From the NCBI RefSeq assembly GCF_900110025.1, contig NZ_FOCE01000006.1, positions 1-64,000 on the forward strand: 64,000 nt of DNA, in the 5' to 3' direction. This document shows, piece by piece, positions 1-64,000 of the stretch. The DNA comes from Gemmobacter aquatilis. GTDB taxonomy: Bacteria; Pseudomonadota; Alphaproteobacteria; Rhodobacterales; Rhodobacteraceae. Below the pieces are notes generated by a model that made no database searches, was not told the DNA's origin, and saw only the letters and a program-made list of their open reading frames with translations. The translations under genes were made by a program, and so were the position numbers. Position 1 is the stretch's first letter. Every line of letters starts with the position of its first letter.

Positions 1-266
1 TGCCGTTCAGCGCCTCGGGCGGGGCGTTGCTGTTCCACCTCTTGAGCAAGCTCTACGAACGCACAAGCGTCATCATCACTACAAACCTCAGCTTCAGCGA
101 ATGGGCAACCGTATTCGGCGACGCCAAGATGACCACCGCCCTGCTTGATCGTCTTACCCACCGCTGCCACATCCTTGAGACCGGAAACGACAGCTTCCGC
201 TTCAAGGCAAGCTCAGCAGTAGCCAAAACGAAAAGGGAGGCCACGCATGCCTTGACCCCAGCATAA
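1..266 (+). CDS. istB: IS21-family transposition helper ATPase IstB, C-terminal fragment (starts before window)
   Basis: This is the last ~88 residues of an IstB-type AAA+ ATPase, the helper of the IstA transposase in IS21-family elements. The visible part contains SASGG, then [13 protein letters not shown] with the sensor-type TTN, followed by DRLTHRCHI, the usual IstB C-terminal pattern. The gene enters from before base 1 in the frame starting at base 3 and stops at 264-266, about 75 bp inside the element's end. The upstream istA gene would lie outside the window. Recognition is by motif only but the pattern is characteristic. Confidence 0.88.
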
Positions 267-341
267 CCCGCAGAACATAACCTTCAGGCGGGTCAATTCT
301 CGATGAAAACCCCGGGTCACTTCTGGGTGGAAATCAACACA
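1..341 (+). mobile_element. Right end of an IS21-family insertion sequence
   Basis: After the istB stop codon come two similar subterminal direct repeats, gggtcaattctcg at 289-301 and gggtcacttctgg at 314-326, and then the terminus ggaaatcaacaca ending near 339-343. IS21-type ends begin TG and end CA with such internal repeats. Coding sequence of a DNA methyltransferase resumes directly after this point, so the element has inserted into that gene. The exact last base cannot be fixed without the left end and the target duplication. Confidence 0.8.
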
Positions 342-342
342 C

Positions 343-2032
343 ACGGTTATTATCGGCGAGAACTTCCATGTGCTCGAGGCGCTGACTTACACCCATCGCG
401 GCAAGATCGACGCCATCTACATCGACCCGCCGTACAATTCAGGTGCCAGCGACTGGAAATACAACAACGACTACGTTGAGAAAGACGACCTGTACCGACA
501 TTCAAAATGGCTTGCGATGATGGAGCGGCGCTTAAAGGTCGCAGGTGAACTTCTGAACCCACAGAATAGCGTCCTCGTTGTTGCTATCGACGACAAGGAG
601 TTTTCGAGGCTTGCCTTACTTCTCGAGCAGGTTTTTCCCGAGGCAAGACAGGAAATGATCACTTCAGTGATCAACCCTCGTGGGAAGTACCGTCAGGGCG
701 AATTCGCGCGGTGCGAGGAATATCTCTTCTTCCTATCCTTTGGCTCGGCAAAGGCTCTTGGTGAGCCGGACGACGATTTTGGCGCCGGGGCGACGGTCAG
801 TTGGAGAACACTGCGCCGCAGTGATCTTTCGTCTGCGAGAGGTACAAAGAAGGGCGGAACGGGGCAGTTCTATCCGATCTACATAAACAGCTCAGGAAAG
901 ATCGAGAAGGTCGGTGATCCGTTGGAGCACGGGGTCGAACGATCATTAGCACCATCTTTGCCGAACTGCGTTGCGGTTTTTCCGATTAGAGACGACGGCA
1001 CCGAGATGAACTGGGGCCTTACTGCCCCATCGCTGAATGACTTGCTGGCAAAGGGGTATGTGCGAGTTGGCAGGGCGACCCCCGACAAGCCGCAAAAATA
1101 CGAGATCTCGTATCTGACTTCGGGACGCATCGCTGACATTGAAACTGGAAGAGCCAAGGTCTTTGGGCGCGGGAAAGACGGCAGCGTGATCGCGAGATAC
1201 GAGTCAAGCAAGATCAAAATGCCGGTATCAACGTGGGCACGGCCATCACACAATGCAGAGATTTGTGGAACAGACCTCCTCAAGAGCTTGATCGGAGAAC
1301 GAGCCTTTCCATTTCCCAAGAGCCTGTTCGCTGTGGAGGATTGTCTGCGCCTCTTTATCGCCGACAAACCCCAAGCCACCATCCTCGACTTCTTCTCCGG
1401 CTCCGGCACGACCGCCCATGCCGTCATGCGGCTGAACCGTCAAGATGGCGGGCGGCGGCAGTGCATCTCGGTCACCAACAACGAAGTGGAGGCCGACGAA
1501 CAGGCGGCCCTGCGCAAGGCGGGCCTGCGTCCGGGTGACACGGACTGGGAGAAGTGGGGCATCTGCGACTACATCACCAAGCCGCGGATCGCCGCCGCCA
1601 TCACCGGCAAGACGCCAGAGGGAAAGGACATCGCTGGCGACTACAAGTTCACCGACGAATTCCCGATGGCCGAGGGGTTCGAGGAGAACGCCGAGTTCTT
1701 CACGCTGACCTACGAATCCCATATCGCCGTCGGCGCGAACTTCGCCTTCCAGCGCATCGCCCCCCTGCTGTGGATGCGGGCGGGGTCGGAGGGGCGCCGG
1801 ATCGACGAGCTGCCCGCCAATGGATGGGCTGTGGCCGATACCTATGGGCTTCTGGTCGACCTGGACCGCGCAGGCGCCTTCTGCGACGCCGTAGCCGCGC
1901 AGGGTGGCCTATGTGGTGACCGACGACGACCGCCGTTTCCAGGCGGTGGCCCGCGCGCTGCCGGACGGGGTCGAGCCGGTAAGGCTCTACGAGTCCTACC
2001 TTTCCAATTTTCGCTTTTCGATGGGCCGCTGA
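343..2032 (+). pseudogene. mod: Type III (or related) N6-adenine methyltransferase Mod, 5' truncated and frameshifted
   Basis: The reading frame resumes right after the insertion sequence with VIIGENFHVLEAL and then carries motif IV DPPYNSG and, late in the protein, motif I DFFSGSGTTAHAV, the order of beta-class Mod subunits. The N-terminus is missing because the IS21-type element interrupts it. Near 1903-1906 the original frame is lost: the frame in use runs on into unrelated sequence, whereas the +1 frame continues as VAYVVTDDDRRFQAVARAL and stops at 2030-2032, four bases before res. The original product was a DNA methyltransferase that also supplies target recognition to Res. Both lesions suggest it is inactive, though a sequencing error at the frameshift cannot be excluded. 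Confidence 0.85.
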
Positions 2033-2035
2033 GCC

Positions 2036-4621
2036 ATGAAGTTTACCCTCAAGGACTATCAGGAAGAGGCCGTCGGCAAGGTTCTGGTGAACCTCAAGAA
2101 GGCGTCGAAGCGCTGGCGCGAGGACGGGGACAAGCACGCCTTCTCGCTGACGGCGACCACGGGCGCGGGCAAGACCGTCATGGCGGCGGCAGTATTCGAG
2201 GCGCTGTTCCACGGTGACGACAATTACGACATCGAGCCCGATCCGGGTGCCGTGGTGATCTGGTTCAGCGACGATCCGTCGCTCAACGAACAGTCGCGGT
2301 ACCGGCTGCTCGAAGCATCGGACCGGCTGTCGATCTCGGACCTGGTGGTTGTGCAGAACACCTTTCAGCGCGAGGCGCTGGAACCGGGCAAGATCTATTT
2401 CCTGAACACGCAGAAGCTGAGCAAATCGAGCCTTCTCGTGCGCGGGCGCGATCAGGACGAACATGCAAACCCGGACGCGCCGCCTCTGCCGATGCCGGAC
2501 AGCCGCTCCTGGACGATCTGGGACACGATCCAGAACACGATCGACGATCCGGCCCTGACGCTTTACCTCGTGCTGGACGAGGCGCATCGCGGCATGCGCG
2601 CGAGCACAGGTGCGGGCGAGAAAACCACCATCGTCAAGCGCCTGATCAACGGTTCGGGGTCTGTGCCCGGCATTCCCGTGGTCTGGGGCATCTCCGCTAC
2701 GGTCGAGCGGTTCAACGCGGCCATGTCCGACATGCAGGGACGCGCAACGCTGCCCAACGTCGTCGTGGATTCGGGAAAGGTGCAGGCATCAGGTCTGCTA
2801 AAGGACACCATCATCCTCGACGTGCCTAAGGAGGCCGGGCAGTTCGATACCGTGCTGGTGCGGCGTGGCACCGACAAGCTGAAGGAAATCTCTGCCGCAT
2901 GGGCAGCATATGGCGCACAGCAGAGCGATGCCGGTGTGGTGCTGCCGCTGATGGTGCTGCAGGTGCCGAATGCGCCGGATCACAATGACATCGGCAAGGC
3001 TCTGGACACGATCTTCACCCAGTGGCCGGAGTTGCCCGAAGATGCGGTGGCGCACGTCTTTGGCGAACACTCGACTCAGACCTTCGGACGCCACAGCGTG
3101 CCCTACATCTCACCCGAACGGGTGCAGGACTCGACATGGGTCCGGGTTCTGATCGCGAAGGACGCCATCAGTACGGGTTGGGACTGCCCACGCGCCGAAG
3201 TCATGGTCTCGTTCCGGCCTGCACGGGACAAGACGCACATCACGCAGCTTCTCGGGCGGATGGTGCGCACTCCGCTTGCGCGCCGGATCCCAGGCAATGA
3301 CCGATTGAACTCGGTGGACTGCCTTCTGCCGTTCTTCGACGAGGCATCGGTCAAGGACGTCGCCAAGGCGCTGATGTCAGGCGGGGATGGAGGCGACGAT
3401 CTCCCCGGCCGCCGCGTGTTGATCAACCCGGTGGAACTGAAGCCTAACCCGGCAATCCCCGAGGGTGTCTGGGACAAGCTGCTTGCACTTCCGTCACAGA
3501 CACTGCCGAAGCGGCATGCGCGCCCTGTAAAGCGGCTGACTTCTCTCGCACACGAGCTGGCGGTCGATGGCCTGCTGGCAGATGCGGGGAAGCTGGCCCA
3601 TTCAGAAATGCACAAAGTGCTGAACGGCATCCGCGCGCGCTACAAGACCGAAATTGAGGCCGCCCGAAAATCTGTCATGACAGTCGAGGGCAAGAGCCTG
3701 AAAGCCGACCTGAAGGGCGGCGCGATGACCTTCGACGACTTTCTAGAAGAGGCTGACTACGCCGTCATCGAGGACGCCTACCGCCGTGCCGGTCGGGCGA
3801 TCAGCCCCGATCTTGCAACGACATACAGCGATTACCTCGCTCGGCTCGAAGGCAAAACCGACGACATGGAAACGGCGCTCATGGAGGCGCATGTCAGTAT
3901 CGCAGCCTTGGGCCTGGTCCCACAGGTTCGTGAAACGCTCGAGGCTGAAGCCGAGAAGCTCGCCAATCAGTGGCTCACCCGGTTCCGCGTCGAGATCAAG
4001 GATCTGTCCGACGAACGCCAGGACGTCTATCGCCAGATCAGAGAGATGAGCGCCAATCCGATGGATGTGGACCTTGCTCGCCCGACATCATGGATGCAGG
4101 CGACCACAATCCGCGAGGCGAACGGCACCGAAACACCCCTCCCGACCTTCGAGAGACATCTTCTCTGTGATGAGCAGGGCCTGTTCCCCGAGGATTTCAA
4201 TTCCTGGGAGGGCGAAGTGGTCCGAGCTGAGCTTGGGCGTTCAGGCACCGTCGCATGGTATCGTAACCCGTCGCGCGCCAGCCAGGACTCGCTTGGGATC
4301 ATCTATGACGATGGCGGGGAGCCGAAGATTGTGCGGCCAGACTTCGTGTTTTTTGGTCAACAAGGCGACGGCACATTCACGGCAGACATCGTTGATCCGC
4401 ACGGCATCCAGTTCGGTGATGCCATCCCAAAGTTGAAGGGCCTTGCCCAGTATGCAGAACGCTTCGGCGACCAGTATAGACGGATAGATGCGGTCGCGAA
4501 GATCGGCGATACATTCAGGGTCCTTGACCTGAAGGAAGCGGCAACGCGTGCAGCAGTCTTGGCTGCCGCATCCATCAAGGCGCTATATGAGGGGGCGCAT
4601 GCGTCGGACTACTTGGTCTGA
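2036..4621 (+). CDS. res: Type III restriction enzyme Res subunit (DEAD/DEAH helicase-endonuclease)
   Basis: This 861-residue protein is the ATP-dependent translocase/nuclease partner of Mod. Walker A TTGAGKT lies at residues 41-47 and the Walker B DEAH box at 181-184. A helicase motif VI-like stretch (ITQLLGRMVRTP) lies in the second RecA domain. The C-terminal part has acidic and lysine residues (VRPDFVFF, then ADIVDPHG) that may be the PD-(D/E)XK-like nuclease, which I cannot prove by eye. ATG 2036 starts three bases after the original mod stop codon, so the two were one operon. The frame is open throughout. Since type III Res needs Mod for target recognition, the protein is probably harmless but functionless here unless another Mod is present. 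Confidence 0.88.
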   Translation: MKFTLKDYQEEAVGKVLVNLKKASKRWREDGDKHAFSLTATTGAGKTVMAAAVFEALFHGDDNYDIEPDPGAVVIWFSDDPSLNEQSRYRLLEASDRLSISDLVVVQNTFQREALEPGKIYFLNTQKLSKSSLLVRGRDQDEHANPDAPPLPMPDSRSWTIWDTIQNTIDDPALTLYLVLDEAHRGMRASTGAGEKTTIVKRLINGSGSVPGIPVVWGISATVERFNAAMSDMQGRATLPNVVVDSGKVQASGLLKDTIILDVPKEAGQFDTVLVRRGTDKLKEISAAWAAYGAQQSDAGVVLPLMVLQVPNAPDHNDIGKALDTIFTQWPELPEDAVAHVFGEHSTQTFGRHSVPYISPERVQDSTWVRVLIAKDAISTGWDCPRAEVMVSFRPARDKTHITQLLGRMVRTPLARRIPGNDRLNSVDCLLPFFDEASVKDVAKALMSGGDGGDDLPGRRVLINPVELKPNPAIPEGVWDKLLALPSQTLPKRHARPVKRLTSLAHELAVDGLLADAGKLAHSEMHKVLNGIRARYKTEIEAARKSVMTVEGKSLKADLKGGAMTFDDFLEEADYAVIEDAYRRAGRAISPDLATTYSDYLARLEGKTDDMETALMEAHVSIAALGLVPQVRETLEAEAEKLANQWLTRFRVEIKDLSDERQDVYRQIREMSANPMDVDLARPTSWMQATTIREANGTETPLPTFERHLLCDEQGLFPEDFNSWEGEVVRAELGRSGTVAWYRNPSRASQDSLGIIYDDGGEPKIVRPDFVFFGQQGDGTFTADIVDPHGIQFGDAIPKLKGLAQYAERFGDQYRRIDAVAKIGDTFRVLDLKEAATRAAVLAAASIKALYEGAHASDYLV

Positions 4622-4895
4622 GCCGTTCTTTTTTTCGATTTGAGCGGCGCGCGGCAGGCGTGTGCCATTCCAAAGGTTAAGTGTCAGCGCGGGCGCAATA
4701 TATCACAAAAACGGACACTTACACGGCATAACCGGAAAGTGTCCGGTTAACAGGTCCGGAGAATATCGGCCCGGAGAGAACGCCCGTGCACCTTTCCGGG
4801 CGTGGGCCGGTTAAGAGCCCCTCCCGCATAACCCCCGAAAACAACGGAAAAATCCGGCCGCAGCAGGATCGGGAGAACACTTTCGCTGGGGCAAG

Positions 4896-4911
4896 TGGCG
4901 GAGCCGAAGGG
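4896..4911 (+). repeat. attL: 16-bp copy of the tRNA-Ser 3' end
   Basis: The word tggcggagccgaaggg is identical to 17125-17140, the 3'-terminal 16 nt (including the encoded CCA) of tRNA-Ser(GCT). Flanking bases differ on both sides. Together with an integrase gene next to the intact tRNA, this defines the ends of an integrated element of about 12.2 kb. Confidence 0.92.
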
Positions 4912-4945
4912 TGTGCCAGACATGAGTGAAATCAATCACTTGCGC

Positions 4946-5005
4946 TGTCAAACGGCACAAAACCGTTCCGTTGTTTTCCAAGGGATTTTCTGGCGTTTGT
5001 CAAAC
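4946..5005 (+). promoter_or_regulatory. Candidate integrase arm sites near attL
   Basis: The word TGTCAAAC occurs at 4946-4953 and 4998-5005, 35 and 87 bp inside attL. The same word recurs twice as an inverted pair just inside attR (17053-17060 and 17072-17079). The ten bases caaaccgcct are also shared (5001-5010 and 17078-17087). Short repeats flanking the core are typical of arm-type sites for tyrosine recombinases. Binding is inferred. Confidence 0.5.
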
Positions 5006-5037
5006 CGCCTGCGGGGCCTCAGTGAGAGGACGCGCAA

Positions 5038-7440
5038 ATGGAACTGCGACACGACGATTTCGACGAGATGCTGGGTGGCCCTGAAAAAGTAAGAGCCGCT
5101 GCGGCTGGTCCCCGCAACGGCTCTGAATTCAAACAGGAAAGCATTCCTACCGAAAAAGATACCGCAGCATCGCCTGTTGCGCAAGAAGCGGATGATTTCG
5201 ACGATCTGTTGGGCGCAGCCCCGGTTTTTTGCCCTGATGCACCGATCTGGACGGCGTGGCGCGAAGAGTCGCGTGGCGGGCGCGTCACGAAAGTGCCCTA
5301 TCGCACGACTGTCGATAATTCGGCGTCCGATGACCCATCAACATGGATCACGCGCGCCGAAGCCCGAAATGTAGCCGCACGTCTGAAGACTGACGGGCGT
5401 AAAGGCACTGGGGTGTTCCTTGGCGGTGACACTGATCTTCTCTTGGGCGGCGTTGACCTCGACTCCTGCTATGATCCCGTTACGCGCGTGTTGGAGCCGT
5501 GGGCGCAGGCTGTCGTTGACCGCTTTGCGTCCTATGCTGAGGTCAGCCCCAGCGGGCAAGGCGTGAAAGTGTTCTTCCACTACCGCGCCGACGATCTGGA
5601 ACCGCTGCGGACAGTAATGAAAACCAAATGGTCTAAGGTTTGGTCGCGCGGCACCCATCTGGAAATCGCGCTACATCTGGGCGGGCGCTATTTCGCGGTT
5701 ACGGATCTACGCTTTGCCGGTAGCCCTTGCGCGGTGACTGTCGTTGATCGCGCCACCCTGCTTTGGCTGATTGAGGATGCAGGCCCCGCATTCAAGGGTG
5801 CGAAGGGTAAGGCAGATGGTGACGACAAGGGCCGCGACGAGTCACGTTCAGGTCGCGCATTCAAGGTGGCCGGTGACTGCCGCCGCGCGGGTATGGATCT
5901 GACCGGCTATCGCGCGGAATTGGGTAAAGATCCCGACCTTGCGGAATGGGCGAAGGATGCGCGGCAGGTGAAGCGCGCATGGGAACGGACGCGTCCGACT
6001 GACACCACAGAAGATGACTTTGAGGATCTGGGCGTTGACCTGATGGGCTTCGCTATGACCGAAGACGGCGTAGCACGGGCGTTCACAGAGGTTCACGCAG
6101 ACCGCCTGCGCTTCTGCCATTCGTCAGGCCGCTGGCATGTTTGGACGGGCACCCACTGGCGGAAGGAAGAGACGCGCCTTGCCTTCAACTGGGCGCGTGA
6201 GACGGCGCGCCAGCGCGCCGCCGCTGATCCGTTGTCCAAGGATGCGAAAAACCTTGCAAAAGCTGCCTTTGCATCTGCCGTTGAACGATTTGCCCAAGCT
6301 GATCGCGCATTCGCCGCCACGGCTGACGCATGGGATTCCGACCATTGGCTCTTGGGAACACCTGGCGGCACCGTTGATCTCCGCACGGGTGCGCTGCGGG
6401 ACTCCCGGCAAGAGGAAATGATCACAAAGACAACGGCAGCGGCACCTATTCCGCTGGATTCGTTCGACGCATTGCGGGATTGCCCCCGCTGGCTGGCCTT
6501 CCTCGATTTCGCCACGGGCGGCGATGCCGAAGCGATCCGCTTCCTGCAACAGTGGTTCGGCTACTCTCTGACTGGCGACACGCGGGAAGAGGCGCTGCTT
6601 TTTGTGCATGGTATCGGCGGTAGCGGCAAATCCACCGCGATCAACACCATGGCCGCGCTGCTGGGCGATTACGCCACTGCGGTTGATACAGAGACAATTA
6701 CAGCCCAGAAGCACGGGCGACATTCCACCGAAATCGCCCGCTTGCATGGCGCGCGCATGGCCTATGCAAGTGAGACGGAGGCGGGCCGCGCTTGGGCTGA
6801 GAACCGTATCAAGCAGTTGACGGGCGGCGATACCATGACCGCGCGATTCATGCGGCAGGATGATTTCGAATTTAAGCCACAACTGAAGCTGGTTGTCGTC
6901 GGGAACAACAAGCCAGCCTTCGCAAATGTAGATGGCGCGATCAAACGCCGCTTCAACGTGATGCCCTTTGACCAGAAGCCCGACCAGCCTGACCATGGCC
7001 TGAAGGATGCCTTACGTGAAGAGTTTTCGGGCATCCTGTCATGGGCAACTCAGGGTTGTCTGGATTGGCAGCGCAATGGGCTGATCCGGCCCGCGATCAT
7101 GCGCGAAACGACCGCCGAATACTTAGACGAAATGGACACCTTCACTAACTGGATTGGAGATCGGTGCGAGACTGGCGCGCGATATGCCGCCACGACCGAA
7201 GACCTGTTTGACTCGTGGTCATGGTATGCGCGCCAGAATGGCGAAGAGCCGGGGAACAAGCGTGGTGACTTCCCGCAGCGGATGCGAGAGCGCGGCTTTG
7301 TTCCTGTCAATCGTGCTGCCGGTATTCGTGGCAGGGGATGGAAGGGCCTGCGCATCGCCCCCCAGCCTGATCACAGCGACAATTTCGACGACCTTGGACA
7401 CTCCCAAGTGACGGAGGGTGAGAAGTGCGTAACCCACTGA
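5038..7440 (+). CDS. Primase-helicase (primase/polymerase-like N-terminus, P4/D5-type SF3 helicase C-terminus)
   Basis: This 800-residue replication protein of the element begins with a region resembling bifunctional primase/polymerase domains, with GVDLD and candidate catalytic Asp140 and Asp142. A linker follows, then a D5-type superfamily 3 helicase with Walker A GIGGSGKS at residues 525-532 and a VVVGNNKP motif. It probably primes and unwinds the element's own replication, as the alpha protein does in satellite P4. Unusually, an acidic motif of the type DDFDDLLG occurs four times (near residues 6, 54, 332 and close to the C-terminus) and again at the start of the next protein. ATG 5038 is preceded by GAGAGGA at about eight bases. 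Confidence 0.88.
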   Translation: MELRHDDFDEMLGGPEKVRAAAAGPRNGSEFKQESIPTEKDTAASPVAQEADDFDDLLGAAPVFCPDAPIWTAWREESRGGRVTKVPYRTTVDNSASDDPSTWITRAEARNVAARLKTDGRKGTGVFLGGDTDLLLGGVDLDSCYDPVTRVLEPWAQAVVDRFASYAEVSPSGQGVKVFFHYRADDLEPLRTVMKTKWSKVWSRGTHLEIALHLGGRYFAVTDLRFAGSPCAVTVVDRATLLWLIEDAGPAFKGAKGKADGDDKGRDESRSGRAFKVAGDCRRAGMDLTGYRAELGKDPDLAEWAKDARQVKRAWERTRPTDTTEDDFEDLGVDLMGFAMTEDGVARAFTEVHADRLRFCHSSGRWHVWTGTHWRKEETRLAFNWARETARQRAAADPLSKDAKNLAKAAFASAVERFAQADRAFAATADAWDSDHWLLGTPGGTVDLRTGALRDSRQEEMITKTTAAAPIPLDSFDALRDCPRWLAFLDFATGGDAEAIRFLQQWFGYSLTGDTREEALLFVHGIGGSGKSTAINTMAALLGDYATAVDTETITAQKHGRHSTEIARLHGARMAYASETEAGRAWAENRIKQLTGGDTMTARFMRQDDFEFKPQLKLVVVGNNKPAFANVDGAIKRRFNVMPFDQKPDQPDHGLKDALREEFSGILSWATQGCLDWQRNGLIRPAIMRETTAEYLDEMDTFTNWIGDRCETGARYAATTEDLFDSWSWYARQNGEEPGNKRGDFPQRMRERGFVPVNRAAGIRGRGWKGLRIAPQPDHSDNFDDLGHSQVTEGEKCVTH

Positions 7441-7462
7441 AATCAAACAAAGCGAACAGATT

Positions 7463-7567
7463 GAGTCACATCTGGTCACATCCATTCCGCATGAACGCTC
7501 TTACGCACGCGTATGCGCGCGCGTGCATAGGGCAACTAACCGGAACCGATGTGACTAGATGTGACTC
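7463..7567. repeat. 20-bp inverted repeat with iteron-like ATGTGAC words and an alternating purine-pyrimidine core
   Basis: The arm at 7463-7482 is the reverse complement of 7548-7567 with one mismatch. Each arm holds two ATGTGAC words exactly 10 bp apart: 7465-7471 and 7475-7481 on the minus strand, 7549-7555 and 7559-7565 on the plus strand. The 65-bp centre contains an alternating tract (gcgtatgcgcgcgcgtgcat, 7509-7528). The position between the primase gene and the small terminase gene suits either a replication origin bound by the primase or a cos/pac site bound by TerS. Neither is proven. Confidence 0.75.
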
Positions 7568-7656
7568 GGTTCCTTCCCGCCGCCACCGCCTTGCGGGGTC
7601 CGCTGAGCCGCATGGTATTTCTCTTCACAAGATTTTTCGGAATCGGGAATCCTGCG

Positions 7657-8184
7657 ATGTATGATGATTTCGACGATTTGCTCGGCACAACCGCGCACGA
7701 AAACACACCTGCCCCCCTGCCGATTGAAATGGACGAAAGAGGCATGGCGGCGCTGATGCGGCTTTCTCTGTCGCAAGTTCGCACCAAAGCACGGGAAGGC
7801 TTGTTCGTTCGCAGCGGACGCGGGCGCTATGATGTGGCCGAAAGCCTTGGGCGCTATATCGAGCATCTGCGCTCTGTCGCTTCCCGCTCTGGGGGGCGAC
7901 CGTCTGCTGTCGGTGATGCTGACGACCTACGGGCCGAAAAGCTGCGGCTCACCCGCGCTCAGGCCGACAAGGAGGAAACCCGCGTCGCCCGTGAGCGTGG
8001 CGAACTGGTGCCCGCCGATGCCGTCACCCGTGAATGGGCATCCCTGCTGCGCGATCTGCGCAATGCGCTGCTGGCAGTGCCTTCCCGCTGTGGCGCAACG
8101 CTGGGGCATCTGACCGCCACCGACATTGCGACGATAGACCACGAGATCCGCACAGCCTTGGAAGGTGTAGCCCATGGGAATTGA
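7657..8184 (+). CDS. Small terminase subunit-like protein (Nu1-type)
   Basis: This 175-residue protein starts MYDDFDDLLG and then shows a helix-turn-helix-like region (ALMRLSLSQVRTKAREG). A glycine-rich, helical middle (DDLRAEKLRLTRAQADKEE) and a C-terminal helical part follow. This is the layout of Nu1-type small terminases, which recognise the packaging site and hand DNA to TerL. An upstream in-frame start at 7561 exists, but ATG 7657 with gggaat nine bases before it gives a product beginning with the motif shared with the primase. Its end overlaps the terL start by 11 bp, supporting translational coupling and the TerS assignment. Sequence similarity alone is weak. Confidence 0.72.
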   Translation: MYDDFDDLLGTTAHENTPAPLPIEMDERGMAALMRLSLSQVRTKAREGLFVRSGRGRYDVAESLGRYIEHLRSVASRSGGRPSAVGDADDLRAEKLRLTRAQADKEETRVARERGELVPADAVTREWASLLRDLRNALLAVPSRCGATLGHLTATDIATIDHEIRTALEGVAHGN

Positions 8185-9931
8185 GATTGTCCGCCGCAAT
8201 GCCCTGAAAGCCCTGCTACCCCCCGCCAATGTGCCCCTTGCCGATTGGATCGAGTCCACGATCTACATTCCCGCCAGCGCGTCAGCCTTGCCAGGCAGAA
8301 TGCAGCTTTGGCCGTTCCAGCGCGGCTGGTGCGAGGCAATCGAAAATCCCGAGATCGAACGTATTACAATTCTGAAAGGAGCAAGGATCGGTTACACGCA
8401 ATGGCTCAGCGCCACGATTGCGCATTTTGTGGCAAACGCCCCCGCTCCGATCATCGCATTGCAACCCACTGCCGACGATGCAAGGGATTTCAGCGTTGAA
8501 CTGGAAGGCCTCTTCGAAGCCTCGCCCGATCTGCGCGGACTCATGTCTGACGATGCGGACGAGTCCGGGCGCAGCACAATGCTGGCGCGGCGCTTTCCGG
8601 GCGGCAGTCTCAAATTTCTTGCTGCGAAGTCGCCCCGCAACCTGCGCCGCCATACTGCGCGACTTCTCGCAATGGATGAAATCGACGGATACGAAATCAC
8701 CCAAGAAGGCGATCCGATCAAACTGGCGGAAATGCGAACCCTTACATTCCAGGACCGCAAAATTTTGGCTGGCTCGACTCCCGTGTTCGATTTCGGGCCG
8801 ATTTCGCGCCTATATTCCGAAAGCGACAAGCGGGTTTATGAATGCCGCTGCCCGTCATGCGGTGAACTCGGTGAAATCACTTGGGCGTCGATCCAATGGA
8901 AAGAAGGCGATCCAGATTCCGCCCATTGGGTTTGCCCTGTCGCGGGCTGTGTCGTGGAAGAGCGGTTCAAGCCGCAGATGGTCGCACAAGGCCGCTGGCG
9001 GGCGACTGCGCCCGAGGTGAAGGGTCATGCGGGCTTTGCCGTGAATTGCCTGATCAGCCCGCACCATAACGCCCGATGGGGCAAGCTGGCTGCGGAATTT
9101 CTGCTGGCAAAGCGCGCGCCCGAGACGCTGCAAGTGTTCACAAACACCATTTTGGGCCAGCCGTGGAAGGTCGAGGGCGAAGATTTCGACGAACACGAAC
9201 TTTTCGCCCGGCGTGAACCCTTCAGCTTGGACAAGCTACCGCCCGAAATCCTCTGGCTGACCGCAGGAGTCGACTGTCAGGACGACCGGCTGGAAATCGT
9301 CATCATGGGCCACACGGAAACCGATTGGCTGATCCTCGATCACCGCGTTTTCTGGGGGCCAATCGACGGCGAAACCGTCTGGCAGGAGGTGGATTCCCTG
9401 CTGAAAGAGACCTGGCAGCACCCGAACGGCGGCACGATCAGGATTGACGCTTGCGCGGTCGACTCGTCTGACGGCGGGCACCTCGAAACCGTCATGGGCT
9501 TCTGTCGCCCCCGTTTCGGGCGGCGTGTCGTGCCGATCAAAGGTGTTGCGGGCTTCTCACGCGCGCTTTTCCAGCGTTCCGCGACCAAGGGCCAGCATCT
9601 ATGGCTTGTGGGTGTCGATGCCGCGAAATCCGCGCTCTTCACCCGCGTTGGGCGTAATCAGGGCATCCGCTTTGGTGAAGCCCTGCCGCCCATCTTCTAT
9701 GAGCAATTCGCATCTGAGCGGCGCGTGGTGCGCTATGTGCGGGGCAAGCCGGAAGCCCGGTTCGAGCGGATCAAGGGAAAGCGCGCCGAGACACTTGACG
9801 CAAGCGTGTATGCGGTGGCCGTGCGCAACCTTATCGGGCAGAGTGTTGACAGGCGGGCCGAGGAACTGGCGAGTCAGGCCGCACCCAAGCGTCCGCCTGT
9901 CGTGATTAAAAGCAAATGGCTTGGAGGGTGA
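8174..9931 (+). CDS. Large terminase subunit (GpA family)
   Basis: This 585-residue packaging motor and headful/cos nuclease is of the phage lambda GpA type. The N-terminal ATPase has a Walker A-like KGARIGYT (residues 68-75) and a Walker B-like LLAMDEID. A zinc-binding pair, CRCPSCGE and later CPVAGC, lies in the middle. The C-terminal nuclease has acidic residues in GVDCQDDRLE and DACAVDSSDGGH. Length is close to the family norm (about 600). The gene overlaps terS and is followed directly by a small DUF2158 gene. An intact terminase of its own distinguishes this element from satellites that only redirect a helper's terminase. Confidence 0.93.
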   Translation: MGIEIVRRNALKALLPPANVPLADWIESTIYIPASASALPGRMQLWPFQRGWCEAIENPEIERITILKGARIGYTQWLSATIAHFVANAPAPIIALQPTADDARDFSVELEGLFEASPDLRGLMSDDADESGRSTMLARRFPGGSLKFLAAKSPRNLRRHTARLLAMDEIDGYEITQEGDPIKLAEMRTLTFQDRKILAGSTPVFDFGPISRLYSESDKRVYECRCPSCGELGEITWASIQWKEGDPDSAHWVCPVAGCVVEERFKPQMVAQGRWRATAPEVKGHAGFAVNCLISPHHNARWGKLAAEFLLAKRAPETLQVFTNTILGQPWKVEGEDFDEHELFARREPFSLDKLPPEILWLTAGVDCQDDRLEIVIMGHTETDWLILDHRVFWGPIDGETVWQEVDSLLKETWQHPNGGTIRIDACAVDSSDGGHLETVMGFCRPRFGRRVVPIKGVAGFSRALFQRSATKGQHLWLVGVDAAKSALFTRVGRNQGIRFGEALPPIFYEQFASERRVVRYVRGKPEARFERIKGKRAETLDASVYAVAVRNLIGQSVDRRAEELASQAAPKRPPVVIKSKWLGG

Positions 9932-9936
9932 TTAAA

Positions 9937-10134
9937 GTGAGCAATTTCAGTGTCGGCGATACTGTGGTTCCGAAAGGACGCATTTCCCCGAGGATGACCG
10001 TATCTGAAATCAATGGCGATAAAGCGCTTTGCCGGTGGCTTGATACAAAGCAAACGCAACACAAGGATTGGTTTTCGTTTGCTGAAATTTCGCCGCCGCC
10101 GCCCCCAGTCGGTCCAATGCGCGTCACATTCTAG
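9937..10134 (+). CDS. DUF2158-family small protein
   Basis: This 65-residue protein starts with FSVGDTVVPKG and continues MTVSEINGDKALCRWLD, the small beta-barrel pattern of DUF2158 (YodC-like) proteins, whose role is unknown. A proline run (SPPPPPVGP) forms the tail. GTG 9937 is chosen because GGAGG at 9923-9927 lies at the right distance. An ATG at 9916 would overlap the large terminase gene and lacks such a site. It is probably co-transcribed with the terminase genes. Confidence 0.6.
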   Translation: MSNFSVGDTVVPKGRISPRMTVSEINGDKALCRWLDTKQTQHKDWFSFAEISPPPPPVGPMRVTF

Positions 10135-10177
10135 TAGTAGACGTGGCGGCGGATCGACCATCGCCACTTATTCAAGG

Positions 10178-10657
10178 TCACTGTTTCCCGATCAGCGCCA
10201 GAACTTCAGCGAACTGATCGGGAGAAATCTTCCCCACAAATGAGCCTTTTGCCCCGATAATCTTGAACTCAATGCCCGTTTGTGCAGCTTGTTTGAACTG
10301 TGCTTCGGTCAGAACAAAGAGACCTTTCTCGGTTGTTATACAACCTCCGGCTCCCCCGCACATTCCAACATCGGTAGTAGTGTTCTTATATGGAAATTTT
10401 TTTCCGAAACTCCATACCTCTTGAGGGTGTATCCAGCCGTAATTAGAGATTAGCGTTTCCACGCCATATCCAACATCTCTATTGTAGAAAGCCCGGGCCT
10501 TTACGAAGTTCAAAAGGCCTGAGTAGGCATCAACAGTGCGTGAGAATACAACCGTCTGATTTGTATGCTCATCATAGACAACTTGCGGAGTGGTTTCGAC
10601 ACAAGCAGTTAATGCGGTTGCAATGGTGCCAGCCATTAGGAATTTTTTTAGACGCAT
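10178..10657 (-). CDS. Predicted lipoprotein, cargo gene of the element
   Basis: This 159-residue protein has a basic start, a hydrophobic segment and the lipobox LTAC, giving Cys19 as the lipidation site. It should therefore be exported and anchored in the cell envelope. The mature part has no recognised domain; it contains a pair of cysteines in MCGGAGGC and a C-terminal half with a KSF/GKI beta pattern. The gene runs against the packaging genes and is visibly richer in A and T than its neighbours, suggesting separate acquisition. Such single genes often alter the host surface or block other phages, but no function can be read from the sequence. Confidence 0.75.
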   Translation of the reverse strand: MRLKKFLMAGTIATALTACVETTPQVVYDEHTNQTVVFSRTVDAYSGLLNFVKARAFYNRDVGYGVETLISNYGWIHPQEVWSFGKKFPYKNTTTDVGMCGGAGGCITTEKGLFVLTEAQFKQAAQTGIEFKIIGAKGSFVGKISPDQFAEVLALIGKQ

Positions 10658-10779
10658 TTTTTCCTAGTAATTGATCTGTTTCAAAAAGTTTGCGTCTTCC
10701 GATGATTCTTGTCGTGTCGCGGCAGACTGCGCTGATAGCATGTGGGCAATCGCACTTCTACGCAATGGCTGTTTGCGTG

Positions 10780-11070
10780 TCATCGCCGAATCTCGACATA
10801 GGGCATAGCGCCGTCCAGCAGCGCGCTCCCCACGCTAGCCGCAGTTGCTGCAGCATCATCGTCGTCAATGTCTGTCACTTCCCGGCTGGATGCATAGAAC
10901 GGCATGGACATGAACTTGTCGCCATTCCGGCCCACAACAAGGCACGGATGCCAGCCTTCAACTGAGCGCCCACGGAACTGCACAAGGCGTTCCTCTGCCG
11001 TGGCAGGCCGTAGCCACCACTGCCGCTCTGGGAAGCGTTTTGCAAAGCGGCGATCAATCTTGGCTGTCAT
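10780..11070 (-). CDS. Hypothetical protein, 96 residues
   Basis: The product begins MTAKIDRRFAKRFPERQWW and ends in an acidic stretch followed by VGSALLDGAMPYVEIRR. I do not recognise a family. A longer frame begins at 11262, but the ATG at 11070 is preceded by AGAGGA at eight bases and starts a compositionally normal protein. The upstream extension is low-complexity. It sits beside the lipoprotein gene on the same strand, so the two may form the accessory module of the element. The basic N-terminal half with tryptophans could bind nucleic acid; this is only a guess. Confidence 0.6.
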   Translation of the reverse strand: MTAKIDRRFAKRFPERQWWLRPATAEERLVQFRGRSVEGWHPCLVVGRNGDKFMSMPFYASSREVTDIDDDDAAATAASVGSALLDGAMPYVEIRR

Positions 11071-11334
11071 TGGGCGGTCCTCTGTTGTCCTTATATAAAA
11101 CGACAAGGCCCCCGATCCACTGCCCCCGTAAAAGCCGGCTCGGGCGCGCGCAACCGCCAGGTGTTCGGTGGAGGACGAGACCGCCCGGCAGTGTCTTGGT
11201 GGCGGGGCCGATCCGTAGACCGCCCCCGCCCGTTCTTGCCAATCGAACTTTGGTGCAGTCATTGTAGTGGACCCTGGTTGACTTTACAACTCATATTAGA
11301 GTAATAGAGGCAAGACCGCCACGGAGTAGCCGAC

Positions 11335-11871
11335 ATGACCTTGAAAACCCTTGCCGAGATTGCCGCAGGCTTCGCCCGTATCGACGGAATCTCTGACGAA
11401 GATCACCCTGCCTTTGACAAATTCCTGCGCAACCTGACGCAACGCCATTTCCTGCCGCCGACCGAACAAGTCGGGCGGGCATTCCTCTATGATCCCGCCG
11501 CCGCTGTCACGATCAGGCTGGCCCAGATCGCCGCTGAATTCGGTCTACCCCGCACCACGATTGACGCTCTAGCGCGTTGGTTGAGTGGTTCAGGTGAGCG
11601 CAAGAAGCGCATTTCAGACAGTATGCTGAAAGGCGTGACATACGCCGAAGAGGCGCTTGACCGCGTGACAGCGGGCGAGACCTTTGCCGTCCATGTCATC
11701 ATGTGCGTTGACCGTTCGGTGATCGTGAAGCCCGACTGGGATCACCCCCGCAGCGAACACGCCGAAAATGCTCTTCGCCTGATCGGCAAAGGCCCGAAAG
11801 CGGAAATCGCCCGGTTCAGTCTGCCTGCATCCGCACTGATCGCGGAAATTCTGCCTTTCCTCAAAGGCTGA
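11335..11871 (+). CDS. Hypothetical protein between terminase and portal genes
   Basis: This 178-residue protein has no recognised family. It has a helical N-terminus (LAEIAAGFARIDGISDEDHPAF) and a helix-turn-helix-like segment LAQIAAEFGLPRTTIDALARWL at about residues 62-83. Its position six bases before the portal ATG implies co-translation with the head genes. It could be a DNA-binding regulator of the late genes or a scaffold-type factor. GGAG lies before the ATG at 11335. Confidence 0.7.
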   Translation: MTLKTLAEIAAGFARIDGISDEDHPAFDKFLRNLTQRHFLPPTEQVGRAFLYDPAAAVTIRLAQIAAEFGLPRTTIDALARWLSGSGERKKRISDSMLKGVTYAEEALDRVTAGETFAVHVIMCVDRSVIVKPDWDHPRSEHAENALRLIGKGPKAEIARFSLPASALIAEILPFLKG

Positions 11872-11876
11872 TCCGC

Positions 11877-13217
11877 ATGGGCCTGCTTGACCTTTTCCGC
11901 CGCCAGACTGCCCCGGCCCAGACACGCCGCTATGATGCGGCATCTGGTAGCCCGCGCCGGTTCAACGGTGGGGCGAGCCGTTTCGCGGGTTATGGCGCGG
12001 AAACGGTGGCGGCAGGCCCCAGCATCCGCAGTCGCGCCCGCCATGCTGCCGAGAACAACAGTCTCGCCGCCAGCGCAATCGGCGCATGGGTGGATGCAGC
12101 TATCGGCCCCGGCATAATGCCAACGAGCCAGCACCCTGACCCAGCCGTTCGGGTGATCCTGGACTCCTATTTCGCCAAATGGGCCAAGCGCGCCGATGCG
12201 TCGGGAAGGACTGACTTCTGGGGCCTGCAAGCCGCTGCGGTTCGCTCTGAGCGGATCGACGGCGAAAGCATGTTGCTATGGCGCGGTGCCAAGCTGCTGC
12301 ATCTGCCTGTTGAGCAAATTGCCTATCTAACCACAGACTCGGCGGTTGCCGGGGTTGAACTGGACGACGACGCAGGGGTAACGGGCTATTGGATTCACCC
12401 TTCCCGCCCTGATGGCCTGAACGGGCAATACGCACCACCAATCTTTGTGCCCGCCGAAGATGCACTTCACATCTTCCAGCCTTCAGGGCCGGGACAGGTG
12501 CGAGGCGTTAGCGCCCTTGCCCCTGTATTGCTGGCATTGTCGGAACTGGACGCAACCGAGGATGCGTTGATCACGCAAACGAAGATTGCCGCCTTGCTGT
12601 CGGTGATCCTGACCAATCAGAACGATCTGACGGGCGATGATCCATTGCAGGATGGCCAGGGACTTGAACCGGGCGCGGTTCTTCGCCTTCCGGGAAACTA
12701 CACAGTCACCACCGTCGCGCCGCAGCAATCGCAACAAGCCGGTGAGTTTCTGGCGCACCTTACCCGGCGTATCGCCGCAGGCGTGGGGGTGCCCGTGCAT
12801 CTCGTTGATGGGAACCTGAACCAAGCGAACTACAGTTCCTTGCGGGCCGCTCTGGTCTCGTTCCGCCAGCGCATCGAGCGTTATCAGTTTCAATGCCTTG
12901 TCCCGGCATTCCTCGATCCTGTTTGGCGGCGTGTCGCAACGCTGGCCGCGCTGGAACATGGCCTCGATGTAAACGACGATCTGTTTGCAGTGGAGCATAT
13001 CCCGCCAGCCCAACCTTGGGTTGATCCAGCCAAAGATGCGGAAGCCACACTAACCCTGATGGGGGCCGGTCTCATGTCACGCCGTCAGGCCGTGGCAAGC
13101 CTTGGCTACAGCATCGAAAAGCTGGACGCGGAAATCGCGGCAGATCGTCAGCGGGAGTCCGCCATGGGCCTCAGCTTCATTCAACAGTCAGTTGAACAAA
13201 AGGGCAGTAAAGCATGA
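11877..13217 (+). CDS. Portal protein (lambda GpB-like)
   Basis: This 446-residue protein begins with the hydrophobic GLLDLFRR and continues RSRARHAAENNSLAASAIGAWVDAAIGPGI, the typical entry of lambda-family portals. FVPAEDALHIFQPSGPGQVRG and YSSLRAALVSFRQRIE follow, both conserved in the family. As the twelve-subunit ring at one vertex it docks the terminase and lets DNA in and out. It is somewhat shorter than lambda GpB (533). Its end overlaps the next gene by four bases (ATGA), as expected for stoichiometric coupling with the capsid protein. Confidence 0.93.
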   Translation: MGLLDLFRRQTAPAQTRRYDAASGSPRRFNGGASRFAGYGAETVAAGPSIRSRARHAAENNSLAASAIGAWVDAAIGPGIMPTSQHPDPAVRVILDSYFAKWAKRADASGRTDFWGLQAAAVRSERIDGESMLLWRGAKLLHLPVEQIAYLTTDSAVAGVELDDDAGVTGYWIHPSRPDGLNGQYAPPIFVPAEDALHIFQPSGPGQVRGVSALAPVLLALSELDATEDALITQTKIAALLSVILTNQNDLTGDDPLQDGQGLEPGAVLRLPGNYTVTTVAPQQSQQAGEFLAHLTRRIAAGVGVPVHLVDGNLNQANYSSLRAALVSFRQRIERYQFQCLVPAFLDPVWRRVATLAALEHGLDVNDDLFAVEHIPPAQPWVDPAKDAEATLTLMGAGLMSRRQAVASLGYSIEKLDAEIAADRQRESAMGLSFIQQSVEQKGSKA

Positions 13218-15010
13218 ACAAACCGCTTCACCGTCTGACCGGAAATCCAGCAAAAGCCACGATCATCACCGCGCCCAAACCGATTGATACCACGGCAGGC
13301 GAACGCCATTTCCGCGCCATGCCACGCGTGGGCGATCTGGACGATAAGAGCCGAGAATTCCGGGCTGTGGTCGCCACCTCGACTCCGGTGCGGAGGCGTG
13401 ACGCCAAAGGGCCATACCTCGAAATCCTCGATCCTATCGGGCTTGAATACCGCGATAGCGACGACTTCCCGTTGCTGACCGATCATCGCCAAGCCGCCCG
13501 TGAAACTGTCGGGCGCGCATCCGGCCTTGTGGTCGACGGCCCCAGCGTCAGCGCCACCCTGCGCCTTGGGCAAGCTGACGACATAGAACCGATTTTCCAG
13601 CGCGTGAAAGATGGCGTCATTCGCCACGTTTCAGCCGGATACCAAGTTCTCGCATGGCGCGAGACCCGAGACCCTGACGGAACCCGAGTGAAGACGGCAA
13701 CGCGCTGGCGCTTGCTTGAAATCTCTCTGGTGCCGGTGCCTGCCGACCAAAACGCAATCATTCAACGGAGTGGCGCAATGCCCTTTGACTTTGAAACACG
13801 CGCGGCTCTTATCGACACGCTGCGCTCTGCCTGCAATCTGCCCGACACTTGGGGCGACGATTTGGCCGAAGAGGCTGTGACGGAAGAGCAAGTGCGCGAA
13901 GCCGCACGGGAAGCGATGCTGACCCGGCAGGCCCCGCAAATCCGCATCCGCCGCGATCACACTGACCCGGCCCAGATCCAGACCCGCGCTGCCGATGCTC
14001 TGGCCTTCCGCATGGCGGGCGGTGATCTGCCCGAGGCCAGCCGCGAATTCGTCAACATGTCGATGCGCGATCTTGCCGCCGATTGTCTGACCCGTTCCGG
14101 CGTTTCCGTTCGCGGCATGTCGGCGGATGAGGTGTTCAGCCGCGCACATGGCACCTCTGATTTCCCGCTGCTTGTCAGCAACGCCATGGGCAAGGTCGCC
14201 GCTCAGGCATACCAAGCCGCCGAAAGCCCGCTGAAGGCTCTGGCGCGTCAGCGGACGCTGCCGAACTTCAAAGAGTCCACCTCGATCCGCCTGGGCGAGA
14301 TGGGGCGGCTTCAGGAGATGACCGAACACGGCGAATTCAAGCATACCAGCCGCGCCGAAGCTGGCGAGAGCATGGCGCTGAAAACCTTCGGTCGCGCAAT
14401 CAACGTCAGCCGGAAGCTGCTGATCGACGATGATCTGGGCCTGCTGGGCGATATGACTGCCGCCATGGGTCAGGCTGCCGCCCAGACCGAAGCTGAAGAA
14501 ATGGTGGCCCTGCTGTCGGGCAACTCCGTTCTCTCGGACGGCAATCCCGTCTTCCACGCATCGCGTGGCAACCTCGCCACGGGCGCGCCCTCTGAACTGG
14601 ACGAAGGCGCACTGTCGGCAGCGCGTCAGCACATGCGCACCGTGAAGGGGCTGGACGGGAAAACGATCATCGACGCCAAACCGAAATTCCTGATCGTCGG
14701 GCCGGAACTCGAAACCCGCGCCGAAAAGCTGCTGGCCTCGATCTACGCCACCACGACCGACGATGTAGCCGCTTTCGCGGGCAAGCTGTCGCATGTCGTG
14801 GAACCGCGCCTTGCCGGTCCAGTCTGGTATCTGCTGGCTGATCCCGCCCGCGTGGCCTCTCTGCAATACGGCTATCTGTCGGCGGCTCAGGGCGTCCAGA
14901 TCCAGCGACAGGAGGCTTGGGATACGCTGGGCCTGAAGTATCGCGCATGGCTGGACTTCGGCTGCGGCTGGCTTGACTGGCGCGGCGCTTACCGTGCGGC
15001 AGGCGCGTGA
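13214..15010 (+). CDS. Prohead protease-major capsid protein fusion
   Basis: This 598-residue protein has two parts. Residues 30-165 resemble an HK97-type (S78) prohead protease, with a candidate catalytic His91 in LTDHRQAA and Ser140 in RHVSAGY. From about residue 190 there is a charged helical linker resembling a scaffold. From about residue 300 to the end it matches Mu gpT-like major head proteins (NFKESTSIRLGEMGRLQEM; FLIVGPELETRAEKLL). Known phages with this fusion release the capsid part by self-cleavage. This makes protease, scaffold and shell one open frame and fits a compact satellite genome. It is coupled to portal (four-base overlap) and to the gpW-like gene (one-base overlap). Confidence 0.9.
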   Translation: MNKPLHRLTGNPAKATIITAPKPIDTTAGERHFRAMPRVGDLDDKSREFRAVVATSTPVRRRDAKGPYLEILDPIGLEYRDSDDFPLLTDHRQAARETVGRASGLVVDGPSVSATLRLGQADDIEPIFQRVKDGVIRHVSAGYQVLAWRETRDPDGTRVKTATRWRLLEISLVPVPADQNAIIQRSGAMPFDFETRAALIDTLRSACNLPDTWGDDLAEEAVTEEQVREAAREAMLTRQAPQIRIRRDHTDPAQIQTRAADALAFRMAGGDLPEASREFVNMSMRDLAADCLTRSGVSVRGMSADEVFSRAHGTSDFPLLVSNAMGKVAAQAYQAAESPLKALARQRTLPNFKESTSIRLGEMGRLQEMTEHGEFKHTSRAEAGESMALKTFGRAINVSRKLLIDDDLGLLGDMTAAMGQAAAQTEAEEMVALLSGNSVLSDGNPVFHASRGNLATGAPSELDEGALSAARQHMRTVKGLDGKTIIDAKPKFLIVGPELETRAEKLLASIYATTTDDVAAFAGKLSHVVEPRLAGPVWYLLADPARVASLQYGYLSAAQGVQIQRQEAWDTLGLKYRAWLDFGCGWLDWRGAYRAAGA

Positions 15011-15225
15011 TGACCAGCGTCACCAAACTGCGGGAATACCGTGACCAGCTACAGGATGCCCGCTTCTCGGGCGTTCGCACCTTCCGCGACTCCAATGGTG
15101 AGGAAGTCACCTATCGGTCGCAAGGCGAGATCGAGCGGGCCATTGCCGCGATCGACTCGGAAATCCGCGCCCTGTCGCAGAAGCGCATGGGCCTTGTTTA
15201 CCTGCAAACCTCGAAAGGCTTGTGA
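15010..15225 (+). CDS. gpW-like head-tail joining protein
   Basis: This 71-residue, strongly charged, helical protein starts MTSVTKLREYRDQLQDARFSG and continues with VRTFRDSNGEEVTYRSQGEIERAI. The helix, beta-hairpin, helix layout and length are those of lambda gpW, which sits at the portal and completes the head for tail attachment. ATG 15010 overlaps the capsid stop codon by one base; a GTG at 15007 would add one residue. This is the only tail-related function seen, and it marks the place where helper tails would be accepted. Confidence 0.78.
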   Translation: MTSVTKLREYRDQLQDARFSGVRTFRDSNGEEVTYRSQGEIERAIAAIDSEIRALSQKRMGLVYLQTSKGL

Positions 15226-15226
15226 G

Positions 15227-15553
15227 ATGAAAAACTATATCCAGAAGGGCGACACGCTCACCATTCCGGCCCCGGCGGCTGTCGCTTCCGGCTTCCCGGT
15301 GATCGCGGGCGCAATTGTCGGCATTGCATCGGGTGGCGCTGCCAGCGGTGCCCCCGTCGATGTGGCAACCGTGGGCGTGTTCGAACTGCCCAAGGTGGCT
15401 GCCGATAACTTCGTAGTCGGTGCCGCCGTCTATTGGGATGTTACTGCTGAACTGGCGACCAGCACCGCGACCGACAACACCAAACTGGGCGTGGCTGTCG
15501 CCACCGCTGCCGCCTCGACCGCTTCCGTCAATGTCCGCCTGAGCGGCTTCTAA
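15227..15553 (+). CDS. DUF2190 capsid cement/decoration protein
   Basis: This 108-residue protein starts MKNYIQKGDTLTIPAPAAVA and continues with VIAGAIVGIASGGAASGAPV and VGVFELPKVA. This beta-rich, alanine- and glycine-rich pattern is that of DUF2190 proteins, which stabilise phage heads. ATG 15227 follows the gpW-like stop codon by one base. An upstream in-frame start at 15041 would overlap that gene and is not used here. Confidence 0.82.
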   Translation: MKNYIQKGDTLTIPAPAAVASGFPVIAGAIVGIASGGAASGAPVDVATVGVFELPKVAADNFVVGAAVYWDVTAELATSTATDNTKLGVAVATAAASTASVNVRLSGF

Positions 15554-15566
15554 GGAGGGCATCACC

Positions 15567-15755
15567 ATGGCGAAGATGTTCGCAAAGACACAGATCATCA
15601 TGCCGGATGATACGGTGATCCCCCGTGGCAAGGTATTCGACGCCACGCCGTTGCAGGCCAAGCAGTTCGATCACCTGAACGCAGCCCGGGCTGCAACAGA
15701 AGCCGAGATTGGGAAGGCTACTGCGGCTGAAGCTGCAAAGAACGGTCAAGCCTGA
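15567..15755 (+). CDS. Small hypothetical protein of the head gene cluster
   Basis: This 62-residue protein begins MAKMFAKTQIIMPDDTVIPRG and has a helical, alanine-rich tail. Similar small proteins are common next to DUF2190 genes in phages, but I cannot assign a function. GGAGGG precedes the ATG at about eight bases, and the gene is 13 bp downstream of the DUF2190 gene. Confidence 0.65.
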   Translation: MAKMFAKTQIIMPDDTVIPRGKVFDATPLQAKQFDHLNAARAATEAEIGKATAAEAAKNGQA

Positions 15756-15759
15756 TCAG

Positions 15760-16005
15760 ATGCAGACTCAAGTTCGCCCCTCTTCACCGATTGCACCGCC
15801 GACTCGGCGCGGGCTGTCGCGCGGAGAGGCGGCGGCTTACATCGGAGTCAGCCCTTCGACCTTCGACAAGATGGTGCAATCTGGCGAAATGCCCGGCCCA
15901 AAGCGCGTGTATGCCCGGACAATCTGGGATGTGCGCGCTTTGGATCTGGCGTTTGATGCCCTTCCGGGTGACGATTCAGCCCCCGAAACCAATGACTGGG
16001 ACTGA
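15760..16005 (+). CDS. Excisionase-like winged-helix DNA-binding protein
   Basis: This 81-residue protein has the pattern LSRGEAAAYIGVSPSTFDKMVQ followed by a short wing region (PGPKRVYARTIWDVRALD), typical of AlpA/Xis-type proteins of the MerR fold. It lies just upstream of the integrase gene, so control of excision is the likely role. ATG 15760 is used because the in-frame extension upstream overlaps the preceding gene. Confidence 0.75.
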   Translation: MQTQVRPSSPIAPPTRRGLSRGEAAAYIGVSPSTFDKMVQSGEMPGPKRVYARTIWDVRALDLAFDALPGDDSAPETNDWD

Positions 16006-16009
16006 AAGG

Positions 16010-17044
16010 ATGAAACTCTTACGCAAACCGCCCCGATACTGTCAGGGCTTCGAAGATCGTCACGGCACCTTCCGCTGGTATTACCGCCGCCCTGGCTTCC
16101 CCCGAAGCGCGCTTCCCGGCCTGCCATGGACGCCTGAATTTATGGCGGCATATGAGAAAGCCGCCAATGGCGAGAAGCTGGAAATCGGCGTGAAACAAAC
16201 CATTGCGGGCAGTGTATCCGCGCTTGTGGTCAGCTACTACAAGACCAGCGATTTCACCGGCCTGAGCGACTCCACCAAGACGACATATCGCGGCATCATC
16301 GAACGCTTCCGGGCAGAACATGGTGACAAGAGAGTCGCCCATCTGGAACGCAAGCACCTGCAAAAGCTTGTCAGCGACAAGGCGGCAACGCCCGCCGCTG
16401 CGAACAATATGCTGCGCATGGTGCATCTGCTGATGCGTCACGCTGTCGAATTGGGCTGGCGCGGTGACGATCCGACGCAAGGCGTTCGCAAGGTGAAGAA
16501 CAAGACGGCGGGCTTTCTCACATGGGAAGAGGATCACATTGCCACCTTTGAAGAACACCACAAGCCGGGCACCCGCGCGCATCTGGCGCTTATGCTTCTG
16601 CTCTACACAGGGCAGCGGCGCAGCGACGTGGTGCGCATGGGGCGGCAGCATGTCCGCAAAGGCATTCTGTCGATCACGCAACAGAAGACGGGGCAGGACG
16701 TTCATATCCCGTTGCATGATGATCTACGGGCAGTTCTCGACGCGCTGCCCCTCGATAATCTGAGTTTCCTAATGACCGCTCAGGGGCGACCCTTTACCCC
16801 ACCCGGATTCACGAACTGGTTCCGCGACATGGTGCGCGACGCTGGCTTGCCGGATGGGCTGTCACCGCATGGGCTGCGCAAGGCGACTTGCCGCAGGCTG
16901 GCGGAAGCGGGCTGCACACCGCACCAAATTATGGCTATCTCGGGCCATAAGTCGCTTGCCGAAGTGACCCGTTACACGGTCGCGGCAGGCCGAAAAGACC
17001 TCGCTGCGCAGGCAATGCTTGCGCTCGGGAAGAAAGAAGGGTGA
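16010..17044 (+). CDS. int: Tyrosine integrase of the element
   Basis: This 344-residue site-specific recombinase has the catalytic set Arg203 (YTGQRRSD), Lys226, His287-x-x-Arg290 (HGLR), His313 (SGHKS) and Tyr322 (TRYT). A SAM-like core-binding domain covers about residues 65-160. It should recombine the 16-bp tRNA-Ser core. The gene ends 80 bp before the intact tRNA, the usual integrase-next-to-tRNA layout. Two in-frame ATGs at 15992 and 16010 are possible; neither has a well-spaced ribosome site, and coupling to the excisionase-like gene, five bases upstream, is likely. Confidence 0.93.
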   Translation: MKLLRKPPRYCQGFEDRHGTFRWYYRRPGFPRSALPGLPWTPEFMAAYEKAANGEKLEIGVKQTIAGSVSALVVSYYKTSDFTGLSDSTKTTYRGIIERFRAEHGDKRVAHLERKHLQKLVSDKAATPAAANNMLRMVHLLMRHAVELGWRGDDPTQGVRKVKNKTAGFLTWEEDHIATFEEHHKPGTRAHLALMLLLYTGQRRSDVVRMGRQHVRKGILSITQQKTGQDVHIPLHDDLRAVLDALPLDNLSFLMTAQGRPFTPPGFTNWFRDMVRDAGLPDGLSPHGLRKATCRRLAEAGCTPHQIMAISGHKSLAEVTRYTVAAGRKDLAAQAMLALGKKEG

Positions 17045-17052
17045 CTATCAAC

Positions 17053-17079
17053 TGTCAAACCTTCTAAGATAGTTTGACA
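17053..17079 (+). promoter_or_regulatory. Inverted TGTCAAAC pair inside attR
   Basis: TGTCAAAC at 17053-17060 and GTTTGACA at 17072-17079 form an 8-bp inverted repeat with an 11-nt spacer, directly after the integrase stop codon. The same word lies inside attL. It could be a pair of integrase arm sites or a short transcript-ending hairpin for int; it lacks a T run. Confidence 0.5.
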
Positions 17080-17124
17080 AACCGCCTCGCAAGCGGCTGA
17101 CAAATAAGAGAAATTTTAAGGTAA

Positions 17125-17140
17125 TGGCGGAGCCGAAGGG
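17125..17140 (+). repeat. attR core (3' end of tRNA-Ser)
   Basis: The 16 bases are identical to attL at 4896-4911. They cover the encoded CCA, the discriminator and part of the acceptor and T arms of the tRNA, so integration leaves the tRNA gene whole. Confidence 0.92.
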
Positions 17141-17214
17141 ATTCGAACCCTCGAGACGGTTCCCCGTCTGCACCCTTAGCAGGGGTGTGCCTTCGACCAC
17201 TCGGCCACAGCTCC
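17125..17214 (-). tRNA. tRNA-Ser (anticodon GCT)
   Basis: Read on the minus strand, it starts GGAGCTG, which pairs with CGGCTCC before G73 and an encoded CCA. The anticodon loop CTGCTAA gives GCT. A long variable arm (CAGACGGGGAACCGTCTC) is present, as in all bacterial tRNA-Ser, and the T loop is TTCGAAT. It is 90 nt long. The 3' end is the integration site of the phage-like element. Confidence 0.96.
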
Positions 17215-17420
17215 GTTGGGGGGTTTAGCCAAGGGCGGGCGGTTCGACAAGGGTAAATCGTGCACATTTTGTTTGCCTACCACGCTGTGGCTCTGCACCT
17301 CAGCAATATCACCGTGGAAGAGGCCAATCGGGTAACACATGAACTTTGAACTGCGGGAAGATGCCAGAGGCCGCAGCTGCTGAGCAGGGTGGCGCATCAT
17401 GAGCAAAGCTGCGAACAGGT

Positions 17421-18714
17421 TGAACCGCGCCGGGTTTGCCGGAGGCTTATTTCGGTTGGTTACGCGGCCATGTCTTCAGTTTCCAGAGCGGCGTAGAAGT
17501 CTGCCTCTGCTTCCGCCGGAGGGATATTCCCGATCGGCTTGAGGAGGCCGCGGTTGTTGAACCAGTCCACCCATTCGAGGGTTGCCTATTCCACGGCTTC
17601 GAAGCTCTCGGCGGTGGATGACCTCTGCCTTGAACAAGCCATTGATCGTCTCTGCGAGAGCGTTGTCGCAACTGTCTCCGACGCTGCCAACCGAGGGCTC
17701 GATCCCGGCTTCCGCCAAGCGCTCAGTGTAACGAATGGACAGGTATTGCGAGCCCTGTCGCTCTGGTGGACCAGACCCATGCCCTTTCCCGGAGGGCGAT
17801 CATGCACTGCCTGTTCCAGGGCATCGAGCACGAACCCTGCATGGGCCGAGGTGCTGAACCGCCTGCCTACGATCCGTCGAGCATAGGCGTCGATGACGAA
17901 GGCGACAGAGACGAACCCCTTCCAGGTGGCGACAGAGGTGAAATCCGACACCCACAGCATGTTCGGTGTCGGAACGCGGAACTGACGGCTCACCTTGTCC
18001 AGCGGACAGGGAGCTTTCTTGTCCGGTACGGCTTGCTGCGGATAATGCCCGGAATCCCCATGCTCTTCATCAGCCCTGCCACCGTGCATCGCACGACATA
18101 TAAGCCCTCGCGGCCAAGCTGCCGCCAGATCTTCCGGACGCCATAAACCCGCCAGTTCTCTTCAAAAACCCGAAGGATCTCGGGGCGCAGAGCCTTATCC
18201 CGGCGGGCGCGGTCTGACCGCCGCGACGGATCGGCTCGCATGGCCAGATGATCATAACAGGTGGACGGGCGATCGGCAGAACCGCGCAGATCGGCTCGAC
18301 CCCGTGCGCATCACGATGCGCATCGATGAAACCCACCATCACTTCGACCGGCGGTCGAGCTCCGCCATCGCAAAATATGCGCGGGCCTGGCGAAGGATCT
18401 CGTTTGCCTGGCGCAACTCGCGGTTCTCGCGTTCCAAAGCCTTCATGCAGCCGGCCATCTCGGTCGGGATGCCCGCACGCTTGCCACTTTCGACCTCGGC
18501 CTTCTTCACTCACTCGTTCAGGGTATGGCCGAACAGCCAATCTTCGCCGCAATCAACACGACCGACTGCCAACGCAAGCCATGCTGCCCCTCATTGTCGA
18601 AGACCAGCCGCACCGCACGTTCACGCACTTCAGGGGAAAACTTGTTCGTCGTCTTGCTCATGATGCTCCAGCTTACTCACGACCGAGAGCCTCCGGTAAA
18701 CCCGGCGCGGTTCA
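17421..18714 (-). mobile_element. Decayed IS3-family insertion sequence
   Basis: The 1,294-bp element has 26-bp terminal inverted repeats (17421-17446 and 18689-18714) that start TGAACCGCGCCGGG and differ at one base. Inside are OrfA and OrfB remnants on the minus strand. Flanking bases do not show a 3- to 4-bp duplication, so neighbouring sequence has changed or the element arose by deletion. Confidence 0.88.
17460..18661 (-). pseudogene. IS3-family transposase OrfA/OrfB remnants
   Basis: OrfA begins at 18661 with [20 protein letters not shown] and loses its frame after about 45 residues, with stop codons in the middle. It resumes as a leucine-zipper-like part (ALERENRELRQANEILRQA). OrfB pieces follow in different frames: VFEENWRVYGVRKIWRQL, then the DDE domain with WVSDFTSVATW, then LAETINGLFKAE with the catalytic Glu. 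The C-terminus LETEDMAA ends at 17460. At least three frame changes make it inactive. Confidence 0.88.
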
Positions 18715-18895
18715 ATGCGACAGTCGCTAAAGCGGTCGCAGCCGGTGCTTTCTGCGCAGCGCTGTCGCCCACTTATCTCGAGGCTCACGGCCACGGGCTT
18801 GGCGCAATGGCAGATGATGCAAGCGCCGGCGGCTATCGCGTTGCGGCTGGGAAGCAGCCTCGCAAGTGCGATGCGCCTTGCACTCAAGGGCCGGC

Positions 18896-20077
18896 CTAAG
18901 GTGCGACGGTAACGCCATCTGAAATCAGATCGCTTGGGTGCAAGACCACCCTGTCTCCGGCCTCCAGGCCCTCCAGTACCTGCGCGACCTCGTCGTCGCG
19001 TTCGCCCAAGGTGATGATCCGCAGGCGGGCGCGGCCGTCCTCTATCACAAAGGTCGCCCAATCCGATCCATCGCGGAACAGCGCCCCGACAGGGATCGAC
19101 AGGACATCCTGCACGTTCAGAAGCGTGATCCCAACGATGACGCGGTAGCCATGACCAAGGGCCTGCCAGTCTTGCGGATCGCCCGTCAGGCGAAGCAGCA
19201 CTTCGACCCGCTGTTCATCAATCCCCAGGGCAGAGATGCGTGTCATGGCGGCGGGTTCGACGCGCTCGACCTCGGCTGTGATGTCAGGGCCACCCCAACC
19301 GGTGATCCGCGCCGCCGCACCCGGTCGGACGCGCACCGCATCGCGCGACAAAAGATCGACGCGGACCCGAAGATCGCCCGGATCGCCGACTTCGAGGATT
19401 GGCGTTCCGGACCCGACAACCTGGTCATCCTCGGTCAGCACCCGCATGATCCGCCCTGACACCGGCGCGGTCAGTTCCACGCAGCAAGCCTCTGTCGCCT
19501 CGCGGCCTGCGTCTTTCAGCACCGCTGCGGCGCTGTCGCGCTCACGCTCGCGGACGGTCAGGTTTGCCCGCGCACTCTCCAAGGCAGCCGTGGCGGTATC
19601 GCGTTCCAGCAGCGCAATATCCAGAAGATGCTGCGAGATCGCCCCCCGATCAAAGAGAACGGCTGCCCGGTCAGCCTCGCTGATACGGAATGAGAGAGTT
19701 GCCGCGGCCTGCGCGACCTGGGACTGCGCCAGTTTGACGGCGGCGTCGGCTGCGGCAAGGCCTGCTGCGGCCACCGCCCGCGACCGCGCATCCAGCAAGG
19801 CGGGCGCCACAGGGCCGATCACCGCCACGACCGTTTCGCCCGCCGTGACCGGATCGCCCGCGTGCAGGTCGATCCGTCGCAACTGCCCCGCGATGGGGGC
19901 CGAGACGACAAAGACCTCACGGATTTCCGCAACGCCCTCATCTTCAACCGTGACCTTGATGGTGCGGGGAGAAATCGTGGCCAGCTCGACCCCGACCGGC
20001 CTTGGCAAAAGGGCCCAGACAGCAAGTCCCAGGATTGCGAGGGCAGCAAGGACAAGGCTTGTGCGAAGCATGGTCAT
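18896..20077 (-). CDS. HlyD/MacA-type periplasmic adaptor of an ABC exporter
   Basis: This 393-residue membrane fusion protein has an N-terminal membrane anchor (residues 5-25) and a lipoyl-like half (VSAPIAGQLRRIDLHAGDPV). A long alanine-rich coiled coil lies at about 90-190, followed by the second lipoyl half (LTAPVSGRIMRVL) and beta-barrel domains. It links an inner-membrane ABC pump to the outer envelope. The start overlaps the permease stop codon by four bases (ATGA), so the three genes form one operon read from 23,150 downwards. No outer-membrane channel gene is nearby. The substrate is unknown. Confidence 0.88.
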   Translation of the reverse strand: MTMLRTSLVLAALAILGLAVWALLPRPVGVELATISPRTIKVTVEDEGVAEIREVFVVSAPIAGQLRRIDLHAGDPVTAGETVVAVIGPVAPALLDARSRAVAAAGLAAADAAVKLAQSQVAQAAATLSFRISEADRAAVLFDRGAISQHLLDIALLERDTATAALESARANLTVRERERDSAAAVLKDAGREATEACCVELTAPVSGRIMRVLTEDDQVVGSGTPILEVGDPGDLRVRVDLLSRDAVRVRPGAAARITGWGGPDITAEVERVEPAAMTRISALGIDEQRVEVLLRLTGDPQDWQALGHGYRVIVGITLLNVQDVLSIPVGALFRDGSDWATFVIEDGRARLRIITLGERDDEVAQVLEGLEAGDRVVLHPSDLISDGVTVAP

Positions 20078-22440
20078 TCCCGTGTTTTCAGAACCTCGAT
20101 CAGGTCAAGGCGGTTGATCCGCTGCCGCACGGCCAGAGCCGACAGTGCGGCGGCGGTACAGACGACCAGACTGGCTGTGGCATAGACTGCGGGCCCGATG
20201 ACAAAGGGCACGCGGTAGAGGTCGGAGGAAAAGGCCCCGGCCATGGCTAGGCCCATACCGAAACCGATGGCCCAGCCCAGCGGTTGTGCCAGCAGGACGA
20301 TGACGGCCAATTCGCTGAACAGGATGGCCGCGACCTCGGCCCGGGTAAAGCCAAGGACCCGCAGACTGGCCAGTTCGCGCCCCTGTTCGGACAGCGAAAT
20401 GCGGGAAAAGTTGTAAATCACGCCCACAGCGATGATCGCGGCCAACGCAACATAGACGGTGATCATCACAGTGATGTTTTCGGCCAGCGTGGCGCGGAAA
20501 CGCGCGACGGTCAGCCCCATCACGGCGATGAACCCGGTTTTGGGCGAGGCCGCCGCCGCATCAAAGAATTCCTCCAGCCCGGCCGGGTCGATCAGCAGGT
20601 TGACGCCCGAGATCATCTGGCCTCCGCCTGTCGCGCGGTTGAGCGCCCCGATGTCCATTGTAGCACCCAGCCCCACATATCCCACGGATACCCCGCTGAC
20701 CGGCAGGGTAAGGCTGCGCCGTGCGCCGTCCAGGAATGTGACAGTCACGTTGTCGCCCGGTCGCACCTCCAGCACCTGCGCCAGAGTTTCCGACAGGATC
20801 AACCCCGCCTCTGGCATGTCCATGGGCCGCAGGTCGGGGGCAAGGACGCGCGACAGCCTCGGCTCTGCGGGCCGACCGATCACTGTGACCTTCCGCAAGA
20901 GGTTGCGGTGGCTGATCTGCGCGGCAGCGGCGCGAAACGGCTCTGCGACCATGACACCGGGCATCTGGCGCGCAGCAAAGACAGCGCGCAGCGGTTCAGG
21001 CTGGCCAAAGACCATCTGCACATCCTGCCGTTCGGTGCGAAAGAAGGTGATGTCGATCATCCGTTCGATCGAGCCGAAGGACCAGAGCGAGGCGACGAGG
21101 ATTGCCACCGACAGGGCCACGCCAAGGATGCCCGACAGCGTGCGCATCGGCCAGCGCATGAGATGCCGCGCCGTCATAATCCTGGTCTGGCGAAAGCCCA
21201 GTCGCCGCCACAGCGTGCCGCCCTGCTGCCGGTATTCCGCAGGCGCAGGGGGCGCCATCGCGACGGCAGGCGGCAGGGCCAGCACTGCGCGCACGGCAAA
21301 CAGTGCGCCCGTGACCGCCGCACCTGCCGTGACAAGGGCGGCCAAGGCATAAATCCTCGGATCGTTGGAAAAGACGAGGAAAGGAAAGGAAAAGAACCGC
21401 GCATAAAGCCGGGCCAACCCCGCGCCCATCCATGCCCCCGCCGCAAAGCCGATGGCGATGCCAAGGATGGCGATGGTCAGAACGAATTCCACGTAATGCT
21501 GCGCGATCGCTCGGGGGGCATAGCCGATCGCCTTGAACAGGCCGATCTGCTCGCGCTCGAGCGTGACAAGGCGCGATAGGGTCATGTTCACCAGCATCGC
21601 CGCGACCAGGAGAAAAATCGGCGGCAGCACATGCACCATCGCGCCTAGCTGCTTGAGTTCCGCATCAAGAAAGGCATGTGATGTCAGGTCGGCGCGGGCC
21701 GTGGCACCCGTGCCACCATAGGGCGCGGTCAGGCGGTCCACGTCTGCGATAACCCGCTCGATCGGCGCACCGGGGGCAAGTACCAGCACCAGGTTCGAAA
21801 ATGCGCCTTCAAGGTCGTAGGCCCCAGCCAGACTTTCCCGTGGCAGCCAGCCGATGCCAAAGCGTCTTGGGTCGGGCATCATCTCTCCCGGACCCAGCGC
21901 ATAGATGAATTCCGGGGACAGGGCGATTCCGGTGATCATCAGATCGCGCCGCTGGCCATTCATCACGACCGTCAGTGTCGCCCCCGGACTGAGGCGATGA
22001 GCGGTTGCAAAGCCCTCGGACACCACCATTTCGCGGGCAGATTGTGGATCGGGCAGCCGCCCCTGCCGCAAGTGCAACCGGTTCAACCCCGCTCCCCCGC
22101 CCTCGGGCAGGGAAACGAGCAGGATCGTCCCCGGTTCGACCATTTCGGGCAGGTCCAGAAGGCCCAGCTTCACAATCCGCGCTTCGGCGGCCAGCACCCC
22201 GTCGATGGCGCGCACATCGTCCAGCAGGGCGCGGGGCGCGCGGGTCACATCGGCAAAGACATCGGCAAAGCGCGAAGTGTCGTAATAGCGCGCCCGGGTA
22301 TCCGACAGGGCCGAATAGGCGCCGTTGCCAAGGATCATCGTCGCCACCCCGGCTGCCAGCACCAGCGCGATGGCCAGCGACTGCGGCCAGAGCCGCGCAA
22401 GATCGCGCAGAACCTTGCGGCGCAGGGGGGTGATCACCAT
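20074..22440 (-). CDS. FtsX-family ABC transporter permease (double FtsX domain)
   Basis: This 788-residue permease has an N-terminal membrane helix (about 20-40) and a large periplasmic domain. A first block of three helices follows (about 265-385), then a second helix near residue 440, a second periplasmic domain and three C-terminal helices. Two FtsX units in one chain ([17 protein letters not shown] and [16 protein letters not shown] carry the coupling-helix pattern) are typical of MacB/LolCE relatives with an adaptor. It overlaps the ATPase gene by seven bases. It probably works as a mechanotransmission exporter rather than a classical importer. Confidence 0.9.
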
Positions 22441-23150
22441 GACACGTCCGCCGGAGCCTTGCGGCTTGCATTGACGGTTTCCTCGACGATGCGGCCATCG
22501 GCAAAGCGCAGCACGCGGTCGGCGATGTCGCGGATCGCGGCATTGTGGGTGATGACAAGGGTGGTGGCACCGATGCGGCGGTTGACCTCGGTCAACACCT
22601 CAAGGACACGGATTCCGGTGGCGGAATCGAGCGCACCTGTCGGCTCGTCGCACAACAGAACGTCAGGGTTCTTGGCGATGGCACGGGCAATGGCCACGCG
22701 CTGCTGTTCGCCCCCCGAAAGCTGCGCTGGAAAGTGGTCGGCGCGGTCAGTCAGGCCCACCAGCGCCAAGGCAGCCTCGGGCGACATGGGATTGCGGGCA
22801 ATTTCTGTGACCAGAGCCACGTTTTCGCGCGCGGTCAAGCTGGGAACAAGGTTATAGAACTGAAAGACAAAACCCACATGGTCGCGCCGGTATTGCGTGA
22901 GACCGCGCGCATCAAGGGCGGTCAAGCGGTGATCCTTGAACCAGGCTTCACCCGATGTGGCGGTATCAAGCCCGCCCACAATATTCAGGAAGGTCGATTT
23001 GCCCGAGCCCGACGGGCCGAGGATCACGATGAATTCGCCACGCGCCGCCTGAAAATCAACGCCACGCAGCGCCTGCACCTCGCCCGCAGCCGAACGGTAG
23101 GACTTGGTCAGCCCCTTTGTCCGAAACACGATATCCGGTTCGTTGATCAT
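22434..23150 (-). CDS. MacB/LolD-type ABC transporter ATP-binding protein
   Basis: This 238-residue ATPase has Walker [10 protein letters not shown], a Q-loop, signature [14 protein letters not shown] and Walker [13 protein letters not shown], with the switch His in VITHNAAI. These are features of the LolD/MacB subfamily and match the FtsX-type permease that follows. The frame is open further upstream to 23270, but MINEPD at 23150 gives the normal family start and length. Confidence 0.92.
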
Positions 23151-23303
23151 ATTGCTGGTTCCTGCCCGGATGGCGAGCATAGATCCATCGTGCGGAGTTG
23201 CGTTGACCTGGGTCAAGGTAAAAGGGGGCTTCAGCAACACCTCATTGCCGGGCACGCAAAGCAGACGCACAGAAACTGGTGGCCTGCTGCCCCCACCAAA
23301 ACT

Positions 23304-23549
23304 CTATTCCACCGAGGTGCCCCGCAGGCGGCGCAGCAGAAAGATCAGCGGCCAGCGCAGGATACTGGCGCCCCCGGCCAGTGCGATCAGGCCCCAGAAC
23401 GGACCGTTTTCAAAGGTGATCCAGCCCAGAAGCGGGATGCCGACAGTGGCCAGCCCATAGGCGCAGGGCCAGTGGATGCGGCGGGGGGCCAAGGCGATCA
23501 GCGTCGCCACCAGCACCCAGACGCCCGCCACTGTCAGCGAAACGCTCAT
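23304..23549 (-). CDS. DUF2484-family small membrane protein
   Basis: This 81-residue protein has three hydrophobic segments and starts [23 protein letters not shown]2484 genes lie between murC and murB in Rhodobacterales. The ATG overlaps the murC stop codon (ATGA), so it is coupled to murC. Its function is unknown; the location suggests a cell-envelope role. What normally follows (murB) is absent here. Confidence 0.82.
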
Positions 23550-24973
23550 GCCGCCTTCACCGCAAGCCGGGCGGGCAGGCCATTGGCCCAAGCCGAGATG
23601 GTGCCCGCGCCAAGACAGACCACCATGTCACCGGGCCGGGCCTGTTCGCGCACGAGCCGTTCGAGATCATCCTCGCTGACCAGCGCGCGGGCGTGGCGAT
23701 GGCCGTGGGCGATCAGCCCAGCCACCAGATCATCGCGCGAGGCGCCGGGGATGGGTTCTTCGCCCGCCGCATAGACCTCGGCGATGGCCACGACATCGGC
23801 CTCGTTGAAGCAGGTGCAGAAATCGTCGAACAGGTTCGACAGGCGGGTGTAGCGGTGCGGCTGGTGCACGGCGATCACCCGGCCCTTGGTGGCCTGACGC
23901 GCGGCGCGCAGCACGGCGGCGATTTCAACCGGATGGTGGCCGTAATCGTCGATGATCGTCACGCCATTCACTTCGCCCACCTTGGTGAAGCGGCGGTTCA
24001 CCCCACCAAAAGCGGCCAGCGCGGCGCGGATCTCGTCTTTCTTCATGCCCAGATGGCGGGCCACCGCGATGGCCGACAGCGCGTTCGACACGTTGTGGTC
24101 GCCCGGCATCGGCAGGGTGCAGCCCTCGATCAGCGACGGGTTGCCCGCCTCGTCCAGCCCTTCGCCCTGCAGTGCCACGTCGAAATGCGCGGTGCCGTTT
24201 TCATAGCGCAGGTTCAGTGCGCGCACATCGGCCTGCGCGTTGAAGCCGAAGGTAACGATGCGGCGATCGGTCACCCGACCGACCAGCGCCTGCACCTCGG
24301 GGTGATCGGTGCAGCAGACGGCAAGACCATAGAACGGCACGTTGGACACGAAGTCATAGAAGCCCTTCCGCAGCGCGTCGAAGGTGTGCCAATGCTCCAT
24401 ATGCTCGGGGTCGATATTGGTGACGATGGCAATGGTGGCAGGCAGCCGGTTGAAGGAGCCGTCGGATTCGTCGGCCTCGACCACCATCCACTCCCCTGCC
24501 CCGGCGCGGGCGTTCGATCCATAGGCATGGATGATGCCGCCATTGATGACCGTCGGGTCAAACCCGCCCCGGTCGAGCAGCGTGGCGACCATGGTGGTGG
24601 TGGTGGTCTTGCCATGCGTGCCGGCGATGGCAATGTTGGATTTCAGGCGCATCAGCTCGGCCAACATTTCGGCGCGGCGCACAACAGGCAGGCCACGGCG
24701 GCGGGCCTCTTCCAACTCCGGGTTGCCCTTCTTGATGGCAGAGGAGATGACGACCACGGCGGCGTCGCCGATATTCTCGGCCCGCTGGCCTTCAAACACC
24801 GCAGCACCCAAGGATACCAGCCGGTCGGTAATCTTGCTGGCCTTGGCGTCAGAGCCCTGCACACGGTAGCCCAGCGTCATCAGCACCTCGGCAATGCCGG
24901 ACATGCCGATGCCGCCGATACCGACAAAATGAATGGGGCCCAGCTCTCCGGGCAGTTTGGTTGCAGCGTTCAT
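23546..24973 (-). CDS. murC: UDP-N-acetylmuramate--L-alanine ligase
   Basis: This 475-residue cytoplasmic enzyme adds L-Ala to UDP-MurNAc using ATP, the first amino-acid step of peptidoglycan precursor synthesis. The N-terminal Rossmann part has [17 protein letters not shown]. The central ligase domain has the P-loop [11 protein letters not shown], and [10 protein letters not shown] is the conserved C-terminal domain motif. Length is standard. The start overlaps the murG stop codon by four bases. It is part of the minus-strand dcw cluster. Confidence 0.97.
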
Positions 24974-26079
24974 GGTTCACTCTTTTCGGCAAGGCGAAGC
25001 ACCTGCTCCACCAATCTGTCGGTCGCATCGGGGCGGCCCTGCGAAAGGGCTTGGGCCGCCATGGCCTGCGCGGCCTGCGGATGCGCAAGCACGGCGGCCA
25101 TTTGCGCGCTGAGCGCGGCGGGGTCAAGGGCGGATTCGGCGATGAGGGTCGCGGCACCTGCCGCAACGAGACCGCGGGCATTGGCGGTCTGGTGGTCGGC
25201 GGTGGCGGCGGCGAAGGGGATCAGGATCGACGGGCGCCCGATCACCGAGATATCTGCGATGGACGAAGCGCCAGAACGCGATACCACAAGCTGCGCTTCT
25301 GACAGACGGCGCGGGATGTCGGTGAAAAACGGCTGCACATCCGCCTCGATCCCGGCAGCGTCATAGGCGGCCACCACGCGGTCAAGGTCTTCGGCGCGGG
25401 CCTGATGGGCGATGCGCAGATGCGGGCGCAGGGTTTCGGGCAGTGCTGCGATGGCGGCGGGCACCACATCGGACAGGATGCGCGCGCCCTGGCTGCCGCC
25501 GATGACCACAACGCTCATCGGGTAATCCCCTGGCGGAATATAGGGGGCACCCGCCCGCTCCAGCACAGCGGCGCGCACCGGGTTGCCGGTATGGATACCC
25601 TGCACACCCTGCGGCAAGGCGGTCGGCCAGGTGCCGCAGCACACGGCATCGACACGCTTGGCGAAGATCTGGTTCACCCGCCCCAGCACGCCATTCTGTT
25701 CGTGGATCATCCGCGGCAGGCGCAGCAGTGTGGCCGCCGTCAGCGCCGGGATGGATGGATAGCCGCCAAAACCCACCACCACCGCAGGTCGGTCGCCCCG
25801 CATCGCCGCCACGGCCGCCAGCACGCCGCCCGCGATACGAAACGGCACCAGCGCCTTGGCTGCGATGCCGCCGCGCGCGAAGGTGGCCGAGGCGACCTGT
25901 TCCACCAGCACTTCTTTCGGAAAGCCCCCGGCATAGCGCGCACCGCGCGCATCGGTGGACAGTTTCACCCGCCAGCCGCGCGCGATCATCGCCTCGGCCA
26001 GCGCCTGTGCCGGGAACATATGCCCACCCGTGCCCCCGGCTGCAATCAGCAGGAGCGGTGTCTGCGGCGCGGCCCCCAT
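24970..26079 (-). CDS. murG: Undecaprenyldiphospho-muramoylpentapeptide beta-N-acetylglucosaminyltransferase
   Basis: This 369-residue GT28 enzyme makes lipid II by adding GlcNAc to lipid I at the inner face of the membrane. The glycine-rich N-terminal loop [15 protein letters not shown] and the C-terminal [13 protein letters not shown] (UDP-GlcNAc site) are visible. It lies one base after ftsW and overlaps murC by four bases, so the three are coupled. Confidence 0.97.
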
Positions 26080-26080
26080 C

Positions 26081-27247
26081 TTAGCGGCCCCGGCGGAACA
26101 GGATGTCGCCCATCTGCCCCTGCGGACGGGTGCGAGTCAGCGCCAGCAACATACCGACGGTGATGCCTGCGGCGATGACGGACGATCCGCCATAGCTGAC
26201 GAATGGCAGCGTCATCCCCTTGGCGGGCAGCAGCCGCACGGCCACGCCCATGTTGATCATCGCCTGAACGCCAAAGATGCAGGCCAGCCCGGCCCCGGCC
26301 AGCCGCACGAAAGGATCGCGTTCCTTCATCAGCCGGAACATCGAGCGCACAACGACCGTACCGTAAAGGCCAAGGATGCACAGCACAAGGATCAGGCCGT
26401 ATTCCTCGGCGGCGACGGCGATGATGAAATCGGTATGGGCATCGGGCAGCGTCCACTTCACCTGCCCCTCGCCCACACCGACGCCGAAGAAGCCGCCCTC
26501 TTGAATCGCGTTGGTGGCATAGCCCAATTGCGAGCGGGGATCGACATCGGGGCTGAGAAAACCGTCGATGCGGCGGGCAAAGTGCTCCGAGGCGCCATAG
26601 GCCAGAAAACCGCCCCCGGCGACCAGACCAGCGAACCCGAGGATCAGCACCATCGGTGCGCCGGCGACAAAATAGATCACGCTCCAGCCGAAAATCACCA
26701 GCATGGACTGGCCGAAATCGGGTTGAGTGGCCAGAAAGCCCACCACGGTCAGGGTGATGCAGAAGGAAATCGTCTTGCCGGGCGGCCCGTTCAGCTCCTG
26801 CGCCGAGGCCATCAACCAGGCGGTGACGATCACAAAGCCGGGCTTGAGAAATTCGGACGGCTGGAACGAGGCGAAGCCGAACGAGAACCAGCGCACGGCA
26901 CCCTTGCCGAAATCGGTGCCAAACACCGGCAGCAGGATCAGGGCGAAGAACGACAGGACAAACCCGACAACCCCCAGCCGCCGCACCATATCGGGCGACA
27001 GCATCGAGGTGCCCAGCATGGCGGCGATGGCCAGCCCGCCAAATACCGCCTGCCGCTGCACATAATAGAACGGGTCCAGCCCGTTGCGCGTGGCCAGCGG
27101 CACCGAGGCGGCCAGCCCCAGCAGGATGCCCACGCCAAACAGCACCAGAATGGCGGTGAGCGACCATTTGTCGATGGTGCGCCACCAACGGGAAAGAACC
27201 GGCTCACCCGCCCGCACGGGCATAGAGCCATAGACCATCTCAGTCAT
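26081..27247 (-). CDS. ftsW: Peptidoglycan glycosyltransferase FtsW
   Basis: This 388-residue SEDS protein has about ten membrane helices. It polymerises lipid II at the septum together with FtsI. Conserved SEDS stretches are [24 protein letters not shown] and the C-terminal [20 protein letters not shown]. It is the first gene of the minus-strand block ftsW-murG-murC. A 300-bp region with a divergently oriented murD lies upstream, so this block needs its own promoter or read-through across murD. Confidence 0.95.
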
Positions 27248-27547
27248 GGGAACCGCCTGATTTCGCCTGCTTGCCTTGAACGGCCGGTGTTACCCCGGCT
27301 CTGTATTCCAGATTAGCCGCAAAAGCGCCGCCTGACTAGGGTAAAGGCAGCCCCCGTCGCTGCGGCAATGCTGGCATCTGCATGTTTCTCCTTTGCAAAA
27401 ATACCCAATCCGCACACTCGGCCCAGCGCGACGCTGGACGAGAAGCCGCCCAATTGCGCCGGGGCGCGGCACGGGCGTCGGGCGCGCCCTTGCAGCCGCC
27501 GCGCCCTGCCCTCATTCTGCCGCGCAACACGGTCGAAGGGGTGGCAG
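27248..27547. other. Divergent intergenic region between ftsW and murD
   Basis: No gene is seen. It must hold promoters for both ftsW and murD, now divergent. A 30-nt block at 27377-27406 is an inverted, slightly changed copy of the intergenic repeat at 28983-29012 on the other side of murD (see findings). Confidence 0.6.
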
Positions 27548-28948
27548 ATGATTCCGGTTCAGGGGTTCGAGGGGCAGAAGGTGGCGGTGCTGGGATTGGG
27601 GCGTTCCGGCCTTGCCACGGCGCGGGCGCTGCTGGCAGGCGGCGCCGAGCCGTTGCTGTGGGACGACAGCCCGGAGGCACGCGCCAAGGCCGAGGCGGAA
27701 GGATTCACCTGCACCGACCTGATGCGCCATGGCGCGATGGAGGGGGTGGCCTGTCTGGTCACCTCGCCCGGCATCCCGCATCTGTACCCGGCACCAAACA
27801 AGGTGATCGCCAGGGCGCTGGAGGCGGGGGTGCCGTTGGACAATGACATCGGGCTGTTCTTCCGCAGCGTGGCCTTGGGCAGTTGGGATGAGTTCGACAC
27901 GGTGCCGCGGGTGGTCTGCGTGACGGGATCGAACGGGAAATCCACCACAACGGCGCTGATCCACCATATCCTGCAGGTTGCCGGGCGGCCGACGCAGATG
28001 GCGGGGAATATCGGGCGTGGCGTGCTGGACATCGACCCGCCGCAGGATGGCGAGGTGGTGGTGCTGGAGCTTTCGTCCTATCAGACCGATCTGGCCCGCG
28101 CGCTGACGCCGGATGTGGCGGTGTTCACCAACCTCTCGCCCGACCATCTGGACCGGCACAATGGCATGGGTGGCTATTTCGCGGCCAAGCGACGGCTGTT
28201 TGCCGAAGGCGGGCCGGATCGCGCGGTGATCGGGGTGGACGAGGTGGAGGGGCGGTTTCTGGCCAATCAGGTGGCGCAGGGGCCGCAGGATGACCGGGTG
28301 ATCCGGGTGAGTTCGGGCAGCAAGCTCGACGAGTTCGGCTGGAGCGTGTTTGCCCGCAAGGGGTTTCTGGCGGAGTGGCGCAAGGGGCGGCAGATGGCCT
28401 CGATCGACCTGCGCACGGTATCGGGGCTGCCGGGCGCGCATAACCACCAGAACGCTTGCGCCGCCTATGCCGCGACGCGGGCGCTGGGACTGGCACCGAA
28501 GCTGATCGAGCAGGCGCTTCATTCCTTCGCCGGGCTGCCGCATCGCAGCCAGTTGGTGGGCGAACGCGGCGGTGTGCGCTTCATCAATGACAGCAAAGCC
28601 ACAAATGTGGATTCGGCAGCCAAGGCGTTGCAAGCCTTTCCGAAGATCCGCTGGATTGTCGGGGGCATGGGCAAGGACGGCGGGATTGCCAGCCTGCAGC
28701 CCTTCCTCGGGTCCGTGGTGAAGGCCTATCTGATCGGCCATTCGGCCCGCGATTTCGCGTTGCAGATCGGTGATCTGCCGCATGAGATCTGCGAGACGAT
28801 GGACCGCGCGGTGGGGCGGGCTGCGGCGGAGGCCGAGGCGGGCGAGGTGGTGTTGCTGGCGCCCGCGGCAGCGAGTTTCGACCAGTATCCGAATTTCGAG
28901 AAACGGGGAGAGGACTTCATGGCGCAGGTGCGGACGGTGATCGGGTAA
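27548..28948 (+). CDS. murD: UDP-N-acetylmuramoylalanine--D-glutamate ligase
   Basis: This 466-residue enzyme adds D-Glu to UDP-MurNAc-L-Ala. The N-terminal Rossmann region is [18 protein letters not shown], the P-loop [11 protein letters not shown], and the C-terminal motif [20 protein letters not shown] 27548 gives the family length; an upstream in-frame extension to 27368 looks non-coding. It is the only dcw gene on the plus strand, sitting between ftsW and mraY where it is normally collinear with both. It must be transcribed separately. Confidence 0.96.
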
Positions 28949-29011
28949 GGGGGCTCTGCCCCCACGCCCTTCGGGCTCCCCCGGGATATTTTTGCCAAGA
29001 TGAAGATGCAG

Positions 29012-29037
29012 AAAAAGGGCGCCCGGCGGCGCCCTTT
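29012..29037. terminator. Bidirectional terminator between murD and mraY
   Basis: The stem gggcgcc (29017-29023) pairs with ggcgccc (29028-29034) around loop cggc. It is preceded by five A and followed by three T, so it can act for the convergent genes murD and mraY. Confidence 0.75.
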
Positions 29038-29041
29038 CGTG

Positions 29042-30124
29042 TCAGCGGACTTTCAGGGTGGCAAGGCCGATCAGCGCGAGGATCAGCGAGATGATCCAGA
29101 AGCGGATCACGATCTGCGGCTCGGCCCAGCCCTTCTTTTCGAAATGATGGTGGATCGGCGCCATGAGGAAGACGCGGCGCCCGGTGCGTTTGAAGTAAAG
29201 CACCTGGATGATGACACTCAGCGCCTCGACCACGAACAGGCCACCGACGATGGCCAGAACAATCTCATGCTTGGTGCAGACGGCAATGGCCCCCAGCGCG
29301 CCCCCCAGTGCCAGCGAGCCGGTATCGCCCATGAACACTGCGGCGGGCGGGGCGTTATACCACAGGAAGCCCAAGCCCCCCCCGATCAGGGCGGCGGCGA
29401 AGATCAGCAGTTCCCCCGTGCCGGGCACGAAATGCACACCGAGATATTCGGTGAAGTTGAAGTTGCCGACCACATAGCCGATCACGCCCAGCGTGCCGCC
29501 CGCGATCATCACCGGCATGATGGCCAGCCCGTCGAGCCCGTCGGTCAGGTTCACCGCATTGGCGGCGCCGACGATCACGATCATGCCGAAGGGCACGAAG
29601 AAAAAGCCCAGATTGATCAGCACGTTCTTGAAGATCGGCAGGGCAAGCTGGTTGGTCAGTTCGACGGGGTGGAAGCTGGAGGCGGCATAGGAGGCCAGCG
29701 CCGCAATCAGCAGACCCAACGCCATGCGCACCCGGCCCGAGACGCCTTTGGTGTTCTGCTTGGTGACCTTGGCATAATCGTCGGCAAAGCCGATCAGTCC
29801 GAAACCCACGGTAACCAGCACCACGATCCAGACATAGGGGTTATCCAGCCGCGCCCAGAGCAGGGTGGAGACCAGCAGCGCCGACAGGATCAGCAGCCCG
29901 CCCATGGTGGGCGTGCCCGCCTTTGAGAAATGCGAAGCCGGGCCGTCATCACGGATCGGCTGGCCCTTGCCTTGTTTGCGGCGCAGGAAGTTGATCAGCG
30001 GGCGCCCGAACAGGAAGCCGAAGATCAGCGCGGTGAAGAAGGCGGCCCCGGCGCGGAAGGTGATGTAGCGGAACAGGTTGAAGATATCCCCGCCGTCGGA
30101 GAGCCCTGTCAGGAGGTAGAGCAT
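29042..30124 (-). CDS. mraY: Phospho-N-acetylmuramoyl-pentapeptide transferase
   Basis: This 360-residue membrane enzyme with about ten helices forms lipid I from UDP-MurNAc-pentapeptide and undecaprenyl phosphate. The catalytic DDYAKV pair, [13 protein letters not shown] and [12 protein letters not shown] are all present. The start overlaps the murF stop codon. It ends the upstream mraZ-to-mraY block, because the next gene, murD, faces the other way. Confidence 0.97.
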
Positions 30125-31569
30125 CAGTCTGTCCCTTTGTCGGTTCGGGGGGCGGGGTGCCCGAGTTTGCGCAGGGCGTCAACGATCAGGCTGACCTTGA
30201 TGCCCTTGGAGCCCTTCACAAGCACGACATCACCGGCATCGACCAGCGCGCCCGCGCGGGGCAGCAGGTCGGCGGCGGTTTCGGCCCAGTCGCCGCGTTT
30301 GGCGGCGGGAAGTGCTGTGTGGAGCGATTTCATCCGGGGGCCGACGCAATGTACCAGCGCGACCCCGGCCAGTGCCGGGTGGTTGGCGATCTCGGCGTGC
30401 AGAGCCAGTTCGGTATCGCCCAGTTCCAGCATGTCGCCCAGAATGGCGATGCGGCGGCCCTGGCGGATGCGGCCCACATTGTCGCGCGGGGTGCAGAGCG
30501 CCAGCACCTCAAGGCTGGCCGCCATAGAGGCCGGGTTGGCGTTGAAGGCATCGTCGATCAGATCAAACCCGATTTCCTCCACCGGGTCCGTGACGATGCT
30601 TTCGCGCTGGCCGCGCCCGGCGGGGGGCTGCCAGCGGCCAAGGCCCTGCGCGCACAGCGCGGGGTCAAGGCCGAGCGCATCGCCCGCCGCCAGCACCGCA
30701 AGCGCATTCAGCGCGAAATGGCGGCCGGGGGATTGCACGCGGAACAGGCGGGTGGCGCTGGCATGGGCGCACTGCGCCACGGTGGCATCGGCGGAAAGCT
30801 GGGCCGAGGCAAGGCGGTAGTCCGCCCCCTGCCCCGCGCCGAAGGTCAGCACAGAGGCGCCGGTTGCGGCGGCTTTCTCCAGCAAGATCGGGGTCACCGG
30901 CAGGTCGAAGGGCAAAATGGCCGTGCCGCCCGGGCGCAGCCCTTCAAAGATGGCAGCTTTTTCGCGAGCGATGCCTTCGATCCCGTCAAAGGAAAACAGG
31001 TGGGCGGAGGCGACAGTGGTGATCAGCGCCAGATCCAGATCGGCCATGCGGGCCAGTGGCGCGATTTCGCCGGGGTGGTTCATACCGATTTCGATCACCG
31101 CGAAATCGGTGGCGGCGGGCATCCGCGCCAGCGTCAGCGGCACGCCCCAATGGTTATTATAGCTGGCCTCGGCAGCATGAAGGGCGCCTTGCCCGGTCAG
31201 CATGGCGCGCAGCATTTCCTTTGTGGAGGTTTTTCCGACAGAGCCTGTGACACCAATGACCTTTGCAGAGGTGCGGGCGCGAGCGGCGCGACCCAGTGCC
31301 TCCAGCCCCTGCAGCACATCGGGCACGATCAGCAGCGGCGCGTCGGGGGAAACCCCTTCGGGGATATGCGACACCAGCGCGGCGGCGGCCCCAGCCGCCA
31401 GTGCCTGCGCCACGAAATCATGTGCGTCGCGCACATCCTTCAGCGCCACGAACAGATCGCCGGGGCGCAGGGTGCGCGTGTCGATCGAGACGCCTTGCGC
31501 TTGCCATGCCGTTGTGGCCTGCCCGCCGGTGGCGGCCGCGGCCTCGGTCGAAGTCCAGAGTGCGGTCAT
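30124..31569 (-). CDS. murF: UDP-N-acetylmuramoyl-tripeptide--D-alanyl-D-alanine ligase
   Basis: This 481-residue ligase completes the pentapeptide by adding D-Ala-D-Ala. The P-loop is [14 protein letters not shown] and the nucleotide-binding [10 protein letters not shown] and [10 protein letters not shown] are conserved. It overlaps murE upstream and mraY downstream by a few bases. Confidence 0.96.
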
Positions 31570-33050
31570 CAGATCACCCCATCCAGTGCGGCGACGGCAA
31601 TGCTCGCCTGTTCCACATCGTCGAAGGGGAAGATGTCACCCTTGATCACCTGCCCGGTCTCGTGCCCCTTGCCCGCGATCAGCAGCGCATCACCCGGCAG
31701 CAGCGCATCGACACCGCGCAGGATCGCCTCGGCCCGGTCGCCCACCTCGTTCACCTCGGGGCAGGCTTGCATTATTTCTGCACGGATGGCAGCCGGATCC
31801 TCGGATCTGGGGTTGTCGTCTGTCACAAACAGAACATCGGCGTGGTCGCGCGCGGCGGCGCCCATCAGCGGGCGTTTGCTGCGATCCCGGTCGCCGCCTG
31901 CTCCGAAGACGATCAGGATACGGCCCATCACATGCGGGCGCAGCGCCTTCAATGCCGTGGCGATGGCATCGGGGGTATGGGCGTAATCGACATAGACCGC
32001 CGCACCATTGGCCCGTGTGGCGGCCAGTTGCATCCGCCCGCGCACGCCTGAAAGCTGCGGCAGGGCGCGGAATACATCGCCGGGCGCTTCGCCCGCGCCG
32101 ATGGCCAGACCTGCGGCCAGAGCCACATTCTCGGCCTGAAATCCGCCGACGAGGTTCAGGCGCACCAGATGCGGCGCGCCCTGCCAAAGGTAGCGCACCT
32201 CCTGCCCGGTCGCGTCAAATCGCTGGCCCGCAATGCACAGATCGTTGCCCGCATCATGGCCCACGGTGATGATGCGCTGCCCCTTGGCACTGGCCAATGC
32301 GCGCAGATCGGCACCCTTGGGGTCGTTCATGTTGATCACCGCCGCCGCGTCGGGCGGCAGCACGCGGTCGAACAGCCCGGCCTTGGCCGCGAAATAGGCC
32401 TCGAACGTGCCATGGTAATCCAGATGATCCTGCGTGAAATTGGTGAAGCCCGCCGCCTTCAGGCGCACCCCGTCCAGCCGCCGCTGATCGAGACCATGCG
32501 ACGACGCCTCCATCGCGGCATGGGTCACGCCCGCCCGCGCGGCCTGAGCCAGCATGGAATGCAGCGTGATCGGGTCGGGCGTGGTGTGACTTGACGGCGC
32601 GGCCCAGGCGCCTTCGATCCCGGTGGTGCCGATATTGATCGCGGCATGGCCAAGCGCGACCCAGATTTGCCGTGCAAAGGTGGCGACCGAAGTTTTGCCG
32701 TTGGTGCCGGTCACAGCCACCATGGTGGCGGGTTGTTGCGCGAACCAGAGCGAGGCGGCACAAGACAGCGCCTGCCGCGGATCGCAGGCAACGATCAGCG
32801 CGGCGGGGCTGTCGGCCAGTGCGGCAGCAGCCTGCGCGGCGCCTTCGGCATCGGTCAGCACGGCGGCGGCACCCTGCGCCAGCGCGGTGGGGATATAGGC
32901 CGCGCCATGCACCCGGCTGCCCGGCAGGGCGGCAAACAGGAAGCCGGGCCTCACCGCCCGGCTGTCCACCGCAAGCCCGGTGATGCGCGCTTCGCGCCCG
33001 CCTCTGGCGGTCAGGCCCAGTTCGGCCAGAGTAGCTTCTCGTTCCGCCAT
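31569..33050 (-). CDS. murE: UDP-N-acetylmuramoyl-tripeptide synthetase, meso-diaminopimelate-adding
   Basis: This 493-residue ligase has the P-loop VTGTNGKTSVATFAR. The DNPR motif (VTDDNPRSEDP) marks specificity for meso-diaminopimelate, as expected for a Gram-negative wall. It starts 17 bases after ftsI ends and overlaps murF at its stop codon. Confidence 0.96.
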   Translation of the reverse strand: MAEREATLAELGLTARGGREARITGLAVDSRAVRPGFLFAALPGSRVHGAAYIPTALAQGAAAVLTDAEGAAQAAAALADSPAALIVACDPRQALSCAASLWFAQQPATMVAVTGTNGKTSVATFARQIWVALGHAAINIGTTGIEGAWAAPSSHTTPDPITLHSMLAQAARAGVTHAAMEASSHGLDQRRLDGVRLKAAGFTNFTQDHLDYHGTFEAYFAAKAGLFDRVLPPDAAAVINMNDPKGADLRALASAKGQRIITVGHDAGNDLCIAGQRFDATGQEVRYLWQGAPHLVRLNLVGGFQAENVALAAGLAIGAGEAPGDVFRALPQLSGVRGRMQLAATRANGAAVYVDYAHTPDAIATALKALRPHVMGRILIVFGAGGDRDRSKRPLMGAAARDHADVLFVTDDNPRSEDPAAIRAEIMQACPEVNEVGDRAEAILRGVDALLPGDALLIAGKGHETGQVIKGDIFPFDDVEQASIAVAALDGVI

Positions 33051-33067
33051 GTCATCCGCCCTTCGCC

Positions 33068-34864
33068 TCAGTTCTTCTTCTGGACGACGGCTGTTAGCGC
33101 ATTTTGCCCCGGAACTTCAATCTCTGGCCTCAGCCCCAGCAGCGGGGCAGTGCGGCGCACCGCCTCTGCGGCGACAGGTACGACTGTATAACCGGCGGTG
33201 CGGCGCGGTTCGGAGCTTGAGGTATCCACCGGCTCGTCCAGCGTGACGATCAGCACATATTTCGGATCGTGGGCCGGGAAGGTGCTGGCGAAGGTATTGA
33301 CCACCTTGTCTTTATAATAGCCGCCGCCGGGCTTGGGCTTGTCTGCGGTGCCGGTCTTGCCCGCAATCGCATAGCCCGGAATGTTCGCGTAAGAGGCGGT
33401 GCCGCGGGTGACCACCTCGCGCATCATCAACACGGCCTGATGCGCCACCTTTTCCTGCATCAGTCGCGTACCGACAACCGGGGTCGTATGGTGCAGCAGC
33501 GTGGGTTTGACTGCCGTGCCGCCATTGGCGATGGCCGCATAGGCGGCGGCAAGGTGCAGCGGGCTGGCGCTGACGCCATGACCATAAGAGGCGGTGATGG
33601 TAACGATATCGGGCCATTTCGCCGGCACCAGCGGACGGGCGCCACGCGCCTCGACCAGCTCGACCGGCGTCGCCTCGAAAATCCCCAGCGATTTGAGGAA
33701 GGCCTGCTGGCGCAGCCCGCCGATCATCAGTGCAATCCGCGCCGTGCCGACGTTGGAAGACTTGGCAATCACATCGGTGACCGACAGCAACGGGCCATAA
33801 TTGTGGTTCTTGAATTCCTTGATCCGGTATTTGCCCCAGACCATCGGCGCGTCGGCATCGACCATGGTGTCGGGGTTCACCAACCCAAGGTCCAGCGCCT
33901 GAGCCACCGCGAAAATCTTGAAAGTGGAGCCGAGTTCATAGACCCCCTGCACCGCACGGTTGAACAGCGGGCTGTCGCCGGGATCGCCTTCCAGCAGCGG
34001 CGCCGGGCGGTCGTTCGGATCGAAATCGGGCAGCGAGACGAGGCTGATCACCTCGCCGGTATGCACATCCATCAGGATGGCGGCGGCGCCCTTGGCGTTC
34101 ATCATCTTCATGCCCGCATCGAGCACTTCGGTGACGGTGGCCTGCACCGTCAGGTCGATCGACAGTTGCAGCGGTTCGGCGGCCTTGGCCGGATCGCGCA
34201 GGCGGTCATCCATGAACTTCTCAATGCCGGCTGTGCCGATCACCTCGGCGCTGTGCACGCCCTCAGCGCCGAAGCTTGCACCGCCCAACACATGCGCAGC
34301 CAGCCGCCCGTTGGGGTAAAGCCGCATCTCGCGCGGGCCGAACAGCAGGCCGGGGTCGCCGATTTCATGCACTTTCTGCATTTGTTCAGGCGACAGTTTC
34401 TTCTTGATCCACATGAAGCTGCGCCCGTCGGTCAGGCGGCGCTTCAGGTCGTCTTCCTTCAGATCAGGAAAGATGGCGGCCAGTTCGCGCGCCACCTTGC
34501 CGGGGTCCACCATATCCTTGGGCTGGGCATACAGCGCGTGGGTCACCAGATTGGTGGCCAGCACCCGGCCATTCCGATCGGTGATATCGCCACGTTGCGC
34601 CACGATGGTCGCCCCCGGCGCGGCCGAGCGCGGCTCCATTGGCTCCGAGGCGGCAAGCAGGCCCATGCGGGCGCCAATGACAGTGAAAGCCATGAAGAAA
34701 GCCAGACCCATGAACAACAGTCGCCCTTCGGCGCGGTTGCGCGATTTCTCGCGAATCACTTCATGGCGGGCACGCAGGTTCTCGCGCTCGATCACATCGG
34801 GGTTTTCACCGGCAGCGCGGGCAGAAAGGATGCGGGCCAGCGGGCGAAGCGGCGTGCGGGTCAT
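33068..34864 (-). CDS. ftsI: Septal transpeptidase, penicillin-binding protein (FtsI/PBP3)
   Basis: This 598-residue class B PBP has a basic N-terminal cytoplasmic tail, a membrane segment at about 50-70, a pedestal domain, and a transpeptidase domain with the active-site SxxK (GSTFK), SSN and KTG (IAGKTGTAD) motifs in order. It crosslinks septal peptidoglycan with FtsW. The start overlaps ftsL by four bases. Confidence 0.96.
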   Translation of the reverse strand: MTRTPLRPLARILSARAAGENPDVIERENLRARHEVIREKSRNRAEGRLLFMGLAFFMAFTVIGARMGLLAASEPMEPRSAAPGATIVAQRGDITDRNGRVLATNLVTHALYAQPKDMVDPGKVARELAAIFPDLKEDDLKRRLTDGRSFMWIKKKLSPEQMQKVHEIGDPGLLFGPREMRLYPNGRLAAHVLGGASFGAEGVHSAEVIGTAGIEKFMDDRLRDPAKAAEPLQLSIDLTVQATVTEVLDAGMKMMNAKGAAAILMDVHTGEVISLVSLPDFDPNDRPAPLLEGDPGDSPLFNRAVQGVYELGSTFKIFAVAQALDLGLVNPDTMVDADAPMVWGKYRIKEFKNHNYGPLLSVTDVIAKSSNVGTARIALMIGGLRQQAFLKSLGIFEATPVELVEARGARPLVPAKWPDIVTITASYGHGVSASPLHLAAAYAAIANGGTAVKPTLLHHTTPVVGTRLMQEKVAHQAVLMMREVVTRGTASYANIPGYAIAGKTGTADKPKPGGGYYKDKVVNTFASTFPAHDPKYVLIVTLDEPVDTSSSEPRRTAGYTVVPVAAEAVRRTAPLLGLRPEIEVPGQNALTAVVQKKN

Positions 34865-35217
34865 GGCGCTTGATCCTGTTCTCCGATCACATCGACGGGT
34901 TCGGTGATTTCGGGCAAGGCGGCGGCTGGGGATGCGGGGTAGGAAACCTGACTGGTGGCACCGAATTGCTCGGGTTCCATCGGCAGCAGGCCCAGACGAT
35001 CAAAGTTGATGGTGGACAGTTCGCGCAACCGGTCGGGTCGGTTCAGATAGGCCCATTCCGCACGCTGGATCGACAGTGCCTCTCGCAGATCGGCGATTTC
35101 GGCATTGACGCGGGCAACATCTTTCAGCGTCTGCTGGGTCGCGTAATTCTCGGTATAGGCCCAAAAGCCCGAACCGATCACGGCAAGAAAGGTCAGCAGA
35201 TAGGCCAGTGTGCGCAT
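34861..35217 (-). CDS. ftsL: Cell division protein FtsL
   Basis: This 118-residue protein has one N-terminal membrane helix (residues 3-22) and a coiled-coil region (NAEIADLREALSIQRAEWAYL). The conserved LNRPDRLREL follows. FtsL joins FtsB and FtsQ to activate FtsWI. Its position between rsmH and ftsI supports the call, since FtsL sequences are weakly conserved. Confidence 0.9.
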   Translation of the reverse strand: MRTLAYLLTFLAVIGSGFWAYTENYATQQTLKDVARVNAEIADLREALSIQRAEWAYLNRPDRLRELSTINFDRLGLLPMEPEQFGATSQVSYPASPAAALPEITEPVDVIGEQDQAP

Positions 35218-36218
35218 CAGCGGCGTCCCCCCTTCTGGCGGATCATCGGCACATCCAGCGCCGCAAGATCGAGCTTGAGCGCAGGGGCGGCAGTGCGCAG
35301 CCCAATGCGCAACTTGGCCGACCGGGCGCGCGGGTTTTCAGCCAGTTCCTGATCATCGGGCGCCACAGCGCGGCGGGTCAGCAGGGAAAAGCTGGCTACC
35401 ACATCGGCCTTGGCGGGCGCATAGCGGTTGGCATTGGCATCATGGCCAGAGCGGAGCTGGAAAAACCGCTTCACGATCCGGTCTTCAAGGCTGTGGAAGG
35501 TGACGACCGCCAGTTTGCCACCGGGGCGCAGTGCGCGTTCGGCGGCGGCAAGCCCTTCGGCCAGTTCATCGAATTCGGTGTTCACCGCGATACGGATCGC
35601 CTGAAAGCTGCGGGTGGCCGGGTGGCTTTGCCCCGGCTTCGGGCGCGGCAGGCAGGCAGCCACAATCTCGGCCAGGCGCAGCGTGGTGGTGATCGGTTCC
35701 ACCATGCGGGCCTGCACGATGGCGCGGGCGATGCGGCGCGAAGCACGCTCCTCGCCGTAGACATACAGGATGTCGGCCAGCGCTCCCTCTTCCGTCTCGT
35801 TCACCAGATCGGCGGCGGAGCGGCCTTGCTGGCTCATCCGCATGTCCAGCGGGCCGTCGCGCAGGAAGGAGAAACCACGTTCGGGCAGATCAAGCTGCAT
35901 GGACGAGACGCCGAGATCCAGCACCACGCCATCCAGCCCCTCGGCATAGGTATCCAGTTGCGAGAAGGTGCCAGCCACAAGGCGCAGCCGGTCACCATAC
36001 TCGCCCGCCCAGGATTGCGCCATTTCCAGCGCCAGCGGATCGCGGTCCACGCCGATCACCTGGTCGGCCCCAGCGGCCAGCAAGCCCTTGGTGTAGCCCC
36101 CTGCCCCGAAGGTACCATCCAGCCAGACGCCGGAAATCGGGGCGCAAGCCGCAAGCAACGGGCGCAGAAGCACGGGGATATGCGGCTGGCGATCAGTGTC
36201 TGGATCGCGTTCGGCCAC
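35217..36218 (-). CDS. rsmH: 16S rRNA (cytosine(1402)-N(4))-methyltransferase
   Basis: This 333-residue SAM-dependent enzyme modifies C1402 in the ribosomal P site. SAM-binding [14 protein letters not shown] and [13 protein letters not shown] lie in the N-terminal half, with [15 protein letters not shown] and the C-terminal [15 protein letters not shown] also conserved. It is the second gene of the dcw cluster, three bases after mraZ. Confidence 0.97.
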
Positions 36219-36221
36219 CGC

Positions 36222-36746
36222 TTATTCCTCCGGATCGTGGGGCAGAAGGGCGAGCATGTCCAACCCGTCGGGAAGGATGTCGTCTTCCAGTTCGGCCTGT
36301 TGGGCCAGTTCGGCATCATAGGCGTCACGCTTCCAGATCTGGAACGTGTCGAGCGTGCCGGCAAAGATTGCCTCGGCCCCATCTTTCATGTCTTCGGCAG
36401 TCAGCGCGATCTTGTCGCGCACCTTGGGGGGCATGACGATGCGGCCATCCTCGTCGACCTCGACGGTCTGAGACAGGGTCACGAGGTTGATTTCCAGATA
36501 GCGGCGGGAGCGGTTGCCAGGGGGCATCTTGCGGATGCGGGCTTCGACCTTCTTCATCTCGGTGATGGTGTAGCATTCGACGAACTTGCGGTCGGCGCTG
36601 CCGTAGACCATGACCAGACGGGGGCGGCTGCCTTCGCCGAACGCAGGGTCGCCGGCTTCAAGGACGCGGCGGAACGCTGCGGGAATCGAGACCCGCGCCT
36701 TTCCGTCAACCTTCTGGCTGAACTCGCCTCTGAACGCCTCTGACAC
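36222..36746 (-). CDS. mraZ: Transcriptional regulator MraZ
   Basis: This 174-residue protein has two AbrB-like repeats: FSQKVDGKARVSIPAAFR and TVEVDEDGRIVMPPKVR. MraZ forms rings and represses its own dcw operon by binding TGGG repeats. GTG 36746 (VSEAFRGEF) is the likely start, with GAGGGG nine bases upstream; an ATG at 36806 would add 20 basic residues unlike the family. Matching TGGG boxes lie at 37063-37096. Confidence 0.94.
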   Translation of the reverse strand: MSEAFRGEFSQKVDGKARVSIPAAFRRVLEAGDPAFGEGSRPRLVMVYGSADRKFVECYTITEMKKVEARIRKMPPGNRSRRYLEINLVTLSQTVEVDEDGRIVMPPKVRDKIALTAEDMKDGAEAIFAGTLDTFQIWKRDAYDAELAQQAELEDDILPDGLDMLALLPHDPEE

Positions 36747-36829
36747 GACCTGCTGCCCCTCGGGTCTTCTCTTTTTTCTGTTGCCCCGGTCTTGCCGCCG
36801 GAGCATGATTCTCTGATTTGCCGATCCCA

Positions 36830-37018
36830 GAAACGAAAGAGGCGGATCGAGCGGCTGCCACTGCTCGATCCGCCGTCTGTCCCATTTCTGGGCCCATTTC
36901 TGGGTCGGCCCGGCGCACTTGCCACTGGGGGAGTGCTGCTCGCTTGTGCGCCGGTCGTATGGGATAAAGGCGGTGCCTGTATGAGACCTGCTTATCGCCT
37001 TGTGGGGTCTTGGTGCCC
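36830..37018 (-). ncRNA. UpsM-like sRNA in the mraZ 5' leader
   Basis: A perfect 12-bp inverted repeat (36841-36852 with 36863-36874, 10-nt loop) lies about 95 nt before the mraZ start and is followed on the minus strand by TCTTTCGTTTCT, resembling an intrinsic terminator. In Rhodobacter sphaeroides the dcw cluster has an unusually long leader from which the sRNA UpsM is made by premature termination. Here a weak promoter-like TTGCTT (37047-37052) would place the 5' end near 37,015-37,020, giving a leader of about 270 nt. The hairpin is seen; the sRNA and its ends are inferred. Confidence 0.6.
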
Positions 37019-37052
37019 CGTAGTTTTGTTTTCGCCTTCATCCGGTAAGCAA

Positions 37053-37106
37053 AGGGATGCCATGGGATTTGATGGGTGGCAATGGGAATTTTTGGGAAAG
37101 GATCGG
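37053..37106 (+). promoter_or_regulatory. MraZ-binding box array (TGGG at 10-bp spacing)
   Basis: TGGG occurs at 37063, 37073, 37083 and 37093, exactly 10 bp apart. Imperfect members stand in register on both sides (AGGG at 37053, TCGG at 37103). MraZ of other bacteria binds TGGGN repeats separated by 5 nt, the same period. The array lies just upstream of the presumed mraZ promoter, with the boxes on the strand opposite to mraZ. Confidence 0.78.
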
Positions 37107-37521
37107 CAGATTCTGTTTGCGCTGCCCCCCGGATACCGCATCTAGTGGCCATGCCCGCTGTAGCTTGCGCAAATTCTGGCGAAACACGAACGCGTGAGCT
37201 ACTAGATATAGCTGCGCGACTTTTTCGCCACGGTGGCGCAGCAAAACCTGATGCACCACATGAACAGCGCGGCACAACTGTCGGGAAGGGTTGAAAAACT
37301 CGGAAGTCGCTCAGTTGACCTAACGTTCACAGGCTCGAATCACGCGCCAGTGATTCGACGCGAGAGGGCGATGCGGTTTTGCAGCCCAATCGGAAGCTGT
37401 TTCCCATGCAATCCCGGACTACCCACGTTTTCCCGTCCGATATCCTGGAATGTGTGGGGAGGGGGAGCAGTAATGCAGAGGCCCCGGTCGATGCTAGGAC
37501 CTGCTGCCTCGTGTTTCCGGG

Positions 37522-38595
37522 TCAGGCCACGCCACCGTCAATCAAACGACGAGCCAGTCGCGCATAGGCTTCGGCCACCGGCCCCTCACCCGCTGCGACG
37601 GGGGTGCCCGCATCACCCGCCAGCCGCACCGAAAGATCCAGCGGCAATTCGCCCAGGAAAGGCAGATCCAGTCGCCGCGCCTCGGTCGCCACGCCGCCGT
37701 GGCCGAAGATATGTGCCTCGTGCCCGCAATTGGGGCAGATATAGGTGGACATGTTCTCGACCAGACCCAGAACCGGCGTTTTCAGCTTCTGGAACATGTC
37801 AAGCGCCTTGCGCGCATCCAGCAGCGCCACGTCCTGCGGCGTGCTGACGACAATCGCCCCGGTCATCTGGAAGCGCTGGCATAGCGTCAACTGAATGTCA
37901 CCCGTACCCGGCGGTAGGTCGATCAGCAGGATGTCCAGCTCACCCCAAGCCACTTGCTCGATCAACTGCTGCAGCGCGCCCATCAGCATCGGGCCACGCC
38001 AGATCACCGCCTCATCCTCTTTCAGCATGAAGCCCATCGACATCAGCGTGACCCCATGCGCCTGCAACGGGATGATGGTCTTGCCGTCGGGCGAGGCGGG
38101 GCGCTTGTTCACCCCCATCATACGCGGCTGGCTGGGGCCATAAATATCGGCATCCAGCAACCCGACCCGTCGACCCTGCCGTGCCAGCGCCACCGCCAGG
38201 TTGGAACTGACAGTAGATTTGCCCACCCCGCCCTTGCCCGAACCAATGGCGATGATGCGGTCTATCCCGCTCACCTTCTTCGGCCCGCCCTGCTGCGGTG
38301 TAGGGTGACCACCGATCTTGAGGCTTGGCGCGGGGGCCTTCGCGGACGGACCATGCGCGGTCATCACGATCTGCACCTTCTCCACACCCGGCAAAGCACG
38401 CAGAGCAGCCTCGGCCTGCACCTGCACCGGCGCATAGGCGCGGGCCTCCTCAGGGGTGGCCGTTTCGATGACAAAGCTGATCAAACCGCTTTCAATCCGC
38501 AGCGCACGAATCAAATCGCGCGAAACCGGATCGCCGCCGCCGGGCAGCGCAATCCGCGCCAGCGCTGCGAGCACATCTTCCCTCGATAGATTCAT
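37522..38595 (-). CDS. mrp: Mrp/ApbC-family iron-sulfur cluster carrier ATPase
   Basis: This 357-residue protein has an N-terminal MIP18-like domain (about 1-85) and a ParA/MinD-type P-loop domain with deviant Walker [12 protein letters not shown]. Both [14 protein letters not shown]-like and CPNCGH motifs are present; the CxxC pair binds a bridging Fe-S cluster at the dimer interface. It helps insert Fe-S clusters into apo-proteins in the cytosol. It stands alone, with 715 bp downstream and 266 bp upstream to the DUF1127 gene, which faces away. Confidence 0.94.
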
Positions 38596-38861
38596 GTCTT
38601 TTCTCCGCCAGTTTCAGCAAGAACCTTGTTCACACTGCAAAAAAGGGCAAGCCCCGGTTGACCATTTGCTCAAGTTTCAGGCGAAGCGCCTGTTTACCTT
38701 AGGGAATTTTATCACCAAGCCATGCGACTGCCGCATAGCTGCAATGCGGCAAAGATGGATTGTGCAGATGCAGCATTTACCCCAGATTGGCTTCAACAGC
38801 ACGGCATGGGCAGAACAGCCCGACAAGGCGCCGGGCAAGAGTTTACCTGAGGCTGAAGAAA

Positions 38862-39077
38862 ATGGCTTACGTCAATACGTCCCGCATCGCCCATCACGGT
38901 TTCGCCGATCGGTTGAATACGCTGGTCGTTGAAGCGAAGAAGTTTGTGGCCCGTCGCGCGATCTTCAAGCAGACGCAGCGCGAACTCAATGCCCTTTCGG
39001 CACGCGAGTTGGCGGATCTGGGCATCCACCGGTCGATGATCACCCGGCTGGCCCAAGAGGCAGCTTACGGCAAATAA
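38862..39077 (+). CDS. DUF1127-family small protein (CcaF1-like)
   Basis: This 71-residue basic protein has the C-terminal pattern LNALSARELADLGIHRSMI typical of DUF1127, probably an RNA-binding helix bundle. In R. sphaeroides the DUF1127 gene RSP_6037 (CcaF1) is co-transcribed with the downstream CcsR sRNAs and influences their maturation. The same neighbour is present here, starting eight bases after the stop codon. ATG 38862 has GAGG nine bases upstream. A small hairpin (38729-38735 with 38745-38751) lies in its upstream region. Confidence 0.9.
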   Translation: MAYVNTSRIAHHGFADRLNTLVVEAKKFVARRAIFKQTQRELNALSARELADLGIHRSMITRLAQEAAYGK

Positions 39078-39084
39078 GGTTCTT

Positions 39085-39165
39085 GCGAGACCCCACCTCC
39101 TCCCGGGGTCTGTAGCAAAAGCGGTGGCACTTCTCCTCCTCCCTGGTGCCACCGCGTCTTTCTTA
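39085..39165 (+). ncRNA. Cuckoo/CcsR-type sRNA, unit 1
   Basis: There are two hairpins with CCTCCTCCC in the loop: stem 39089-39094/39105-39110 (motif 39096-39104), and a perfect 10-bp stem 39121-39130/39146-39155 (motif 39135-39143) followed by gtctttctt, resembling a terminator. This is the two-hairpin design of R. sphaeroides CcsR RNAs, placed directly after a DUF1127 gene as there. Confidence 0.82.
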
Positions 39166-39193
39166 GGAAGTTAAAGCTTCCAAATCGCATTGC

Positions 39194-39258
39194 TCGGCCC
39201 CTCCTCCTCCCTGGGCCTGTAGCAAGAGCGGCGGTCCCCTCCTCCTCCCTGGGATCGT
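39194..39258 (+). ncRNA. Cuckoo/CcsR-type sRNA, unit 2
   Basis: Hairpins are 39196-39200/39213-39217 (motif CCTCCTCCC at 39203-39211) and 39233-39238/39251-39256 (motif 39241-39249). The linker gtagcaagagcgg closely resembles that of unit 1. Confidence 0.8.
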
Positions 39259-39295
39259 CGCAACACTTTCCGGGCCGCAAGGCTCGACCGGATCC

Positions 39296-39360
39296 CTGGC
39301 CCCTCCTCCTCCCTGGGCCTTGGAACCGCGGCGGCCCCCTCCTCCTCCCTGGGGTCGCCG
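39296..39360 (+). ncRNA. Cuckoo/CcsR-type sRNA, unit 3
   Basis: Hairpins are 39298-39302/39315-39319 (motif 39305-39313) and 39331-39338/39351-39358 (motif 39341-39349, one G-U pair). The spacer before it (from 39268) recurs 101 bp later before unit 4, so units 2-4 arose by tandem duplication. Confidence 0.8.
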
Positions 39361-39397
39361 CCTCCCTCTTCCGGGCCGCAAGGTCCGACCGTGATCC

Positions 39398-39464
39398 TCG
39401 GCCCCTCCTCCTCCCTGGGCCTTGGTACTGTCGGTTGCCCCCTCCTCCTCCCTGGGGTGACCAC
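39398..39464 (+). ncRNA. Cuckoo/CcsR-type sRNA, unit 4
   Basis: Hairpins are 39400-39404/39417-39421 (motif 39407-39415) and 39433-39441/39454-39462 (motif 39444-39452, nine pairs with two wobbles). Confidence 0.8.
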
Positions 39465-39471
39465 ATCGTTA

Positions 39472-39550
39472 GCACCGCCCCTCCTCCTCCCTGGGCGGTC
39501 GCAGACAGAACGGCGGCGCCCCTCCTCCTCCCTGGGCGTCGCCGTTTTCT
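39472..39550 (+). ncRNA. Cuckoo/CcsR-type sRNA, unit 5, with final terminator
   Basis: Hairpins are 39474-39480/39493-39499 (motif 39483-39491) and 39511-39521/39534-39544 (motif 39524-39532). The last stem has eleven pairs and is followed by TTTT at 39545-39548, so it doubles as the intrinsic terminator of the whole array. Confidence 0.82.
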
Positions 39551-39583
39551 GTTTCTGGATCAACGATCTGGAGGAACGCCCCC

Positions 39584-40783
39584 TTGCATCCCTTCAAGCT
39601 TGCCGCCATCGTCGGGCGAAAGTCCTGTCACGGGTTGTTCATGCGTCTTTCCCTGATTTCTGCCGCACTGGTCGCGGCGCTCGTCGGCTATGGCTCCACC
39701 ATTGCCCTGGTGCTGGCCGCCGCTGCCGCCGTTGGGGCAAGTCCCGCGCAGACTGCTTCCTGGGTTCTGGCAATCTGCCTCGGCAAGGCCCTGGGCTCTG
39801 CAGTGCTGTCGTGGCGGGCGCGGGTGCCGGTGGTTCTGGCTTGGTCCACCCCTGGCGCGGCACTGATCGCGGCGACCGAGGGGCTGAGCATGGCCGAAGC
39901 CGTGGGCGCCTTTGTCATCACGGGGATACTGATCGCACTGACGGGCGCAGTTAAACCTTTGGGGCGGCTGGTGGCACTGATCCCAGACGGGATCGCGGCG
40001 GGGATGCTGGCCGGCGTGCTGCTGCCTTTGTGCCTGAAACTGCCCACAGCCACACAAGACCTGCCGCTGCTGATTCTGCCGCTGATTGCGCTGTTCGCAC
40101 TGGTGCGGCTGCGCAATCCGGCCATGGCGGTGCTGGCCGCTTTGGCTGCGGGCATTGTCGCCGCTTTTGCCTTTGGATTGGCCACATTGCCAGCGCTGAC
40201 GCTTCCCCTGCCCCGACTAACCTTCATTCCGCCTGACTTCAAGGTTTCGGCGCTGATCGGGCTGGCCCTGCCACTTTATCTGGTGACCATGGCATCGCAG
40301 AACCTGCCGGGTTTCGCGACGCTGCGTGCTGCCGGATACGAGCCGCCGGTGCGGGCCGGGCTGACCGTGACGGGTGGGATTTCGGCTGTGATCGGGCTGT
40401 TCGGCGCCCATACGATTTCCATGGCCGCAATCACCGCGGCGATTTGCCTGGGCGATGATGTGCATCCCGACCGGCACCGACGCTGGATTGTGGGGCTGGT
40501 CTACGCCGCGGTCTGGGTGTTGCTCGGGCTGCTGAGCCCCCTGATCCTGACGCTGCTGGCCGCCCTGCCCGCACCGCTGATCACGGCGATTGTGGCGCTG
40601 GCGCTGCTGGGGCCGTTCATGGGGGCGGCAACGGGGGCCTTTGCCGCGCCTGATACCCGGTTTGCGGCGGCGATCACGCTGGCGGTTACCGCTTCCGGAG
40701 CCCCGGCGCTGGGGATCGGCGCGGCGTTCTGGGGATTGTTGGCCGGTCTGGCCTTCCACATGCTGGAACGGCTGAAACGGTAA
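39584..40783 (+). CDS. benE: BenE-family benzoate/proton symporter-like membrane protein
   Basis: This protein of about 399 residues has 11-12 hydrophobic segments. VLAWSTPGAALIAA and ISMAAITAAICLGDD are conserved BenE patterns. BenE relatives share the NCS2-like fold and are linked to benzoate uptake, but substrates are rarely tested and no aromatic pathway genes are near. A TTG at 39584 is preceded by GGAGG at nine bases and is preferred. An ATG at 39641 (MRLSLISAAL) is the alternative and lacks a clear ribosome site. Confidence 0.85.
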   Translation: MHPFKLAAIVGRKSCHGLFMRLSLISAALVAALVGYGSTIALVLAAAAAVGASPAQTASWVLAICLGKALGSAVLSWRARVPVVLAWSTPGAALIAATEGLSMAEAVGAFVITGILIALTGAVKPLGRLVALIPDGIAAGMLAGVLLPLCLKLPTATQDLPLLILPLIALFALVRLRNPAMAVLAALAAGIVAAFAFGLATLPALTLPLPRLTFIPPDFKVSALIGLALPLYLVTMASQNLPGFATLRAAGYEPPVRAGLTVTGGISAVIGLFGAHTISMAAITAAICLGDDVHPDRHRRWIVGLVYAAVWVLLGLLSPLILTLLAALPAPLITAIVALALLGPFMGAATGAFAAPDTRFAAAITLAVTASGAPALGIGAAFWGLLAGLAFHMLERLKR

Positions 40784-40882
40784 CGGGCGACCATGCGCGC
40801 CCAGAGGATGTTGCGGCAAAGAAGGGCATGCACCTTCTTCTTTGCCTAACTACCCATTTCAGCCCCTAACGCTGGCGCGCGC

Positions 40883-43252
40883 TCAGAAGGGCACGTCATC
40901 CGCCTCATGTGCCGCGACGACAAAGCGGGCGACGATCTTCTTCACCCCTGCCTTGTCGAAAGCGATATCAAGCTTGTCACCCTCGATCGCCGCCACACTG
41001 CCATAACCGAATTTCTGGTGGAACACCCTGTCACCCTCGGTAAAGCTGGATACCGCAGCGAGGTCGATCACCGGGCTGCGGCTTTCGCGCGGCTGGCTGA
41101 CCGGGCGCTGGCTGCTTCGTTCTTGCAGGCGGCGCCAGCCGGGGGAGTTGTAGACATCCGCCTTGGTCGCCCGATCCTCGATCCGCGATCCGCCACCAAA
41201 GCCTCCCGGCGCCGCCGCGCCATAGGCGCCACCGTAAAGGCCGGGCGGGGTGAGCACATCCACATGCGCCACCGGCAATTCGTCGATGAAACGCGAGGGA
41301 AGCTGGCTTTGCCATTGGCCGTAAACCCGGCGATTGGCGGCAAAGCTGATGGTGCAAAGGTGTTCCGCGCGGGTGATGCCGACATAGGCGAGGCGGCGTT
41401 CCTCTTCCAACCCTTTCAGCCCGCTTTCATCCATGCTGCGTTGGCTGGGGAACAGCCCATCCTCCCAGCCGGGCAGGAAAACTGCCGGAAATTCAAGGCC
41501 CTTGGCCGCGTGCAAGGTCATGATCGAGACCTTTTCCACCGCGTCTTCGGTCTCGTTCTCCATGATCAGAGCGACGTGTTCGAGGAAGCCTTGCAGATTC
41601 TCGAACTGCTCCAGCGCCTTGACTAGTTCCTTGAGGTTTTCCAGACGGCCCGGCGCCTCGGGCGTCTTGTCGGCCTGCCACATCGCGGTATAGCCGCTTT
41701 CCTCAAGGATCTGTTCGGCCAGTTCGATATGGCTGTGGCCCTGTTGCAGGGTCTTCGCGTGCCAGCGATCCACCCCCGCCACAAAGGCGCGCAATTGCCC
41801 GGCCCCCTTGCCGCCGATGCCGCCAGCGGCCAGCAATTCGCGGGCGCCTTCCAGCAGGCTCATGCCGCTGACGCGGGCGGTGCGCTGGATGTCCTGCTGC
41901 GCCTTGTCGCCAAGGCCGCGCTTGGGGGTGTTCACCACCCGCTCGAACGCCAGATCATCGTCGGGCGAAACCGCGAGGCGGAAATAGGCCATGGCATCGC
42001 GGATTTCGAGTCGTTCATAGAAACGCGGGCCACCGATCACGCGATAAGGCAGGCCGATGGTCAGAAAGCGATCCTCGAAGGCGCGCATCTGGTGGCTGGC
42101 CCGCACCAGAATCGCCTGATCGTTCAGGCCGACCGGCTGCCCGCCCCGGGTGCCACGTTGCAACGCCTCGATCTCGTCCCCGATCCAGCGCGCCTCTTCC
42201 TCGCCATCCCAATGGCCGATCAGACGCACCTTCTCGCCGCCCTGCGCCTCGGTCCACAGGGTCTTGCCAAGGCGCCCGGCATTGGCGGCGATCACACCCG
42301 ATGCGGCGGCAAGGATATGTTCGGTGGACCGATAGTTCTGCTCTAGTCGCACCACCTCGGCGCCCGGAAAATCCTTCTCAAAGCGCAGGATATTGCCCAC
42401 CTCGGCCCCGCGCCAGCCATAGATAGACTGGTCGTCATCGCCCACGCAGCAGATGTTGCGATGCCCCTGCGCCAGCAGTCGCAGCCAGAGATACTGCGCG
42501 ACGTTGGTATCCTGATACTCGTCCACCAGAATATAGCGCAGCCAGCGCTGGTATTGCGCCAGAATGTCGGGATGGGCCTGAAACAGCGTGACGACATGCA
42601 GCAGCAGGTCGCCGAAGTCACAGGCGTTCAGGGTGCGCAACCGCTCCTGATACTGTTCATAAAGCTCGGTGCCGCGGTTGTTATAGGCCGAGGCTTCAGA
42701 GGAAGGCACCTTTGCCGGCGTCCAAGCGCGGTTCTTCCAACTGTCGATAACCCCCGCCAGCATCCGCGCGGGCCAGCGCTTTTCGTCGATCCCGGCTGCG
42801 ACGATCAACTGCTTGAGCAGTCGCAACTGATCGTCGGTATCCAGAATGGTGAAATTGGATTTCAGCCCCGCCAGTTCGGCGTGGCGGCGCAGGATCTTCA
42901 CGCTGATCGAGTGGAAGGTGCCCATCCAGGGCATCCCCTCGACCGACTGGCCCAGCATCCGCGCCACCCGCTCTTTCATCTCGCGCGCGGCCTTGTTGGT
43001 GAAGGTCACCGCCAGAATCTCGTTCGGGCGGGCCTTGCCGGTCGCCAGAAGATGCACGATGCGCGAAGTCAGCGCCTTGGTCTTGCCGGTGCCCGCCCCC
43101 GCCAACATCAGAACCGGCCCGTCCAGCGCCAGCACCGCCGCACGCTGCGCGGGGTTCAGATCGTCGAGGTAGGGCATCGGGCGCGCCGCCATGGCACGCT
43201 GCGACAGGGGAACTGCGGCCTCGAAGGCGTCTGATTCATCAAATCCGCTCAT
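40883..43252 (-). CDS. uvrD: UvrD/PcrA-type DNA helicase
   Basis: This 789-residue SF1A 3'-5' helicase takes part in nucleotide-excision and mismatch repair and removes RecA filaments. Walker A is AGAGTGKTKALTSRI, Walker B VDEYQDTN, motif III GDDDQSIYGWRGA, motif V TLHAAKGLEFP and motif VI YVGITRAE. The C-terminus has the Tudor-like domain of PcrA (FTEGDRVFHQKFGYGSV) that contacts RNA polymerase. It is divergent from pyc with 212 bp between them. Confidence 0.95.
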   Translation of the reverse strand: MSGFDESDAFEAAVPLSQRAMAARPMPYLDDLNPAQRAAVLALDGPVLMLAGAGTGKTKALTSRIVHLLATGKARPNEILAVTFTNKAAREMKERVARMLGQSVEGMPWMGTFHSISVKILRRHAELAGLKSNFTILDTDDQLRLLKQLIVAAGIDEKRWPARMLAGVIDSWKNRAWTPAKVPSSEASAYNNRGTELYEQYQERLRTLNACDFGDLLLHVVTLFQAHPDILAQYQRWLRYILVDEYQDTNVAQYLWLRLLAQGHRNICCVGDDDQSIYGWRGAEVGNILRFEKDFPGAEVVRLEQNYRSTEHILAAASGVIAANAGRLGKTLWTEAQGGEKVRLIGHWDGEEEARWIGDEIEALQRGTRGGQPVGLNDQAILVRASHQMRAFEDRFLTIGLPYRVIGGPRFYERLEIRDAMAYFRLAVSPDDDLAFERVVNTPKRGLGDKAQQDIQRTARVSGMSLLEGARELLAAGGIGGKGAGQLRAFVAGVDRWHAKTLQQGHSHIELAEQILEESGYTAMWQADKTPEAPGRLENLKELVKALEQFENLQGFLEHVALIMENETEDAVEKVSIMTLHAAKGLEFPAVFLPGWEDGLFPSQRSMDESGLKGLEEERRLAYVGITRAEHLCTISFAANRRVYGQWQSQLPSRFIDELPVAHVDVLTPPGLYGGAYGAAAPGGFGGGSRIEDRATKADVYNSPGWRRLQERSSQRPVSQPRESRSPVIDLAAVSSFTEGDRVFHQKFGYGSVAAIEGDKLDIAFDKAGVKKIVARFVVAAHEADDVPF

Positions 43253-43337
43253 GAAGCGAGCTTATCGTGCCGCCCCAGCAATGAAAAGCCCGTGTTCCAC
43301 CATTGTTCCCGCCCCTTCCCTCAGAACCCGCACGAAA

Positions 43338-43384
43338 TTTGCAGTCGCAAATCCTTGCTGAATATTTCGCAAAACTTTGCAGAA
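43338..43384. promoter_or_regulatory. Cluster of TTTGCA/TGCAAA-type half sites upstream of pyc
   Basis: Within 50 bp lie TTTGCA (43338-43343), GCAAA (43347-43351), palindromic TTTCGCAAA (43365-43373) and TTTGCAGAA (43376-43384). ScfR-family regulators of short-chain acyl-CoA metabolism, such as PccR of R. sphaeroides, bind paired TTTGCAAA-like sites. That such a regulator controls pyc here is inference. Confidence 0.35.
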
Positions 43385-43464
43385 ACGTCGCCCATCACCC
43401 TTGCGCTGCAATGCAGCGCCCCTAAAGTGGCCCGGCTTTGCACTGCACCGCTCGGGGGAACCGA

Positions 43465-46400
43465 ATGACTGAATTCCGCAAGATCCTTGTCGCCAACCGG
43501 GGCGAGATTGCCATCCGAGTGATGCGCGCCGCCAATGAGATGGGCAAGAAGACGGTCGCCGTCTATGCCGAGGAGGACAAGCTTTCCTTGCACCGCTTCA
43601 AGGCGGACGAGGCTTATCTGATCGGTCAGGGTCTGTCCCCGGTGGGTGCCTATCTGAGCATCCCGGAAATCATCCGCGTGGCGAAGCTGTGCGGGGCGGA
43701 CGCGATCCATCCCGGTTATGGGCTTTTGTCGGAAAACCCTGATTTCGTGGAGGCTTGCGCGTCGAACGGCATCACCTTCATCGGCCCCAAGGCCGAAACC
43801 ATGCGCGCGCTTGGCGACAAGGCCAGCGCGCGGCGGGTGGCGATGGCAGCGGGTGTGCCGGTCATCCCGGCGACCGAAGTGCTGGGTACGGATTTCGATG
43901 CGATCCGCAAAGAGGCCGCCGAGGTCGGCTATCCGCTGATGCTGAAAGCCTCGTGGGGTGGTGGCGGGCGCGGGATGCGGCCGATCATGGGGCCTGAGGA
44001 GCTTGAGGCCAAGGTGCTGGAGGGGCGGCGCGAGGCCGAGGCCGCCTTCGGCAATGGCGAGGGCTATCTGGAAAAGATGATCCTGCGCGCGCGCCACGTC
44101 GAGGTGCAGATCCTGGGCGACAAGCATGGCGAGATCTATCACCTGTTTGAACGTGATTGCACCGTGCAGCGCCGCAACCAGAAGGTCGTCGAGCGCGCGC
44201 CCGCCCCCTATCTGACCGAAGAACAGCGCGCCGAAATCTGCGAGCTGGGCAAGCGGATCTGTCAGCATGTGAATTACGAATGTGCGGGCACTGTCGAATT
44301 CCTGATGGATATGGATTCGGGCAAGTTCTACTTCATCGAGGTGAACCCCCGCGTGCAGGTGGAACATACCGTCACCGAACAGGTGACCGGCATCGACATC
44401 GTGCAGGCCCAGATCCTGATCGCCGAGGGCAAGACGCTGGCCGAGGCCACCGGGATGCCGTCTCAGGCCGACATCAAGCTGCATGGCCATGCTCTGCAAT
44501 GCAGGGTGACGACGGAAGACCCGCAGAACAACTTCATCCCCGATTATGGCCGGATCACCGCCTATCGTTCGGCAACCGGGATGGGCATCCGGCTGGATGG
44601 CGGCACGGCCTATGCCGGGGCGGTGATTACCCGCTATTACGACTCGCTGCTGGTGAAGGTGACGGCCTGGGCGCAGACCCCCGATCTGGCGATCAGCCGG
44701 ATGCACCGCGCGCTGTCGGAGTTCCGCATCCGGGGCGTCAGCACCAACATCGCCTTTGTCGAGAACCTGCTGAAGCACCCGACCTTCCTCGACAATACCT
44801 ATACGACTAAGTTCATCGACACGACGCCCGAGCTGTTCCAGTTCAGGAAACGCCGTGACCGGGCGACCAAGATCCTGACCTATATCGCTGACATCACGGT
44901 GAACGGGCACCCCGAAACCGCAGGCCGCCCGAAACCCCATGCCGAGGTGAAGACGCCGAAAGCCCCCGCGCCCAAGGCGGAGCCGATGTACGGCACCCGC
45001 AACCTGCTGGAACAAAAGGGACCGCAGGCGGTGGCGGACTGGATGAAGGCGCAGACCAAGGTTCTGATCACAGACACCACGATGCGCGACGGTCACCAGA
45101 GCCTGCTGGCCACCCGGATGCGATCGATCGACATGATCCGCGTGGCGCCCAGCTATGCCGCCAACCTGCCGCAGCTTTTTTCGGTGGAATGCTGGGGCGG
45201 GGCGACCTTCGACGTGGCCTACCGCTTCTTGCAGGAATGCCCGTGGCAGCGCCTGCGCGACCTGCGTGCCGCCATGCCCAACCTGATGACCCAGATGCTG
45301 CTGCGCGCCTCGAACGGGGTGGGCTACACGAACTACCCCGACAATGTGGTGCAGGCCTTCGTCAAGCAGGCCGCCGAAACCGGCGTGGATGTGTTCCGCG
45401 TGTTCGACAGCCTGAACTGGGTCGAAAACATGCGCGTCGCCATGGATGCGGTGCTGGAAGCGAACAAGGTCTGCGAAGGCACGATCTGCTACACCGGCGA
45501 TCTGCTGGACCCTGCGCGCGCGAAGTATGACCTGAAATACTATGTCGGCATGGCGAAAGAGCTGAAAGAGGCCGGCGCGCATGTGCTGGGCCTGAAAGAC
45601 ATGGCCGGCCTGCTGAAACCCGCTGCCGCCCGCGTGCTGATCCGCGCGCTGAAGCAGGAGGTCGGGCTGCCGATCCACTTCCACACGCATGACACCTCTG
45701 GCGCGTCGGCGGCCACGATCATGGCGGCCTGCGATGCCGGGGTGGACGCGGTGGATGCGGCGATGGATGCGTTTTCGGGCGGCACCTCGCAGCCCTGCCT
45801 CGGCTCCATCGTCGAGGCGTTGCGCCACACCGAGCGCGACACCGGGCTGGATATCGCCGCCGTGCGTGCTCTTTCGAACTACTGGGAACATGTGCGCGCG
45901 CAGTATGCCGCCTTTGAAAGCGGCATCCCTGCCCCGGCCTCGGAGGTGTATCTGCATGAAATGCCCGGTGGGCAGTTCACCAACCTCAAGGCGCAGGCCC
46001 GCAGCCTGGGGCTGGAGGAACGCTGGCCCGAGGTGGCGCAGGCCTATGCCGATGCCAACCAGATGTTCGGCGACATCGTGAAAGTCACCCCTTCGTCCAA
46101 GGTGGTGGGCGACATGGCGCTGATCATGGTGGCCCAGGGGCTGAGCCGGGCACAGGTCGAAGATCCTGCTCTGGATGTGGCCTTCCCCGATTCGGTGGTG
46201 GACATGATGAAGGGCAACCTCGGGCAACCGCATGGCGGCTGGCCTGCGGGTATTCTCAGGAAAGTGCTGAAGGGTGAGGCGCCGCTGACCGACCGGCCCG
46301 GCAAATCGCTGCCGCCGGTGGATCTGGAAGCGACGCGCGCCAAGCTGATCGACGAGTTGGGCGGTTACAAGGTCGATGATGAAGATCTGAACGGCTATCT

Positions 46401-46905
46401 GATGTATCCCAAGGTCTTCCTCGACTACATGGGGCGCCACAAGCTGTATGGCCCGGTGCGCACCCTGCCGACGCGGACCTTCTTCTACGGGATGCAGGCG
46501 GGCGAAGAGATCACCGCAGAAATCGACCCCGGCAAGACGCTGGAGATCCGGCTGCAGGCGGTGGGCGAGACCGGCGATGACGGCGAGTGCAAGGTGTTCT
46601 TCGAGTTGAACGGCCAACCGCGCGTCATCCGCGTGCCGAACCGCGCGATCAAGGCCAAAACCGCCGCCAAGCCCAAGGCGCAGGACGGCAACCCCAACCA
46701 TATCGGCGCGCCGATGCCCGGCTCCATCGCCTCGCTGGCGGTGACGGTGGGGCAGAAGGTACGCGCGGGCGATCTGCTGCTGACCATCGAGGCGATGAAG
46801 ATGGAAACCGGCCTGCACGCCGACAGGGAGGCCACCGTGAAAGCGATTCACGTCACGCCTTCCGGCCAGATCGACGCGAAGGATCTTCTGATCGAGCTGG
46901 AATGA
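43465..46905 (+). CDS. pyc: Pyruvate carboxylase
   Basis: This 1,146-residue single-chain enzyme converts pyruvate, bicarbonate and ATP to oxaloacetate, the main anaplerotic step. The biotin carboxylase domain (1-450) has KASWGGGGRGMR and IEVNPRVQVEHTVTE. The carboxyltransferase domain (about 530-800) has DTTMRDGHQSLLATR and the metal-binding HFHTHDTSG. The C-terminal biotinyl domain has AMKM with the biotinylated Lys1112. Length is standard. ATG 43465 follows a GGGGGAA site. A strong hairpin terminator lies six bases after the stop codon. Confidence 0.98.
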   Translation: MTEFRKILVANRGEIAIRVMRAANEMGKKTVAVYAEEDKLSLHRFKADEAYLIGQGLSPVGAYLSIPEIIRVAKLCGADAIHPGYGLLSENPDFVEACASNGITFIGPKAETMRALGDKASARRVAMAAGVPVIPATEVLGTDFDAIRKEAAEVGYPLMLKASWGGGGRGMRPIMGPEELEAKVLEGRREAEAAFGNGEGYLEKMILRARHVEVQILGDKHGEIYHLFERDCTVQRRNQKVVERAPAPYLTEEQRAEICELGKRICQHVNYECAGTVEFLMDMDSGKFYFIEVNPRVQVEHTVTEQVTGIDIVQAQILIAEGKTLAEATGMPSQADIKLHGHALQCRVTTEDPQNNFIPDYGRITAYRSATGMGIRLDGGTAYAGAVITRYYDSLLVKVTAWAQTPDLAISRMHRALSEFRIRGVSTNIAFVENLLKHPTFLDNTYTTKFIDTTPELFQFRKRRDRATKILTYIADITVNGHPETAGRPKPHAEVKTPKAPAPKAEPMYGTRNLLEQKGPQAVADWMKAQTKVLITDTTMRDGHQSLLATRMRSIDMIRVAPSYAANLPQLFSVECWGGATFDVAYRFLQECPWQRLRDLRAAMPNLMTQMLLRASNGVGYTNYPDNVVQAFVKQAAETGVDVFRVFDSLNWVENMRVAMDAVLEANKVCEGTICYTGDLLDPARAKYDLKYYVGMAKELKEAGAHVLGLKDMAGLLKPAAARVLIRALKQEVGLPIHFHTHDTSGASAATIMAACDAGVDAVDAAMDAFSGGTSQPCLGSIVEALRHTERDTGLDIAAVRALSNYWEHVRAQYAAFESGIPAPASEVYLHEMPGGQFTNLKAQARSLGLEERWPEVAQAYADANQMFGDIVKVTPSSKVVGDMALIMVAQGLSRAQVEDPALDVAFPDSVVDMMKGNLGQPHGGWPAGILRKVLKGEAPLTDRPGKSLPPVDLEATRAKLIDELGGYKVDDEDLNGYLMYPKVFLDYMGRHKLYGPVRTLPTRTFFYGMQAGEEITAEIDPGKTLEIRLQAVGETGDDGECKVFFELNGQPRVIRVPNRAIKAKTAAKPKAQDGNPNHIGAPMPGSIASLAVTVGQKVRAGDLLLTIEAMKMETGLHADREATVKAIHVTPSGQIDAKDLLIELE

Positions 46906-46912
46906 CTGCACG

Positions 46913-46936
46913 ACGCCGCCCTTCGGGGCGGCGTTT
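46913..46936 (+). terminator. Intrinsic terminator of pyc
   Basis: The stem acgccgccc (46913-46921) pairs perfectly with gggcggcgt (46926-46934) around the loop ttcg. Only a short T run follows. Confidence 0.75.
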
Positions 46937-46940
46937 CACA

Positions 46941-47087
46941 TCAGGGCGGCACATGGATGACCCGATGCAGCGGCATGCAGCGATGCGTGCCTTGCCCCCG
47001 CCGTAACCGCCCCGGCACCACGACCGGCCCGATTGCAGACCGCGCGCGCAACAGCAACAGCAAAACTCCGATCACGATCAACAGCAT
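46941..47087 (-). CDS. Possible small membrane protein, 48 residues
   Basis: The frame starts MLLIVIGVLLLLLRARS, a single hydrophobic helix followed by a basic tail with VVVPGRLRRGQG. AAGGGG lies six bases before the ATG at 47087. No family is recognised. It fills most of the 340-bp gap between pyc and the first tRNA-Gly, which otherwise shows nothing but the pyc terminator. It may be spurious. Confidence 0.35.
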   Translation of the reverse strand: MLLIVIGVLLLLLRARSAIGPVVVPGRLRRGQGTHRCMPLHRVIHVPP

Positions 47088-47246
47088 GGCGGCCCCTTTC
47101 GCATCACTTCACCCGCTCATGCTGCCTGCCAAACCTTAACGCAGGCTTTCCGCCCCTCCCCCGCACGAAAAATTTTTGGTGCGCAGGTGTTTTCCCCTTG
47201 CAGCCACTGCCGCGCTTTTATAAATCCCCGCTCACCGATACGGAGT

Positions 47247-47321
47247 GCGGGCGTAGCTCAGGGGTAGAGCATAACCTTGCCAAGGTTAGGGTCGTGAGTT
47301 CGAATCTCATCGCCCGCTCCA
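47247..47321 (+). tRNA. tRNA-Gly (anticodon GCC), copy 1
   Basis: The acceptor GCGGGCG pairs with CGCCCGC before T73 and an encoded CCA. The anticodon loop is TTGCCAA, the D loop AGGGGTAGAGC and the T loop TTCGAAT. It is 75 nt long. A terminator hairpin follows at 47332-47352. Confidence 0.97.
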
Positions 47322-47331
47322 TCGGACAGAC

Positions 47332-47352
47332 AGGCGCCGCAAGGCGCCTTTT
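47332..47352 (+). terminator. Terminator after tRNA-Gly copy 1
   Basis: The stem aggcgcc (47332-47338) pairs with ggcgcct (47343-47349) around gcaa, followed by T residues to 47352. Confidence 0.78.
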
Positions 47353-47443
47353 GTCATTTTAAGTCCCGCCAAGCCGCTGAAATTTCCTGAAAATTTCCTC
47401 TTGCAGCCCCCCCCGGCTTTGGCTAAAAGCCTTTTCACGGAGT

Positions 47444-47518
47444 GCGGGCGTAGCTCAGGGGTAGAGCATAACCTTGCCAAGGTTAGGGTCGTGAGTTCGA
47501 ATCTCATCGCCCGCTCCA
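47444..47518 (+). tRNA. tRNA-Gly (anticodon GCC), copy 2
   Basis: It is identical in sequence to copy 1. The identity extends a few bases outside the gene (47240-47324 equals 47437-47521), with 197 bp between copies. It has its own terminator, so the copies look independently transcribed. Confidence 0.97.
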
Positions 47519-47526
47519 TCGAAACG

Positions 47527-47549
47527 GGCGGCCTTCGGGCCGCCTTTTT
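47527..47549 (+). terminator. Terminator after tRNA-Gly copy 2
   Basis: The stem ggcggcc (47527-47533) pairs with ggccgcc (47538-47544) around ttcg, followed by five T. Confidence 0.85.
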
Positions 47550-47624
47550 GATTTCCGCCTCACAAACTCGACAATTGACTACCGCTGCGTTGACATTCCG
47601 CCGCAAGATGGCGACGTTTGCGCC

Positions 47625-48476
47625 ATGTCCCGCAGTTTTCTCAACCGCCGCTCGATGATGTCGCTGATGGCCACCGCACTGGTGGCCCCTATTGCGGGTG
47701 CCGCAACGGCGCCGCGGATTGTGGCCACCACGCCCTTGCTGGCCGATTGCGCGCACAGGCTGTGCGGCGCCGTGGTAACCGCGCTGATCCCCGCCGAAAC
47801 TGCCGCGCAGAGCTATCGGGCGAGCCGGGCAGATACGGCCCTGTTGGCGCAGGCCGACCTCGTGCTCTGGCATGGTCCGGGCGTCGAGGCCGAGATGACC
47901 GCGCATCTGACACGGCTGGCGCGCAGCCGCCCCGTTGTGGCACTGGATGCCGCTGACCATTGGCCCGCCCTGGTGCCCACCCACAGGGCAGAGATGGTCC
48001 ACGCTCTTGCCGCCACCCTAGCCGCGCATTTCCCGCAACTGGCGGCGCGCAGCACCGAACAAGCCGCCCAACTTGCCGCCGATCTGTCTGCGCTGGATGC
48101 CCGCTGCGCGGCGCATCTGGCGGCCCCGGTCGCAAACCGGCGACGGCTGCTCACCACCTCGCCCGCACTGGCGGCTTTCGGCGCGGCTTACGGGCTCGAA
48201 CCCGCTGCCCCCCCCAACACCCAAGCAACGTGTCACGCCTTTCTGGCGCAAATGGCGGCATCGGGGGACAGCAAGCTGTTCATCACTGATCCCGATGATG
48301 CGGCGGCGCAAGCCCTCGTCGCTCTGGCGCCGCATCTGACCCGCATTCACCTGCCGCTGAAACAGCCCTTGGCAGACCACCCCGATCTGGCCGAACAAAT
48401 CGCCACAAGCCTGGCCCTACACCTCGCCAGCGCGTCGCAGCCCGAGCGCGCGGAAAGCCTTCCCTCGCGCGCCTGA
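47625..48476 (+). CDS. TroA/ZnuA-like solute-binding protein lacking the metal ligands
   Basis: This 283-residue secreted protein has a signal peptide (basic NRRS, hydrophobic core, cleavage near AGAATA). The fold resembles metal-binding lipoproteins of ABC importers (RIVATTPLLADCAHRL; ADLVLWHGPGVE). Normal members bind Zn or Mn through three His and one Asp/Glu. Here the first site reads AQSY instead of DPHxY (Gln62), the DPHxWLDP block is missing, and the third reads SPALAAFGAAYGL where His is expected. No ABC partner genes are nearby. It may bind another ligand or be decaying. It stands alone between tRNA-Gly and hisB. Confidence 0.7.
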   Translation: MSRSFLNRRSMMSLMATALVAPIAGAATAPRIVATTPLLADCAHRLCGAVVTALIPAETAAQSYRASRADTALLAQADLVLWHGPGVEAEMTAHLTRLARSRPVVALDAADHWPALVPTHRAEMVHALAATLAAHFPQLAARSTEQAAQLAADLSALDARCAAHLAAPVANRRRLLTTSPALAAFGAAYGLEPAAPPNTQATCHAFLAQMAASGDSKLFITDPDDAAAQALVALAPHLTRIHLPLKQPLADHPDLAEQIATSLALHLASASQPERAESLPSRA

Positions 48477-48515
48477 CCGCCCTATAAACCGCGCGAGACA
48501 AACGCGGAGAGCCCC

Positions 48516-49103
48516 ATGCGCAAGGCCGAAATCACCCGCCGCACCGCCGAGACGGATATCAACGTCACGGTGAACCTTGATGGCAGCGGCCGATATGACG
48601 TGAAAACCGGCGTCGGCTTCTTCGACCACATGCTGGATCAACTGGCGCGCCATTCGCTGATCGACATCACTTTGTCCGCCAAGGGCGACCTGCATATCGA
48701 TGACCACCACACGGTCGAGGATTGCGGGATCGCCATCGGTCAGGCGCTGACACAGGCGCTGGCCGACAAGCGCGGCATCCGCCGTTATGGCGAATGCAGC
48801 CTGCCGATGGATGATGCACAAGTGCATTGCGCGCTCGATCTGTCGGGCCGCCCGTTCCTCGTGTGGAATGTACCCTTCCCGACCCAGAAGATCGGCAGTT
48901 TCGATACCGAACTGGTGCGCGAGTTCTTTCAGGCACTGGCCACCCATGGCGGAATCACCCTCCATCTGGATCTGCGGCATGGCGTGAACAGCCACCACAT
49001 TGCCGAAGCCGCCTTCAAGGCCACCGCCCGCGCGCTGCGGCTGGCAGTCGAGGTCGATCCGCGCAAGGCTGATGCCATCCCCTCCACAAAGGGGATGCTG
49101 TAA
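48516..49103 (+). CDS. hisB: Imidazoleglycerol-phosphate dehydratase
   Basis: This 195-residue monofunctional HisB catalyses the sixth step of histidine synthesis. The manganese-binding His clusters [10 protein letters not shown] and HIAEAAFKA are present, with [15 protein letters not shown] at the start. There is no phosphatase fusion, as usual outside enterobacteria. It opens the his cluster and is followed 92 bp later by hisH. Confidence 0.97.
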
Positions 49104-49195
49104 GGCACCGCTCCTTTTCTGTCTGAAATATCCCCGCCGGAGGCTCCCGCAGGCACACGCCGCGCCCCACCCGGCAGAGGTAGAAAGGCCCCCAA

Positions 49196-49834
49196 ATGCT
49201 TACCGTCCTCGTCGATTATGACAGCGGCAACCTGCACTCGGCAGAAAAAGCCTTTCAGCGCATGGCGGCAGAGGTGAATGGCGGCACGATCCTCGTGACC
49301 GACAAGCCCGAAGATGTCGCCCGCGCTGACCGGATCGTGCTGCCCGGCGACGGCGCCTTTCCGGCTTGCCGCCGCGCGCTCGGCGCTTATGGCGGGCTGT
49401 TCGAAGCGATCGAAGACGCCGTGCGCGTCAAGGGTCGCCCGTTCCTCGGCATTTGTGTCGGCATGCAGATGATGGCCAGTTGGGGCCGCGAATACGAAGA
49501 TACGCCCGGTTTTGACTGGATCTCTGGCGAGGTGACGCGCATCACCCCCACCGATCCGCATCTGAAAGTGCCGCATATGGGCTGGAACGATCTGGTGATC
49601 GACCATGACCACCCGGTGCTGGCGGGGATCAAGACCGGCGATCACGCCTATTTCGTCCACTCCTATGCCTTCCGCGTCGCCAACTTGGCCGAACGTCTGG
49701 CGCATGTCGATTATGCGGGTGACATCACCGCAATCATCGGCACTGAAAACATGGTCGGCACCCAGTTCCACCCCGAAAAATCGCAGGCCACCGGGTTGCG
49801 GCTGATCGGCAATTTCCTGCGCTGGAAGCCTTGA
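49196..49834 (+). CDS. hisH: Imidazole glycerol phosphate synthase subunit HisH
   Basis: This 212-residue class I glutamine amidotransferase supplies ammonia to HisF. The nucleophile is in GICVGMQMM (Cys), with His and Glu of the triad in [10 protein letters not shown]. The stop codon overlaps the ATG of the glutaminase gene by one base, so the two are coupled. Its partner hisF lies about 3 kb further on. Confidence 0.96.
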
Positions 49835-50745
49835 TGGATCTGGCGGCGATCCTGACGCGGATCGGCGCCGAAATGCAGGCGGCCCCCGACCGGGGCCGCG
49901 TTGCCGATTACATCCCCGAACTGGCCCGCGTCTCGCCCGATCATTTCGCCATGGCGATCTGCACGGCTGAAGGCGAAACCTTCACCACCGGCGAGGCGGA
50001 AACGCCCTTCTCCATCCAGTCCATCTCCAAGGTCTTTACCTTGGCACTGGCGCTGGGGCGCCTGGGCGATCAACTCTGGACCCGGGTCGGGCGTGAACCT
50101 TCTGGGCTGGCCTTCAACTCGATCCTGCAACTGGAACATGAAAACGGCATCCCGCGCAACCCGTTCATCAACGCGGGCGCGCTGGTAGTGACCGATGCCA
50201 TTCTGGCCGGCCACAAACCACGCGAGGTGCTGGGTGAACTGCTGCGCTTTCTGCGCGAGGCAGCAGGTGAGGACGATATCCACATCAACCGCGCCGTCGC
50301 CGCCTCGGAACAGGCAACGGGGCACCGCAATCTGGCGCTGGCGCATTTCATGGCCGCGCAGGGCAACCTGCTTCACGCGCCCGAACTGACCTGCGGCACC
50401 TATTTCCACCAATGCGCCATCGAGATGAGCACAAGGCAACTTGCCCGCGCCGGGCGGTTTCTGATGAACGCACCGGGCCTGCCGCGAATGCTCGGCGCGG
50501 CGCGGGTGCGGCGGATCAATGCGCTGATGATGACCTGCGGCCATTACGACGGATCGGGCGAATTCGCCTATCGGGTGGGCCTGCCCGGCAAGTCCGGCGT
50601 GGGTGGCGGGATACTGGTCATCGCCCCGGGCCGCGCCGCAATCGCGGTCTGGTCACCGGGGCTGAACGCACAGGGCAACTCGCAACTCGGCACGCTGGCG
50701 GTGGAACGGCTGGCCCGCGCCACCGGCTGGTCGGTATTCGGCTAA
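49834..50745 (+). CDS. glsA: Glutaminase A
   Basis: This 303-residue serine-dependent glutaminase converts glutamine to glutamate and ammonia. The active-site SxxK is in [20 protein letters not shown] and the C-terminal GKSGVGGGI are conserved. It is translationally coupled to hisH (TGATG). This gene is not a normal member of the his pathway. Its placement beside a glutamine amidotransferase gene is curious but probably reflects insertion into the cluster. Confidence 0.94.
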
Positions 50746-51511
50746 CCCCTGCCCCGCCGCACTACCGCCCATAGTCCCTGCGAGACCAGAGCAAAGCCAC
50801 TGAAATGCTGAAGTTCCAGCCGCTCGCCAAGCACCAGCGCACCCAAAGCCGCAGCACTGACCGGGATCAGAAAGGTCACCAGCAGCAAATTTACCGCCCC
50901 GACCGAAGCCAGCAGCCGGAAATACAGCGCATAAGCGAGGCCAGTGGACAGATCCGCGATCCCCAGCACCGTCAGAAGGGGACCGGCACCCGGCGCAGGC
51001 AGGCGCCACGGTCGATCCACCAGCAGCCACAGCGGCAGCAGCAGCGCTGTCGCAGCACCACCTGCGCGAACGCCGCCTGCAAGGGCAGAACCCCCATGCT
51101 GCGGAACCGTCGGCCAGCGCATAGGACAGCGCAGCCCCCAGACAAGCCAACATGGCTGGAAGCGCCCCCGCTCCGCCCTAGGCCATCACCACCACCCCGA
51201 ACAACGGCGTCATGGCATTCAGGATGGCCGCAAGGCTGCCGCTGATCTCGCCAGCGCCAAGGCAAACAGGCTGAACGGCACGGCACTGTTCAACACCCCC
51301 ATCACCGCCAGCGCCCGCCAGATGCGCCCCCGCGCGGCAGCGCCTCCCCCACGATCCGCAACATGGCCAGCAGGAACAGCGCCCCAGCGCCACCCGGCCA
51401 AGCACCACCGAAAGCGCAGGCATACCCTGCAACGCACCTTCCATAAAAAAAGAACGATCCGCCCCACAAGATGGAAAGGGCGATCAGGCGGGTCCAGTCT
51501 GACGCAGACAT
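50742..51511 (-). pseudogene. DMT-superfamily (EamA) transporter remnant
   Basis: The N-terminus [20 protein letters not shown] at 51511 and downstream pieces such as GVLNSAVPFSLFALALA, AAILNAMTPLFGVVVMA and GIADLSTGLAYALYFRLLASV are EamA transporter segments. They lie in at least four different frames along the expected 260-residue length. A stop codon follows the VVVMA segment. The gene is dead; it is convergent with glsA and overlaps its stop codon by four bases. Confidence 0.88.
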
Positions 51512-51589
51512 GCACAGTTCCTTTTTGCGCAACCGTGCCAGAACCGGGCCGCGCGGCGCGACCCGGTTCCTGCTGTTTTGCCCGCAGCG

Positions 51590-51979
51590 CTACTTCACCC
51601 GCGTCCAGGTGCCGCCATCGCGGCAGATGCCCAGCACGCAGCCCTTCACAGCCAACCCGTTGCCCGAAAGCTGCATCTTGGAACTGTAGGTCTTGTCACG
51701 ATCCGGCGACCAGATCTTGCCGCTGTCATAGGCCCCGTTGCCCTGCGCGACCATGTCCCAGACGATGCGCTTGCCGGTGTTCGGGCTGTCGATCTGCTTG
51801 CCAGACCCATCAAAAGCCTTGATCAGCGTGCCACAGAAGGCCGCGCCGCAGGGCTTGATCTCCACCTGCCCGTAACGCCCGTTGTCATCGGGCGTGGTCT
51901 TCCAGATTCCTTCCACCGGATCGGCCAGCACCGCCCCGGCCGCACAGACCAGCGCGGCCGCCATCAGAAACATCTTCAT
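51590..51979 (-). CDS. DUF2147-family secreted protein
   Basis: This 129-residue protein has a signal peptide ([19 protein letters not shown]) and the DUF2147 pattern [22 protein letters not shown], ending [19 protein letters not shown]2147 proteins are small periplasmic lipocalin-like barrels of unknown ligand. It lies inside the his cluster in opposite direction, a position also seen in relatives. Its Shine-Dalgarno sequence (minus strand of 51985-51993) is GGGAGGAGG, unusually long and exactly complementary to the CCUCCUCCC loops of the cuckoo RNAs. Confidence 0.88.
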
Positions 51980-52108
51980 GGGTTCCTCCTCCCTATACTG
52001 CGCAGAGTTTCGGCATGCCCCCCGGATTCCCGCAAGCGTGACGTTGCGGCTCTTGCCCCGCGCCTGCCCGCATGCGAAACCGCGCCCGAGTTGACACGGA
52101 GCCCGGCC

Positions 52109-52828
52109 ATGATCCTCTACCCCGCCATCGACCTGAAAGACGGCAAATGCGTGCGCCTGCTGCGCGGCGTAATGTCTGCCGCCACCGTGTTCGGCGACGA
52201 TCCGGCGGCACAGGCCGCGAAGTTCGAGGCGGCGGGTTGCACATGGCTCCATCTCGTCGATCTGAACGGCGCCTTCGCGGGCGCGCCGGTGAACGGCGCG
52301 GCGGTGGAGGCGATCCTCGCCCGCTGCAGCGTGCCCGCACAACTGGGCGGCGGCATCCGTGACATGGCCACCATCGAGATGTGGCTGTCGCGTGGCCTCG
52401 CCCGCGTCATCCTTGGCACCATTGCCGTGGAAAACCCCGATCTGGTGCGCGAAGCGGCGCGCGCCTTCCCCGGGAAGGTCGCCGTCGGCATCGACGCGCG
52501 CAAGGGCTTTGTCGCCACCAAGGGCTGGGCCGAGGAGACCACCGTGCAGGTCACCGACCTCGCTCGCAGCTTTGAAGACGCAGGTGTTGCCGCGATCATC
52601 TATACCGACATCGACCGTGACGGCGCCATGCAGGGCCCGAATATCGAAGCGACCGAGGCACTCGCCCGCGCCGTTTCGATCCCGGTCATCGCCTCTGGTG
52701 GCGTCTCCCGCATGGAAGACCTGATCGCGCTGCGCGATACCGGCGTGATTGCCGGCGCCATTTCGGGCCGTGCCCTCTATGACGGCGCGATTGACCTTAC
52801 AGCCGCCCTTCAGGCGCTCCGCTCCTGA
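52109..52828 (+). CDS. hisA: Phosphoribosylformimino-5-aminoimidazole carboxamide ribotide isomerase
   Basis: This 239-residue TIM barrel starts [20 protein letters not shown] and has the catalytic Asp residues in AIDLKDG and YTDIDRDGA, with two half-barrel phosphate sites. GGAG lies eight bases before ATG 52109. The frame is open upstream to 51578, but that part is antisense to the DUF2147 gene. Confidence 0.97.
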
Positions 52829-52926
52829 CCCTTTTCTGTTCGAAAATATCCTCGGGGGTGAGGCCGCAGGCCGAGGGGGCAGACAGCCCCCTTCCCCACG
52901 CTGCCGCCCCGCGCTAAGGTTCGACC

Positions 52927-53688
52927 ATGCTGAAAACCCGCATCATCCCCTGCCTCGATGTCGCCGATGGCCGCGTGGTCAAGGGCGTCAACTTCGTGAA
53001 CCTGATCGACGCCGGCGACCCGGTCGAGGCCGCCAAGGCCTATGACGCAGCAGGTGCAGACGAACTCACCTTCCTCGATATCCATGCCACGCATGAAAAT
53101 CGCGGCACCATGTTCGATCTGGTCACCCGCACCGCCGAACAATGCTTCATGCCACTCACCGTGGGCGGCGGGGTGCGCACGCATCACGATGTGCGGGCGC
53201 TGCTGCTGGCGGGGGCCGACAAGGTGTCCTTCAACTCCGCCGCCGTCGCCAATCCCGATGTGGTGGCCGAAGCCGCCGACCGTTTCGGCAGCCAGTGCAT
53301 CGTGGTGGCCATCGACGCGAAAACCGTCAGCCCCGGCAAATGGGAGATCTTCACCCATGGCGGGCGCAAATCCACCGGCATCGACGCGGTGGAATTTGCG
53401 CGCACTGTAGCCACGAAAGGCGCGGGCGAGATCCTGCTCACCTCGATGGACCGCGACGGCACCAAGGGCGGTTACAACCTCGCCTTGACCCGCGCCATCG
53501 CGGATGCGGTGTCAATCCCGGTGATCGCAAGCGGAGGCGTCGGTACCCTCGACCACCTCGTGGAGGGCGTGACCGAAGGCCATGCCAGCGCCGTTCTGGC
53601 CGCCTCCATCTTCCATTTCGGCACCTATACGATTGGCGAGGCCAAGGCCCATATGGCTGCGGCAGGCATCCCGGTGAGACTGACATGA
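52927..53688 (+). CDS. hisF: Imidazole glycerol phosphate synthase subunit HisF
   Basis: This 253-residue cyclase has catalytic Asp11 ([15 protein letters not shown]) and Asp130-equivalent (VVAIDAKTV), and [12 protein letters not shown]. It uses ammonia from HisH to form imidazole glycerol phosphate and AICAR. It overlaps hisE by four bases. Confidence 0.97.
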
Positions 53689-53996
53689 GCGTGATCCACG
53701 ATCTGGCCGCCACTGTTTTGTCACGGCGGGGCGCCGACCCCGAGTCGAGCTGGACAGCCAAACTGTTCGCCAAAGGCCCAGAGAAATGCGCCGAGAAATT
53801 CGGTGAAGAGGCTATCGAGGCTATCATCGAAGCTGTGAAGGGTGATCGGGCCAAACTGACGGCAGAGGCCGCGGATGTGCTGTATCACCTGCTGGTGATG
53901 CTGGCGGCGCGGGATGTAACGCTGGCAGAGGTCGAGGCGGAACTGGCGCGACGCGAGGGTGTTTCGGGGCTGACCGAAAAGGCCGCGCGGGGCTGA
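53685..53996 (+). CDS. hisE: Phosphoribosyl-ATP pyrophosphatase
   Basis: This 103-residue all-helical MazG-like enzyme catalyses step two of histidine synthesis. The metal-binding pattern [14 protein letters not shown] and [13 protein letters not shown] is clear. It is the last gene of the his cluster (ATGA overlap with hisF). Confidence 0.96.
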
Positions 53997-54070
53997 ACCT
54001 GCGCACGGACAGGTGGGTCGTGAAGGGGGCGCTGCGCGCGTCTCCAGCGGAGTATTTTCTGGGTTGAAGA

Positions 54071-54490
54071 TCAGAGCCCGAGGCGCGGCATCTCGATCGC
54101 CGGGCAGCGGTTCTGCACGACGGTGATGCCCCGCGCCTCGGCCGCAGCCGCGGCTTCGGGGCTTTGTACGCCAAGTTGCATCCAGACGGTTTTCAGATGC
54201 GGCAAAGCGGCCAGCCCCTCGGCCACTACTCCGGGCACCTCCTCCGAACGGCGGAAAATGTCTATCATGTCCACCGGCTCGAAAATATCAGCGAGCGAAG
54301 CGCGCACGGTTTCGCCCAGCGCCTGCTGCCCCGCCTGCCCGGGATTGACCGGAATCACCCGATAGCCCCGCGCCTTGAGAAAGGCCGCAACGCGGTGGCT
54401 GGGCCGGTCCGCCTTCGGCGACCAACCGACAAGGGCGATTACGCGCGTGGTGGTCAGGATCTGGCGCAGGGCGTCATCGGTCTGGGACAT
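54071..54490 (-). CDS. CoA-binding domain protein (YccU-like)
   Basis: This 139-residue Rossmann-fold protein has VIALVGWSPKADRPSHRVA at the nucleotide loop and FRRSEEVPGVVAEGL further on, the pattern of YccU/DUF CoA_binding proteins. These bind CoA but have no settled function. It faces away from hisE (convergent) with a short gap. Confidence 0.88.
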   Translation of the reverse strand: MSQTDDALRQILTTTRVIALVGWSPKADRPSHRVAAFLKARGYRVIPVNPGQAGQQALGETVRASLADIFEPVDMIDIFRRSEEVPGVVAEGLAALPHLKTVWMQLGVQSPEAAAAAEARGITVVQNRCPAIEMPRLGL

Positions 54491-54504
54491 GGCGGGCCTT
54501 TCAA

Positions 54505-54534
54505 CAAAAAAAGCGCCCGGGAAAACCCGGGCGC
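54505..54534 (-). terminator. Intrinsic terminator of rlmB
   Basis: The stem gcgcccggg (54513-54521) pairs perfectly with cccgggcgc (54526-54534) around aaaa. On the minus strand it is followed by a run of seven T (54506-54512). It lies 120 bp after the rlmB stop codon and just upstream of the CoA-binding protein gene, insulating it. Confidence 0.9.
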
Positions 54535-54652
54535 AAGGCGTGGAACGAGGGACAGTAACAAGGAAGGTGCGGGGGTTCCGGACCCGCTCTTCATACCTGT
54601 CATATGGGGATCCCCTGAAACCGTTAAAGGCATGGTCGCAAAACTGTGAAGC

Positions 54653-55441
54653 TCAGCGCTGCGAAACGGCATAAAGCGCTACGGCAGCGGCATTGGACAC
54701 GTTGAGCGAGCCGAACTCCCCGCCAAAGGGGATGCGCACCAGCCGGTCGCAGGTCTCACGCGTTTTTTCGCGCAGGCCTGGCCCCTCGGCCCCCATCACC
54801 AAGCCGATGGGCCGGGTGCCCGCTTCGACCACCGCCTGCGCGATGGTCGTTTCAGCCGCCCCATCCAAGCCAAGCAGCACATAGCCCATCGCCTTAAGCT
54901 CTTCCATCGCATCGGCCAGATTAACGACGCGAAGATAGGGCTGACGTTCCAACGCGCCGCTGGCGGTCTTGGCCAGAGCACCGGTTTCAGGTGCCGAATT
55001 GCGCTGGGTGCCAATGACGGCGCGCGCCCCGAACACCTCGGCCGAGCGCAGGACGGCGCCCACGTTATGCGGATCAGTCACACGGTCCAGCAGAACAACG
55101 AGCGGCGCGCCCTTGCCGTCGATACAGACATCGGCCAGCGAGCCCCAATGCAGCGGCTTCACCTCCAGCGCGGCGCCCTGATGCACCGAGCCTTCGTCGA
55201 TCGGCACACTGAACTTGCGCGGATCGACGATTTCGGGTTCGATCCCGGCCTGCGCCACGGCATCGGCCAGCTTGTCAAAGGCGTTTTTCGTCACCACAAG
55301 CCGCAGCTTGATACGCGCCGGATTGACCAGTGCGTCACGCACCGCGTGTAGCCCGAACAGCCAGACGGTTTCTGCGGCCGCCGCGCGTTTCGTCCGCTCC
55401 TTGTCGATCACCCAAGCCGGTTTCGTAGTGCCGCCCGCCAT
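54653..55441 (-). CDS. rlmB: 23S rRNA (guanosine(2251)-2'-O)-methyltransferase
   Basis: This 262-residue SpoU-family methyltransferase has an N-terminal L30e-like substrate domain (VWLFGLHAVRDALVN) and a C-terminal knotted domain with LLDRVTDPHNVGAVLRSAE, IGLVMGAEGPGL and SLNVSNAAAVALY. It modifies G2251 in the peptidyl-transferase P loop. ATG 55441 has GAGGAAG nine bases upstream; the frame runs open up to 55645 only because it crosses the tRNA on the other strand. Confidence 0.94.
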   Translation of the reverse strand: MAGGTTKPAWVIDKERTKRAAAAETVWLFGLHAVRDALVNPARIKLRLVVTKNAFDKLADAVAQAGIEPEIVDPRKFSVPIDEGSVHQGAALEVKPLHWGSLADVCIDGKGAPLVVLLDRVTDPHNVGAVLRSAEVFGARAVIGTQRNSAPETGALAKTASGALERQPYLRVVNLADAMEELKAMGYVLLGLDGAAETTIAQAVVEAGTRPIGLVMGAEGPGLREKTRETCDRLVRIPFGGEFGSLNVSNAAAVALYAVSQR

Positions 55442-55560
55442 TTCCGCTTCCTCTTTTTGATGGCGCGGACAATGCGCCGGGCGGGCCGAGGCGTGCAAGC
55501 GAAAAACCTTCACTTTCGGCCTTGACGCCCCCCGCCCCCTTGGATACATCCGCCGCCAGT

Positions 55561-55644
55561 GGGCGACGTGCTGCAAGGTGCGGCAGCGGACTGTAACTCC
55601 GCCGAGGCGACTCGTGCCTGGTTCGATTCCAGGGTCGCCCACCA
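55561..55644 (+). tRNA. tRNA-Tyr-like (anticodon GTA), unusual core
   Basis: The acceptor GGGCGAC pairs fully with GTCGCCC, followed by A73 and CCA. The anticodon stem GCGGA/TCCGC encloses CTGTAAC (GTA). A variable arm CGAG-GCGA-CTCG as in bacterial tRNA-Tyr and a regular T arm (CCTGG-TTCGATT-CCAGG) follow. The core departs from rule: position 8 reads G rather than U and position 14 reads C rather than A if the D stem is GCTG/CGGC. The tRNA starts two bases after ccagt, upstream of cmk. Confidence 0.85.
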
Positions 55645-55773
55645 TCTGCTTGAATAATTTGCTATTTCAGGACTTTGTATCCACTCGGTCCGTCCTTGTG
55701 CTGCAAGCCGCGTGACAGGCCCTGACGCAAAGGGCATAGAGACCGCGCGGCGCGGGTTGGCAAAGAGGGCGGC

Positions 55774-56367
55774 ATGATCTTCACTGTGGCGATTGATGGG
55801 CCAGCTGCGGCGGGCAAGGGCACGATCAGTCGCGCGGTGGCGGCTCGGTTCGGCTTTGCCCATCTGGATACGGGCGCACTTTATCGGGCCGTGGGCGTGA
55901 AGGGGGGCGATCCGATTGCCGTAGCCCGCAGCCTGAACGCGACCGATCTGGCCCATCCTGGCCTGCGCAGCCTGGAGGCCGGTCAAGCGGCAAGCCGCGT
56001 GGCAGTCATCCCCGAGGTTCGCGCAGCGTTGCTGGATTTCCAGCGCAGCTTTGCGCGACAGCCAGGGGGGGCGGTGCTGGACGGACGCGACATCGGCACG
56101 GTGATCTGCCCGGAGGCCGAGGTAAAACTCTTCATTACTGCCCGCCCCGAGATTCGCGCCCATCGCCGCTGGCTGGAAGTGGGGGGCGACGCAGCGCAGG
56201 TGTTGACCGAGGTGAAGGAGCGCGATGCACGCGACATGTCCCGTGCCGATGCGCCGCTGAAGCCTGCGACAGATGCGATTCGCATCGACACGTCAGACCT
56301 GAGCAGCGAGCAAGCCATTGCCGCAGCCATTGCCGAGATCGACCGCAGGCTGAACACCACAGGCTGA
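55774..56367 (+). CDS. cmk: Cytidylate kinase
   Basis: This 197-residue kinase phosphorylates CMP and dCMP. The P-loop is [17 protein letters not shown], followed by [14 protein letters not shown] and [25 protein letters not shown] contains the conserved lid arginines. It is slightly shorter than most (about 205-230), from a compact NMP-binding insert. No overlap with neighbours. Confidence 0.95.
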
Positions 56368-56431
56368 CACAAGCAGCGTGGCGCTTGCCTTGCGTTCTCT
56401 TCACACCCGCATACTAGGGTCGCGACGCATC

Positions 56432-57445
56432 TCATGGCATGTTGGATGTGATCGGCGGCGCATGCAGGCGCACACAGCCCCGGCCCGCGTGTTTGGCCGC
56501 ATAAAGTGCCTGATCGGCATCGTTGAACATTTCATCTGCCGTCGGTGCCTCATAGGAGCTGGATACGGCAAGACCGATCGAGGCGGAAATGACGCAGTCC
56601 CGCCCCTCATAAAGGATCGGCTCTGACAGCCGCAGAACGATTCGCTGGGCGATGACCATCAGGCGCGTCGGATCGGCCAAACCGGGCAGCAGGATGACAA
56701 ATTCATCCCCCCCCACACGCGCGACAGTATCGCTTTGCCGCGTTTCGCCACTCAGCACTTCGGCCACACACCGCAACACATGGTCACCTGCGGCATGGCC
56801 CAGCGTGTCGTTCACCGCCTTGAAGAAATCGAGATCGAGATGCATTAGGGCAAAGCTGCCACCTCCATGCAAGGCGCGCTGCAACGCGAGATCCAGCGCA
56901 CGGCGATTGCGCAGGCCGGTCAGCGTGTCGGTCAGTGCCTGTTCTTCTGCCGCGACCTTTGCCCCATGCAGGCGCAGGTTGAGGTCTTTCAGTTCCTGCA
57001 TCACGGCCGATTTCGCCTCGACGACATATAGCAGTTCGATGGCCAGATCGGTCGGGGCGAAATCCGCATCGGTCAGGTCGTGCTCGCCCACGGCATCAAT
57101 CAGGCCAATGCCGAATGACAGGTTCAGCACCATCCCTTGATTGCCAGCCAACGGTAGCGCCACCCCACGCAATCCGGTCGTCGGCAAATCCCGCGCGATC
57201 AGATAGATGCGCTGCCCAACCCGGGATCGCAAACTTGCCATACCCGTCAATCCAGAGGGGCGGCGTAGATCGAAAAGGGCAAAGAAATCGGCGCCAGGCA
57301 ACGACCGCTGGCCGAACAGCTTCTGCATTGTCTGGCCACAGGCGATGATCCGCCCCGCCGGATCCAGCACGACATGCATGGGCATCAGCACGCCGAGCGC
57401 TGCGCTTTCCAGACAGACGGGGGGCACGCGGCGTTCCATCGTCAA
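56432..57445 (-). CDS. Diguanylate cyclase with HNOBA-like sensor domain
   Basis: This 337-residue protein has an N-terminal PAS-like domain resembling the H-NOX-associated HNOBA domain (MHVVLDPAGRIIACGQTM, then FFALFDLRRPSG). A short coiled coil follows (about 140-170), then a GGDEF domain with intact GGDEF at 245-249 and an inhibitory RxxD site (RQSD 236-239) five residues before it. It should make c-di-GMP with product inhibition. Its start overlaps the stop codon of the H-NOX gene by four bases. Together they look like a split version of the H-NOX, HNOBA, catalytic-domain layout of soluble guanylate cyclase. Confidence 0.9.
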   Translation of the reverse strand: MTMERRVPPVCLESAALGVLMPMHVVLDPAGRIIACGQTMQKLFGQRSLPGADFFALFDLRRPSGLTGMASLRSRVGQRIYLIARDLPTTGLRGVALPLAGNQGMVLNLSFGIGLIDAVGEHDLTDADFAPTDLAIELLYVVEAKSAVMQELKDLNLRLHGAKVAAEEQALTDTLTGLRNRRALDLALQRALHGGGSFALMHLDLDFFKAVNDTLGHAAGDHVLRCVAEVLSGETRQSDTVARVGGDEFVILLPGLADPTRLMVIAQRIVLRLSEPILYEGRDCVISASIGLAVSSSYEAPTADEMFNDADQALYAAKHAGRGCVRLHAPPITSNMP

Positions 57446-58038
57446 CCGACAGCCACCGCGCTGCGCGCAAGATCAAAGCGCCGCCCTTCACTGAACGCGG
57501 TTTCGGCAAGGATGATGGCAACAACCTCACCCCCTTCACAAAGTCCGCGATGTTCGACAAGGCTCAATACGCCATAGTCATCCGCCATGGCCCGCAACAG
57601 GCCCACTAAGACATGGCCGATCCCGGCCAGCGGCGAGCGACAGATCAGCGCAAATTCGGTCGGCGAATGATCGACCACTTCGAACACCGGCAGGTCGATA
57701 TCCGGCAAGGCCAGCCGGGCACGACCCGGCAAATCCTCCAGAGAGTGCAGAAAATCGGCATAGGTAACCCCGCCAAAGCGCAACAGGCGGCGCACCGCCT
57801 GCGCATTACGATGCGACACAAGATAGGTGCCCAGATCCTCCAGCACAGAATCGCGCGAGCGGTTCAGCAAACGAGCGGCGGCGTCGATCACTGCATCGGT
57901 GAGGGTGGCATCATAGGTCAGCATGGTTTCGAAACTGTCGAACCCTAACCCCGCCTCACGGGCCGTTGCCGCCCAGATCGCAGCGCCATAGGTATCGCGC
58001 AGGAAGCACTGGATTGACCTGTTGATAAGACCGTGCAT
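57442..58038 (-). CDS. H-NOX-family protein without the canonical heme ligands
   Basis: This 198-residue HNOB-fold protein has MHGLINRSIQCFLRDTYG at the start and LVGLLRAMADDYG later. In heme-binding H-NOX proteins a His in the segment corresponding to LEDLPGRARL ligates the iron and a YxSxR motif holds the propionates. Here the His position reads Pro104 and the motif reads CRSPL (133-137), so both Tyr and Arg are gone. The fold is kept and it is coupled to a diguanylate cyclase, so it may sense something other than NO through heme. H-NOX/DGC pairs are known from other Rhodobacterales. Confidence 0.85.
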   Translation of the reverse strand: MHGLINRSIQCFLRDTYGAAIWAATAREAGLGFDSFETMLTYDATLTDAVIDAAARLLNRSRDSVLEDLGTYLVSHRNAQAVRRLLRFGGVTYADFLHSLEDLPGRARLALPDIDLPVFEVVDHSPTEFALICRSPLAGIGHVLVGLLRAMADDYGVLSLVEHRGLCEGGEVVAIILAETAFSEGRRFDLARSAVAVG

Positions 58039-58106
58039 CGGAAAGCCCCTATGATTCCTGCATAGCCTAGGGGCTGAGCCTTAATAAAATCCTTAAGCGC
58101 CTCGCA

Positions 58107-59837
58107 TCAGGGATGCAGCGCAAGATCGACGCCCTGCACCCGAAGCGCCTTCATCTCTACGGGTTCAAGCTGCGGCGGATCGGCGGCCTGCGCAGCCTGC
58201 ATCCAGGCGATAGCCGCCTTGCCTTGCGGCAGCGATGCCGCCAACTCCGAAACCGACACCCGGGTCAGCCCTGCTTCGCCCTGCACGAACCCTTCGGCCT
58301 CCAGAAGATCCACCTCGTCACGCAGGATAACCACAGCCTCCTGCCCCGCGCGCCAAGGCCACAGATCGGCCACCAGCATCACGCAGCCCGGCGCGCCGTC
58401 CGGCATCTTGCGGCGGCAATGGTCAAGCCAGGTTTCCACCTCCTGTGGCCAGAGCGTGGCCAGAATTTCGTCCCGCACCGCTGTTGCCGTGCGTGGACGC
58501 AGGGGGATCAGCGCCGCAAGATCAGCCAGTTGGTTGGTGCTGACAGGCGTGGCTTCAGGCTGCCCACGCATCGCAAGGCGGTCTGCCAGCGGCTTTTGAC
58601 CCGGATCCTTTGCAATAGCCTCAAGACGCGCAAGTACGGCTTCCCCAGCCTTGCCCCATTCCGCGAACGCATCAAGATCCAGTTGATCGGCAGGGATTTT
58701 TCCCGTCTCAAACCGGGTGATCTGGCTACGGGCGGCGATGCGCAGAGGGTCCAGCACCGGGGTCAGCAGCAGGGCGGCGGCCCCCATCAGCGCCAGCGCC
58801 ATCCAGATATTGCCCTGCCGTATCCGCCGCTCCCAGCCCCGTCCCCGAAGAACAGCAGCGCCATAGACAAGACCGTAACCCAGACCGAGCACAGCCACCA
58901 CTGCGGCGAAAACACGATCCGGCGTCCATCCATATTCCGCAACGCGCAACCAGACAGCCCAGGCTCCCAGCACAGCCGGGGCAATCACCAGCAAGGCCAG
59001 CATCTGGGCCGAACGCAGAATCACTGTACTGCGGCTTTGTTCCGCCGGCGATTGATCCAGCGCAGCGGTGACCAGCGTTGCGGCCATGGCAGCGATGGTC
59101 AGAAGCGTCACCGCCGCAGACAGGCTGGAAAACACACCGCTCAGCCCTTGCACCGGCAGAACCAGCAGGAAGAGCAACACCACGATCAACACCGCAGGCA
59201 ACAAAAGCCGCAGCAGCCGCAACACGAGATAGGGCGAGACGACATCCGGCAACTCGTCCACCACCGCGATGCCAAGGCCCAGCACCGCGCCGGTGATGAC
59301 CCATGCCAGCGGGGCAGAGGTGATCAGATTGCCCACAGGCTCCAGCCCGACCATGGACAGCAACAGATCAGACAGCAGGATCACCAACCAGACCACGCCA
59401 ACGAACAGCCAGGCGGCGGCATAGCGCACAACGATCGTCCAAGCCTCGGTGAACAGCAACCGATAGTCACGCCAACTGCTGCGCTGCGCCGCGACAAGGA
59501 AAGGCAAGGGCACAAAGACAAGTACCAGAGCGGCGAGGATCGGGATCGGACTGTCGAACAGGTCGGTCGGCGCCTCGAACCGCTGGCTGGCCAGCAGCAG
59601 CAGCCCGGCCACCCCCAGCGCCACCAGCAACGCCGAAAGCGCCGCGCGTTTCAACGTCAATGGCCCAGCAATGCCCAGCAATGCCGTGAAAAACGTCAGT
59701 GCCCCCGCCGTCAGGCCCAGAGCCGCCTTGCCGCTCAGTATGTCACTGTCCAGCGCATGGGCCAGCCCGTAGAAAGACAGGCCCGCCGCCGCCCCGGTCA
59801 GCGCCATCGTGAACCGCTGCCGCATCTGTGCGTCCAT
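58107..59837 (-). CDS. DUF4153-family integral membrane protein
   Basis: This 576-residue protein has about eleven hydrophobic segments in the first 400 residues and a soluble C-terminal part (400-576) with no known motif. The N-terminal pattern and the acidic VDELPDVVSPYL stretch match DUF4153 proteins, whose function is unknown. ATG 59837 is chosen because AAGGAG lies eight bases upstream; ten more in-frame codons exist. Confidence 0.82.
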   Translation of the reverse strand: MDAQMRQRFTMALTGAAAGLSFYGLAHALDSDILSGKAALGLTAGALTFFTALLGIAGPLTLKRAALSALLVALGVAGLLLLASQRFEAPTDLFDSPIPILAALVLVFVPLPFLVAAQRSSWRDYRLLFTEAWTIVVRYAAAWLFVGVVWLVILLSDLLLSMVGLEPVGNLITSAPLAWVITGAVLGLGIAVVDELPDVVSPYLVLRLLRLLLPAVLIVVLLFLLVLPVQGLSGVFSSLSAAVTLLTIAAMAATLVTAALDQSPAEQSRSTVILRSAQMLALLVIAPAVLGAWAVWLRVAEYGWTPDRVFAAVVAVLGLGYGLVYGAAVLRGRGWERRIRQGNIWMALALMGAAALLLTPVLDPLRIAARSQITRFETGKIPADQLDLDAFAEWGKAGEAVLARLEAIAKDPGQKPLADRLAMRGQPEATPVSTNQLADLAALIPLRPRTATAVRDEILATLWPQEVETWLDHCRRKMPDGAPGCVMLVADLWPWRAGQEAVVILRDEVDLLEAEGFVQGEAGLTRVSVSELAASLPQGKAAIAWMQAAQAADPPQLEPVEMKALRVQGVDLALHP

Positions 59838-59917
59838 GCGCCTTCTCCTTGCAGATCCTGCCTGCAAGTTAGCCGCTTGACCCGAGGGGGGCCAGAGGCA
59901 GATCGGCGCGCGGTTGG

Positions 59918-61486
59918 TCAGAAATCCGTCGGTGCCCCGCCCTCTTGCTTGCGGCGGGCGACAAAGCGGGTCAGGTCTTCCAGATGGTCACCATTGATCG
60001 GCGGCGCCTCGAATTCCGTGAGGATCTGCTTGTAAAGCCGGTGCGCGCGTTCCGATGTCCAGACCGCGCCATCCTGATGCCAGGCCTCGTAATTGCGCCA
60101 GTCGCTGACGAAGGGCGCGTAGAAGGCGGTGGAATAGCGGTCTTGCGTGTGCTGGCAGCCGAAGTAATGGCCGCCGGGGCCGACTTCCTTGATCGCATCA
60201 AAGGCCAGATCGTCATCGGCGGTGGCAAAGGTCTGTGCCTCGAAATACCGCTGGATCATCTGCAGCACTTCGCAATCCATCACGAATTTTTCGGGGCTGG
60301 CGATCAGCCCGCCCTCCAGCCAGCCAGCCGCGTGATACACCATATTTGTGCCCGACTGCACTGCCGCCCAAAGCGAATTGGAGGTTTCCCACATGGATTG
60401 CCCATCAGGCACATTGGCCGCGCAAACACCCGAGGACCGCAGCGGCACGCCGTAAAAGCGCACCAACTGCCCGGTCATCTGCGTAGCCCGCATATATTCC
60501 GGCGTGCCGAAGGCAGGCGCACCTGATTTCATATCGACGTTGGAGGTGAAGGTGCCAATCGCCACCGGGCAACCCGGCTTGATATATTGCAGCAGCGCAA
60601 TGGCCGACAGCGCCTCGGCCAGGCTGAGCGCCACAGCACCTGCCATGGTCACCGGCGCCATGGCACCCGCCAGCGTGAAGGGCGTGACCACAACAGGCTG
60701 GCCACGCCGGGCCAGACGCATCGCCCCGTCCAGCATCGGGTAATCATGTTTCAGCGGGCTGACCGAGTTGATGTTGGTATACATGCGCGGCTGCGCCTCA
60801 AATTCCGCATGGCTGAGACCACCGGCAAGACGCGTCATCTCCATCACGTCTTCCACCCGCTCGGCCCCAAGCGAATAGGCGTGCACCACCTTGTCGGTCA
60901 GTGTCAGCTTTTCGAACAGGCAATCCAGATGCCGAACGCTGGGATGGATGTCGATCGGCTCCACCGGATAGCCGCCCGCAACGTGGATGCAGTTGAAATA
61001 CTGCGTCAGCTTCATGAATTCCTTGAACGTCTCAAAATCGCCGGACCGTTTGCCGCGCTCCAGATCCCAGGCGTTTGGCGGGGACGAGACGTTCACGAAA
61101 ACCATGTGGTTGCCACCCAGAATGATTTCGCGCTCCGGGTTGCGGGGGGTGATGGTAAAACTTGCTGGTGCATGGCCCAGCATCTCCATCACGAAAGCCT
61201 CGTCCATCTTCACATTGGTGCCCGAAACCTTGCAGCCCGCCTGTTTCAGGATCGTGCAGGCCTCGGGGTTCAGCATCTCGATGCCGATCTCCTGCAGGAT
61301 GCGCATGGCAGTGCGATGGATGCGCTGCACACCTTCGGCATCCAGCGGTTCCACCGGCTTGTCGGGGTTCACCGGGATGCGCCACGGCATCTGGCTGATG
61401 GCGGCGGCGCCCGACCGTGCCTTATTGCCGGCATGGCCGCCCGAACGTGAACCGGCGCGGCGTTTGCTGGCTTGATCATCGCTCAT
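59918..61486 (-). CDS. MttB-family (trimethylamine methyltransferase-like) protein
   Basis: This 522-residue TIM-barrel protein resembles the MttB superfamily: FVNVSSPPNAWDLERGKR, TPFTLAGAMAPVTMAGA and EVGPGGHYFGCQHTQ. Archaeal MttB reads an in-frame amber codon as pyrrolysine; this gene has no such codon in the frame, so it belongs to the non-pyrrolysine group, some of which demethylate glycine betaine or related quaternary amines. No corrinoid protein gene is adjacent. Substrate unknown. Confidence 0.88.
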   Translation of the reverse strand: MSDDQASKRRAGSRSGGHAGNKARSGAAAISQMPWRIPVNPDKPVEPLDAEGVQRIHRTAMRILQEIGIEMLNPEACTILKQAGCKVSGTNVKMDEAFVMEMLGHAPASFTITPRNPEREIILGGNHMVFVNVSSPPNAWDLERGKRSGDFETFKEFMKLTQYFNCIHVAGGYPVEPIDIHPSVRHLDCLFEKLTLTDKVVHAYSLGAERVEDVMEMTRLAGGLSHAEFEAQPRMYTNINSVSPLKHDYPMLDGAMRLARRGQPVVVTPFTLAGAMAPVTMAGAVALSLAEALSAIALLQYIKPGCPVAIGTFTSNVDMKSGAPAFGTPEYMRATQMTGQLVRFYGVPLRSSGVCAANVPDGQSMWETSNSLWAAVQSGTNMVYHAAGWLEGGLIASPEKFVMDCEVLQMIQRYFEAQTFATADDDLAFDAIKEVGPGGHYFGCQHTQDRYSTAFYAPFVSDWRNYEAWHQDGAVWTSERAHRLYKQILTEFEAPPINGDHLEDLTRFVARRKQEGGAPTDF

Positions 61487-61593
61487 GCTGTCTCTCCGGT
61501 CCTTGGGCAGGCTGGGCCTGAGGATGGCGGAAAGCAGATTGTTACGCAGACAATACCCGCGACGCGCCCATGTCGTTTTCAGGCATTCACGCC

Positions 61594-62289
61594 TCAGGCG
61601 GGCACGAAAGCATCCAGCCAGTCCGGCAGGGCGCCGATATCGGGCAGCACGACATCGGCGTGGGGCGCCAGCTCGTCGCGCGTGGCGATCCCGGTCAGCA
61701 CCGCGATGCAGATCATGCCCGCCGCGCGCCCGGCCTCCATATCGTGGCGACTGTCGCCGATCATCGCCACCCGGCCCGGCATCAGCCCGGTCAACCGCGC
61801 AAAAGCCGCAAGCTGCCCCGGTGCCGGCTTGCCTCCGAAGCCCGAATCATAGCCCGCCACGAAATCGAACAGCTCCAGCACGCCATGATTGCGCAGATGC
61901 GCCCGTGCCGGGGCCTCGGTGTCATTGGTGGCCAGCCCGATCTTCAGCCCGCGGGCTTGCAACCGCTGGAACAGCGGCAGCAGCGGCACGGCTTCTGCCA
62001 TGGCGGCGCCAACCGCCAGCGCATTCATCCGGGCCACCAGCGGTTCTTTCGCCATGCCGGGCAGCAGCGGCAAAAGATCATCGGCGATTTCCGGGGCGGT
62101 GCAGCCGATCACAGGGCTTTCAGCGCCAAAATCGTCCCGGTCCAGATCGAAATGGATCGCCTCGGCCAGCATCCGTCGATGCGCTTCGTTCGTCGCCAGC
62201 TCATCCAGCAAATGATGCACCCAGCGCGCCCAACTGCGTCGGAAATCGAACAGCGTGCCATCCTTGTCGAAAATCAGTCCCTGGATCAT
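61594..62289 (-). CDS. HAD-superfamily phosphatase, phosphoglycolate phosphatase-like
   Basis: This 231-residue enzyme starts MIQGLIFDKDGTLFDF with the nucleophile Asp in FDKDGT. LATNDTEAPARAHL gives motif II, GKPAPGQLAAF motif III Lys and MIGDSRHDMEAGRAAG motif IV. The cap is of type C1. Substrate cannot be fixed by sequence. Confidence 0.9.
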   Translation of the reverse strand: MIQGLIFDKDGTLFDFRRSWARWVHHLLDELATNEAHRRMLAEAIHFDLDRDDFGAESPVIGCTAPEIADDLLPLLPGMAKEPLVARMNALAVGAAMAEAVPLLPLFQRLQARGLKIGLATNDTEAPARAHLRNHGVLELFDFVAGYDSGFGGKPAPGQLAAFARLTGLMPGRVAMIGDSRHDMEAGRAAGMICIAVLTGIATRDELAPHADVVLPDIGALPDWLDAFVPA

Positions 62290-62357
62290 GCCATCATCCC
62301 CTGTTCGCGCGGCGGGCAGGATAGGCCTTCACACGGGCTTGGCAAGGGGCGCCCGGT

Positions 62358-62639
62358 TCAGGTCCAGTGTGGCCCGGCGCCGCCGGGCAGCAACAGGCGC
62401 GCCTGCATCGGCACCTCGTAGCGCAGCCCCTGTGCATCGCAGAACCCCATCACCATACTGTCATCGGTCAATAGGAAATCGAGCACGGCCCCCAGAAATT
62501 CCGCCTCGGCGGCAAGGGTCGGCAAATCCCCCGGCGCGGCCCCGGTCGCGCCGAGGAATTGCGGAAGCAACTCTTCTTGCCCCAGCAGCCAGCCCAAAGC
62601 CTGCAAGGCCAAGGTTTCGGCGTTTTCCCGCTTATTCAT
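62358..62639 (-). CDS. DUF3572-family protein
   Basis: This 93-residue acidic, helical protein starts MNKRENAETLALQALGWLLG and has a DDSMVMGFCDAQGL ending, the DUF3572 pattern common in alphaproteobacteria, often next to pleD. Function unknown. ATG 62639 gives family length; the upstream open frame does not look coding. It is divergent from pleD with 130 bp between them. Confidence 0.88.
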   Translation of the reverse strand: MNKRENAETLALQALGWLLGQEELLPQFLGATGAAPGDLPTLAAEAEFLGAVLDFLLTDDSMVMGFCDAQGLRYEVPMQARLLLPGGAGPHWT

Positions 62640-62769
62640 CTGTGCTGTCCCAATATCGCTGTATCTTCCGCACTTCCTGGCGGGAAGCTTAACGGATGGA
62701 AAGCATTTCTTAACCAAATCGGGTCATGCTGCACAGGAACAGGAGAACACAACTCGGGCGGAAAAGGGT

Positions 62770-64000
62770 ATGGTCGGAAAGATCCTCATCGTGGATGATG
62801 TGGCGACCAACCGCATCGTGCTCAAGGTCAAACTGGGTGAGGCCTGCTATCAGGCGCTGCTTGCGGCGGATGGGAAAAGCTGCCTTGCACTGGCGGCGGA
62901 AGAGCGGCCTGACCTGATCCTGCTGGACCTCTCGCTGACAGGGCGCTTGCAGGGCCTGACCGCACTCGACACCCTGACCGCGCTGCGGGCCTCGCCACGG
63001 ACAGCGGATATTCCCGTTCTCGCCCTTGGCAGCGCCGACCAGTCGGGCCTCGGCCTCGCCGCTCTGCGGGGCGGTGCAGACGACGTTATGACGAAACCGC
63101 TGCCCGACGCCCTGCTGATGGCCCGCATCCGCAACCTGTTGCGCAGCCGGGAAACACGGGCCGAACTGGGCGAACGTGGGGCCACGCTGCGTGAGATCGG
63201 GCTGGCGGAGGCGGCAGCACCGTTCGTGACTCCCGGCACAGTAGCCTTGGTGGCCGATCGACCCGAAGTCGCGCTCAGGTGGCGCTCGCAACTCTGCCCC
63301 AGCCTGCAAGACCAACTCGTGCCACTGTCACGCAGCGAAGCACTGGCCGAGACCCGTTCGGGGCCGGGGCCAGATGTTTTCCTGATCGACTCAGGGCTGG
63401 GCGGCCCCGGCGGCGGGCTGCGGCTGATGTCGGAATTACGGTCACACCCGGCGACGCGCCATGCGGCAATCTTGTTGCTGCAAACAGCCCCCTCACCGCA
63501 GGAACAGGCCATGGCTTATGACATGGGCGCCAACGACGTTCAGCCTGCGGACGTAGACCCTCAGGCGCTTGGCCTGCGCCTGACCCGCCTGATGGCACAC
63601 AAGCGCGAGGCAGACCAACTGCGCAATGCGGTGCATGACGGCCTGCGCCTTGCGGTGATCGACCCGCTGACCGGCCTTTACAACCGACGCTATGCCCTGC
63701 CGCGGCTCAGCGCGATCGCCGAACGGACGTACGCCGGGGCCGGGTCTTTCGCGGTGATGGTCATAGACCTCGATCTGTTCAAAAACGTGAATGACCGCTG
63801 GGGCCATGCTGCAGGCGATGCCGTCCTTGTAGAAATCGCCCATCGGCTGACCGACAATCTGCGCGGTTCGGATCTGGTGGCACGGCTGGGCGGGGAAGAG
63901 TTTCTGGTGGCCTTGCCCGATGTAAGCCTGATCGAAGCGCGCGCCACAGCAGAGCGGCTGTGCCGGATGGTACAGGGCAAGCCGGTGCTGCTGCCGGATG
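62770..64000 (+). CDS. pleD: PleD-type response regulator diguanylate cyclase (runs off window end)
   Basis: The visible 410 residues show a first receiver domain (KILIVDDVATNR, phosphorylation Asp53 in ILLDLSLTG, Lys in MTKPL), a second receiver-like domain (VFLIDSGLGGPGGG) and a GGDEF domain with LGGEEF. The inhibitory site RGSD lies exactly five residues before GGEEF. This REC-REC-GGDEF order is that of PleD, which makes c-di-GMP upon phosphorylation. In Caulobacter it follows divK; here no divK is adjacent. AAAAGGG precedes the ATG. The C-terminus lies outside the window. Confidence 0.93.
   Translation, partial: MVGKILIVDDVATNRIVLKVKLGEACYQALLAADGKSCLALAAEERPDLILLDLSLTGRLQGLTALDTLTALRASPRTADIPVLALGSADQSGLGLAALRGGADDVMTKPLPDALLMARIRNLLRSRETRAELGERGATLREIGLAEAAAPFVTPGTVALVADRPEVALRWRSQLCPSLQDQLVPLSRSEALAETRSGPGPDVFLIDSGLGGPGGGLRLMSELRSHPATRHAAILLLQTAPSPQEQAMAYDMGANDVQPADVDPQALGLRLTRLMAHKREADQLRNAVHDGLRLAVIDPLTGLYNRRYALPRLSAIAERTYAGAGSFAVMVIDLDLFKNVNDRWGHAAGDAVLVEIAHRLTDNLRGSDLVARLGGEEFLVALPDVSLIEARATAERLCRMVQGKPVLLPD

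What the first reader, a model, noticed from the sequence alone, without database searches (positions are those of the whole stretch)
4896..17140. Capsid-forming, tail-less phage satellite in tRNA-Ser
A 12.2-kb element with intact att repeats carries int, a xis-like gene, primase-helicase, TerS, TerL, portal, protease-capsid fusion, gpW-like joiner and DUF2190, but no tail, lysis or immunity genes. Seen: the gene set and boundaries. Known: capsid-forming PICIs have this composition and steal tails from helper phages. Inferred: this is a cf-PICI-like satellite of Rhodobacterales rather than a deleted prophage, because every head and packaging gene is open and contiguous and the joiner is the last structural gene.
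Basis: partly seen in the sequence, partly recalled or inferred. Interest (0 to 1): 0.82.

Follow-up and report, generated by a model that had tools for sequence, protein, structure and literature searches.

The report
Tail-less capsid-making phage satellite family
This 12-kb piece of DNA is one of a family of small virus-like elements in alphaproteobacteria that carry genes for their own head and packaging motor but none for a tail, so they probably have to borrow tails from ordinary phages to travel.

Summary
A 12,229-bp element with perfect 16-bp direct repeats sits in the 3' end of tRNA-Ser(GCT), with int, a xis-like gene, primase-helicase, TerS, TerL, portal, protease-capsid fusion, gpW/Ad1 and DUF2190, and no recognisable tail genes. 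Corrections: DUF2190, not gpW, is the last structural gene, and there is a MerR-type regulator candidate (11335-11871).
It is not a one-off deletion. I collected 73 distinct relatives (named hosts mostly Rhodobacterales). The 32 with both ends defined are 9.9-13.7 kb, keep nearly one gene order, and the 31 tRNA-anchored ones use ten tRNA types. One of 73 has tail-gene fragments; 20 of 20 fetched loci of the next capsid class have neck and tail genes. Capsid genes are under purifying selection.
It works like a cf-PICI, but I do not file it as one: the HNH gene, and the head closure and capsid family described for cf-PICIs, are not met. Best reading: a separate alphaproteobacterial lineage of capsid-forming, tail-borrowing satellites. 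Inferred, not shown: helper, induction, particles. Against a tidy story: one head-module relative (L211), nested in the capsid clade, has tape-measure and minor-tail genes, and one (L170) has its own gpFII-type head-tail attachment gene.

The parts
4896..4911 (.). attL-side copy of the 16-bp direct repeat
   Evidence: the adjacent 150 bp abuts intact tRNA-Ser in L193-L195
5038..7440 (+). D5-type primase-helicase (800 aa)
   Evidence: PF08706 6e-27, PF19263 1.6e-11; phrog_6088 DNA primase 7e-107
7561..8184 (+). terminase small subunit (start may be an internal ATG near 7657)
   Evidence: phrog_57 1.1e-27, Phage_Nu1 weak
8174..9931 (+). terminase large subunit, GpA type
   Evidence: PF05876, PF20454; phrog_15 2e-166; dN/dS 0.08 against L015 and 0.07 against L004
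9916..10134 (+). 72-aa ORF, phrog_3261, unknown function
   Evidence: 1e-5
10178..10657 (-). 159-aa ORF with a lipobox-like start (LTAC; motif recalled); accessory slot between terL and portal
   Evidence: sequence; no Pfam hit at E 0.05
10780..11070 (-). 96-aa ORF, divergent to the MerR-type gene; relatives in L005, L006, L041
   Evidence: no Pfam hit at E 0.05
11335..11871 (+). MerR-type regulator candidate, predicted fold like CvkR
11877..13217 (+). portal, lambda family
   Evidence: PF05136 1e-66
13214..15010 (+). S78 protease fused to major capsid protein
   Evidence: PF25209 2e-45, PF04586 4e-8; phrog_4523
15010..15225 (+). head-tail adaptor Ad1, gpW-like
   Evidence: phrog_2545 4e-9; Pfam gives only Osmo_CC
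15227..15553 (+). DUF2190 / phage cement (decoration) protein
   Evidence: PF09956 5.6e-26
15567..15755 (+). 62-aa ORF kept in close relatives
   Evidence: no PHROG hit
15760..16005 (+). excisionase-like small HTH protein (ORF from 15709)
   Evidence: weak HTH_17 9e-4; relatives in the same place in many elements
16010..17044 (+). tyrosine integrase
   Evidence: PF00589 7e-20, phrog_1 1.6e-43
17125..17140 (.). attR-side repeat inside the tRNA-Ser 3' end
17125..17214 (-). tRNA-Ser(GCT), the integration site

Best explanation
A capsid-forming phage satellite. In the cell it lies integrated in tRNA-Ser(GCT), put there by its own tyrosine integrase (boundaries shown; activity inferred). A MerR-type protein with the CvkR fold, encoded just upstream of the portal gene, probably keeps the element quiet and releases it when a helper phage is present (fold predicted; role inferred). 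It then excises with its xis-like protein, replicates with its D5 primase-helicase, builds its own head (portal, protease-capsid fusion, DUF2190, Ad1 adaptor) and packages its own ~12-kb genome with its own GpA-type terminase (genes shown; process inferred). It encodes no recognisable head closure, neck, tail or lysis protein, so these must come from a helper, most likely a phage with a lambda-type (Ad1-gpFII) neck. The family is a recombining alphaproteobacterial lineage, probably distinct from the published cf-PICIs.
For: Nearly constant order and size in 32 bounded elements, 9.9-13.7 kb, 31 anchored at tRNAs. No tail family in 71 accessory ORFs of those elements: the complete Pfam list of 21 families has none and neither do the 25 PHROG families shown of 63. 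Seventeen neck and tail profiles built from tailed relatives (five of them from one sequence each) hit, among 73 loci, only L110; a weak hit in the window lies outside the element. Control: 20 of 20 fetched loci of the next capsid class carry gpFII-like and minor-tail genes. Selection: capsid dN/dS 0.06-0.19 in 6 of 6 pairs; TerL 0.07-0.11 in 3 of 4 pairs with finite dS (0.34 in WIN-L005); integrase 0.12 and 0.09 in WIN-L015 and WIN-L004, 0.43 in L025-L050 where it is swapped. Capsids of 65 satellites form one side of a branch against 32 tailed-phage or prophage capsids (SH-aLRT 91). Swapping: in pairs with capsid identity >=0.80 the MerR-type gene has median identity 0.13 (29 of 32 pairs under 0.5), TerL 0.92 (34 pairs). 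Near-identical elements in two orders: Rhodovulum (L025, Rhodobacterales) and Acuticoccus (L050, Hyphomicrobiales), capsid 95%, gpW 97%.
Against: No experiment; no helper identified; no particle or excision data. L211, from another alphaproteobacterial family, has the head module followed by a tape-measure and a minor-tail gene and nests inside the satellite capsid clade (100/91), although keeping all satellites apart from it is not rejected (AU p 0.118) and its TerL is unrelated. The wider clade including it has only 88/86 support. L110 has tail-gene fragments upstream of its portal. L170 has a gpFII-type attachment gene (PF05354 1e-16), and L208 a weak gpFII match (2e-4). In TerL the satellites need two changes on the tree. 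The MerR fold match beyond the DNA-binding half rests mainly on one solved structure.
Confidence: 0.82

Rival explanations
1. Deletion derivative: a prophage that lost its tail and lysis genes in this strain.
For: The own genome also holds decayed head fragments of relatives at C25 and C10.
Against: The same tail-less architecture recurs at many tRNA sites, capsid genes are under purifying selection, and the gene order differs from the tailed relatives examined (gpW position).
Confidence: 0.03
2. True member of the cf-PICI family by descent.
For: Same gene content in outline: int, primase, TerS/TerL, portal, protease, capsid, connector, no tail (description in passages of PMC10690885).
Against: The same passage counts an HNH endonuclease among cf-PICI packaging genes, and PMC13230959 (passages) describes closure and HNH in a cf-PICI-class element and gathers 900 published cf-PICI capsids under PF05065; the window capsid hits PF25209 and not PF05065, and no closure or HNH gene was found. 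No cf-PICI sequence was compared.
Confidence: 0.12
3. Element whose particles work without a phage tail, or with tails of the host's gene transfer agent.
For: No tail genes; gene transfer agents are common in Rhodobacterales (start of abstract of PMC9836097, listing); the tail of phage RcBaka includes a protein annotated as GTA TIM barrel-like.
Against: The adaptor is of the Ad1/gpW kind used by tailed phages; DNA delivery from such heads normally needs a tail (general knowledge). The own gene transfer agent was not examined.
Confidence: 0.05
4. Domesticated head module kept for the host.
For: Purifying selection.
Against: It has int, xis-like gene, primase and att sites, patchy presence (42 of 394 family genomes at >=440 bits) and near-identical copies across orders, marks of a mobile element.
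Confidence: 0.02

Closest known systems
[quoted passage not shown] EcCIEDL933)
   Same: Integrated, about 12-14 kb, own integrase, primase, TerS/TerL, portal, protease, capsid and connector, no tail genes.
   Different: Capsid hits PF25209, fused to an S78 protease, not PF05065; no HNH and no head closure found; MerR/CvkR-like regulator candidate where an Stl-like one is named for a cf-PISP (PMC13230959 passages); Alphaproteobacteria are not in the host list given in PMC10803314 (passages).
MulchRoom/MiniFlayer satellites of Streptomyces phages
   Same: Own terminase, portal, capsid and adaptor; MulchRoom's tail is thought to come from its helper (PMC10690885 passages).
   Different: No primase; direct terminal repeats; virulent helpers (same passages).
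RcBaka-type tailed phages and prophages of Rhodobacteraceae
   Same: Homologous TerL, portal, capsid domain of the protease-capsid fusion, DUF2190, Ad1.
   Different: Neck and tail genes; gpW between TerL and portal; capsid identity about 33-35% over the matched part.
CvkR (MerR-type repressor of type V-K CRISPR transposons)
   Different: About 10% sequence identity; different element; function of the satellite protein untested.

Membership tests
cf-PICI | Own packaging and head genes: TerS, TerL, portal, protease, capsid, connector | tested here: met
cf-PICI | No tail genes | tested here: met
cf-PICI | Integrase and site-specific integration with att repeats | tested here: met
cf-PICI | Primase | tested here: met
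cf-PICI | HNH endonuclease among the packaging genes (PMC10690885 passage) | tested here: not met
   none in the annotated window ORFs nor among 71 accessory ORFs of 32 elements (complete list)
cf-PICI | Capsid of Pfam PF05065 (typical of published cf-PICIs, not stated to be required) | tested here: not met
   capsid hits PF25209, PF10124, PF04586 only; PF05065 used for cf-PICI capsids in PMC13230959
cf-PICI | Head closure protein (described for one cf-PICI-class element) | tested here: not met
   gpFII profile finds none in 73 loci; one in 20 further loci (L170). A closure protein of another family cannot be excluded
cf-PICI | Sequence descent from known cf-PICIs | not tested
   no cf-PICI sequence was fetched
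cf-PICI | Induction by a helper and use of helper tails | not testable with these tools
   needs infection or induction experiments
Deleted prophage | Tailed relative of the same kind at the same locus, or decayed head genes | tested here: not met

The most novel reading that the evidence does not exclude
An alphaproteobacterial lineage of capsid-forming satellites that arose independently of cf-PICIs from a phage with a protease-capsid fusion. The satellite stops at the Ad1 adaptor and the helper supplies everything from head closure on. It is controlled by a CvkR-like MerR switch that is exchanged between otherwise near-identical elements, probably to match different helpers or to escape shared immunity, and it moves between bacterial orders.
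Probability: 0.55. Interest if true: 0.76.

Novelty: new variant of a known kind. Interest (0 to 1): 0.66.

Why it matters
Capsid-forming satellites are described mainly from Enterobacteriaceae, Pasteurella, Morganellaceae and several Firmicutes (PMC10803314 passage). A separate family, found in about one in nine sampled genomes of the window's family (42 of 394), would suggest that building a head and borrowing a tail evolved more than once. It would also give a model outside the enteric bacteria for chimeric particles and a way to ask which neck proteins decide tail compatibility. The exchanged MerR-type gene makes helper sensing testable. IMG/VR holds many of these elements as 11-13 kb viral contigs, so they may often pass as incomplete prophages.

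Tried and rejected
Deletion prophage: rejected by recurrence and gene order. Helper in the own genome: the only intact lambda-family portal is the element's own. A 12.7-kb contig, C8, carries a different head module with a tape-measure gene, at best a partial helper candidate. Co-occurrence of satellite-type and RcBaka-type capsids in 394 family genomes: 11 genomes with both, 4.8 expected (42 x 45 / 394), Fisher one-sided p 0.004. The 42 and 45 genomes were picked by hand (>=440 bits; about >=200 bits). Only three candidates per genome are scored, and kinship and genome size are not controlled: a lead only. TerL tree: 59 satellite rows need 2 changes, so terminases were exchanged with the tailed set at least once in the sample. 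Rfam: only the tRNA above threshold. Promoter scan: no more sites than in shuffles. Foldseek against the viral library was never run.

Literature: seven searches on such satellites and one more during checking showed no paper on capsid-forming satellites in Rhodobacterales among the rows listed; several lists were cut (20 of 2,274, 10 of 2,694, 40 of 96, 15 of 46). The founding cf-PICI paper and the SatelliteFinder paper are not held (the DOI was recalled wrongly). Papers seen: passages of PMC11389934, PMC13345588, PMC10803314, PMC10690885, PMC13230959, PMC12846349; abstract and section 12 of PMC9938897; others in listings only. PMC12846349 (passage) notes that an E. coli cf-PICI capsid groups with the Rhodobacter gene transfer agent capsid, which I did not test here.

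Limits of counts: many of the 73 loci are contig fragments, so absence of a tail is fully tested only in the 32 bounded ones. The 40 loci fetched are 40 of 49 places at >=440 bits (own window counted among the 49). The 20 were not deduplicated against the 73. Further full-length matches (G981, G1041, G858) were not fetched. The tree left out 8 of 73 loci with short or broken capsid ORFs; the tree used a hand-thinned set.
Full report
WHAT IS THERE. The element runs from the 16-bp repeat at 4896 to its twin at 17125, 12,229 bp start to start. The twin is the 3' end of tRNA-Ser(GCT) on the minus strand. A third copy with two mismatches lies at 25203; 0.14 matches at that tolerance are expected by chance. 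The ~150 bp to the left of the left repeat is conserved in related genomes. In three of seven related loci examined (L193, L194, L195) it is followed directly by an intact tRNA-Ser, so the uninterrupted chromosome is left flank plus tRNA. In three others (L192, L196, L197) it is followed by the start of the repeat and other DNA with no tRNA found; L191 holds no copy.

GENES. Left to right on the plus strand: D5 primase-helicase, TerS, GpA-type TerL, a small ORF, two minus-strand ORFs, a 178-aa gene, lambda-family portal, S78 protease fused to a PF25209 capsid protein, Ad1/gpW-like adaptor, DUF2190 decoration protein, a 62-aa ORF, a small HTH gene, tyrosine integrase. None of these hits a tail, lysis or HNH family. 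The gpW assignment rests on PHROGs (phrog_2545, 4e-9); in several relatives the same gene also matches a gpW profile built from tailed phages (5e-5 and weaker among the 73).

RELATIVES. One scan of genome contigs with a capsid alignment gave 41 loci; the titles are Rhodobacterales except Martelella, Corticibacterium and Acuticoccus (taxonomy looked up for two, otherwise from titles and the tree labels). Two scans of IMG/VR gave further loci, many of them 11-13 kb contigs. With fetched family genomes this made 94 loci, 73 distinct at 97% capsid DNA identity. Of the 73, 48 have a tRNA at the expected place and 31 a tRNA-anchored direct repeat of 14-51 bp; repeat-to-repeat lengths are 9,851-13,673 bp, median 12,094. 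The tRNAs of these 31 are Ser, Arg, Tyr, Met, Phe, Cys, Thr, Trp, Glu and Pro, ten types; Gly, Lys and Gln occur at loci without a found repeat. With L093 there are 32 bounded elements. They share the order replication gene(s) - TerS - TerL - variable slot - MerR-type gene or a similar-sized ORF - portal - capsid - gpW - DUF2190 - (xis) - integrase, with small departures: the integrase at the other end in L042, TerS or gpW or DUF2190 not called in L093, L045, L038 and L105, split capsid or portal ORFs in L034, L053 and L038.

TAIL TEST WITH A CONTROL. In 394 genomes of the family, capsid matches fall into full-length matches at 440 bits or more (49 places, 42 genomes by hand count), matches to residues about 190-597 at about 200-280 bits, and fragments or weaker matches. 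I fetched 20 of the second class: 20 of 20 carry gpFII-like and minor-tail genes downstream, and 19 of 20 have gpW between TerL and portal. I fetched 40 of the 49 places of the first class and found no tail module in any. Exceptions in part: L110, a damaged locus with tube, chaperone and tape-measure fragments joined upstream of a truncated portal, and L170, with a gpFII-type attachment gene between TerS and TerL (PF05354, 1e-16). Seventeen neck and tail profiles found nothing else inside the 73 loci; a tape-measure match in the window (3e-5) lies outside the element at 18525-18899. The 71 accessory ORFs of the 32 elements hit 21 Pfam families, none of them tail or HNH; the 25 of 63 PHROG families shown hold none either.

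THE AWKWARD RELATIVES. A class-wide search (385 genomes) gave, outside the family, three places at over 470 bits and two intermediate ones. The three (L208, L209, L210) showed no tail module in the stretch fetched, but L209 has its TerL after DUF2190, and L208 has a weak gpFII match (2e-4). The two intermediate ones, L211 and L212, have the order capsid-gpW-DUF2190, but L211 then has an 857-aa tape-measure protein and a minor tail protein, and L212 a weak distal-tail match (1.5e-4). In a capsid tree L211 nests in the satellite clade (100/91) and L212 falls with phages (99/95); the clade of 49 satellites plus L211 has 88/86. Holding the satellites together without L211 is not rejected (AU p 0.118). 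L211's TerL is unrelated to theirs. So heads have moved between satellites and tailed elements, and the gpW-after-capsid order is not exclusive to satellites. In a phylum-wide search (398 genomes) full-length matches occurred only in Alphaproteobacteria; three new ones (G981, G1041, G858) were not fetched.

SELECTION AND MOSAICISM. Capsid dN/dS is 0.06-0.19 in six of six pairs. TerL is 0.07-0.11 in three of four pairs with finite dS and 0.34 in WIN-L005, where it is 45% identical. The 178-aa gene gives 0.5-0.9 in pairs at or near saturation, which says little. Modules swap: against L004 the window's TerL is 91% and capsid 81% identical while portal is 38%. Among 56 pairs with capsid identity of 0.80 or more, median identity is TerL 0.92 (34 pairs), portal 0.86 (53), gpW 0.83 (56), DUF2190 0.84 (54), integrase 0.57 (31), xis 0.58 (12), and the MerR-type gene 0.13 (32 pairs, 29 under 0.5). 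These come from one MAFFT alignment per gene, and a few ORFs are partial, so values for the most divergent gene are rough. The Rhodovulum (L025) and Acuticoccus (L050) elements are 95% alike in capsid and 97% in gpW although the hosts belong to different orders: recent transfer across orders.

CARGO. The slot between TerL and portal varies between elements. In L053 it holds a 563-aa GmrSD-type restriction protein (PF03235 4e-37, PF07510 8e-11; PADLOC Orf5 3e-160) and in L098 a protein with a PDC-M36A match (2.5e-11). Of the other eight accessory proteins scanned against PADLOC, seven gave nothing and one (L045, replication side) a weak mad8 match. In the window the slot holds a lipoprotein-like ORF and small ORFs.

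MECHANISM AND CLASS. Shown: gene content, boundaries, recurrence, selection on the capsid, lack of recognisable tail genes. Inferred: excision, self-packaging, helper-supplied closure, neck, tail and lysis. It works like a cf-PICI. I do not file it as one, because the HNH gene (PMC10690885 passage) and the closure gene and PF05065 capsid described for cf-PICIs (PMC13230959 passages) were tested and not met; the last two are typical rather than stated requirements. PMC11389934 (passages) reports three separate capsid radiations among cf-PICIs; I could not check whether one of them is this lineage, which is the main doubt on novelty.

HELPER. Unknown. Tailed phages with this head type have an Ad1 adaptor and, as in RcBaka, a gpFII-like attachment gene, and such prophages co-occur with satellites more than expected, a lead and no proof.

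Noticed in passing
window 5053-5076, 5191-5214, 7663-7686: The N-termini of the primase (twice) and of TerS share a short acidic motif, DDFDDLLG-like. A pattern drawn from it occurs 14 times in 1.53 million residues of ORFs from the satellite loci; the 9 hits listed for distinct loci are all in primases and TerS of the window, L015 and L005 (the other 5 are presumably in duplicate loci). Degenerate forms start several other TerS proteins. Possible shared docking peptide, unexplained.
   Followed up: partly
G000:C25:301451 (L056) and G000:C10:617601 (L057): Two decayed head-gene fragments of the same family in the window's own genome, near tRNA-Ser(GGA) and directly beside tRNA-Lys(TTT): signs of earlier invasions.
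   Followed up: partly
L160 (G000:C8, 12.7-kb contig): A different phage module in the same genome: portal, protease-capsid, HNH, Neck1, head closure, TerS, TerL, then an 805-aa tape-measure protein directly after TerL. Partial prophage or another unusual element.
   Followed up: partly
window 4749-4895: About 150 bp that recurs in about 15 of 61 relatives searched, several copies in some genomes; next to tRNA-Ser in three of the loci examined; no Rfam match in the part searched, from 4500.
   Followed up: partly
L211 8611-12240: Satellite-type head module followed at once by tape-measure and minor-tail genes with no tail tube recognised.
   Followed up: partly
L170 14344-14676 (minus strand): A satellite-type element with its own gpFII-type head-tail attachment gene (PF05354, 1e-16) between TerS and TerL.
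   Followed up: partly
L053 5806-7494: GmrSD-type restriction protein as cargo in the TerL-portal slot of a relative.
   Followed up: partly
L110, reversed orientation 8697-10480: Tail tube, chaperone and tape-measure fragments fused to a truncated satellite portal, near tRNA-Met: a prophage-satellite recombinant or remnant.
   Followed up: no
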